A program made the position numbers and the translations under genes. A stretch of 35,372 nt of DNA from assembly GCA_023475265.1 (NCBI GenBank), contig JAMCWE010000150.1:1-35372 (forward strand), written 5' to 3'. Of this stretch, positions 1-35,372 are shown piece by piece (the stretch's first letter is position 1; the number at the start of each line of letters is the position of its first letter). The notes beneath the pieces were generated by a model. That model was given only the letters and a program-made list of their open reading frames with translations. It searched no databases and was not told the DNA's origin. This DNA comes from Bacteroidota bacterium. GTDB lineage: Bacteria > Bacteroidota > Ignavibacteria > Ignavibacteriales > Ignavibacteriaceae.

Positions 1-134
1 ACAGACGCTAAATTGTTAAACAAGAACAATAATAAAGTTATTGTTAAGAGAGTTCTTCTATCGGAGGAGGCTGCAATAATAATGGAGAAGCTAAACTTGC
101 TGCCGCACTAAAAAATACAAGTCAGGACAAGTAA
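1..134 (+). other. possible 3' end of a truncated or frameshifted gene
   Basis: One frame is open from the first base to a stop at 109-111. Another frame runs 48-134 and gives a more protein-like C-terminus (GGGCNNNGEAKLAAALK, then a few residues and a stop). Neither has a start inside the window. A 1-2 base indel near 48-60 would join them into one tail. I do not recognise the family. This may be the end of a gene lying left of the window, a decayed gene, or chance. Confidence 0.2.
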
Positions 135-341
135 TAATCACATGTTTGAAGTTGAAGAATTTAGTAATTATACCAAGCCTCAATTTTGTTAACGACTAAT
201 CTATTTCTTGCCAGTTTTGGTTTTAATTTTATTGATAAGGTACTAAGTTATTAATTAAATTTTAATTCTATCTTTCTAACTCACACTTGATCCAGCGGCT
301 GATTAAGAATAATTCTTATTTTTTTATTTAAGGAGAAAGTA
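135..341. other. AT-rich intergenic region upstream of the DUF1304 gene
   Basis: I see no gene, RNA or strong repeat here. A ribosome binding site (AGGAGA, 331-336) just before 342 belongs to the next gene. Weak TTGATA- and TTGATC-like hexamers occur, but neither has a convincing -10 partner. Confidence 0.4.
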
Positions 342-704
342 ATGATTATTATTTCTATCATCCTCGTAAGCATAGTTGCACTCCTTCATATTTACTTCCT
401 TGTATTGGAAATGTTTCTTTGGGGTAGACCTTTCGGATTAAAAACTTTTGGAATAACAACAGAATTTGCTGCTGCTACAAAATCCTTAGCGTCTAATCAA
501 GGATTATATAATGGATTCCTTGCGGCTGGATTAGTGTGGGGATTGATCTTAGGAATGGACGGGCACACGATTGAAATATTTTTTCTTTGTTGTGTAATCA
601 TTGCCGGCGTATTTGGCGCAATAACAGCAAATCGAAAAATTCTTTGGATTCAAGCCCTGCCTGGTGCTTTGGCACTTGTTACGGTTGTTATAAGTTATTA
701 TTGA
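342..704 (+). CDS. DUF1304 family small integral membrane protein
   Basis: This 120-residue protein is almost entirely hydrophobic, with four predicted membrane segments (about 1-23, 50-70, 77-95 and 100-118). The N-terminal pattern HIYFLVLEMFLWG, followed by F(G)xTTE and an AxNQGLYNGFLAAGL segment, is characteristic of the DUF1304 (YqjF/YkgB-like) family, whose function is unknown. The ATG has a good AGGAGA ribosome binding site six bases upstream. It stands alone: the previous complete gene is outside the window, and a strong terminator follows 20 bases after the stop. It probably resides in the inner membrane. The family assignment is firm; no function can be inferred from the neighbours. 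Confidence 0.85.
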   Translation: MIIISIILVSIVALLHIYFLVLEMFLWGRPFGLKTFGITTEFAAATKSLASNQGLYNGFLAAGLVWGLILGMDGHTIEIFFLCCVIIAGVFGAITANRKILWIQALPGALALVTVVISYY

Positions 705-722
705 GGAAAGAATTTATTAATA

Positions 723-754
723 AAAAAAGCCGTTTTAGAAACGGCTTTTTTTTT
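723..754. terminator. bidirectional intrinsic terminator
   Basis: A perfect 12-bp stem (724-735 with 739-750, loop TAG) is flanked by an A-run on the left and a T-run (746-754) on the right. It can therefore end transcription of the DUF1304 gene on the plus strand and of tRNA-Val on the minus strand, six bases beyond the tRNA 3' end. Confidence 0.85.
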
Positions 755-759
755 CGAAG

Positions 760-834
760 TGGGCGCTGAAGGAGTCGAACCTCCGACCCTCTGCTTGTAA
801 GGCAGATGCTCTGAACCAACTGAGCTAAGCGCCC
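760..834 (-). tRNA. tRNA-Val (anticodon UAC)
   Basis: The reverse strand folds as a complete 75-nt cloverleaf. The acceptor stem is GGGCGCT/AGCGCCC, the D stem GCTC/GAGC, and the anticodon stem TCTGC/GCAGA with loop CTTACAA (anticodon TAC). The T stem is GGAGG/CCTTC (one G-U) with loop TTCGACT, and the discriminator is A. CCA is not encoded. A Bacteroidota-type promoter lies just upstream and the bidirectional hairpin just downstream, so it is probably a single-gene transcript. Confidence 0.96.
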
Positions 835-844
835 AAATAAGAAA

Positions 845-874
845 CAAAGTTGAAAGAACATTTATTCATATCAA
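845..874 (-). promoter_or_regulatory. promoter of tRNA-Val (Bacteroidota-type)
   Basis: Read on the minus strand, TTG (872-874) is followed after 19 bases by CAACTTTG (845-852), one mismatch from the Bacteroidota -7 consensus TAnnTTTG. It ends 10 bases before the tRNA 5' end, the expected placement. Confidence 0.5.
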
Positions 875-994
875 TAAATTATTCTATCAGAAAAAGCTGA
901 ACAACACTGTTTGAAAATTTATTTATATGAACTTCAAATTTTTAGCAAGCCAAATATCTAACTTTTTGAAAATAAATCCAAGCTTTAAAATTTA

Positions 995-1016
995 TTTTGT
1001 AAAATATTTTACAAAA
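995..1016. promoter_or_regulatory. 22-bp perfect palindrome, probable operator
   Basis: TTTTGTAAAAT is followed directly by its exact reverse complement. The inner 18 bases, TTGTAAAATATTTTACAA, resemble operators of the redox regulator Rex (TTGTGAA-N4-TTCACAA class) at 16 of 18 positions by hand comparison. The site lies between the tRNA-Val promoter and the candidate promoter of the ClC channel gene. The palindrome is seen directly; the regulator is an inference. Confidence 0.45.
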
Positions 1017-1121
1017 AAATTGTAGTACTTTCAGTTTGTAAAGGTCTAGGCAAAATAAAGTTTTAAAAACTGTTATTTAAAACACAAATATGTTTATATC
1101 TTTCTAAAAATACTGATCATC

Positions 1122-1153
1122 TTTGGAAAAGTAACACTGACAAGTTACATTTG
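1122..1153 (+). promoter_or_regulatory. candidate promoter of the ClC channel gene
   Basis: TTTG (1122-1125), a 20-base spacer and TACATTTG (1146-1153) match the Bacteroidota promoter pattern TTTG-N19-21-TAnnTTTG exactly. This would leave a leader of roughly 120 bases before the ClC gene. The rest of the 835-1279 gap is AT-rich with no gene visible. Confidence 0.45.
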
Positions 1154-1279
1154 AAAATATTATTTGGCCTTATCAAATATTCATAAATTTGTAATTAAAT
1201 TCTCACACAGAATTATTGCGGATAAACTCGATATTCTTTTTCTATATCGATTTTAAGTTTATACTAGATTTTGGAATTG

Positions 1280-3151
1280 ATGATGAAGAAGTCAGATAAA
1301 GATCATTCACATTTTAAAGGAATACAAGTAGCTCCATCAATGGAACCAACCCTTAGTACAATTTATCTTCCTGAAGATAAAAATGTTTATAATTTCCGAT
1401 CCGTACAGATTTCTATAATTTCAATTTTTCTAGGAATTGCTGGAGGAATTGTTGCACAACTTTTAACCAGATTAATTGGTTTGATTACTAATTTTACTTT
1501 TTATGGAAAATTCTCCTTGGATTTTAGCTCACCGGCAAATAATCAATTGGGATTTTGGGTGATACTCATACCAATTGCCGGAGCAATAATAGTTGGTTTC
1601 ATGGCTAAATATGGTTCGGCTGGAATTCGTGGACATGGCATTCCGGAGGCAATGGAACAAGTACTATTGAATGAAAGCAGAATTCAACCACGCCTTACCT
1701 TTTTGAAACCAATATCTGCTGCTATATCAATTGGAACTGGTGGACCATTTGGCGCCGAAGGACCAATTATAGCAACCGGCGGTGCGCTTGGTTCGTTAAT
1801 TGGACAATTGCTAAAAACTACTGCTGATGAAAGAAAAACTTTATTAGCAGCAGGAGCTGCTGCAGGTATGGCGGCAACTTTTGGAAGTCCTATATCTGCA
1901 ATTCTGTTATCGGTGGAATTACTTTTGTTTGAATTCAGCCCTCAGTCATTGATACCTGTTGCTCTTGCTAGTGCAGCAGCTACAGCAGTAAGAATATTTT
2001 TTGTCGGGACTTCACCAATGTTCGCTTTAAATAATGTTTCCCAGCCTGGTTCGGTTGCATTAGTTATTTATTTGTTAATGGGAATAGTAATTGGAGTTTG
2101 TTCAGTTTTTGTTACTAAAGCTGTTTATTTTGTTGAAGATTCGTTTGATAAACTTCCTATACATTGGATGTGGTGGCCGGCTATTGGCGCTATTGCAGTG
2201 GGAGTTATTGGCTATTTTTCTCCACACACGATGGGCGTTGGATATGATAACATCGATCGAATTCTCAACGGATCAATTTTAGGAAAAACATTAATAATTT
2301 TATTTATATTAAAATTTATTTCATGGGCTATATCTTTAGGCAGCGGAACTTCAGGAGGAACTTTGGCACCATTATTTACAATTGGCGGGGGATTAGGCTC
2401 AACTCTTGGCTCGGTAATATTAATGTTATTTCCGAATTCAGGAGTTGACGTAAGAATAGCAGCTTTAGTCGGAATGGCTGCAATGTTTGCTGGATCAGCA
2501 AGAGCGCTGCTTATGTCAATAATTTTTGCTTTTGAAACGACTCTACAACCTTATGGCTTGCTGCCATTATTAGCCGGATGCAGCACTGCATATTTAATTT
2601 CAAGTTTAATGATGAAGCATACAATTATGACTGAAAAGATTAGCAGAAGAGGAGTTAAAGTCCCGAGTGAATATGAAGCTGATTTTCTTTCCCAGGTATC
2701 TGTAAAAGAATGTGCTACTACTAAAGTTTATACTTTAAATGCTGAAGATATTATTTCAACTGTGCGTCAATGGTTATTATCTGGAAACGATGGAAGCCTT
2801 CATCATGGTTATCCTGTTATTGATAAAAATGGTCATTTAATTGGAGTGCTGACTAGGAAAGATTTAGAAGATGAAAACAAAGATGTAAATAAAAAAATAA
2901 AAGAATTAATTAAAAATCCGATGATAGCAATTTATGAAGATAACACAGTAAGAGAAGCTGCTGATATGATGGCACTCTACAAAGTCTCACGGCTTCCAGT
3001 TATCTCTAGAGAAGATCATTACAAATTACTTGGTTTGATTTCGCGAGATGATATTTTGAAAACAAGACGTAAACATATTGAACAAGAAAATTTGTATAAG
3101 AAGTATATAAGCTTCGCTTCAATTAATAAAAAAGGAAAAAGAGAACCTTGA
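1280..3151 (+). CDS. ClC-family chloride channel/transporter with C-terminal CBS pair
   Basis: ClC proteins move chloride through the membrane as channels or Cl-/H+ antiporters. Counting from an in-frame TTG at 1271, the ion-pathway signatures are GHGIPE (121-126), GAEGPI (161-166, with the gating glutamate) and SGGTLAP (about 361-367). Roughly a dozen hydrophobic helices span 45-460. Two CBS repeats follow (about 475-600: VKECATTKVYTL, then KNPMIAIYEDNTVREA), normally nucleotide-sensing regulatory modules. The total length fits CBS-containing bacterial ClCs. The central serine of the usual GSGIP motif is His here. I prefer the ATG at 1280 (or 1283) over the TTG: a weak GGA lies 7 bases before 1283. 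No operon partner is evident; the next gene is convergent. Confidence 0.93.
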   Translation: MMKKSDKDHSHFKGIQVAPSMEPTLSTIYLPEDKNVYNFRSVQISIISIFLGIAGGIVAQLLTRLIGLITNFTFYGKFSLDFSSPANNQLGFWVILIPIAGAIIVGFMAKYGSAGIRGHGIPEAMEQVLLNESRIQPRLTFLKPISAAISIGTGGPFGAEGPIIATGGALGSLIGQLLKTTADERKTLLAAGAAAGMAATFGSPISAILLSVELLLFEFSPQSLIPVALASAAATAVRIFFVGTSPMFALNNVSQPGSVALVIYLLMGIVIGVCSVFVTKAVYFVEDSFDKLPIHWMWWPAIGAIAVGVIGYFSPHTMGVGYDNIDRILNGSILGKTLIILFILKFISWAISLGSGTSGGTLAPLFTIGGGLGSTLGSVILMLFPNSGVDVRIAALVGMAAMFAGSARALLMSIIFAFETTLQPYGLLPLLAGCSTAYLISSLMMKHTIMTEKISRRGVKVPSEYEADFLSQVSVKECATTKVYTLNAEDIISTVRQWLLSGNDGSLHHGYPVIDKNGHLIGVLTRKDLEDENKDVNKKIKELIKNPMIAIYEDNTVREAADMMALYKVSRLPVISREDHYKLLGLISRDDILKTRRKHIEQENLYKKYISFASINKKGKREP

Positions 3152-3215
3152 GTTAAATTGCACCTCGAAAAATTGAACTTCCAATTAGTAAAAAGATTAG
3201 TACGTTTATATGATG

Positions 3216-3851
3216 TTAATCATGTTCACAATTACATGTAAGCAAGTTGTTTCTTGATTTTTCAAATGATTCTTTACCTTCTTTAAACGAATAATATGCA
3301 ATTCCAAGAGATCCTAAAATATCGATATATGCAATTTTTAAGAAAAGATATAACAAACTGGAAATCAATAATATTATTGAAAGGTTAAGACATGTTCTTG
3401 TACAATTTGCGTCTGCAATAATTGCATCGGAATTTAGTTTTTGTCCAACGTCTAATTTATAATTCATCAATAATTTCATTGAGATAATAGAAACAGAGGA
3501 GACGATAATTCCAGGTATTGCAGTATCCGGTTTTACGTTTTGAATAATATTTATTGCAGAGCCAAATATCAAACCAACCGATAAAATGTAAAAACTTGTT
3601 CCGGTTATTTTCAATGCAAAGCGCTCAAAATCATCTCTAGTTTTAACTTGAGAAATTCGCATTCTTAAAATCATATGTGCAATTCCAAGTCCGGATAAAA
3701 CTTCAACAAAGCTGTCAATACCAAATCCAAGCAAAGCTAATGTTCCATCTTTCAATCCAAAGAAAACAGAAACTCCACCCTCAATTAGGTTATAAAAAAT
3801 AGTAATAAAACTTAGGACTAAGGCAAATTTTAGTAGTTTTTTATTCTGCAT
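3216..3851 (-). CDS. CDF-like (cation efflux family) membrane protein
   Basis: This 211-residue protein has about six hydrophobic segments. Segment 2 contains GIDSFVE (D46, E50) and segment 5 contains SDAIIADANCTRTC (D142, D147, C150, C154). These acidic pairs correspond to the transmembrane metal-site regions of cation diffusion facilitators. There is no long cytosolic C-terminal domain as in FieF/CzcD, but the tail ends in CNCEHD, a possible metal ligand cluster. It most resembles the short CDF-like transporters annotated cation transporter. No Shine-Dalgarno is visible upstream. It is convergent with the ClC gene (64-base gap). The substrate cannot be told; family confidence is moderate. 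Confidence 0.7.
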   Translation of the reverse strand: MQNKKLLKFALVLSFITIFYNLIEGGVSVFFGLKDGTLALLGFGIDSFVEVLSGLGIAHMILRMRISQVKTRDDFERFALKITGTSFYILSVGLIFGSAINIIQNVKPDTAIPGIIVSSVSIISMKLLMNYKLDVGQKLNSDAIIADANCTRTCLNLSIILLISSLLYLFLKIAYIDILGSLGIAYYSFKEGKESFEKSRNNLLTCNCEHD

Positions 3852-4165
3852 AGAAAAACATTTGAACTATTTATTTAATATTAATCAATGGCATTTATTA
3901 TAAACAAAATCAAAAATATAATTTCAATTAAATATATGATTTAATAGTGCTTGAATAAAATATTGAATAATTAAGTTTAAGAATATTTTATAAATAATTT
4001 AAAATTATTCCTATTAAATAATGTATGGATTTTTCAAGAACCTGTGATAAAGTGCATAGTTGAATACTATTTATTTACTTTATTTTTAGCCCGTATTTTC
4101 TAATGACTAATGTTCTCTAAAAACTTTAATTAAATTCATTTCAATTATTTTATAGGAGTAATATA
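3852..4165. other. AT-rich divergent intergenic region
   Basis: This region separates the CDF-like gene (minus) from the heptad-repeat gene (plus). It is very AT-rich, with no gene. TAGGAG (4152-4157) is the ribosome binding site of the plus-strand gene. I found no promoter on either strand matching TTG/TAnnTTTG or TTGACA/TATAAT well. Confidence 0.4.
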
Positions 4166-4477
4166 ATGAACTTAAAACGTCTTTCTCTTGTTATTGTCTT
4201 GTTGATTGCTTTCTCAGGTTTTGCAGTTTCTTCATCATTTGCTCAGCAAGATGCAAATAAACCGAAACAAAAGGTTGAAAAGAAAGAGCATAAAATGGAG
4301 AAGAAAGAACACAAGATGGTAAAGAAAGAAAAGAAATTAAATAAAGCTGAGAAGAAAACTGAAAAGAAAGAGAAGAAGGTGGCGAAGAAAGAACATAAAG
4401 TTGCAAAGAAAGAAAAGAAGATGAATAAGATAGAAAAGAAGACCGAAATGAAAGAGAAAAAAGCAGAGAAGAAATAA
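4166..4477 (+). CDS. secreted Lys/Glu-rich heptad-repeat protein
   Basis: The first 26 residues form a clear signal peptide ending SSSFA, with cleavage before QQDANK. The remaining mature protein is almost only K and E with a few H, M, V, A, T and N. It is built of about ten consecutive seven-residue units of the form KxxKKEK/H. Heptads 3-6 and 7-10 match each other, giving a 28-residue (84-bp) super-repeat. Such a charged heptad polymer should be a single long helix or coiled coil. A TAGGAG site precedes the ATG and a strong terminator follows. I know no function; binding to anionic surface polymers or metals is only a thought. Confidence 0.75.
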   Translation: MNLKRLSLVIVLLIAFSGFAVSSSFAQQDANKPKQKVEKKEHKMEKKEHKMVKKEKKLNKAEKKTEKKEKKVAKKEHKVAKKEKKMNKIEKKTEMKEKKAEKK

Positions 4478-4502
4478 CTACTCTTCTGTAATTTAAAAAG
4501 TT

Positions 4503-4536
4503 AAGGCTTGTGATTATATAATTGCAAGCCTTTTTT
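4503..4536 (+). terminator. intrinsic terminator after the heptad-repeat gene
   Basis: AAGGCTTG (4503-4510) pairs with CAAGCCTT (4525-4532) and is followed by a run of T to 4536. Confidence 0.8.
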
Positions 4537-4606
4537 ATTCAAAGAACTTATAAATTTTTTTTCAATATGTTCAGATAAAATCAATCTTAGGGAGTGCAAT
4601 AGCAGA

Positions 4607-5137
4607 ATGAAAATAATCAAAGCAAAAGTTTTATCCGTTATATCAATTCTTATTTTATTGGTAATTTCAAATTTAAAATTAGAAGCCCAAAATATTGATC
4701 CATCGCTTCTCTCTTTAAAAGGGATAAATATGATTGGTGTTCTAGTTGAAAAGGTAAACAAACCTCTTCACGATAGCGGCGTAAAAGAAGAAGAAATTCA
4801 AAAGGAAGTTGTAGATGATCTCCGTTCTGCAGACATAGCAGTGCTGCCGATGACAAAGATGCAGAATATTCCTGGTTCACCTTATCTTTATGTTAATATT
4901 GGTGCAGTGAAATCAAAGCAGAGAGATCTTTACGCTGTGAGTTTGTCTGTTCAATTAAAACAAAATGTTGTTTTAAGCAGAGACATGCAATTAAAATATT
5001 TTGGAGCCACTACTTGGTCAACATCAAACATTGGATTATTGAGTGCTGATAAATTAAAAGATATTAAAGACTATACTAAATTATTAGTTGATAAATTTGT
5101 GAAGGACTTTTTAATTGCTAACAAGAGAAATAATTAA
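4607..5137 (+). CDS. exported protein of unknown function
   Basis: The 176-residue product starts with a signal peptide (hydrophobic 10-22, cleavage likely after KLEA, before QNID). The mature part of about 148 residues has an alternating alpha/beta look: a VGVLVEKV-like strand, a helix rich in KEEEIQKEV, the segment DDLRSADIAVLP, then YLYVNIGAV and YAVSLSVQL strands and a conserved-looking ATTWST-x-NIG turn. The closing amphipathic helix is KLLVDKFVKDFL. The pattern resembles small periplasmic proteins that form a single mixed domain, but I do not recognise the family. There is an AGGGAG about 12 bases before the ATG, rather far for a ribosome binding site. It stands alone between a terminator and the tRNA-Ala repeat region. 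Confidence 0.65.
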   Translation: MKIIKAKVLSVISILILLVISNLKLEAQNIDPSLLSLKGINMIGVLVEKVNKPLHDSGVKEEEIQKEVVDDLRSADIAVLPMTKMQNIPGSPYLYVNIGAVKSKQRDLYAVSLSVQLKQNVVLSRDMQLKYFGATTWSTSNIGLLSADKLKDIKDYTKLLVDKFVKDFLIANKRNN

Positions 5138-5183
5138 TTTAATTATTATTTCTTAAAATATTTTTGAAATGTATTAATAACTT

Positions 5184-5291
5184 GTGGTGCTAAAGAGGAT
5201 CGAACTCCTGACCTTCCCGATGTATATCGGGACGCACTCACGAAAGTAAAATTCAAAAAGTAATAGACTTAATTTAATTTGGATTTAATTA
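5184..5291 (-). repeat. tandem repeat copy A carrying a tRNA-Ala 3' end remnant
   Basis: This is the outer copy of a 108-bp unit, with 5 differences from copy B. Its first 31 bases resemble the T arm and 3' acceptor strand of tRNA-Ala, with an intact T-loop. Further in is a hairpin TCCCGATATACATCGGGA (reverse strand) where the anticodon arm would be. The 5' half of the tRNA is not recognisable, so it cannot encode a working tRNA. Confidence 0.8.
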
Positions 5292-5399
5292 GTGGAGCTA
5301 AGGAGGATCGAACTCCTGACCTTCCCGATGTAAATGGGGACGCACTCACGAAAGTAAAATTCGAAAAGTAATAGACTTAATTTAATTTGGATTTAATTA
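5292..5399 (-). repeat. tandem repeat copy B carrying a tRNA-Ala 3' end remnant
   Basis: This is the inner copy of the 108-bp unit. Its first 31 bases (5292-5322) are identical to 5400-5430, the 3' end of the functional tRNA-Ala. The hairpin seen in copy A is damaged here (TCCCGATG against GGGGA). The rest is AT-rich spacer shared with copy A. Confidence 0.85.
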
Positions 5400-5400
5400 G

Positions 5401-5473
5401 TGGAGCTAAGGAGGATCGAACTCCTGACCTCTTCGTTGCGAACGAAGCGCTCTCCCAGCTGAGCTATAGCCCC
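5401..5473 (-). tRNA. tRNA-Ala (anticodon CGC)
   Basis: The reverse strand gives a 73-nt cloverleaf. The acceptor stem is GGGGCTA/TAGCTCC (one G-U), the D stem GCTC/GAGC, and the anticodon stem CTTCG/CGAAG with loop TTCGCAA (anticodon CGC, decoding GCG). The T stem is AGGAG/CTCCT with loop TTCGATC, and the discriminator is A. CCA is not encoded. The 3' end is duplicated in the two downstream 108-bp repeats, so a read-through transcript would contain three tRNA 3' ends. Confidence 0.96.
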
Positions 5474-5493
5474 AACATAAATTAAGCTTGGAA

Positions 5494-5524
5494 CAAACTT
5501 AATTTATAAAAAACATTTTGTCAA
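5494..5524 (-). promoter_or_regulatory. promoter of tRNA-Ala
   Basis: On the minus strand, TTGACA (5519-5524) is followed after 17 bases by TAAGTTTG (5494-5501), an exact match to the Bacteroidota -7 box TAnnTTTG. About 20 bases then remain to the tRNA 5' end. Confidence 0.65.
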
Positions 5525-5542
5525 TTTGGAGACAAAGTAAAA

Positions 5543-5577
5543 AAAAGCCAGTCTCATAGAATACGAGACCGGCTTTT
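5543..5577 (-). terminator. terminator of the T9SS-protein operon
   Basis: A 13-bp stem with a single mismatch (5543-5555 with 5565-5577) lies 20 bases after the stop of the minus-strand gene. Read on that strand it is followed by a T-run. Confidence 0.8.
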
Positions 5578-5596
5578 AATCTTAATAAATAAAGAT

Positions 5597-8212
5597 TTAT
5601 TTAAGCAGCATCATCTTTTTAACAACAACGTTGCTACCTGCTTGCAGTCTATAAATGTAAGTGCCACTAGCCAGCTTAGAAGCGTTAAACTCAACAGAAT
5701 GAACACCTGAACTAAAGGTCTGATTGTTCAATAGAACAGCAACCTGTCTTCCAAGTATGTCATATACTGTAAGGTTAACATTTTCCTGTTTAGCTAATCC
5801 AAACTGGATATTTGTAGTAGGATTAAAAGGATTAGGATAGTTTTGATCTACAAAGAAACTATGCGGAACAACTTTATTATTTATTCCTGTAATAGTTTTA
5901 AGTACAAGAGTAGCATATATAGTATCAACACTTGTAACTAATGGGTCAGAAGCAGTACTGCTTTTAGCTACTAAAGTCATTGCAATGTCAATTGTATCTT
6001 TGCCACCCATTGCTTTAATAATATCTATACCTTTTAATATTGCCAAAGTGTCTTTTCCACTATTATAAGCTAACACCTTCATTATTTCCTTACCACCAGA
6101 AGAGACTACAAATTGATAAGCAATACCATCACCGTTTAAGTCAATAGCCGGGGACCAGGAAACTGTATCAACTGCTAAAGAATCTACTTCAAGAGGTCTA
6201 AGTAGAGCCCTAGCTTTTAATTCAGGATTAAAGAAGAAATATGGTGAAGGCGGAACAGCTACATTTTGAGTGATGTCCGAATAGAAATTAGGTGTAATCT
6301 GGTATCCATCATTATAAACAGTTGAAGCGCTTGTGTATTGAGTAGCAACGCCATCTATTTTAATCGGATAAGTTGGTTCAGGATTATCATCAACATTTGT
6401 ATCGCCGTCTATTCTAAGTGTTAATGTTTTATATCCATCCCAGATTGTCATGTTAGCAGAAGCTCCAGCCGCAGGCCATGCAGCAGAAGTAGAAGCTTTT
6501 GCAACTCCATTAAATTCAATCACCTGGCTTTCATAATTTTCAGCATTCGCTAGGTAAGATTCAATTGTTAACTTGTGCGGCGTAAGCGCTCTGCCGGTAT
6601 CGATTAAAATTATATCGGTAGCCGGATTACTCACTGAAAGTTCAGTTGTTCCTCGGTATTGGGCTACAGATCCAGTGACCAATACTCTGTCGCCAAAATT
6701 AAACTTGGTAGTTGTTGCGCCGCTTTTAAATAAAAGTATACCTGCATTACCATCCTGCATTGAGTAACTAAATTGCCCAGTTCCCTGCAGATTTGGTGCA
6801 TTGATAACACCGATTACCTTAAATGTCTTACCAAGATTATCAGGCTTGAAGTCGTTGTTAGCATCAACTCTAGCTTGTTCAATAGTTGATAAACTATCAA
6901 CTTGCATGGAACTTAATACACAGATTGGAACTGGCAAGTTGCCTCTTGGAATTCCGGAATAAACAACTTCATCTGTTGCAGAATTAGCATCTATTTTTCC
7001 AGCAGATAAAATATCCCATTGATTTCCAGGCATTAACGAAGAATCTATTATTGAAGTAGAATAACTTGCGCTGCTAGTAATATCTCCTCCATTGTATGAA
7101 AGTAGATCAATTGACCCATCCGGTACGGCATGACCTGCGCGGGAACCGAAAACAAAATCCGTTTTCCCATCGCCGTTAAAGTCACCCATTGCACTTCCAT
7201 TTAAGTAGGTAGAGCCTAAAGTACTAAAATCCGCAATTTGAGTAGTTGACAGAGAATCACCCGCAGGCTGTAACAAAAATACTTTGCCATTTAGCCATCC
7301 GCCAATAACAATCTCTTTTTTACCATTGCCCGCTAAGTCCACTACCTGAGCTGATTTCCATGAACCACCAGGAACAACATTGGTATACATCTTGCCAAAT
7401 GTATATGTGCCGTTTGCATAGTAAACCGGCTGCATAGCACCGTTTGCATCAAAGAGATAAATGGTACTATCTACAACTGCCATATCATAAATTGTGGAAA
7501 GAGTAATTCCTCCGCCAATACCGGAAGTATCCATTTTCCAATGTTCGGAACCATCACCATTATCAGGAATATTATCAACAGAGATAACTCCAAAACGATA
7601 ACCTCCTGCTCTAGTGCAGAATACTAATTCTTGTTTTCCGTCGTTATTTACATCTGCAGCTACCCATTTAAACGGGCGAGTATTGTAACTTACAGAGTCG
7701 GTCATTGTCCATGTAGCATTTGCTTTATAGCCGCCGCTGCCATCAGAAACTCCCAATGCATCACTGCCTCCGCCTTGTGCTTCATAATCCAATAATCTAA
7801 TAGGATTTGTATTCGAAGAACTTATAGCATTAACTGGTCCCCAAATAACTTCCATTTTACCATCACCATCCAAATCTGCAACGGTTAATGGACACCAAGT
7901 ATTCTGATCCGGTATGCCTGGAACTGAAGCCCAAACAGAATCCCATGTAGTGCCGTTAAATTTAAATTCATAAATCCTTGGAATAATGGGATTTGTATTT
8001 AACTCACCACTTACAGCATAAATTTGCGGCTTACCACTGCCGGTAACATCGTAACCCGCAACCAAATTTCCGTAGCCTTCTGGATCGGCAGCACGTGGAG
8101 TAATTACAGACAGCCTCTTGAAAATAGTTGTAGTCTGTGCATTTAATACCCCTATTATTAGGAACACAAAAAAATTCAGAAAAAGAAACTTTATTAGTGA
8201 TCTTCCCTTCAT
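5597..8212 (-). CDS. secreted FG-GAP/OB-fold protein with T9SS sorting domain
   Basis: This 871-residue extracellular protein opens with a signal peptide (MKGRSLIKF..., cleavage after LNA, before QTTT). Residues about 40-400 carry at least four FG-GAP/VCBS repeats with acidic calcium-binding loops: DLDGDGKME, DVNNDGKQE, DLAGNGKKE and DFNGDGKTD. They are expected to form a seven-bladed propeller. About 450-640 resembles an OB-fold domain of secreted nucleases and DUF5689-like proteins (QGTGQFSYSMQDG, FGDRVLVTGSV). The last ~80 residues are a type A Por secretion domain (NYPNPFNPTT, VYDILGRQV, SGTYIYRLQ). It is probably the second gene of an operon with 8232-9686 (19-base gap, GAGGT ribosome binding site). 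No catalytic motif is evident; adhesion or cell-surface display is likely. Confidence 0.85.
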   Translation of the reverse strand: MKGRSLIKFLFLNFFVFLIIGVLNAQTTTIFKRLSVITPRAADPEGYGNLVAGYDVTGSGKPQIYAVSGELNTNPIIPRIYEFKFNGTTWDSVWASVPGIPDQNTWCPLTVADLDGDGKMEVIWGPVNAISSSNTNPIRLLDYEAQGGGSDALGVSDGSGGYKANATWTMTDSVSYNTRPFKWVAADVNNDGKQELVFCTRAGGYRFGVISVDNIPDNGDGSEHWKMDTSGIGGGITLSTIYDMAVVDSTIYLFDANGAMQPVYYANGTYTFGKMYTNVVPGGSWKSAQVVDLAGNGKKEIVIGGWLNGKVFLLQPAGDSLSTTQIADFSTLGSTYLNGSAMGDFNGDGKTDFVFGSRAGHAVPDGSIDLLSYNGGDITSSASYSTSIIDSSLMPGNQWDILSAGKIDANSATDEVVYSGIPRGNLPVPICVLSSMQVDSLSTIEQARVDANNDFKPDNLGKTFKVIGVINAPNLQGTGQFSYSMQDGNAGILLFKSGATTTKFNFGDRVLVTGSVAQYRGTTELSVSNPATDIILIDTGRALTPHKLTIESYLANAENYESQVIEFNGVAKASTSAAWPAAGASANMTIWDGYKTLTLRIDGDTNVDDNPEPTYPIKIDGVATQYTSASTVYNDGYQITPNFYSDITQNVAVPPSPYFFFNPELKARALLRPLEVDSLAVDTVSWSPAIDLNGDGIAYQFVVSSGGKEIMKVLAYNSGKDTLAILKGIDIIKAMGGKDTIDIAMTLVAKSSTASDPLVTSVDTIYATLVLKTITGINNKVVPHSFFVDQNYPNPFNPTTNIQFGLAKQENVNLTVYDILGRQVAVLLNNQTFSSGVHSVEFNASKLASGTYIYRLQAGSNVVVKKMMLLK

Positions 8213-8231
8213 GTTAACCTCTTTTTTTTAG

Positions 8232-9686
8232 TTATTTAATTAATGACATCTTCTTTGATAATTTTTCGACGCCATTTGTTAATATATATATATAAGTACC
8301 AGATGCAAGTTTGGATGCATCAAAGGTAACTGTATAGTTTCCTGAATTGAAATAAGCTGAGTTAATTAAATTTGAAATTAATCTTCCATTTATATCATAA
8401 ACTGATAATGAAATGTTCGAACTTTTATTTACAGAAAATTCAATTGTTGTTGTCGGATTAAATGGATTCGGATAATTTTGAGATAGATTGAATTTATCCG
8501 GTACAAGATTATTTGTCTTTTCTACTGAAGTAATTGTTAAAGGTATTGTTGGTAGAGTTCCCGAGAATAACCATTTATCTACTGTCCAGCCAAAATATGA
8601 TTGATCATATAGATTAAACTTCTCATCGTAAGCAACATTGTATGGAGATGTATAACCTGAAACATTTCCTACTGTTCCTCCTGATCTTTGGTTATATCCT
8701 CCCGTTTGGTCATAATTCCATTTTGCACAATCAAGGTTATTTAGTATTTCGCCAGTGTTTGGATTAAGAGCGTATATGCGTCCATATTCATAACCGGCAC
8801 CTAACATAAAATTATTTGCACAAGCTACAAACAAAATATTTTTTGTGTTCATAAACGAAAGGCCCCACGGACCCGGGCTTAAAAACGTACCACCAACTGA
8901 CGTCAATGTGTCAGTTAATGTAAAATTAAAACCACTATATAAAGTATATCCTGTAGCTGGGCTTCCGGTATAACAATATATTTTCTTTGTGGAATAATTA
9001 GAAACATACACAACTGAACCATTGCTATTTGCAGCTATTCCTCTAATTATACCGGTATCTGGAATAGTTATTCTTGTCATTGCAGTTGGAGAATGTAAGC
9101 CGCTCCAATTATCATCCTTCGTTATACTATTAAAAACTAAAACTTGTCCTTGTTTACCTTCACCTGGATATGTTGAAACATAAGTTATTCCATTACCATC
9201 AACTGTAACAGTGTAAATGGAATCCGAACCAGTTGATATTCTGTAATCAGTAGAATAAACTGAATCAGATCCTAATTTGAATACAAGAACATTTCGGGAA
9301 GGATCATTGTTAGCAACATAGATTAGTGAATCTGATGTGGCAAAAATTGAAACAGCACCAGTCATTTCAACGTCATCAAAACCACTCATCCAATGTTGAT
9401 GCCATCCTCCGTTATAGGGATAGAATCCCATTCTACCTTTAGCAGAATCTGCATTTGTATACCCAACAAGGAAATCAGTTCCGCCATTAGTGCTATAAGC
9501 TAAAGCAACAAATGTATTTTCCTTAATAACTCCCAATGACGATACATTTATGCCTACGCCGTTAGATTCATCATCATAAGTTGCATAATTGCAAGACCAA
9601 GTACCATTGAATTGTTGTGCTTGAGTTGATATGGCAATCAAAATGATGAGGACGAAAAGAAACTTTATTAAATGACCAAACTTCAT
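8232..9686 (-). CDS. secreted propeller-like protein with T9SS sorting domain
   Basis: The 484-residue product has a signal peptide (hydrophobic 8-20, cleavage after TQA, before QQFNG). A body of about 370 residues of repeated strand-rich segments follows (SDSIYTVTVDGNGITYVST, GIAANSNGSVVYVSN, LNPNTGEIL), suggestive of an NHL/YVTN-like beta-propeller. The C-terminal domain is a Por secretion domain (NYPNPFNPTTTIEF, VYDINGRLI, SGTYIYIL). An unusually strong ribosome binding site, AAGGAGGAGT (9691-9700, minus strand), precedes the ATG. It is first in a two-gene unit with the FG-GAP protein, which shares the same sorting tail. Ligand or function cannot be told. Confidence 0.82.
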   Translation of the reverse strand: MKFGHLIKFLFVLIILIAISTQAQQFNGTWSCNYATYDDESNGVGINVSSLGVIKENTFVALAYSTNGGTDFLVGYTNADSAKGRMGFYPYNGGWHQHWMSGFDDVEMTGAVSIFATSDSLIYVANNDPSRNVLVFKLGSDSVYSTDYRISTGSDSIYTVTVDGNGITYVSTYPGEGKQGQVLVFNSITKDDNWSGLHSPTAMTRITIPDTGIIRGIAANSNGSVVYVSNYSTKKIYCYTGSPATGYTLYSGFNFTLTDTLTSVGGTFLSPGPWGLSFMNTKNILFVACANNFMLGAGYEYGRIYALNPNTGEILNNLDCAKWNYDQTGGYNQRSGGTVGNVSGYTSPYNVAYDEKFNLYDQSYFGWTVDKWLFSGTLPTIPLTITSVEKTNNLVPDKFNLSQNYPNPFNPTTTIEFSVNKSSNISLSVYDINGRLISNLINSAYFNSGNYTVTFDASKLASGTYIYILTNGVEKLSKKMSLIK

Positions 9687-9984
9687 AGAGACTCCTCCTT
9701 TGCGTTTGTTTTTAGTATTGCATGGCCAACTTTCAAAAAAATGAATTAAATGTCAAGAAAGATTTGCAATAATTTTAATTTTTTTTTGAATATGAATTAT
9801 AATTTTTTTCTTAAATTGTAATTTGAAGGTGGATTACTTTATCATTAATCTTAAAATATTTTGCTGGATCCAATAAGTATTGTAAAAAAAATCCTCGTTA
9901 TCTTAATGTCAGATATTAGAATCCGTAACAAGAAATAGGCGATAATTTTTTTTAAGAGTATTTAACATTATTTATTTTACTTCA
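9687..9984. other. divergent intergenic region
   Basis: This 298-bp AT-rich stretch lies between the T9SS-protein operon (minus) and the MATE gene (plus). On the minus strand a TTGACA hexamer is present, but the position 17 bases on (AAAGTT) is a poor -10. On the plus strand TATTTT (9973-9978) ends six bases before the MATE start codon. No gene was seen. Confidence 0.35.
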
Positions 9985-11361
9985 ATGAATTTATTTCCAG
10001 TCGATAATTATTATAAAAAAATACTCCAAGTTTCTTTACCCGCAATTGCAGGCCTTTCAACGCAAATGGTCGTTTCGCTTGTTGATGCTGCAATGGTCGG
10101 TAGGATTTCTGAAGCTACTTACGCCTTGGCTGCAATGGGAATCGGGATTCTTGCAACTTGGGCTTTGGTAAGTTTTTTCTCAAGCTTAGCTACCGGAACT
10201 CACGTTCTTGTTGCAAGGAATTTTGGATCGCAGAGTTTTATCCAATGTGGAAGAGTTCTTAATAATTCTTTGATCATTGGATTTTTAATTGGTATCGTTA
10301 TAGCTGTTATTTGTGCGTTGGGTGCTTATCCTATCGCTCATTTTTTTGCAGCTGATCCTGTGGTTGGTAATTATGCGGCACAATTTATTTTCTACCGTTT
10401 TCTTGGTTTACCTTTTTTTCTTATCTCAGTTTCTTATAGAGGATTTTTCTTTGGAATAGGTAAAACAAAAATTTTTATGTACTCCGGTGTTATGACTAAT
10501 GTACTAAACATTATTATTAACTATTTCTTAATTTTTGGATCATTCGGTGCACCGAGAATGGGACTTGCCGGTGCCGGTCTTGGCTCCTCACTTGCAACTT
10601 TATTTGATTCTCTATTCTATTTTGTAATTATTTTATTGCCTTCATATAGACATAGATACCAAAACTTTCGTCATTTCAAATTAGATTTTAACATAATAAA
10701 AAAGATATACAGAATTTCATTACCGGTTTCTTTTCAAAATATATTTATCCTAATCGGCTTTTTAATTTTTGTTTTGATTACTGGATTTATTGGCACTAAA
10801 GAACAGGCAGCAACGCAAGCAATTATCAGCACATTATTTATTTCTTTTCTACCTTGCTTTGGATTCGGGATAGGAGTTCAAACATTAGTAGGAAACAGTC
10901 TCGGTTCTAAAAGATTTGAGCAAGCAAGAATATATGGTTTTGAAACTGCTAAAATAGCTACTTATTATACTTTTGTTTTAGGACTTATTTATGTATTCCT
11001 TCCACAAGTTATTCTGCTGATCATAACAACTGATCAATCGATAATTGAAACTGCAAAACCTGCGCTCAGAATTGCAGGCTTTTCTCAAATATTTTATGCA
11101 ACTGGCGTTGTGCTTGCAAATGGATTACAAGCCGGCGGAAAAACTTTGTTTGTAATGATTGCTGAAGTAATAGCGAATCTTTTTATCTTTGTTCCGCTTG
11201 CTTTTATCTTAGGTGTATATTTAAAATTAGGGCTAACATGGGCTTGGATGGCTTTGCCTGCATATATTATTTTTTATTCTTTAATTATATATTTAAAATT
11301 CCGATCAAATAATTGGGAGATAGAAAAAAGTCAAAAATTTTTAATAAATCATTTTAAATAA
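9985..11361 (+). CDS. MATE family efflux transporter
   Basis: The 458-residue protein has twelve hydrophobic segments in two homologous halves, the expected size for MATE (NorM/DinF) exporters that expel organic cations or drugs using Na+ or H+. Motifs include PAIAGLSTQMVVSLVDAAMVG in helix 1, ALAAMGIG, GTHVLVARNFG and, in the second half, GFGIGVQTLVGNSLGSKR. No Shine-Dalgarno is seen. A TATTTT box ends six bases before the ATG, which would fit a near-leaderless transcript, but no good -35 accompanies it. It sits apart from its neighbours. The substrate is unknown. Confidence 0.92.
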   Translation: MNLFPVDNYYKKILQVSLPAIAGLSTQMVVSLVDAAMVGRISEATYALAAMGIGILATWALVSFFSSLATGTHVLVARNFGSQSFIQCGRVLNNSLIIGFLIGIVIAVICALGAYPIAHFFAADPVVGNYAAQFIFYRFLGLPFFLISVSYRGFFFGIGKTKIFMYSGVMTNVLNIIINYFLIFGSFGAPRMGLAGAGLGSSLATLFDSLFYFVIILLPSYRHRYQNFRHFKLDFNIIKKIYRISLPVSFQNIFILIGFLIFVLITGFIGTKEQAATQAIISTLFISFLPCFGFGIGVQTLVGNSLGSKRFEQARIYGFETAKIATYYTFVLGLIYVFLPQVILLIITTDQSIIETAKPALRIAGFSQIFYATGVVLANGLQAGGKTLFVMIAEVIANLFIFVPLAFILGVYLKLGLTWAWMALPAYIIFYSLIIYLKFRSNNWEIEKSQKFLINHFK

Positions 11362-11431
11362 TTTTGTCCTTTTGAATTAGTGATATTTAATTAGACTACT
11401 CATAAAAAATTAATTTAATTTTATATAAATC

Positions 11432-11460
11432 TTGACATTATTTAACCAGTGCAATATATT
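11432..11460 (+). promoter_or_regulatory. sigma-70-like promoter giving a leaderless transcript
   Basis: TTGACA (11432-11437) and TATATT (11455-11460) are separated by exactly 17 bases. Transcription would start about seven bases later, at or next to the A of the ATG at 11467. No ribosome binding site is present, so the mRNA should be leaderless. Confidence 0.6.
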
Positions 11461-11466
11461 TTAAGC

Positions 11467-11868
11467 ATGGAAAAACGATCCCTTGTAAAAATCTTAATAA
11501 TATTAGCCTGTTTTGCCACAGCTTTTGCTGGTGCTAATATTGACATCTTTCAAGCAACGGTTTCAGGGGATAATACAACTTTGGATTGGCATACAACAGA
11601 CGAATCAAACGTTCAATATTTTATTATACAACGAAAAACTCCTCAAACAGATTTTGTTGATGTAGCAAAAATTTCTCCTGACGGCAGTCATTATTATAAA
11701 TATATTGATCAATCCATTTATAAAACTAATGATGTAATGCTGATTTATCAGATTGGAGTTTTGTATTATAATAATCCAACTCCTGAATACTTAAAACAAA
11801 CATCGGTTTCTATGAGCATTTCGGGAATTAGAAAAACTTGGGGAAGTATTAAAGCAATGTTCCGATAA
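11467..11868 (+). CDS. small exported FN3-like protein
   Basis: The 133-residue product has a signal peptide (MEKRSLVKILIILACFATAFA, cleavage before GANID). A single domain of about 75 residues follows, in the style of the fibronectin-type-III-like modules found in T9SS cargo proteins: TTLDWHTTDESNVQYFIIQRK, then a YYKYIDQSI turn and a LIYQIGVLYYNN strand. The last 30 residues end in a basic amphipathic stretch (GIRKTWGSIKAMFR). A GTG at 11449 is in frame but overlaps the promoter, so ATG 11467 is the start. No sorting domain is attached. Function unknown; probably periplasmic or surface-located. Confidence 0.65.
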   Translation: MEKRSLVKILIILACFATAFAGANIDIFQATVSGDNTTLDWHTTDESNVQYFIIQRKTPQTDFVDVAKISPDGSHYYKYIDQSIYKTNDVMLIYQIGVLYYNNPTPEYLKQTSVSMSISGIRKTWGSIKAMFR

Positions 11869-11959
11869 TTTGACATCTCTAATGACCTTTTTATTTATTT
11901 CCAAATCCTATCTTCAAATACAATTTCATTTAATTAAATTTTTATGATTATTTTTAGCA

Positions 11960-13219
11960 ATGTTATTTCCTCAATTTTTGAAACTAATGCTAAAAATTTT
12001 TCAATATACATTTATTGTTTTTCTTTCAATTATGTTTTTAAACGGATGCTCAACTTCTAGAAGATTTGCAAAAAAAGAAAAATTTTACACGCCTTCAAAC
12101 AGCTTGCCTATAAAAGTTTTACTTGGTAACCAATCGAATTATTTTACATATTTAGTTGAAAGTCCATTAATCCTTTATCAAGATAATAAGGCAATCGCCT
12201 TAGTAAAGAATGGGAATCGGCTTAACTTTTCAATAAACGGCGGAGGAAGTTTAAACTTAGTAATTGCGGACAAATCTTTTCATTCAAATTATTTCGAACT
12301 AAAACCCGCTTCAAAAGAAAGTACTATCTATTATAAAGGCAGAAGATATTATGGCTTTTTAATTGTCAAACCTGATAGAAATTCTGTTCGAATAATTAAT
12401 AGAATACCATTAGAAGATTATTTAAAAGGCGTTGTACCTACTGAGATGCCTGTGGGACAAGGCGACGATTATTTAGAAGCTTTAAAAGCTTTTGCAATTT
12501 GTGCTAGGACTTATGCCATAAATAGAATGGATAAGAATAATTCATATTTTGATGTTTACGTTGATACAAGAGATCAAGTTTATGGCGGAGCAGGATACGA
12601 AAAAGAATTGTCCGATCGTGCAGTTGATGAAACAAATGGATTGATACTCACTTATGACGATAATCCTGCAAAAGTTTATTATCATTCTTCATGCGGCGGA
12701 CATACTGAAAATGCAAAGTTAGTTTTTGGAGTTAAGGATGCGCCTTATTTGGACGGCGTAAAAGATGGAGATCCTCCAAATTGTTCCGGCGCGCCAAATT
12801 TTAAATGGGAAGAAAAATATAATGATAATGTTTTTATCCAAAGATTAATCGCTGCTGGTTTAACTAGCAATAAAAATTATTCATTAAAAAATGTAGAAGT
12901 AAAAAGCCGGGATGAATCCGGCAGAGTTAACGATCTTGAAATTACTTTAGCTTCAGAAAATAACAATGAAAAGATTATACATATAAACGGTAATCGTATT
13001 AGAAGCGTAATCAGAACTTCGGATAATAGTAATATTTTAAAAAGCACTTTATTTAATATTTCTTTCGATGGAAACATAGTTACAATTTCCGGCAAAGGTT
13101 ACGGACATGGCGTTGGACTTTGTCAATGGGGCGCAATACATCAATCAATTGAAGGGAAGAGTTATAAAAGTATTTTATCATTTTATTTTCCGGGAACAGA
13201 GGTTAGAAAGCTAAAATGA
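11960..13219 (+). CDS. SpoIID/LytB-domain lipoprotein
   Basis: SpoIID-type enzymes are lytic transglycosylases acting on amidase-processed, denuded peptidoglycan glycan strands. This 419-residue protein begins with a lipoprotein signal (lipobox FLNGC, C30). The SpoIID core shows VVPTEMP (E162, the position of the catalytic glutamate), a helix ALKAFAICARTYA, then YHSSCGGHTE (241-250) and the C-terminal signature GYGHGVGLCQWGA. ATG 11960 is taken as start; ATG 11987 would give a more compact signal peptide. It overlaps the maf gene by four bases (ATGA), so the two are translationally coupled. A role in cell-wall remodelling or division of a non-sporulating bacterium is inferred. Confidence 0.9.
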   Translation: MLFPQFLKLMLKIFQYTFIVFLSIMFLNGCSTSRRFAKKEKFYTPSNSLPIKVLLGNQSNYFTYLVESPLILYQDNKAIALVKNGNRLNFSINGGGSLNLVIADKSFHSNYFELKPASKESTIYYKGRRYYGFLIVKPDRNSVRIINRIPLEDYLKGVVPTEMPVGQGDDYLEALKAFAICARTYAINRMDKNNSYFDVYVDTRDQVYGGAGYEKELSDRAVDETNGLILTYDDNPAKVYYHSSCGGHTENAKLVFGVKDAPYLDGVKDGDPPNCSGAPNFKWEEKYNDNVFIQRLIAAGLTSNKNYSLKNVEVKSRDESGRVNDLEITLASENNNEKIIHINGNRIRSVIRTSDNSNILKSTLFNISFDGNIVTISGKGYGHGVGLCQWGAIHQSIEGKSYKSILSFYFPGTEVRKLK

Positions 13220-13794
13220 TTAAAACAAATTTGCCAATTATTCTTGCGTCAAATTCACCAAGAAGAAAGAAACTTCTTCATCAATTAAATTTAAATTTTA
13301 GTGTTCTGAATGTTGAAATTGATGAGAGAGTAAAGAAAAATGAGAAACCGGTTCATCTTGTTAAAAGGCTTTCATTAGAGAAATTAAAAAAAGCTAAAGA
13401 AAAAATTATTGAAGGAATAATTATTACTGCCGATACAATTGTAGTGCTTGATGGTAAGGTTATAAATAAACCTGTTGATAAAGAAGATGCAAAACGTATT
13501 CTAAAAAGATTGAGCGGAAGAAGGCACACTGTTTATACGGGATATTCAATTTACAATTCATCAACTAATAAAACTATAACAGATTATGAAAAAACATTTG
13601 TTATATTTCGCAAATTAAAAATTAAAGAAATAGAAGATTATATCTTGAGCGGTAGCCCTATGGATAAAGCCGGAGCTTACGGAATACAAGATGATTTCGG
13701 AGCTGTCTTCATAAAAAAAATAAACGGCTGTTATTATAATGTTGTTGGTTTACCGCTGATGAAACTTTATCAAACTTTGTTGGGGATAATCTGA
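13216..13794 (+). CDS. maf: Maf-like nucleoside triphosphate pyrophosphatase
   Basis: Maf/YhdE proteins hydrolyse non-canonical or pyrimidine NTPs (dTTP, UTP, modified forms) to NMP and pyrophosphate. The protein has 192 residues, the usual family length. Diagnostic motifs are ILASNSPRRKKLL near the N-terminus, TADTIVVLDGKVINKP (catalytic D73 region), SGRRHTVYTGY and DKAGAYGIQ near the end. The ATG overlaps the stop of the SpoIID gene and the next gene begins two bases after the stop, so this is the middle of a three-gene unit. Pairing of maf with cell-wall genes is common. The exact substrate subclass (dTTP/UTP versus m7GTP) cannot be decided by eye. Confidence 0.92.
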   Translation: MIKTNLPIILASNSPRRKKLLHQLNLNFSVLNVEIDERVKKNEKPVHLVKRLSLEKLKKAKEKIIEGIIITADTIVVLDGKVINKPVDKEDAKRILKRLSGRRHTVYTGYSIYNSSTNKTITDYEKTFVIFRKLKIKEIEDYILSGSPMDKAGAYGIQDDFGAVFIKKINGCYYNVVGLPLMKLYQTLLGII

Positions 13795-13795
13795 A

Positions 13796-14755
13796 TTGCT
13801 AAAAAAAGTTAAAAGAAATATTTTCATTTCTCTTGGCGCTGCGGGGTTACTTTACCTTGGATTTACAATTTATGCAAACTTTGATAACGTCGTCTCGACT
13901 TTCGCTTCCTTCAATTGGTTTCTAATTCCACTTTTGCTTTTGCTTTCGCTGATGAATTATTTTATCAGATTTCTTAAATGGGATTATTATCTTGGGATTT
14001 TAAAAATAAGGATTAAAAAAATAGATTCATTTTCAATTTTCATGTCCGGATTGATAATGAGCGTAACTCCTGGAAAGATGGGGGAACTGTTAAAATCATA
14101 TCTTGTAAAAGAAGTTACCAAAGAACCAATCAGTAAAACTTTTCCGGTTATTTTCGCAGAAAGAATTACAGATTTTGTTTCATTAATTATAATTACATTG
14201 ATCGGCGCGTATGTATTTAATTTCGGAAGAGAAGTTATAATAGGTGTCGGGATATTTTTCTTAATTGTTCTGATCATAATAAGTAATAAAATTATTGCTC
14301 TTCAGATTATCAAACTTCTAGAAAAAAATAAATTTTTAAAGAAACATTTAGAAAGCATTCATAACGCTTACGAAAGCTCCTACCAGATGTTAAAACCGCT
14401 TCCATTAATTTATATGACATTGTTAAGTTTGGTATCTTGGTCGTTTGAATGTTTTGGATATCACATAATTCTTATTAATTTTAATATAGAAGTTAGTTTT
14501 TTGTGGGCAGCATTTAGTTATGGATTTGCGATTATTGTAGGTGCAATTACAATGTTGCCGGGCGGTTTAGGAGTTACAGAAGGTTCACTTACTTTTATGC
14601 TAATCCGTAATAACTTCCCAAAAGATCTGGCTGTCGCTTCTACATTTATTGTGAGAGTAGTTACTCTCTGGTTTGCAGTTTTAGTTGGGATATTTAGTGT
14701 TACATTATATCAAAATAGGTACGGTAAAATTACCGTGGAAACAGTTTCAAATTAG
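13796..14755 (+). CDS. UPF0104 / lysylphosphatidylglycerol synthase-like membrane protein
   Basis: The 319-residue protein has about eight membrane helices and matches the flippase-like transmembrane domain (UPF0104, AglD/MprF N-terminal type). Motifs include NYFIRFLKWDYYL, SVTPGKMGELLKSY and the late signature LPGGLGVTEGSL. It has no soluble aminoacyl-transferase domain, so it is not a full MprF. Members are thought to move lipid-linked molecules across the membrane. It starts with TTG two bases after the maf stop, with a GGGGAT stretch as possible ribosome binding site. The following icd gene is 17 bases away, so it may be co-transcribed. Confidence 0.85.
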   Translation: MLKKVKRNIFISLGAAGLLYLGFTIYANFDNVVSTFASFNWFLIPLLLLLSLMNYFIRFLKWDYYLGILKIRIKKIDSFSIFMSGLIMSVTPGKMGELLKSYLVKEVTKEPISKTFPVIFAERITDFVSLIIITLIGAYVFNFGREVIIGVGIFFLIVLIIISNKIIALQIIKLLEKNKFLKKHLESIHNAYESSYQMLKPLPLIYMTLLSLVSWSFECFGYHIILINFNIEVSFLWAAFSYGFAIIVGAITMLPGGLGVTEGSLTFMLIRNNFPKDLAVASTFIVRVVTLWFAVLVGIFSVTLYQNRYGKITVETVSN

Positions 14756-14772
14756 AATAAAGGAGTTCTGAA

Positions 14773-16020
14773 ATGGGATATGAAAAAATCATAGTTCCGC
14801 AAGATGGTGCAAAGATAACCGTTAAAAAAGATAAGTTGAAAGTACCAAATAATCCGATAATTGGCTTTATTGAAGGCGATGGAACCGGCCCCGATATTTG
14901 GCATGCTTCTAAAATGGTTTTTGATGCTGCAGTTGAAAAAGCATTTAAAGGAAAAAAGAAAATTGCATGGATGGAAATTTATGCCGGCGAAAAAGCAACA
15001 AAAGTTTACGGACAAGATCAGTGGCTTCCAAATGAAACAGTAGAAGCTATTAAAGAATATGTTGTTGCGATTAAAGGTCCATTAACAACTCCAATTGGTG
15101 GAGGAATTAGAAGCTTGAACGTTGCACTTCGTCAGCTTTTAGATTTATTCGCTTGCGTCAGACCGGTGAAATATTTCAGCGGCGTTCCTAGTCCGATGAA
15201 AGCGCCTCAAAAGCTTGATATCGTTCTTTTCAGAGAAAATACAGAAGATGTTTATTCGGGCATCGAATTTAAGTCTGGAACAAAAGAAGCAAACGAAATT
15301 ATTGACTTCATAAATCAGAATTATGGGAAAAATATCCGTACTCAATCCGGTGTTGGAATAAAACCAATGAGTGAGTTCGGCAGCGCCAGGCTTGTTAGAA
15401 AAGCTATTGAATATGCAAGAGATCATAAAAAGAAAAGTGTAACTATTGTTCACAAAGGTAATATTATGAAATTTACCGAAGGAGCTTTTAAGGAATGGGG
15501 TTACAAAGTAGCTAAAGAAGAATTTCGTGATATCATCGTTACCGAAGAAGAATTGTATTCGGAACATAACGGAAAGATGCCGGATGGAAAAATTCTAATA
15601 AAAGATAGAATTGCCGATAGCATGTTCCAACAGCTTCTTTTAAGACCAGATGAATACGAAGTTGTTGCTACTCCAAACTTGAATGGTGATTTCTTATCTG
15701 ATGCGGCTGCTGCACAAGTAGGCGGATTAGGCATGGCTCCCGGAGCTAATTTGAGTTATAGTACTGCAATCTTTGAAGCAACTCATGGAACTGCACCAAA
15801 GTATGCTGGACTTGATAAAGTAAATCCTGGATCAGTTATATTATCCGGTGTAATGATGTTTGAATATCTTGGCTGGAACAAAGCAGCAAGACTGATTGAA
15901 AAAGCTCTGAAAAAAACAATAAAGTCTAAAGTTGTTACTTACGATTTTGCTCGTCAAATGAAAAATGCTAAAGAAGTAAAATCGTCTGAGTTTGCTGCTG
16001 AAATCATTAAGAACATGTAA
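14773..16020 (+). CDS. icd: isocitrate dehydrogenase (NADP+), E. coli type
   Basis: It oxidatively decarboxylates isocitrate to 2-oxoglutarate in the cytoplasmic TCA cycle. At 415 residues it matches the E. coli enzyme (416) with an almost constant offset. Substrate residues S114, N116, R120, R130 and R154 sit in [13 protein letters not shown] and LFREN; Y161, K228 and the metal aspartates near 282 and 306 are present. NADP+ preference is supported by K343-Y344 (HGTAPKYAG), Y390 and R394 (TYDFARQM), equivalents of E. coli K344, Y345, Y391 and R395. S114 is the residue AceK phosphorylates in E. coli, but no AceK is seen here. A strong AAGGAG lies seven bases before the ATG. Confidence 0.95.
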
Positions 16021-16033
16021 ATAAATAATTCGA

Positions 16034-16060
16034 TTTGCCAGAGAAATTATCTTTGGCAAA
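16034..16060 (+). terminator. hairpin after icd, possible terminator
   Basis: An 11-bp stem with one G-U (16034-16044 with 16050-16060, loop AATTA) begins 13 bases after the icd stop. No T-run follows, so it may be a weak or processing hairpin rather than a classical terminator. Confidence 0.45.
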
Positions 16061-16070
16061 CGAAACTTTC

Positions 16071-16099
16071 TTGATTTTCAGAAGGGTGCTTGTTATATT
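16071..16099 (+). promoter_or_regulatory. promoter of the YtxH gene
   Basis: TTGATT (16071-16076) and TATATT (16094-16099) are 17 bases apart. Transcription would begin near 16106, ahead of the AAGGAGA ribosome binding site (16124-16130). Confidence 0.5.
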
Positions 16100-16135
16100 C
16101 TCAATATAGAATTAATGATAAAAAAGGAGATTGTC

Positions 16136-16549
16136 ATGTCTGAAAACAATATGGGTAAAGGTCTTTTGATAGGCTTTCTTGCCGGTGGTGCTGTTGGTGC
16201 CGTTCTAGCATTATTATATGCGCCTAAAAGCGGTAAGGAATTACGCAATGATATAAAAGTTAAAGCTGACGGTTATTTGGATGAAGCTGAAAAATACATT
16301 GCTGAAGCGAAAGATAAAGCTAAAGATCTGATCAATGAAGGTAAAAAAAAATCTGAAAAATTGATCAGTGATGCTAAAACAAGATCCGAAGAATTACTGA
16401 AAGATGCTGAAAAAATTTTTAGCGAAGCTAAAACTAAAACGGGCACTATTATTTCTACTGGTAAAGAAACAATTGAAACAGAAAGTGCCAGATTGAAAGA
16501 TGCAGTAAAAGCCGGAGTTGACGCTTATAAAAGTACCAAAACTTCATAG
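16136..16549 (+). CDS. YtxH domain-containing protein
   Basis: The 137-residue protein has one N-terminal glycine-rich membrane segment (GLLIGFLAGGAVGAVLALL) followed directly by YAPKSGKELR, the hallmark of the YtxH family. The remaining ~105 residues are a highly charged K/E/D/A helix that should form a coiled coil. The ATG at 16136 is chosen because AAGGAGA lies six bases upstream; an in-frame ATG at 16115 would sit before that site. YtxH proteins are general-stress-associated small membrane proteins of unclear role. The following DUF948-like gene (19-base gap) is a common partner, suggesting a shared transcript. Confidence 0.88.
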   Translation: MSENNMGKGLLIGFLAGGAVGAVLALLYAPKSGKELRNDIKVKADGYLDEAEKYIAEAKDKAKDLINEGKKKSEKLISDAKTRSEELLKDAEKIFSEAKTKTGTIISTGKETIETESARLKDAVKAGVDAYKSTKTS

Positions 16550-16567
16550 TTAAAAAAGCGAAATAAT

Positions 16568-16954
16568 ATGAATTTAATCTCTATCTTGTATTCTGTCCTG
16601 CTTGTTGCAGCATCGGTATTGTGTATTGCCTTAATCGTTTTTCTAAATAAAATAGCAAAAGCTATTAAGGCAATAGAATATGAAATAAAAGAAATATCAA
16701 TTGAAATTAAACCATTGATTGCATCTACAACTAATTTAAGTGAGAAGCTAAATCGAATTTCAGAATCTGCAGATGATCAACTTACAATGACTAAAAATAT
16801 AGTTAAAAAAGTAAATGATAGAGTAGATACAATCTTGGATTTAGAGGAAAAAGTTAGAAGTGGTTTTGAAGGTTCCGTGTTGGATCTTATAAAAAGCCTT
16901 TCCGCAATAGCTAACGGGATTAGCGCTTTTTGGAATGCCTACCGGAAAAAATAA
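16568..16954 (+). CDS. DUF948-like membrane-anchored coiled-coil protein
   Basis: The 128-residue product has one N-terminal membrane helix (about 4-26, LYSVLLVAASVLCIALIVFL). A long amphipathic helical region (about 30-100) contains repeated patterns such as IKEISIEIKPLI and LSEKLNRISESADDQL. The short C-terminal hydrophobic stretch ends AYRKK. Size, topology and position after a YtxH gene match DUF948 proteins, but the assignment by eye is tentative. No clear ribosome binding site is seen; coupling to the upstream gene is likely. Molecular role unknown. Confidence 0.65.
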   Translation: MNLISILYSVLLVAASVLCIALIVFLNKIAKAIKAIEYEIKEISIEIKPLIASTTNLSEKLNRISESADDQLTMTKNIVKKVNDRVDTILDLEEKVRSGFEGSVLDLIKSLSAIANGISAFWNAYRKK

Positions 16955-17002
16955 CTAACATAAAATATATTCTCTCACCTAGAATCTAAGGAGGAAAATC
17001 CC

Positions 17003-19096
17003 TTGAAAGAGTATGGTGCCGAATCAATACGAAATATTGCCTTAATTGGTCATGGAGGAAGTGGAAAAACTTCCTTATCTGAATTTCTGCTCTTTACATC
17101 CGGTGGAATTAATAGAATCGGAACAATCGCCGAAGGAACTACAACTTCTGATTATACACCGAACGAAATAGAAAAACAAATATCAATATCAACCTCTCTT
17201 CTTCATCTCGAATGGAATAATGTAAAAATTAATATTCTAGATACTCCGGGCTATTCAGATTTTTTAGGAGATGTTAAAGCCGCATTACGCGTATCAGATG
17301 TAGCTGTAATGGTTTTAAAATCTGCTGAAGGAATTGAAGTCGGATCCGAAAGTACTGCACTATTTGCAGAAGAATTTAAATTACCATTAGCCATAATTAT
17401 AAATAAAGTTGATAATGAACATTCGAACTTTAGCCGAACATTAAGCCAAACAAAAGAAAGACTTTCTTCAAATGCAGTGGTAATTACTTTTCCATTAAAC
17501 GAAGGATTAAATTTTAATACAGTTGTTGATGTGCTCGCGATGAAAGCTTATCAATATGGGGATGCCGGAAGCAAAAAAGTAAATGTAATTGATATTCCTG
17601 CTGACGTGCAAAAAACTGCTGAGAATTATAGAACTGAGCTAATTGAAAAAGTTGCCGAAACAACTGAAGAATTAATGAATAAATATTTTGAAGAAGGAAC
17701 TCTTTCAGCAGAAGATCTTGAAAAAGGTTTAAAGCTTGCAATTACTAAAGGAAGCCTTTCTCCAATATTTGCTTTCTCCTCATTAAAGGGAGTTGGTGGA
17801 AATAATTGTATGGATTTTGTTTCAAAATATTTTCCTTCACCTGTTGATAGAGTTGGAGAAGAGACAGTATTAAAAGATAGTAAGAATAAAATTCTATTAA
17901 AGCCTGACGCATCCGGTGAAACGGTAATGTTTGTATTCAAAACAATTTCCGAACAACACGTTGGTGAACTTTCATTATTTAAAGTTTTTTCCGGCACTGC
18001 TGTAGCCGGGCTAGATCTTATTAATCAAACTAATTCTAAAACAGAAAGATTAAGTCAGCTTTCAGTATTGAATGGGCATAATCGAACAGATGTTTCAAAG
18101 ATTTTTGCCGGTGATTTGGGTGCTGTAGTTAAGCTGAAGGATACACATACGAACAACACACTTTCATCAAAAAATTTATCAGTTATTGTTGCTCAAATTA
18201 ATTTTCCCGAACCAGTAATCAACAGCGCTATTATTCCTAAAGCCAAAGGCGATGAAGATAAAATTGCATCCGGGCTTCATACACTTCACGAAGAAGATCC
18301 ATCGTTTAGTGTTAAATACGATCCTGAGATTTCTCAAACAATTGTTTCCGGCCAAGGTGAACTTCAACTTGCTCTTGCTGTTAAGAGATTAAAAGAGAGA
18401 TATGGCGTTGAAGTAGATATGGTTGAACCCAAAGTGCCGTACCGCGAAACCATAAAAGGAAGAGTTGACGATGCTGAATACAAGCACAAAAAACAATCTG
18501 GTGGACGAGGTCAGTATGGACATGTTCATTTTAAATTAGAACCGCTTTCACGAGGGAAAGGTTTTGAATTTGTTGATGCAATTGTAGGCGGAGTTGTTCC
18601 TGGAAGGTTTATTCCTGCAGTTGAAAAAGGAATTATAGAGACAATGCAAAAGGGCGTTATTTCCGGGAATCAAGTTGTTGATATGAGAGTTACACTTTTC
18701 GATGGGACTTACCACACTGTAGATTCTGATGAAATGTCATTTAAGCTTGCTGCTGCGCAATGTTTCAAGAAAGGATTCCTTGAAGCAAAGCCTGTGTTGC
18801 TCGAGCCGATATACATTATCGATGTTACTGTTCCGGAAGAATTTATGGGCGATGTAATGGGTGACATTTCAAGTCGCCGCGGAAAAATTTTGGGTATGGA
18901 TTCGAATGGTCATTTTCAAATCATTAAAGCCCAAGTTCCTTTGGCGGAACTTTATAAATATTCTTCAACACTGCGTAGTTTAACTTCAGGAAGAGGAACA
19001 CACAAAAGACAATTTTCACATTACGAAGAAATACCTAAAGAAGTTGAGCAAAAAATTGTCGATGAGTATAACAAATCTCGAGAAGAAGGACATTAA
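17003..19096 (+). CDS. elongation factor G-like GTPase (EF-G2 type paralogue)
   Basis: This 697-residue protein has the full five-domain EF-G layout. G1 is GHGGSGKTS (16-24) rather than the AHIDAGKTT of the main EF-G. G3 is DTPGYSDF (80-87), with Tyr in place of the catalytic histidine, and G4 is NKVD (134-137). Domain IV keeps SGGRGQYGHV and the tip segment HTVDSDEMSFKLAAA. These features mark the second EF-G subfamily (as T. thermophilus EF-G-2 or FusA2-like proteins), whose role in translation is secondary or unclear. It starts with TTG behind a perfect AAGGAGG (16988-16994). A terminator hairpin follows before the HIT gene. Confidence 0.9.
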   Translation: MKEYGAESIRNIALIGHGGSGKTSLSEFLLFTSGGINRIGTIAEGTTTSDYTPNEIEKQISISTSLLHLEWNNVKINILDTPGYSDFLGDVKAALRVSDVAVMVLKSAEGIEVGSESTALFAEEFKLPLAIIINKVDNEHSNFSRTLSQTKERLSSNAVVITFPLNEGLNFNTVVDVLAMKAYQYGDAGSKKVNVIDIPADVQKTAENYRTELIEKVAETTEELMNKYFEEGTLSAEDLEKGLKLAITKGSLSPIFAFSSLKGVGGNNCMDFVSKYFPSPVDRVGEETVLKDSKNKILLKPDASGETVMFVFKTISEQHVGELSLFKVFSGTAVAGLDLINQTNSKTERLSQLSVLNGHNRTDVSKIFAGDLGAVVKLKDTHTNNTLSSKNLSVIVAQINFPEPVINSAIIPKAKGDEDKIASGLHTLHEEDPSFSVKYDPEISQTIVSGQGELQLALAVKRLKERYGVEVDMVEPKVPYRETIKGRVDDAEYKHKKQSGGRGQYGHVHFKLEPLSRGKGFEFVDAIVGGVVPGRFIPAVEKGIIETMQKGVISGNQVVDMRVTLFDGTYHTVDSDEMSFKLAAAQCFKKGFLEAKPVLLEPIYIIDVTVPEEFMGDVMGDISSRRGKILGMDSNGHFQIIKAQVPLAELYKYSSTLRSLTSGRGTHKRQFSHYEEIPKEVEQKIVDEYNKSREEGH

Positions 19097-19099
19097 TTT

Positions 19100-19126
19100 A
19101 GCGGCGTAAAAGCCGCTTTATTTTTT
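19100..19126 (+). terminator. intrinsic terminator after the EF-G-like gene
   Basis: AGCGGC (19100-19105) and GCCGCT (19112-19117) form a GC-rich 6-bp stem followed by TTATTTTTT. It is only eight bases from the HIT start codon, so some read-through to that gene is possible. Confidence 0.65.
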
Positions 19127-19134
19127 GAGGAAAT

Positions 19135-19635
19135 ATGGAAAAGCTTTGGTCGCCATGGCGATCTCAATATATCGATTCAATAAAAGAAAAAAGTAATTCT
19201 GACAAATGTGTATTTTGCAGCATCTCTAAAAATCATGTTGATGATTCAACCAATCTTCTTATCGATAAAGGGAATTTGACATTTACCGTTTTGAATCTTT
19301 ATCCTTATAACAATGGCCATTTGATGGTGGTACCGTACAGACATACCCAAGATTTTTCTTTGCTCACTTTGGAAGAGAATATTGAAATTATGCAGAAGCT
19401 TCAACTGGCTGAGAAATCCTTAAAAATGGTTTTCAATCCTGAAGGCTTTAATATTGGAGCTAATCTTGGAAAAGTAAGCGGTGCCGGCATTGATGAGCAC
19501 GTTCATTTTCATATTGTTCCACGCTGGAACGGCGATACTAATTTTATGCCTGTGCTTGGTGAAGTGAAAATTATTTCCCAGGATTTAATGGATACAAAGA
19601 AAAAATTATGCGAAGCTTATAAAAAATTATTGTAG
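19135..19635 (+). CDS. HIT family hydrolase/nucleotidyltransferase
   Basis: HIT proteins act on nucleotide phosphate bonds through a histidine triad. This 166-residue protein has EHVHFHIVPRW, with the triad H122-H124-H126 (H124 the likely nucleophile). It also has an N-terminal CVFC pair (C25, C28) and NNGHLMVVPYRH, consistent with a zinc-binding HIT branch. The opening MEKLWSPWRSQYI is typical of the Ap4A-phosphorylase/ATP-adenylyltransferase-like group (Rv2613c type) rather than short HINT proteins. A GAGG ribosome binding site precedes the ATG. It stands between the EF-G paralogue and two lipoprotein genes, with no clear functional link. Confidence 0.9.
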   Translation: MEKLWSPWRSQYIDSIKEKSNSDKCVFCSISKNHVDDSTNLLIDKGNLTFTVLNLYPYNNGHLMVVPYRHTQDFSLLTLEENIEIMQKLQLAEKSLKMVFNPEGFNIGANLGKVSGAGIDEHVHFHIVPRWNGDTNFMPVLGEVKIISQDLMDTKKKLCEAYKKLL

Positions 19636-19766
19636 AAGAATTAAGTTTTTACAATTATTTTAAAAAAATATTCTCAACATTTTGCTTTTCTTTTTCTTAC
19701 CTACAAATTCTATTATCTTTATCCCCAAATATTTGACAATGTTTGTAATTTTTGAATTGATATATT

Positions 19767-20333
19767 ATGAAATTAAAACTTAATGATCTAATGAAATATC
19801 TAATAATTATTTTGATGGTAGTTTTTACTTTTTCTTTTTTCTACTCATGTAAGAGTGAAAAAAATGTGAAAGCTGATTTGATTGTAAAAAATGGTTTAAT
19901 TTATAAAAATGGCAGTAATGTACCATACACAGGAAAAGAAAAAGCAAAAGTTTATAAAAGAACAATTGAATATGACGTTGTTAACGGGAAGAAAAATGGC
20001 GAGTTTAAAATATTATTCCTTAATGGAAAACCTGAAATGATTGGACAAATGGTCGATAATTCAAATGAAGGTTTATGGAAATATTTCTATCCAAACGCAC
20101 AGGTCGAAAGTGAAGGAAATTTTAAAAACAATATGGTTGATGGTAGGTGGACATGGTATTATGAAAATGGTTCTTTGAAAGAAGAAGGAAAATATCTAAA
20201 AGGTAAAAGAGAAGGCGAATGGATTTCTTATAAAAAGGATGGAAGTATTTCTGAAAAGAAAATATTTAAAGATGGAAATGAAGTAAGTACTAATTCCATC
20301 AAAAACCTTAAATCTAAAAAATTGCCATATTGA
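19767..20333 (+). CDS. lipoprotein with YwqK/MORN-like repeats
   Basis: The 188-residue product has a lipoprotein signal (hydrophobic 11-26, lipobox FFYSC). From about residue 40 it carries repeats of the MORN_2/YwqK type: GKKNGEFKILFLNGK, NSNEGLWKYFYPNAQ, NMVDGRWTWYYENGS and GKREGEWISYKKDGS, each about 23 residues with the G-x-W/F-x-x-Y-x-x-G/N core. Members are often annotated toxin-antitoxin YwqK antitoxin; that label comes from a B. subtilis toxin-cluster context and is not supported here. There is no ribosome binding site before the ATG; TTGACA at 19733 may be a -35, without a good -10. The next repeat lipoprotein starts 20 bases after the stop. Confidence 0.8.
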   Translation: MKLKLNDLMKYLIIILMVVFTFSFFYSCKSEKNVKADLIVKNGLIYKNGSNVPYTGKEKAKVYKRTIEYDVVNGKKNGEFKILFLNGKPEMIGQMVDNSNEGLWKYFYPNAQVESEGNFKNNMVDGRWTWYYENGSLKEEGKYLKGKREGEWISYKKDGSISEKKIFKDGNEVSTNSIKNLKSKKLPY

Positions 20334-20353
20334 TTATGCATTTGGAGAATCTG

Positions 20354-21100
20354 ATGAAAAAAGAATTTTTTGCTATTTCGTTTTTAATTTTATTAAGTAT
20401 AATTTTTTCAAGTTGTTCTCCAACTAAAAAAGTAATTAAAGAAGAAAAAGCGAAAATAAAAGTTGTAGAAAAACCAAAACCAATAGTTATTAAGAATCTA
20501 GATTTTGAAGAGAGAGATTTTGTCAAGTCTGCAAAGATTAATTCTATTGATAAAATTAAATTTGTTTATAATCCGAGGAACAAACTTACCGGTGGAATTA
20601 AAACTTCACAGATAAAGTATGATCAAAACGGCTTTATGACCGAAACTGATTTTCTAACAAAAGATGGTAAGATAGATCAAAGTTATAAATATCAGTACGA
20701 CAAAAATGGTTTTAGAATCGAAACGATAAGATATGATAAATCAGGTAAGCCGGATAAAAGATATACTTATGAATACAATAAGTTCGGCAATAAGATAAAA
20801 GCTACGCGATATAATATTACCGGCAAACTTGAAAAATATTATTTGTACAAATATGATGAGAATGGAAACCTAACCGATGATTTATGGTATGATGCAAATG
20901 GTAAATTAGAATTCAAAATTATTAATCATTATGATTCAAACGGAAATAAGATTGAGTCGTTAAGTTACAATTCTGATGGTGATTTGGTGGCTCAAAGTAA
21001 ATTCAAATATGATTCAAATGATAAAATAATTGAAGAAGATTTATTTGATGAAGATGGGAACCCTACGGGCATTGTCCAATATGTTTATAGATATTTTTGA
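20354..21100 (+). CDS. lipoprotein with YD (RHS-like) repeats
   Basis: The 248-residue product has a lipoprotein signal (MKKEFFAISF..., lipobox IFSSC). After a basic linker, residues about 75-245 hold seven or so YD-type repeats of 22-25 residues: YKYQYDKNGFRIETIRYDKSGK, YTYEYNKFGNKIKATRYN, YLYKYDENGNLTDDLWYD, and so on to YVYRYF. This beta-strand pattern resembles the RHS/YD shell proteins but lacks an RHS core or toxin tip. ATG 20354 is favoured over upstream in-frame starts because GGAG (20343-20346) lies seven bases ahead. Together with the preceding YwqK-like lipoprotein it forms a two-gene unit of exported repeat proteins. Function unknown. Confidence 0.75.
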   Translation: MKKEFFAISFLILLSIIFSSCSPTKKVIKEEKAKIKVVEKPKPIVIKNLDFEERDFVKSAKINSIDKIKFVYNPRNKLTGGIKTSQIKYDQNGFMTETDFLTKDGKIDQSYKYQYDKNGFRIETIRYDKSGKPDKRYTYEYNKFGNKIKATRYNITGKLEKYYLYKYDENGNLTDDLWYDANGKLEFKIINHYDSNGNKIESLSYNSDGDLVAQSKFKYDSNDKIIEEDLFDEDGNPTGIVQYVYRYF

Positions 21101-21157
21101 ACTAAATAATTTTAACCCAACTTATTTTTTAATCAATTCATTAAAAAGAGTTTTATA

Positions 21158-22102
21158 ATGTTTGATAAAGTTTTAAAAGCAAAAGAAAGATTAAAAGGTT
21201 TTTCAAAACTTACTCCGATTGTTACGTCTACAACTCTTGATGAAATAGTTCAGGCAAATATTTTTTTGAAATGCGAAAATTATCAAAGGATGGGAGCGTT
21301 TAAATTTCGGGGTGCATTCAATGCAATGTCACAATTAAGTGAGGTAGAAAAATCGCGTGGAGTAATAACTTATTCATCAGGTAATCACGCTCAAGCTGTT
21401 GCATTAGTCGGAAAGATTTTGGGAATAAAAACAACAATCATAATGCCCAAGAACGCTCCTCAAATAAAACGAAAAGCAACTGCCGGATATGGCGCAGAAA
21501 TTATTGAATATGATCCGGCTTTTCAACAACGGGAAGAAATTGCTTTAGAAATTCAGAATAACAAGGGATACATTTTAATTCCGCCATTTGATCATCAAGA
21601 AATTATTGCGGGCCAAGGAACAGCGGCTTTAGAATTATTTGAAGAAAAAAAACAATTAGATTATCTATTAGCACCTTGCGGCGGCGGCGGCTTGTTAAGC
21701 GGTTCGGCAATTGCTTCAAAAGGAATTTATCCTAATTGTAAAGTAATTGGAATTGAACCTGAAGTTGCGGATGATGCAGCCAAATCATTTAAAACTAAAG
21801 TTCTGCACACCGTTAAAAATCCACCAACGATTGCTGATGGAACGCGAACAGCTTCGTTAGGAACAATTACTTTCCCGTTTGTTCTTGAATATGTTGATGC
21901 CATGATAACTGTATCGGAGAAATCGATTATCGAAGCAGTTAAATTTTTATTTTATAGAATGAAGCTTGTCGTTGAACCCTCCGGTGCATTAGGAATAGCG
22001 GCATTGTTAAGCGGTGCAGTAAAAGCGAATGGGAAAGTTGGTGTAATAATTAGCGGGGGAAATATCGACGCTGAAACTATGACTTTTATTTTAAACTCTT
22101 AA
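21158..22102 (+). CDS. threonine dehydratase / serine racemase-like PLP enzyme
   Basis: This fold-type II PLP enzyme of 314 residues should deaminate or racemise Ser/Thr. The PLP lysine is K49 in GAFKFRGA. SSGNHAQ (73-79) binds the substrate carboxylate and GGGGLLSG (175-182) the cofactor phosphate; VVEPSGA lies near the C-terminus. It lacks the C-terminal ACT regulatory domain of biosynthetic IlvA, so it is the catabolic threonine dehydratase / serine racemase / hydroxyaspartate ammonia-lyase type, which sequence alone does not separate. Its stop overlaps that of the convergent LuxC gene by four bases. If it makes D-serine it could feed the neighbouring cluster, but that is only a thought. 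Confidence 0.9.
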   Translation: MFDKVLKAKERLKGFSKLTPIVTSTTLDEIVQANIFLKCENYQRMGAFKFRGAFNAMSQLSEVEKSRGVITYSSGNHAQAVALVGKILGIKTTIIMPKNAPQIKRKATAGYGAEIIEYDPAFQQREEIALEIQNNKGYILIPPFDHQEIIAGQGTAALELFEEKKQLDYLLAPCGGGGLLSGSAIASKGIYPNCKVIGIEPEVADDAAKSFKTKVLHTVKNPPTIADGTRTASLGTITFPFVLEYVDAMITVSEKSIIEAVKFLFYRMKLVVEPSGALGIAALLSGAVKANGKVGVIISGGNIDAETMTFILNS

Positions 22103-23340
22103 ATTATATTTACTCTTTTGCTCAATTCATTTAATAATGAATAACCATCCCAAATAGGTGAAAAGTTTAATGCTTGTCCAATAGGTACGATTCTATCTGC
22201 CCCAGCGCCGTTAACCTTCTTGATAAAATTATTTAATTCTTCTTTTTCAAATCCATAATATGCAAGTGTTTGATCTTTTCTACTGACAAGATTAACAAGT
22301 TCGTCAAGGCTTTCTAAAAAGCATTCAAAGAAAAATCCTCCGCCGCATGATTCTCTGAATTTATTAATTTCTTCTTTGTCAACTTTCAACACTGTCGGTT
22401 TGTCTTTTTCTGGAGAAAATTTTGCTGATGCTTTTTCAGCTTTCGAAACTGATTCATACATATAAACTAACTTTTCCATAGCAACATCTATTGAATCATT
22501 TTTACCACGGCGCTTCAATTCTTTTTCAAGTGATTTCCAAAATGCATCGCTTGCTTCTTCACATTCTTTTTGCTCACCAATAAATAAAACAAATCGCGGA
22601 GACGAACAAGCCATTTGATCAAACCAATAAGCATCATTATAAAATTGAGTTGCCTGTATAGCTTTTTTGTCATCGGATAAATTATTATATGAAGAAGCTT
22701 TAATCATGGAATACGAAAATTTATCAGCGAACGTTATATCTTTGGTCGTTGGTTTGGAAGACAAAACTCTTATACTATTTATTGTTTCATCTCCTCCCCA
22801 TAAAACTCTAACATCAGAATGTAATGAAATAAACCGGTTGATCTTTTCATCACGAGGATAGGTTAAAACAATATTGCGAGTAGAAACCGGATTCCATTTT
22901 TCATCCTTAAAAATTTCTCTTATAAACGATAACAATAAATCAAGCTGAACATTTATATCCTGAGTAACCCGAACGATATTAATATTGCCGACCAAAAAAG
23001 ATAATGCCCATGAATAAAGAAAAATACTATCTACATTGGAGGGCGCAATATGAAAAGCAAATCCTCTTGGGACGATAATTTCCTGATAATTAATTTCTGT
23101 TCGAAAATTATTAATTATTGAAACAATGTTTGACTTGCGCAGCCAATAAGCTAATGCAACAAGTTCTGGAAAATTTTTTATTTCTTTTGATTCAAGAATT
23201 TTTTTTGATAAGCTGGAAAGAAATTCTATGCTTAAAGAATCAAAAGGCGATAGTGGTTTTTGACTGAGAAAATTCTCATTCAAAATATTTTCTATTACAA
23301 CTTCACGATTATACTGCGGTGCAAAAATAGTTACTTCCAT
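22099..23340 (-). CDS. LuxC-type acyl-CoA/acyl-protein reductase
   Basis: LuxC proteins reduce a thioester-bound acyl group to an aldehyde with NADPH, through an acyl-cysteine on the enzyme. In this 413-residue protein the family block PRGFAFHIAPSNVDSIFLYSW (91-111) and the nucleophile motif DQMACSSPRF (C245) are intact, and WGGDETI (181-187) fits the nucleotide fold. It is the last gene of the cluster, three bases after the LuxE gene, with AAGGT as ribosome binding site. LuxC and LuxE work as a complex in luminous bacteria. There is no luxAB or luxD here, so the role is aldehyde (or alcohol) formation for another product. Confidence 0.92.
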   Translation of the reverse strand: MEVTIFAPQYNREVVIENILNENFLSQKPLSPFDSLSIEFLSSLSKKILESKEIKNFPELVALAYWLRKSNIVSIINNFRTEINYQEIIVPRGFAFHIAPSNVDSIFLYSWALSFLVGNINIVRVTQDINVQLDLLLSFIREIFKDEKWNPVSTRNIVLTYPRDEKINRFISLHSDVRVLWGGDETINSIRVLSSKPTTKDITFADKFSYSMIKASSYNNLSDDKKAIQATQFYNDAYWFDQMACSSPRFVLFIGEQKECEEASDAFWKSLEKELKRRGKNDSIDVAMEKLVYMYESVSKAEKASAKFSPEKDKPTVLKVDKEEINKFRESCGGGFFFECFLESLDELVNLVSRKDQTLAYYGFEKEELNNFIKKVNGAGADRIVPIGQALNFSPIWDGYSLLNELSKRVNII

Positions 23341-23343
23341 GTT

Positions 23344-24444
23344 TTACCTTGATGCATTTAAAACTGATTCTGCATGAGTATCGCTGCAGCCGCGCAGTTC
23401 TGCCTTTGGAATTCTTCCATCAATCAAAAAATAAGTTCCTTTTCTTCCGCACTTACAATCATCAATACCTTTTATAGTTCCCAAATCTTCTGTTAATAAA
23501 GAATGACCAGGATAACTTTTTGGCAAAATGCTAATTGTCTGAACAACGCCGCTTTGACCAATAGGCAAAACGCTCCAGTCTTCAAAATTTCTGATTAGAA
23601 TTTCAGCAAAGTTTGGTGTGTGAAGAAATCCTTCTTCGCATTCCATAAAAATGCTGCCGACTTGTTCAACCATTCCATAAAAATTATAAATTCTTTTTAG
23701 CTTAAATTGATTGAACAATTCCTTTTTAAAAATTTCATTTGAGACAGCTTGTTCTTGAAGCTTCTTCCAGCCGCCGCTGTGAATTAGAATTGCAGAGCTG
23801 AGATCAATCACTTTATTTGTATCTTTTAACTTTTTAAAAAGATATTGCCATACCATAAAAGTAAAGCCAAAGATTAGGATCGATTCAGATTTATTTTTTT
23901 CTAAATAACTGATGAGTTCATCTACTTTCAGTTCCATATTCTCATCAAGAGCAAAGAAATGTTTACGACCGAAATTTGATAAACCAACAAGTCCAGCGCC
24001 ACGCGCGCTCAAAGAAGATTTATTTTTTATTGTGGCATCTGTGTCTATGATTATCATCGGCAGTCTTTTATTCCCGATGTAAGAAGTAATAATTGAAGCA
24101 AGCGCTTTTACTTGAAGCATCGAAGTTTCTTTGTTCAATGCAATTTTGGAAACTTGCTGTCCGGTGGTTCCGCTAGAAGTTAAAACTTTTAGAACTTCAG
24201 TGTCCGGGATGCTTTGAATTTTTTGGGATTTAAAAAGTCTTACCGGCAAATATGGGACATCTTCAATCTTCTGAAATTCATGCTCTGTGTTAATATCAAG
24301 ATTGTTTAAAATATTTTTATATGGGAGACAATTGGAGTAATGAAATTTTGTTAATTCAGACAATTCCGAAAGAAGTAGTGCGCGCTTTTTAGAATTATCA
24401 ATCGAGTATTCCGGCAGTTCAAATAATTCTTCAATTGCACTCAT
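23344..24444 (-). CDS. LuxE-type acyl-protein synthetase
   Basis: LuxE activates a carboxylic acid with ATP, takes the acyl group on its own cysteine and passes it to LuxC. The 366-residue protein shows the nucleotide motif LTSSGTTG (about 88-95), LIHSGGW (a conserved mid-region block), NFYGMVEQVG (acyl-adenylate site) and a C-terminal ELRGCSD. C353 lies 13 residues from the end, the place of the acylated cysteine in classical LuxE. A Cys pair (CKCGRKGTYF) precedes it. The start overlaps the preceding AMP-ligase gene by 14 bases. The substrate is unknown and need not be a long fatty acid. Confidence 0.92.
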   Translation of the reverse strand: MSAIEELFELPEYSIDNSKKRALLLSELSELTKFHYSNCLPYKNILNNLDINTEHEFQKIEDVPYLPVRLFKSQKIQSIPDTEVLKVLTSSGTTGQQVSKIALNKETSMLQVKALASIITSYIGNKRLPMIIIDTDATIKNKSSLSARGAGLVGLSNFGRKHFFALDENMELKVDELISYLEKNKSESILIFGFTFMVWQYLFKKLKDTNKVIDLSSAILIHSGGWKKLQEQAVSNEIFKKELFNQFKLKRIYNFYGMVEQVGSIFMECEEGFLHTPNFAEILIRNFEDWSVLPIGQSGVVQTISILPKSYPGHSLLTEDLGTIKGIDDCKCGRKGTYFLIDGRIPKAELRGCSDTHAESVLNASR

Positions 24445-25873
24445 TATACTGCATCTCTTGAATTAACTTGTAATCTTTTTTACCGGAAGAAGTAACTGGA
24501 ATTGAGTCAACGCAATGAACTTTAATTACTGAATGATGAATTTTATAAATGTCAATAATTTTCTTTTTTGCAATTTCAGAAATATTATCTGAATGTGCTT
24601 GTAATAAAACTTTTAATGAATCATCATTTCCATAACAAGCTGCCGAACATGAGAATTGATTTTCTAACATCTTTTCCACTTCATCTAAATTTACTCTTAA
24701 TCCAAAAAGTTTAATAAAACGTTTTAACCTTCCGGTAATATAATAAAATCCGTCAGTATCTTTGTAAGCTAAATCTCCTGTGTGAAGAACTCCATTTAAT
24801 TCATCTCCTTTGGATAAATCTTCTCTGGATTCTGCATAGCCCATCATTACATTTTTTCCAAGATAAACTAATTCTCCTTGTTCGCGAGAAGCAGAAATTT
24901 CTTTTCCATCAGTAAGTATTTTTATTTCACCACCGGGAATTGCTATTCCAATTGAACCAATTTTGTTCCCGAGTTTTTCAAATGGTACATAAGAAATTCT
25001 TGCTGTTGCTTCTGTCTGTCCATACATTACAAAAAAAATAATTTTCTTACTGACTGATACTTCGTAAAAATATTTTACAAACTCTTCGCTTAATCTTCCG
25101 CCGGCTTGAGTCATTGTTTTTAAAGTTGGTAAATCCATTTTAGCGAATTTTAATCTTTGCAGCATCTGATAATTATATGGAACGCCGGAAAACGAAGTAC
25201 ATTTCTGCATATTGAAAGTATTCCAGAATTCTCTCATCACCATAGATTTATTTGAACAAAGTATTGTCGACCCTTTAAGCAAATGACTATTTATTACTGA
25301 TAAGCCAAAAGAATAGCTCATCGGCAAACTTGTAATAGGTTTTTCGTTCACACTAATTCTTAAATATTCAGCGATTGATTCAGAATTAGCTTGAATATTA
25401 TTATAAGAAAGTTTTACAAGTTTCGGGCTGCCGGTTGTTCCTGAAGTTGAAAGTAAAACTGCAAGATCTTGATGGGGGGAGTGATTTGCAGAAATATTTT
25501 TCGAAGTATAAATTGAAAATTCATTGTTGATTACAACCTTGTTGTAGCCAGATGTAATTTCTGAAATTTCATCAACACTAAAAATTATTTCCGGGTTGTA
25601 GATTGAAATTAATCTTTTCTTTAGTTCACTATCCATTCGCGAGTTTGCAAGAAATATTGCATTGCCTGAGCGAAGTGCCGATAAATAAAATATTATGCTT
25701 TTAGCAGAATTATCGCAAAAAGAAAATATTATTTTTTTTGAATCGAAGCGAAGTTTATCAACAATTTCATCACTTTCTCTTTTTAGTTCTCCATAAGAAT
25801 AAACTTTATTCGAATCATCATCAATTAATGCAACTGAATTAGGAGTAATATTTTCTAAATTCCAAAACATCAC
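24431..25873 (-). CDS. AMP-dependent acyl ligase (class I adenylate-forming)
   Basis: This 480-residue enzyme should adenylate a carboxylic acid and form a thioester, probably with the ACP encoded nearby or CoA. Core motifs are A3 STSGTTGSPK (142-151), A5 MYGQTEAT, A7 HTGDLAYKDTDG, A8 GRLKRFIKLFGLRV and A10 SSGKKDY with the catalytic lysine. It differs from the two DltA-like enzymes upstream (GTTG versus GSTG, no FCGE), so it handles a different substrate, possibly a fatty or aryl acid. Start is GTG 25873 or ATG 25870; both overlap the ketoreductase stop (GTGATG), implying translational coupling. It lies between FabG-like and LuxE genes. Confidence 0.9.
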   Translation of the reverse strand: MMFWNLENITPNSVALIDDDSNKVYSYGELKRESDEIVDKLRFDSKKIIFSFCDNSAKSIIFYLSALRSGNAIFLANSRMDSELKKRLISIYNPEIIFSVDEISEITSGYNKVVINNEFSIYTSKNISANHSPHQDLAVLLSTSGTTGSPKLVKLSYNNIQANSESIAEYLRISVNEKPITSLPMSYSFGLSVINSHLLKGSTILCSNKSMVMREFWNTFNMQKCTSFSGVPYNYQMLQRLKFAKMDLPTLKTMTQAGGRLSEEFVKYFYEVSVSKKIIFFVMYGQTEATARISYVPFEKLGNKIGSIGIAIPGGEIKILTDGKEISASREQGELVYLGKNVMMGYAESREDLSKGDELNGVLHTGDLAYKDTDGFYYITGRLKRFIKLFGLRVNLDEVEKMLENQFSCSAACYGNDDSLKVLLQAHSDNISEIAKKKIIDIYKIHHSVIKVHCVDSIPVTSSGKKDYKLIQEMQYNECN

Positions 25874-26628
25874 ATTATCATTCCGCCGTCGACGCCCAAA
25901 ACTTGTCCGGTTACATACGAAGATAGATCGGATGCAAAAAATAAAACTGCGTTAGCAACATCTTCCGGCTGACCAACTCTTTTCATTTTAATTGAACTTA
26001 ATCTTTCTTGATATTTTTCAGGCGAAAGTGATTTAATAAAATCTGTGTTTATAAAACCAGGGGCGATTGCATTTACCCTTATATTCATTGGTGCAAGCTC
26101 ACGTGCCGCTGAAAGTGTAATACCGATTACAGCTGCTTTACTTCCGCCATAAACAACCTGGCCTTCGTTTCCAACTTTACCAACTATCGAAGAAATATTA
26201 ATTATAGAGCCCGATTTATTTCGCATCATCAATCTTGCGGCTAATTGTAAATTATTAATTACTCCGGTTGTATTGGTATTGAATGTATTTTGGATGTCTT
26301 CTTTTTTAATCATGCCGACTAAATTATCTTCAAGCATTCCGGCATTATTAACAAGTATATCCAGCCTTTTATATTTTTTAAATATGGCGTTGTAGCAATT
26401 TTGAGTTGCTTCCAAATCACCGACATCAAATAAAAATCCATCAACATCAACATTGAATTCTTTTTTTAATTCTTCTTTCCGTTGATCGAGTAATTCCTGG
26501 CTGTGTACGCCATTTAGAATTACTGTTGCACCGAATTTAGTTAATAGTTTTGCTTCGGCCCAACCTTGTCCTCTTGTCGATCCGGTAATAAAAGCGATTT
26601 TACCTTCGAGATTAAAAATTGATGTCAT
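25870..26628 (-). CDS. FabG-like 3-oxoacyl-ACP reductase (SDR)
   Basis: This classical short-chain dehydrogenase of 252 residues has a cofactor loop TGSTRGQG (15-22), NNAG (94-97), an S147-Y160-K164 catalytic set in NISSIVG and VVYGGSK, and the C-terminal YVTGQVLGVDGG block typical of FabG. The likely reaction is NADPH reduction of a 3-oxoacyl (or similar keto) group on the cluster's ACP, but other ketone substrates are possible. Its start lies inside the ACP gene (17-base overlap) and its stop overlaps the ligase start. There is no ketosynthase in the window, so the keto group must come from elsewhere. Confidence 0.92.
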   Translation of the reverse strand: MTSIFNLEGKIAFITGSTRGQGWAEAKLLTKFGATVILNGVHSQELLDQRKEELKKEFNVDVDGFLFDVGDLEATQNCYNAIFKKYKRLDILVNNAGMLEDNLVGMIKKEDIQNTFNTNTTGVINNLQLAARLMMRNKSGSIINISSIVGKVGNEGQVVYGGSKAAVIGITLSAARELAPMNIRVNAIAPGFINTDFIKSLSPEKYQERLSSIKMKRVGQPEDVANAVLFFASDLSSYVTGQVLGVDGGMIM

Positions 26629-26848
26629 ATTTTTTTAGAATCTCCTTAGCTTTTTTAAAGCTGCTCATATCAATTACATCATCCGAATTAAGCATAATAT
26701 CAAATTCGGTTTCAATAGAAGCTACTAATGATAGATGAGCAATGGAATCCCAAGTTTCATTCCCATAGCTTAATTCATCTGTAATTTTTTCAGAGGGTAT
26801 TTCGAGAGCTTCCGAAAATGCTTTGATTAGTTTTTTTAGATTCTCCAT
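26612..26848 (-). CDS. free-standing acyl/peptidyl carrier protein
   Basis: The 78-residue acidic protein has the carrier-protein four-helix pattern, with the phosphopantetheine serine S35 in ETWDSIAHLSLV. Helix 2 begins SIAHLSLVASIETEFDI. It is small and lies between the GNATs and the thioester-handling enzymes, so it is the obvious carrier for the cluster. It starts inside the end of the upstream GNAT gene (59-base overlap) with its own GGAGA ribosome binding site five bases before the ATG. The motif W-DS-I is closer to carrier proteins of amino-acid or special acyl pathways than to the housekeeping DSLD AcpP. Confidence 0.92.
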   Translation of the reverse strand: MENLKKLIKAFSEALEIPSEKITDELSYGNETWDSIAHLSLVASIETEFDIMLNSDDVIDMSSFKKAKEILKKYDINF

Positions 26849-27560
26849 TTTTTCTCCACAAATTGGATTTTTTATTTTCTAACTTACTTAAATTTTCAAA
26901 CTTTTCCTTATCTAATTCCATTAATACTTTAGTACCATAAGGGAAAAATTTCAGAATATCTAAATTAGCTGTATGTTTTTCTTCAACAACTTGATATCCT
27001 AATTTAAGATGGGCATTAAAAGATTTGTAATTTTCCTTGAATAAAATACCCTGAACCTTTTCAAAATTATATTCCACTTTATTCCATAAAATATGTTCTC
27101 TAATTATATTGGTAAATACACCTTGTCTTCTATATGGTTCGCGTGTATAACCATGTTCTAATTGTAGTGTTTTAGATTTGCGGTTTAAAGATAAATCTTT
27201 TATAACTTTGGTATTTTTACTAATATCTTTCATTTTCGATTTATCCAAATATGGAAAAAGGACAGTAGCTTTTATGATTCCGCTAGGAGTTTCATCCGGA
27301 GCTTCAAACCAAGAACCTAGAGCTCCGATATATTCACCATCTTTTTCGGCAATTAGAAAACCTGAGAGATAATAATCATAGTTCGGAATATTTTGGAGTA
27401 AAACTATTTTCAATATTTCTTTAAATCGTACTTCGCTTAAGGCGAAAACATTGCATGAACTAATAATGCTGGAGTTGCTTTTTTCCGATTCAATTATTGT
27501 TTCAATTACAAAATCAAGATCATCGGCAGTTGCCTGTCTAATTGAAAGTCCTTCAATCAT
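26790..27560 (-). CDS. GNAT-fold acyltransferase, paralogue 1
   Basis: This 256-residue member of the cluster's GNAT family has the CoA/pantetheine loop EPYRRQGVF (141-149) and a motif-B-like NYKSFNAHLKLGY (177-189). The family marks are IRQAT (7-11), ISSCNVF with C36, and GSWFE (82-86). GNAT enzymes move an acyl group from CoA or ACP to an amine. It has the longest tail of the four, about 30 residues rich in K, S and N, coded in the 59 bases shared with the ACP gene. A good AGGAGT lies seven bases ahead of the ATG. It opens the tightly packed block ending in LuxC. Confidence 0.85.
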   Translation of the reverse strand: MIEGLSIRQATADDLDFVIETIIESEKSNSSIISSCNVFALSEVRFKEILKIVLLQNIPNYDYYLSGFLIAEKDGEYIGALGSWFEAPDETPSGIIKATVLFPYLDKSKMKDISKNTKVIKDLSLNRKSKTLQLEHGYTREPYRRQGVFTNIIREHILWNKVEYNFEKVQGILFKENYKSFNAHLKLGYQVVEEKHTANLDILKFFPYGTKVLMELDKEKFENLSKLENKKSNLWRKNGESKKTNQSIFGSSRNTL

Positions 27561-27869
27561 AACCGACTCCTATAATAATCAATTTGTTTTAGTATTTTAT
27601 TTTAAGCTATTAAGATGCACCGCTACAAATGGATTGGGAATTCTAAAATCAACTTTAGAAAATAACAATAAATAACTCTAATATTATTAGAACAAATATA
27701 TTGTTGTTTTTATTAAAATTTGTAAAAAAACTTACATTATATTAAATGTAATCTATTTGTTGATATGCGACACTTTAAATAATCTATTATCATCTTTTAA
27801 GTTAATTACATTAATTATGGTTATGCCTTTGAATGATAATAAAATTTAATAAGGTTAACTGGAGATTGG
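27561..27869. other. non-coding gap between GNAT paralogues 1 and 2
   Basis: This 309-bp AT-rich stretch contains the AGGAGT site of paralogue 1 at its left end. On the minus strand a TATATTTG box fits TAnnTTTG but has no TTG partner at 19-21 bases, so a promoter for the downstream block is possible but unproven. No gene or remnant was recognised. Confidence 0.35.
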
Positions 27870-28544
27870 CTAAAGTTTGGTTATGCTTTCTTGATCCAAT
27901 TCCATCAAAATTCTTGTATCATATGGAAAAAATTTTAGAATCTCAGGGTTATGAGTCCTCTTTTCACAAACAATTTTATACCCAAACTTTAGAAATGCGG
28001 AATAAGATTTATAATTACTTTTTAAAAGGATAGGTTGGACTTTGGTAAAAGAATATTTTTTTTTGTTTCTTTTAATATTTTCAGTGACCAAAAGATAGAA
28101 AATACCACAGCCTCTAAATTTTTCTCTCACATAAATATTTTCAATCTGGAGAGCACCAATTTCCCGGTTAAGTGTAAATTCCTTTATAATCTGAAGATTG
28201 TTTTTAATCTCATCTATTTTTTCATCTTTAATATAAGGGAATAACATTGTTGACTTAATAATTCCACTTTGCACTCCATCCGCGCCTTCCAACCATGACC
28301 CGCAAGCACCGACATATTCTCCATTCGTTTCAGCAATTACATAGCCAGATAAAAAATAATCATAATTTTCTATATTCTGATTAAGGATATCGAATAAAAT
28401 TTTTTTATACTCATCCGCATCAAATGCAAAAACATTACACAAACTAATCATATCTGTACTGCTCTTATCCGCTTCGATAATAGCTTCAATAACAAAATTA
28501 ATATCGTCTATCGTGGCTTGCCTAATTATCACTTCATTATTCAT
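27870..28544 (-). CDS. GNAT-fold acyltransferase, paralogue 2
   Basis: At 224 residues this is the shortest of the four and ends soon after MELDQESI, about where the conserved family core stops. It has IRQAT (7-11), ISLCNVF with C36, GSWLE (82-86), the loop REKFRGCGIF (140-149; RxxGCG instead of RRQG) and NYKSYSAFLKFGY near the C-terminus. It aligns without gaps to paralogue 1 over the first 150 residues. No ribosome binding site is visible; TACTAT ends five bases before the ATG, so leaderless expression is possible. It is flanked by non-coding gaps on both sides, unlike the overlapping genes downstream. Confidence 0.82.
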   Translation of the reverse strand: MNNEVIIRQATIDDINFVIEAIIEADKSSTDMISLCNVFAFDADEYKKILFDILNQNIENYDYFLSGYVIAETNGEYVGACGSWLEGADGVQSGIIKSTMLFPYIKDEKIDEIKNNLQIIKEFTLNREIGALQIENIYVREKFRGCGIFYLLVTENIKRNKKKYSFTKVQPILLKSNYKSYSAFLKFGYKIVCEKRTHNPEILKFFPYDTRILMELDQESITKL

Positions 28545-28654
28545 AATCTATAGTAATATATTAAAAATTAAATTGAAGATATTTTTTTAAGTACCCAAAA
28601 AGTTTTAAATATTCTAAGTGCATAGAGAATTTTAAAATAATGAGAGTATAATTT

Positions 28655-29380
28655 TTAGCTAGCAAGGGAATAATCATATGAATTAATAATTGTTAGATGT
28701 TCTTTCAAAAGATGCATTATGTTCTCTTTATTAAATTCCATGAGCACCTTAGTATTAAAAGGGAAGAAGTTAAATATTTCAGGATTGTCAACATTTCTTT
28801 CTTCAACAACTTGATAACCCACTTTAAGATTAGCATTATACGATTTATAATTCTGCTTAAATAATATTACTTGAGATAAATCGAATTTATATTTGTCAAA
28901 ATTACGTTTGATATTTTCTTTTACTAATTGTGTAAAGATTCCTTGACGTCGATATGGTTCACGAACATAACCATGTTCAAGTTGAAGTGTTCCTTTTTTT
29001 CTTGTGAATGTCAAATTTTTTATAATTTGTGTATTCTTACTGACTTCTTTTACTTTTGTTTTATCAAGATATGGGAACAAAACTGTCGCTTTTATTAAGC
29101 CGCTTGGAGTTCCGTCAATGCTTTCAAGCCATGATCCTGAAGCTCCGATATATTCATCTTTCAACTCGGCAACGAGAAAACCGGATAAAAAATAATCATA
29201 ATTTTCTATATCCTGCTGAAGAATATCTTTTAAGGCACTCCTAAACTTTTCTTCCGGTATGTTAAATACATTACATGAGCTTATTGTATTGGAACTGCTC
29301 TTTTCTGATTCGATTATTGCTTCAATTACGAAATCAATATCATTTGTAGTTGCTTGCCTAATCTGGATATCATCAATCAT
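28655..29380 (-). CDS. GNAT-fold acyltransferase, paralogue 3
   Basis: The 241-residue protein is the closest relative of paralogue 1: about 100 of the first 150 residues are the same by hand count, without gaps. It keeps IRQAT, ISSCNVF with C36, GSWLE (82-86), EPYRRQGIF (141-149) and NYKSYNANLKVGY. The C-terminal tail (about 22 residues after EFNKENI) is unrelated to that of paralogue 1. A CGGAGT site lies before the ATG. Retention of the intact CoA/pantetheine loop suggests an active enzyme. Acyl donor and acceptor are unknown; the local ACP is a candidate donor. Confidence 0.83.
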   Translation of the reverse strand: MIDDIQIRQATTNDIDFVIEAIIESEKSSSNTISSCNVFNIPEEKFRSALKDILQQDIENYDYFLSGFLVAELKDEYIGASGSWLESIDGTPSGLIKATVLFPYLDKTKVKEVSKNTQIIKNLTFTRKKGTLQLEHGYVREPYRRQGIFTQLVKENIKRNFDKYKFDLSQVILFKQNYKSYNANLKVGYQVVEERNVDNPEIFNFFPFNTKVLMEFNKENIMHLLKEHLTIINSYDYSLAS

Positions 29381-29949
29381 TTAGAACTCCGTTAGTTAAA
29401 TAAAACAATAATAATAAATACTCTTAAATCTAGTTGTTACATCTCTAATATTATACCAACCGATAATTATGTTTTTTTGAGAATTAATAAAGATATTGTA
29501 TCAATAAATTGTGTTTCAAATGAAGTCATTAAAAATATTTTGAGCCATATGGATATATATTCACTTTTAAGAAAAGTTTAGAATGTAAATTATAACTCGG
29601 AAGGAGAATAGGTTAAAAAGTGCGGGACAAATTATGTCTAGAAAACAGCAAGTGATGAAAAATTATATGTTAAATTTAAAAGCATTGAAAGTAAGATAAA
29701 AATTGAGAGATATAAATTTTTTAGTTATAGAAAGTATAGAAGTAAATAATCATGTTATTATATATTAGAAATGTCTACCTTTTTTCAACTCAATTATATT
29801 CGAAATACTAAGTGCGGATAATCCACTTTCTTAATCATTCATTAGTTCATCAAATTTAATAATAGAAACTGATTAAGATAAATGAAATATAATTCCACTC
29901 AATTTTATTATTTTACTAGATTATATTATCTATTATTTTAATAAGATTT
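29381..29949. other. 569-bp non-coding gap inside the cluster
   Basis: This is the largest gap in the minus-strand cluster, about 75-80% A+T by eye. I see no carrier-protein, GNAT or ligase remnant in any frame, only short chance frames such as one starting at 29634 on the plus strand. The CGGAGT ribosome binding site of paralogue 3 is at its left end. On the minus strand a TAAATTTG box exists, without a partner TTG. It may contain a promoter for the downstream genes or the scar of a lost gene. Confidence 0.35.
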
Positions 29950-30666
29950 TTATAAATAGGAACCGTTAATTATTAATTCTAAAGGAGTTTTAACTAATTC
30001 TTTTGCTTGTTCTTTATCCAATTCCATCAGTACTTTTGAATTGTATGAGAAAATTTTATAAATATCAGAATCTTCGTTTTTTCTTTCTGCTTTAACTTTA
30101 AATCCTAATTTTTCGAATGCTAAAAATGATTTATAATTATCTCTATATAAGATTGTTTGAACTTTAGCTTGGTGTCCTGAATTGAAATGTTTACGTATAC
30201 TTTCGACTATTAAAGTAGTAAATATTTTTTTTCTTCTTTGATTTTCAATTACATAGCCGTACTCAAATTGAATAACATTCTGTTCTCTATCTAATGATAA
30301 TGAATTTGCTAGATGCATATTTTCTTTAATATTATTTAGTCGTTCCCTATTGATAAAAGATAAAATTAAATTTGAACTTATAATATTGTTTGCGATTCCA
30401 TCAATACCTTCAACCCAAGAACACAAAGCACCAAATTTATTACTTTTGTTTTTTATTATTAGGAATCCTTTTAAGCTAAATTCATTATTCTCAAAACCTG
30501 ACAAGAGAATGTTTCTTAGCAACTCTTTGTATTCATCTTTGGTTAGTGAAAAAATATTACAAATGCTGATTTTATCAGTACTGCTTTTGTCAGCTTCAAT
30601 AATTGTCTCGATAATAAAATTTATATCCTCAAAAGTAGCTTGACGAATAGAAAGGTTTTCGATCAT
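29950..30666 (-). CDS. GNAT-fold protein, paralogue 4, with altered CoA loop
   Basis: This 238-residue family member aligns without gaps to the others over residues 1-150: IRQAT, ISICNIF with C36, CSWVE (82-86). The loop is ENQRRKKIF (141-149), so the glycine that contacts the pyrophosphate in RRQG is replaced by lysine. It is also the most divergent in residues 60-130. It may bind acyl groups differently, work on a carrier protein, or be a non-catalytic partner. Its start is three bases after the stop of the adenylating enzyme, with GAGGA inside that gene's last codons, so the two are translationally coupled. Confidence 0.8.
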   Translation of the reverse strand: MIENLSIRQATFEDINFIIETIIEADKSSTDKISICNIFSLTKDEYKELLRNILLSGFENNEFSLKGFLIIKNKSNKFGALCSWVEGIDGIANNIISSNLILSFINRERLNNIKENMHLANSLSLDREQNVIQFEYGYVIENQRRKKIFTTLIVESIRKHFNSGHQAKVQTILYRDNYKSFLAFEKLGFKVKAERKNEDSDIYKIFSYNSKVLMELDKEQAKELVKTPLELIINGSYL

Positions 30667-30669
30667 TCT

Positions 30670-32181
30670 TTAGTCCTCTAGATTTGCTACAATTTTTATT
30701 AACGATTTTCTATCAATCTTTCCATTTGAATTCAAAGGGAAATCTGATATTGATGTAATTTTAGATGGCATCATATATTGTGGAATTTTAGTTTTTAAAT
30801 ATTCTGTTATCTCGTTGATGTTGCCGGAATAATTTTCAATAAATAAATAAATTTGAAGCCCACCAGTACTTTTTTCAACTGGTACTGCAAAGACTTTTGT
30901 GACTTTAGTAAAGTTTCTTGCGTGGTGTTCAATCTCTCCAAGTTCAATTCTAAAACCCTGTATCTTTATTTGATTATCTTTTCTCCCACAGTACATAAAA
31001 TCGCCGTCGTTGTCGATAAAAGAAATATCTCCTGTTCTATAAAATCTTTTTGCTGTTGAATTTTCATTAAAAATAAAAAATGATTCTTTATTTTTTACCG
31101 GATTATTTAAATAACCATTAGTTAATTGATTCCCGGATAAACTTAATTCACCTTTTTCATTATCAGTTATTATTTTGTTTCCTTCATCTATTATAATTGA
31201 CTCCATATTATCCATTGGTTTCCCAATACTAACTATTCCATTGAAGCTTTTAATTTTTGTTTTGTCCTTTGGTATGGGATAGGTAAGACAAAAAATAGTT
31301 GCTTCAGTTGGGCCATAAACATTTTGAACTTCTGCATTTTGTACACAATCGAGCCAATCTTTAACTAAATCAGAATACAATGCTTCTCCGCAAAAAAGTG
31401 AATACTTCAGCTCATTTAATTTAATCTCATTAAAATATGGTTTTAAATAACTAAGAATTGATGGGACCATTAAAGCAAAGGTTATTTTTTCTTCTTCAAG
31501 CACACAGTAAATTGAAGAAAACTTTATCCCATCTCCGGGAACAGTATAAACACAAGCGCCAATACAAAGTGGAATTACATAGCAAATAATTGAAAGGTCA
31601 AATGTCATTTCGAACATTTGAAGGAACCTATCGCTCTTATCAATTTTATATCCTAATTTAAAAAAATTATTTACAAATTCCTTAAGGTTCTTCATGGTCA
31701 ATTGAACTCCCTTAGGAATTCCAGTGCTTCCTGAAGTAAATAATACATAAGCAATATTGTTTTCATCAATTATAGGAACTTCTAAATTTATACTTGCCGG
31801 TGGTAATTTCTTAGTACTAATTAATTTTATATTTTCTTTGGCTGCAAATTTTTGAAAGCTGTTATTTCCATTGCTGGCTAAAATAACTTTTAATCCGGAT
31901 TGCTTGATAACAGAAATATTTCTTTCAAAAGGATGGTTTGGATTAATAGGAACAAAACCTTTTCCGGCGTATAAAATCCCGAATACCGAGCAGTATGTTT
32001 CTATATCATCGTTTGTTAATATGCCGATAAGCTTTTCAGAATCATTACAATTATTCTCTAAATAAAATCTTATCTTTGAAACAATTTCAGCAAATGTTAA
32101 ATACGAATAAAATTTTTTATTAATATGAAAAGCATTTCTACCATGGAAATTATGCACACTTTCTTTTATTTTAGTAAGCAT
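30670..32181 (-). CDS. stand-alone amino acid adenylating enzyme 2 (DltA-like)
   Basis: The 503-residue enzyme has all adenylation motifs: A3 TSGSTGIPKG (149-158), A4 MTFDLSIICY, A5 NVYGPTEAT, A7 YRTGDI, A8 GRKDNQIKIQGFRIELGEIE and A10 NSNGKIDRK with the catalytic lysine. The segment SLFCGEAL is shared with D-alanine ligase DltA. By hand alignment to GrsA the specificity positions read D-L-I-L-L-C-V-I-F-K. The Asp that binds the substrate amino group is kept, so an amino acid substrate is likely. There is no carrier or condensation domain and no dltB/C/D. It is a tandem paralogue of the next gene upstream and is coupled to GNAT paralogue 4. Confidence 0.9.
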   Translation of the reverse strand: MLTKIKESVHNFHGRNAFHINKKFYSYLTFAEIVSKIRFYLENNCNDSEKLIGILTNDDIETYCSVFGILYAGKGFVPINPNHPFERNISVIKQSGLKVILASNGNNSFQKFAAKENIKLISTKKLPPASINLEVPIIDENNIAYVLFTSGSTGIPKGVQLTMKNLKEFVNNFFKLGYKIDKSDRFLQMFEMTFDLSIICYVIPLCIGACVYTVPGDGIKFSSIYCVLEEEKITFALMVPSILSYLKPYFNEIKLNELKYSLFCGEALYSDLVKDWLDCVQNAEVQNVYGPTEATIFCLTYPIPKDKTKIKSFNGIVSIGKPMDNMESIIIDEGNKIITDNEKGELSLSGNQLTNGYLNNPVKNKESFFIFNENSTAKRFYRTGDISFIDNDGDFMYCGRKDNQIKIQGFRIELGEIEHHARNFTKVTKVFAVPVEKSTGGLQIYLFIENYSGNINEITEYLKTKIPQYMMPSKITSISDFPLNSNGKIDRKSLIKIVANLED

Positions 32182-32235
32182 ATTTTAATCCAAATTATGT
32201 TTAACAAACATTTGATAAAATTAAATTGCTCTTTA

Positions 32236-33771
32236 TCAATTAGAAAATGATTGTTTTAATTCCATACACATTGAGACTAACTTTTTCCTGTCAATCTTTC
32301 CGTTATCATTTAACGGAAAGGAAGGAATACTAGTTATATAAGAAGGCACCATATACTCGGGTATTTTCGATTTCAAATATTCTTCAATATCCAATGAATT
32401 ACCGTTATAGTTTTCTACGAATAAATGTATTTGCATATTTCCGAATGTGTTTTGATAGCCTACTGCGGCAACATTTCCACCTTTAATAAATTCTCTTGCA
32501 AAATGTTCAATCTCGCCAAGTTCGATTCTGAATCCCTGGATTTTAATTTGATTGTCAATCCTTCCGGCAAAAAAGAAATCACCTTCGTCATCTTGAAAAG
32601 CTAAATCGCCTGTACGATAAAATATTTCATCTTTACCATTTATTCTAGCTTTGAAGAATGTCTTTACATTTTTTTCGTCATCTTTCCAGTAACCAGGTGT
32701 AAGCTGTTTGCCTGATAAACAAAGCTCACCTTTTTCTCCGGGCTTGCCGGAAATTATTTTTGAATTTTCATCAATAACTACTGAACCCATGTTTATCATT
32801 GGCTTGCCAATACAAACTCCGCCGTTAAAAGTTTTTTTAGATGAGCTTTCGTTATTCCATTCATAAATTAAGCAGAAGACAGTTGCTTCAGTTGGACCGT
32901 AAGCATTAATTATTTTTGCGTTTGGTGTACATTTAGACCATCCTTGCGCTATTTGATCTAAAAGTGTTTCTCCGCAGAATAGGGAATATCTCATTTTGTC
33001 CAATTTAATTTCATCAAAGTAGGGAGTAAGATAAGATAAAACCGATGGAACCATACAGGCAAAAGTTATTTCATGTTCTTCCAATGCAATATAAACGTTA
33101 GCAAACTTTACTCCTTCTTCCGGGATAGTATAAATACAAGCGCCAACACAAAGAGGTACGGTATAACAAACAACAGAAAAATCAAATGTTAACTCGAACA
33201 TTTGTAAGAATCTATCATTCTCATTTACATTATATCCTAATTCAAGAAATGCATCAACGAATGAATTTAAATTTTTTCTGTTAATAGGAACTCCTTTGGG
33301 AACTCCTGTACTTCCTGAAGTGAATAACAAATATGCAATTTCATTTTCATCTACAATCGGAGGCTTTAAATTTATTTGAGTGCTTGGTAAATCAACTACA
33401 TTTACAACATTGGCATTTTTTGTTGATGCAATTCCTTTAATTTGCTCTTCATTTTGTTTGCATAAAATAGTTTTTATTCCGGTTTGTTCAAGGATAGATG
33501 AATTGCGGCTCAGCGGATTAGAAGGATTAATCGGAACATAGCCGCGTCCGGAAAACAAGCATCCGTATATTGCAGCATAAGTTTCAATCTCTGGAGATTG
33601 TTTTGCAATGATTCCAATTAATTTTTCTGAACCCTTACAATTAGTTTCAATATAATTTCTAACATTGGAAATTAATTGGGCAAATTGTTTATAAGAATAA
33701 TAAATACCATTTATAAAAAATGCGTTCCGGTTAGGAAATTTTAAATATGATTGTTGAATTTTTTCCAGCAC
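32236..33771 (-). CDS. stand-alone amino acid adenylating enzyme 1 (DltA-like)
   Basis: This is the first gene of the cluster, 511 residues. Motifs: A3 TSGSTGVPKG (151-160), A4 LTFDFSVVCY, A5 NAYGPTEAT, A7 YRTGDLAFQDDEG, A8 GRIDNQIKIQGFRIELGEIE and A10 NDNGKIDRK. SLFCGETL is DltA-like. Specificity positions by hand read D-F-V-C-L-C-A-V-F-K, so the pocket differs from enzyme 2 at several places and probably takes a different amino acid. GTG 33771 is the start: the N-terminus then aligns with enzyme 2 (MLxKI...RNAFxIN) and AGGAGA lies 10 bases upstream. A 54-base gap separates it from enzyme 2. Confidence 0.9.
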   Translation of the reverse strand: MLEKIQQSYLKFPNRNAFFINGIYYSYKQFAQLISNVRNYIETNCKGSEKLIGIIAKQSPEIETYAAIYGCLFSGRGYVPINPSNPLSRNSSILEQTGIKTILCKQNEEQIKGIASTKNANVVNVVDLPSTQINLKPPIVDENEIAYLLFTSGSTGVPKGVPINRKNLNSFVDAFLELGYNVNENDRFLQMFELTFDFSVVCYTVPLCVGACIYTIPEEGVKFANVYIALEEHEITFACMVPSVLSYLTPYFDEIKLDKMRYSLFCGETLLDQIAQGWSKCTPNAKIINAYGPTEATVFCLIYEWNNESSSKKTFNGGVCIGKPMINMGSVVIDENSKIISGKPGEKGELCLSGKQLTPGYWKDDEKNVKTFFKARINGKDEIFYRTGDLAFQDDEGDFFFAGRIDNQIKIQGFRIELGEIEHFAREFIKGGNVAAVGYQNTFGNMQIHLFVENYNGNSLDIEEYLKSKIPEYMVPSYITSIPSFPLNDNGKIDRKKLVSMCMELKQSFSN

Positions 33772-34170
33772 TGTTCAAATTTCTCCTATGACGTTAATAA
33801 TTTATCAAATATATTTATTGCTTGTAGCGTATATTTCCAATCACCAAAAGTTTAACCACTTGATTAAATATTCAGAATCAATAATTAATATATTAAACCT
33901 GTTTTCTGCAGGCAAGTATTTTTATTTATTAATTGGTGAATGAAACCTTAACTAGTCAGAAAGTTTATCTAAAATTATACCAATTCAAACAATCTGATCT
34001 GGAAACATATTAAAACTTGCAGCCATGTTTATCGTCTCATAAAAAGCCAAAGATTATTAAACTTTGATCACAATGAGATGAAAAATTTAAATTATTTTTT
34101 TCCTTAGAATTAAATCTGGAAATTTATATTTTAGCGATACAGTTTACTTTCAGAATATTTGAGGAAGTTC
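33772..34170. other. divergent intergenic region, head of the cluster
   Basis: This 399-bp region lies between the adenylating enzyme (minus) and the NlpC/P60 gene (plus). It holds the ribosome binding sites of both and a candidate promoter for the cluster (33812-33840). A perfect 12-base TTAATATATTAA palindrome (about 33888) is too simple to interpret. No gene was seen. Confidence 0.4.
33812..33840 (-). promoter_or_regulatory. candidate promoter of the biosynthetic cluster
   Basis: On the minus strand TTGGAA (33835-33840) and TAAATA (33812-33817) are 17 bases apart, about 40 bases before the GTG start of the first cluster gene. Both boxes are imperfect. Confidence 0.3.
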
Positions 34171-35349
34171 ATGCGATATTTTATAATAATAATTTCTTTT
34201 CTGTTAGCAGCACCTATTTTTTCACAGCAAAAAAAATCTATGGAAGATATTCAAAAGATAATTTCAGAAGTTCAGCAGAAATATGCGCCGGATAAAAGAA
34301 CAACAGTATTTATTGTCTCTCCGAAATCAGAAGGAGAAGAAGTCCTTCTTTCCGGTGAGACAAATTTATCAAATGCCAAATCTGAATTAATTAAAAATTT
34401 GGAAAAGGAAGGAATGAAAGTTAAAGACGAGATAGAAATTCTTCCCGCAAAAGACTTAGGTGAAGAAATTTATGGAGTAGTTAATTTGTCGGTTGCTACA
34501 TTTCGTGTAAAACCAGATCATCAAGCAGAGCTTGCAACTCAAGCCCTCCTTGGAAGTTCAGTAAAACTTTTAAAAAAATCTAAAGGCTGGTTCCTCGCTC
34601 AAACTCCTGATAAATATATTGCGTGGATAGAATCCGGCAGCTTTACAGCGATGAATAAAGAACAGATTTCCGAATGGAATTCTTCGGATAAAATTATTTA
34701 TACTAAAGATTATGGATTTTCATATTCACAAGATAATCTTAATTCCGATCCTGTATCTGATCTTGTCATTGGAAATATTTTAAAAAAGCTTGGAACTGAA
34801 GGCGATTTTGTAAAGGTTGAATACCCGGATAAAAGAATTGCCTATATCCCAAACTCATCTTGTGAAGATTATAAAACTTGGTTAGAAAGCCGTCAATTAT
34901 CAGCGGAAAATATTATTAAGGCTGCAAAAACATTTTTAGGTGTTCCGTACCTTTGGGGCGGCACATCGGCAAAGCTGATGGATTGCAGCGGTTTTACAAG
35001 AACAGTTTTCTTTTTAAATGGAGTTTTCTTACCACGAGATGCTTCTCAGCAGGTTAATGTGGGAATTCCAATCAATACTAGGGACGGTTTTAATAATCTT
35101 CAACCCGGAGATTTATTATTCTTTGGTAAAAAAGCTACGGAAAATTCAAAAGAAAAAATTACTCACGTTGGAATTTATATCGGCAACGGAGAATTTATTC
35201 ATGAAGCCGGTATGGTTAAAATAAACAGCTTCGATAAATCTGCAAAGAATTTTAACGCGTATAGATTAAATCAATTTGTTCGCGCAAAAAGAATTATTGG
35301 TTCTGTAGGTGAAAATGGAGTTGAAGCATTGAAAAGCGTGCAATATTAA
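34171..35349 (+). CDS. exported SH3b-NlpC/P60 peptidoglycan endopeptidase
   Basis: NlpC/P60 enzymes cut peptide stems of peptidoglycan, often gamma-D-Glu-diaminopimelate bonds. This 392-residue protein has a signal peptide (MRYFIIIISFLLAAPIFS, cleavage before QQKK). About 100-250 holds SH3b-like domains (VATFRVKPDHQAELATQ..., KSKGWFLAQTPD). The C-terminal NlpC/P60 domain has the catalytic Cys in LMDCSGFTR, the His in ITHVGIYIGNG and a downstream FIHEAG. PYLWGGTS is the usual tyrosine block. ATG 34171 is favoured over an in-frame TTG at 34159 because GAGGA (34161-34165) sits six bases ahead. It diverges from the cluster and probably serves general cell-wall turnover. Confidence 0.92.
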   Translation: MRYFIIIISFLLAAPIFSQQKKSMEDIQKIISEVQQKYAPDKRTTVFIVSPKSEGEEVLLSGETNLSNAKSELIKNLEKEGMKVKDEIEILPAKDLGEEIYGVVNLSVATFRVKPDHQAELATQALLGSSVKLLKKSKGWFLAQTPDKYIAWIESGSFTAMNKEQISEWNSSDKIIYTKDYGFSYSQDNLNSDPVSDLVIGNILKKLGTEGDFVKVEYPDKRIAYIPNSSCEDYKTWLESRQLSAENIIKAAKTFLGVPYLWGGTSAKLMDCSGFTRTVFFLNGVFLPRDASQQVNVGIPINTRDGFNNLQPGDLLFFGKKATENSKEKITHVGIYIGNGEFIHEAGMVKINSFDKSAKNFNAYRLNQFVRAKRIIGSVGENGVEALKSVQY

Positions 35350-35372
35350 AGTAAGTAATTTTTTCTTTTGAA

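Follow-up and report, generated by a model that had tools for sequence, protein, structure and literature searches.

Among the known systems closest to the locus considered here is the Dlt system, which carries out D-alanylation of teichoic acids in Gram-positive bacteria. FeeM-type N-acyl amino acid synthases have a GNAT fold and make free N-acyl amino acids, and to our knowledge they have no A-domain or MBOAT partner. The characterised MBOAT-SGNH systems named in passages of PMC12148441 export acetyl groups, or D-alanine in the case of Dlt; PatA uses acetyl-CoA, and the non-Dlt MBOAT-SGNH pathways are given there as lacking a carrier protein. In addition, group II flagellin glycosylation islands of Aeromonas contain genes listed in a passage of PMC7874193 as ACP, 3-oxoacyl-ACP reductase, AMP synthetase, LuxE and LuxC, and enterobacterial islands carry the same gene types (passages of PMC4875605).

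The whole stretch of DNA analysed here, referred to as the window, is 35,372 nucleotides long. Positions 22099-33771 hold eleven co-directional, uninterrupted open reading frames on the minus strand, encoding two stand-alone adenylation (A) domains, four GNATs, an ACP, an SDR, a third AMP-ligase, LuxE and LuxC. We give a probability of about 0.57 to the reading that these genes form the cytoplasmic, supplying part of an envelope-acylation system resembling Dlt; an acylated amino acid is probably assembled by them on small carrier proteins, for attachment to surface molecules by a partner membrane machine.

Gene content of the cluster

32236..33771, minus strand: A1, stand-alone amino acid adenylation domain, 511 aa (TIGR01733 308.6 bits; core motifs)
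30670..32181, minus strand: A2, second stand-alone adenylation domain, 503 aa (Pfam AMP-binding, NCBIfam, motifs)
29950..30666, minus strand: GNAT4, 238 aa (its clade elsewhere accompanies KASIII or FkbH modules)
28655..29380, minus strand: GNAT3, 241 aa (AlphaFold model with GNAT fold, pLDDT 93.4)
27870..28544, minus strand: GNAT2, 224 aa (below the Pfam cut-off; family alignment and tree)
26790..27560, minus strand: GNAT1, 256 aa (its last 59 nt overlap the start of the ACP gene)
26612..26848, minus strand: ACP, 78 aa (PF00550 PP-binding 23.6 bits, cut-off 20.8; phosphopantetheine site WDS)
25870..26628, minus strand: SDR/FabG-like reductase, 252 aa (PF13561 207 bits)
24431..25873, minus strand: LIG3, third AMP-forming acyl ligase, 480 aa (AMP-binding 148 bits)
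23344..24444, minus strand: LuxE-family acyl-protein synthetase, 366 aa (PF04443 173.9 bits)
22099..23340, minus strand: LuxC-family acyl reductase, 413 aa (PF05893 108 bits; ACSSP cysteine region)
34159..35349, plus strand: NlpC/P60-type gene, read from the protein without a profile match (positional marker outside the pathway)

The eleven-gene cluster and its gene calls, first proposed in a preliminary description, hold up, with all frames open and the families matched by profile or model; Pfam was run on ten of the eleven proteins, and A1 was scanned with NCBIfam alone. From ACP through LuxC, neighbouring genes overlap or are spaced by at most 3 nt, and the GNATs are separated by AT-rich gaps (GNAT4/GNAT3, 569 nt; GNAT3/GNAT2, 110 nt; GNAT2/GNAT1, 309 nt), in which, as upstream of A1, no gene remnant was found (best match E 0.49). 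Promoter-like sites (55, versus 67 in shuffles) and terminator-like sites (5 versus 4.6) occur near the shuffled level, and operon limits are therefore left unclaimed. Ten proteins gave zero PADLOC matches for defence genes.

The absence of condensation, ketosynthase, luciferase and sugar genes from the cluster, also part of that description, was confirmed: Pfam found no condensation or thioesterase domain in ten of the eleven proteins, A1 being judged by NCBIfam and length, no ketosynthase or luciferase was recognised in the cluster, and no sugar or glycosyltransferase gene was recognised within the window. An NRPS was considered and rejected, as no condensation or thioesterase domains stand in line with the A and carrier domains.

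A1 and A2 are 54% identical, and both retain all five A-domain motifs searched. With TIGR01733 (AA-adenyl-dom) they score 309 and 306 bits, respectively, against a cut-off of 317, and the Pfam AMP-binding score of A2 (181 bits) lies above its cut-off. Their scores with the DltA equivalog TIGR01734 (257 and 266 bits) are far under the cut-off of 559.85, so that the earlier label "DltA-like" stands in the sense of a stand-alone NRPS-type A-domain and falls as an assignment to DltA itself. Residues at nine pocket positions, read by our own motif rules with the final K of the code added by script, differ between the two (DFVCLCAVF in A1, DLILLCVIF in A2), and structural comparison for the pocket code gave, among the matches listed, only gramicidin synthase chains. 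The A2 code presumably resembles that of DltA, a likeness kept out of the evidence.

The remaining five genes, ACP-SDR-ligase-LuxE-LuxC, are best modelled as an accessory cassette in the A/GNAT cluster. The SDR scores 245.5 bits with TIGR01830 (cut-off 297.75), and LIG3 matches the amino-acid A-domain profile poorly, at 135 bits (cut-off 317). The gene order is identical to that of the Aeromonas islands as listed in PMC7874193, and to that of locus L117; in Deinococcus, a cassette of the same order adjoins exopolysaccharide glycosyltransferases. A bacterial luciferase operon was rejected because LuxC and LuxE score far below the bioluminescence equivalogs (35 versus 750 bits and 79 versus 550 bits) and no luciferase was recognised among the window ORFs.

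Association with an SGNH-ACP-MBOAT operon

The gene set is conserved within the genus, and its co-occurrence is beyond chance; separation of these genes in relatives had been put forward as the outcome that would count against the original proposal, and the genus keeps them together. Among 59 genomes, an A-domain or a GNAT is found in 17 and both in 14. In an even draw of 395 genomes over the phylum, the window's own included, a GNAT was detected at E 1e-12 in three, and the family thus looks rare. The 26 loci from a scan of genome contigs were found with one peptide pattern and do not amount to a census.

The cluster had been described as self-contained, but genome comparison ties the A/GNAT genes to an operon for a membrane acyltransferase, SGNH-ACP-MBOAT, of a type that moves acyl groups to surface polymers. 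In six of the 15 GNAT genomes (G001, G002, G005, G007, G019 and G028) an MBOAT gene is found at a distance of 1 nt to 4.7 kb from A-domain, GNAT or LuxC genes of the set, and in G012 one is 5 nt from A1; A-GNAT-ACP is followed by MBOAT in five of six Bacteroidia loci (L059, L060, L063, L064 and L065). The NlpC/P60-type gene adjoins the MBOAT operon in relatives such as G017, G018, G020 and G036, and the A/GNAT genes in G004, G019 and G032. In the window's genome the operon is on a separate contig, C231, so that the linkage is unseen there, which counts against the connection.

A replacement pattern points the same way. GNATs occur in one of 26 genomes whose ACP-MBOAT operon has its own loader (FAAL in 24, FkbH in two) and in 12 of 14 whose operon has none (Fisher 2e-7), the latter figure being dominated by one genus, to which many of the 59 genomes belong. 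The other 19 genomes comprise 11 without a close full-length MBOAT, six with an MBOAT without ACP, and two with cut contigs (G002 and G014). In the family outside the genus, with one genome per genus, GNATs are found in 0/9 loaded versus 3/3 loaderless cases (p 0.0045). A recount with G007 taken as loaded and two cut-MBOAT genomes dropped gives 2/27 versus 9/11 (p 1.6e-5); the truncated MBOAT genes of G008 and G010 would hide any loader downstream. Several genomes count against the pattern: G003 has both FAAL and GNAT (in an assembly with 7% contamination), no GNAT was detected in G006 and G012 (79 and 89% complete), G007 combines GNATs with an FkbH gene 2.9 kb from MBOAT, G034 has an A1-like fragment and FkbH without GNAT, and G033 has GNATs with no MBOAT found.

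The MBOAT is predicted, from its model, to have the DltB fold and an acyl-shuttle tyrosine at its C-terminus. The model matches DltB 8jem with Z 29.9 (rmsd 3.3, 387 aligned) and the best human MBOAT with Z 22.9, and the only NCBIfam match of the G000 protein is DltB TIGR04091, at 196 bits below the equivalog cut-off of 375. With the active-site His and C-terminal FXYXXF motif defined as in a passage of PMC12148441, the WHG histidine and the C-terminal tyrosine are each present in 48/48 proteins and are invariant across a 22-row alignment that includes Bacteroidia; the strict F.Y..F form is found in 35/48, the window's genus mostly having V at the first place. A carrier gene adjoins MBOAT in G000, where (locus L067) it lies between SGNH and MBOAT, and in 39 other operons, which were classed by that feature; the aligned carrier proteins have the WDS site in 58/58. 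A related MBOAT without a carrier protein in six of the 59 genomes indicates that this type does not always need one. The partner protein, a candidate counterpart of DltD, is likely of SGNH type, with a DS serine in 42/42 and Lipase_GDSL_2 scores of 32.8 bits in G005 (cut-off 32.9) and 18.5 and 28.2 in two others; the G000 protein has no NCBIfam match. A D-amino-acid transaminase beside MBOAT in G000 and, by BLAST, in G004 is a weak hint of D-alanine transfer.

In the envelope-acylation reading, A1 and A2 would adenylate two different amino acids and load each on a carrier protein, after which the GNATs would add an acyl group to the alpha-amine while the amino acid is carrier-bound (or activated). 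The resulting N-acyl-aminoacyl thioester would pass to the carrier protein of the SGNH-ACP-MBOAT operon on C231, the group would cross the membrane via the C-terminal tyrosine of MBOAT, and the SGNH protein would esterify a surface polymer with it. The alternative offered earlier, in which the cluster makes an uncommon acyl or aminoacyl substituent for a surface polymer and the sugar genes lie elsewhere, is the better reading in view of the recurrent MBOAT/SGNH operon. The reductase pair, which has no obvious place in acyl-donor synthesis, counts against envelope acylation.

The product favoured at first was a soluble acylated amino aldehyde or alcohol, made by an NRPS-independent route with LuxE/LuxC as the terminal reductive release. 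LuxE and LuxC do belong to families matched above the Pfam cut-offs and share the cluster with A-domains, ACP and GNATs, and LuxE of at least 66% identity occurs in 9/59 genomes, every one with a GNAT. However, A/GNAT genes occur without LuxE/LuxC nearby in G019, G032 and five Bacteroidia loci with MBOAT, so that reductive release is not the common end, and the ACP-SDR-ligase-LuxE-LuxC order is found in other phyla without A/GNAT; we consider this route improbable.

Somewhat less doubtful, though still unlikely, is a cytoplasmic sugar modification, in which the A-domains would load amino acids on ACP and the GNATs would move the aminoacyl, or another acyl, group to the amine of a nucleotide- or lipid-linked sugar before export, and the MBOAT operon would handle another acyl group. 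The best-scoring plasmid relative of A2 (38% identity), in a Segatella copri DSM 18205 capsule cluster ordered A-domain, ACP, AAC(3)-type N-acetyltransferase and alanine racemase, fits such a role, as do the same-order Lux cassettes of the flagellin islands (passage of PMC7874193) and of the Deinococcus exopolysaccharide locus, and several Bacteroidia loci that by eye lie amid glycosyltransferases. On the other hand, no sugar or glycosyltransferase gene was seen beside the A/GNAT cluster in the genus and Ignavibacteria loci, by eye and mostly without profile search of the neighbours, and the presence of A/GNAT genes where the MBOAT operon has no loader would be left unexplained.

The GNAT family and its acyl donor

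Three of the window GNATs score under the Pfam cut-off and GNAT1 gives no match. The label is secured for GNAT3 by its AlphaFold model and by structural similarity (Foldseek E 1e-8; VIA-align Z 16.9 to 4m85), and the other three are 37-62% identical to it. The predicted fold is close to N-terminal/alpha-amine and amino-acid acetyltransferases; FeeM is outside the 50 structural matches listed, which are other GNATs, an absence that excludes nothing. In relative G002, the A2 orthologue is fused to a GNAT in a single 733-aa frame (L024:5242-7443). Amide bond formation by GNATs, proposed in the preliminary description, fits this fusion and the co-occurrence of the genes, and we infer it for A-domain-activated amino acids.

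The canonical Tyr and the G/A of the cofactor loop are taken here as reference positions of GNATs. Tyr is kept in 18 of 51 GNATs, and the window GNATs have H, F, N and F in its place and F in the cofactor loop where G/A is usual. A GNAT without the canonical Tyr is present in each of the 16 loci that have a Lux, KASIII or FkbH module, and 8/10 loci without an acyl module hold Tyr GNATs only; loci were sorted and counts entered into the test by hand, G003 having module and GNAT on separate contigs, L057 being a lone GNAT, and L061, with a weak KASIII match 9 kb away, counting as without module. Because the tree of the 51 GNATs requires four changes of the Tyr label, the association rests on few independent events, and two Marinilabiliaceae loci with non-Tyr GNATs and no module count against the envelope-acylation reading. 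No KASIII or FkbH partner for GNAT4 was found elsewhere in the window's genome at E 1e-60, a further point against that reading. The four window GNATs would represent a divergent subclass, with the ACP-SDR-ligase-LuxE-LuxC module, and not acetyl-CoA, as the probable source of their acyl group.

These residues bear directly on the idea that N-acetyl-aminoacyl groups are produced by the GNATs acting as ordinary acetyl-CoA N-acetyltransferases, with an unrelated Lux cassette supplying another decoration. The fold similarity, the 18 Tyr-retaining members, and five of six Bacteroidia loci with no acyl module recognised near the GNATs (L061 having the weak match) agree with plain acetylation, but the substitutions in the window GNATs and the non-Tyr GNATs in every module-bearing locus do not, and we regard it as rather implausible. 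A tentative extension of envelope acylation, which we hold to be possible, is that GNATs replace NRPS condensation domains, linking acyl groups, supplied on carriers by interchangeable Lux, KASIII or FkbH modules, to amino acids that are likewise carrier-bound, and that the N-acyl-aminoacyl, perhaps dipeptidyl, thioesters become surface-polymer esters through MBOAT-SGNH.

Comparison with known systems

A literature search covering mostly titles and the beginnings of abstracts, with subscription papers and preprints outside its scope, gave no description of the A/GNAT/MBOAT combination; it included MBOAT literature with passages of PMC12148441 and PMC11035591. The supply side looks modular, with apparently one and the same export pair fed by FAAL (fatty-acyl-AMP ligase), by an FkbH protein or by an A-domain/GNAT set. 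If the envelope-acylation reading is true, esters of N-acylated amino acids would decorate some bacterial surfaces with no NRPS condensation domain involved in their synthesis, and the GNATs would provide a new way of forming an amide on a carrier protein. The locus also opens the LuxE/LuxC cassette of flagellin-glycan islands, so far unexplained, to genetic study.

The five gene types of that cassette are shared with the Aeromonas and enterobacterial islands, as is the order listed for Aeromonas in the passages cited above, whereas here A-domain and GNAT genes stand ahead of the cassette and neither a glycosyltransferase nor a pse gene was recognised. The Segatella copri cluster likewise has an A-domain, ACP and N-acyltransferase, but the latter is of another family, within a sugar cluster and with no annotated MBOAT in 19 kb. 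With FeeM-type synthases the likeness would lie in the GNAT fold and in the proposed use of acyl-ACP. The MBOAT His, C-terminal FxYxxF-like motif and likely SGNH-type partner recur in PatA/PatB and other MBOAT-SGNH acyltransferases as described in passages of PMC12148441, in comparison with which a carrier protein gene here lies between SGNH and MBOAT. Finally, although this system differs from Dlt (DltA-DltC-DltB-DltX-DltD) in its two A-domains with distinct codes, GNAT family, accessory acyl module, phylum, DltA and DltB equivalog scores below cut-off, and acyl-shuttle Tyr motif (C-terminal in the MBOAT, where Dlt has a separate DltX), the two have in common a stand-alone A-domain, a small carrier, a DltB-fold MBOAT with a conserved His, and probably an SGNH-type protein.

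Gene cluster and its conservation

In the most probable reading, this cluster assembles N-acylated aminoacyl groups on carrier proteins and supplies them to a membrane acyltransferase (MBOAT)-SGNH pair that decorates a surface polymer. The right third of the window (genome G000, contig C137, base 1 to 35372) holds eleven minus-strand genes: two stand-alone adenylation domains (A1, A2), GNAT4, GNAT3, GNAT2, GNAT1, ACP, SDR, a third AMP-forming ligase, LuxE and LuxC. From ACP through LuxC, neighbouring genes overlap or lie at most 3 nt apart, and the GNAT genes are separated by AT-rich spacers of 569, 110 and 309 nt with no recognisable gene remnants. GNAT1 and GNAT3 are 62% identical, and GNAT4 is the most divergent (37-43% identity to the other three). 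The remaining window genes, from open reading frames read by eye, look like unrelated housekeeping genes. The genome encodes two phosphopantetheinyl transferase-family proteins, so carrier activation is possible.

Among the 59 genomes compared, the GNAT query found relatives in 15, with one to four GNATs per genome: 11 of 13 genomes from the window's genus (its own included) and four other genera of the family, against none of 22 genomes from other families of the order. A1-like domains (threshold E 1e-90) occur in 16/59 genomes, and both occur together in 14 (Fisher 1e-10 over the 59 genomes). The only genome with a GNAT and no A1-like domain is G005, where the contig stops behind the GNATs; G012 and G034 have the A1-like domain without a GNAT. 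Counting whole, interrupted (G004) and contig-end-cut copies, the arrangement A-(A)-GNAT(n)-ACP-SDR-ligase-LuxE-LuxC recurs in G001, G002, G004, G005, G008, G009, G010, G011, G028 and sequence record L066, and G002 has A2 fused to a GNAT in a single 733-aa reading frame.

Two copies have further peculiarities. In G004, a second cassette (KASIII-ACP-ligase-Fe-alcohol dehydrogenase-LuxE-LuxC-SDR, L026:15774 to L027:2931) sits between the GNAT4-like and GNAT3-like genes, the place of the 569-nt gap in the window. In G007 (C71, L029) the cluster is fragmented into short stretches of A-domain and LuxC, parts of them duplicated, as a result of either decay or poor assembly.

The MBOAT operon and its acyl loader

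Among the neighbouring genes in the relatives are those for an MBOAT (PF03062, 82 bits) and for SGNH/GDSL proteins; a specific search found the MBOAT in 52/59 and the SGNH in 48/59 genomes. Of the 24 genomes in which a fatty-acyl-AMP ligase (FAAL) stands ahead of ACP-MBOAT, 23 lie outside the genus; the usual form is SGNH-FAAL-ACP-MBOAT. The FAAL-ACP-MBOAT operon (for example, L078:8401-11864 and L079:6414-11443), usually with SGNH and common across the order (24/59), is a carrier-protein-dependent MBOAT system, no description of which was brought up by the literature searches made. In G027 and G034 the FAAL is missing and an FkbH-family gene lies downstream of ACP-MBOAT (L076:4526-8438 and L093:4334-7852), a possible sign that a glycerate- or lactate-type acyl group is exported; the G027 locus also has a glyoxalase-like gene.

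SGNH-ACP-MBOAT without a visible loader (FAAL or FkbH) is found in 14 genomes, 11 from the window's genus, and a related MBOAT without any ACP in six. GNATs are present in 1/26 loader genomes versus 12/14 loader-free genomes (Fisher 2e-7), or 2/27 versus 9/11 in a stricter count; because they track loader-free operons in this way, the A/GNAT set seems to take over the acyl loader's place. Within the family outside the genus, with one genome per genus, the figures are 0/9 with and 3/3 without a loader (p 0.0045). The exceptions are G003, with both loader and GNAT and 7% contamination; G006 and G012, incomplete loader-free genomes in which no GNAT was found, although in G012 A1 and LuxC adjoin the MBOAT; and G007, in which GNATs coexist with an FkbH gene lying 2.9 kb from the MBOAT.

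Gene position tells the same story. In G017, G018, G020 and G036 the FAAL-MBOAT operon adjoins an NlpC/P60-type gene and a putative dipeptide epimerase gene (read by eye); in the window, and likewise in G004 and G032, it is A1 that adjoins this NlpC gene (34159-35349 in the window), and G019 has SGNH-ACP-MBOAT, then GNAT-GNAT-A1-A2, then NlpC and the epimerase. The MBOAT lies 1 nt to 4.7 kb from genes of the set in 6 of the 15 GNAT genomes; in G000, SGNH-ACP-MBOAT is on another contig, C231. There, the gene after the MBOAT encodes a D-amino-acid transaminase (L067:9337-10188; TIGR01121, 279.1 bits, cut-off 277.45), and the same holds for G004 (L068:11124-11972; BLAST), which hints at the use of a D-amino acid. 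Sugar-nucleotide genes near MBOATs give a hint of a glycan acceptor; the RmlA-like ones lie near FAAL-MBOAT operons of six genomes from a different family:

L097:14997-15860, RmlA-like nucleotidyltransferase (N-terminal motif)
L100:13900-14790, RmlA-like (same motif)
L106:169-1032, RmlA-like (same motif)
L108:14312-15175, RmlA-like (same motif)
L109:13972-14835, RmlA-like (same motif)
L110:8470-9339, RmlA-like (same motif)
L080:4280-5299, RmlB-like, near the G032 MBOAT

For the AlphaFold model of the MBOAT (pLDDT 88.2), the Z score is 29.9 against DltB 8jem and 30.0 against 6bug, another DltB structure, whereas human MBOATs reach 22.9 at most; the match spans residues 11-415, the last helices lying outside it, and confidence is low at the motif-bearing end (last block, mean pLDDT 55). 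The WHG histidine is present in 48/48 full-length MBOATs, as is a tyrosine four residues from the end, and both are invariant in a 22-MBOAT alignment that includes Bacteroidia; the strict F.Y..F terminus occurs in 35/48, the window's genus mostly having V at the first place. DS is kept in 42/42 aligned SGNH proteins and WDS in 58/58 aligned carrier proteins. According to PMC12148441, FXYXXF is an acyl shuttle located on DltX in Dlt and C-terminally in other MBOATs, and MBOAT-SGNH pathways other than Dlt lack a carrier protein. The present system combines a C-terminal FXYXXF-type motif with a carrier protein.

Adenylation domains, GNATs and the Lux module

Two pocket types (nine positions, read by motif) recur among the relatives: A1-type DFVCLCAVF, identical in five genomes with variants elsewhere (for example, DFFALCAVF), and A2-type DLMLLCV(I/N)F with small changes (DLILLCVIF in the window). 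From these residues, A1 and A2 likely take two distinct amino acids. The best-scoring plasmid relative belongs to a Segatella copri capsule cluster, where an ACP, an AAC(3)-type N-acetyltransferase and an alanine racemase come next, a parallel arrangement with a different acyltransferase family. Such neighbours are absent at three further plasmid matches that were inspected, one being an NRPS amid glycosyltransferase and sulfotransferase genes.

The GNAT3 model (pLDDT 93.4) has an ordinary GNAT fold, with N-terminal and amino-acid N-acetyltransferases among its closest structural matches (4m85, Z 16.9; PaiA, 15.0; RimI, 14.2; a phosphinothricin acetyltransferase, 14.0, third in Foldseek), which would fit acylation of an alpha-amine. 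At the site of the usual GNAT catalytic tyrosine, a different residue is found in 33/51 homologues; the four GNATs of the window have H, F, N and F there, and their cofactor loops carry F in place of the usual G/A. With loci sorted by hand, GNATs lacking the canonical tyrosine occur in 16/16 loci bearing an acyl module (Lux, KASIII or FkbH), whereas 8/10 module-free loci have only tyrosine GNATs, two Marinilabiliaceae loci breaking the rule. In the tree, GNAT1-3 cluster with GNATs from genomes that have a Lux module, with weak support (88/45). The six other members of the GNAT4 group (82/88) all belong to genomes with KASIII or FkbH modules, though neither module was found in G000 at E 1e-60. 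Residue pattern, module association and tree grouping together suggest that the GNATs of the window may use an acyl group other than acetyl.

The Lux module has the same gene order as Aeromonas group II flagellin glycosylation islands (ACP, 3-oxoacyl-ACP reductase, AMP synthetase, LuxE, LuxC), as reported in PMC7874193, and enterobacterial islands have the same gene types, according to PMC4875605. The order also occurs on a Deinococcus plasmid beside exopolysaccharide genes; Ponticoccus has four of the five genes in order with LuxC nearby, and Rhizobium has them differently arranged. LuxE at 66% identity or more is found in 9/59 genomes, all nine with GNATs; in the window's genus, the module is accessory to the A/GNAT core.

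Other lineages and known systems

The GNAT family looks rare, with 3/395 genomes in an even draw over the phylum. A GNAT alignment scan of genome contigs gave 26 loci, titled Ignavibacteria, 'Bacteroidetes', Bacteroidia, Bacteroidales, Lentimicrobiaceae, Marinilabiliaceae, one 'Chlorobiaceae' and one 'uncultured bacterium'. In 5/6 Bacteroidia loci, A-GNAT-ACP is followed by a co-directional MBOAT, directly in L059, L060 (a glyoxalase-like gene separating A and GNAT) and L063, and after one or two genes in L064 and L065 (A-domain cut by the contig end). Among these, an SGNH partner exceeds the Pfam cut-off only in L065 (33.5 bits); it is weak in L059, and the candidates in L060, L063 and L064 gave no significant family. 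L061 has A-GNAT-ACP amid glycosyltransferases (by eye), with no MBOAT in the 20.6 kb of sequence covered. In the Marinilabiliaceae loci (L063:5918-10918, L064:6015-10894), two A-domains, two GNATs and two carrier-protein-like genes, the last called by size and position, alternate, making two-step (dipeptide-like) assembly ahead of the MBOAT possible.

Overall, N-acylated aminoacyl groups would be built on carrier proteins, and the MBOAT-SGNH pair would decorate a surface polymer with them. Although not every feature that defines membership of Dlt or of PatAB was found here, the system would, in its proposed mode of working, be like both.
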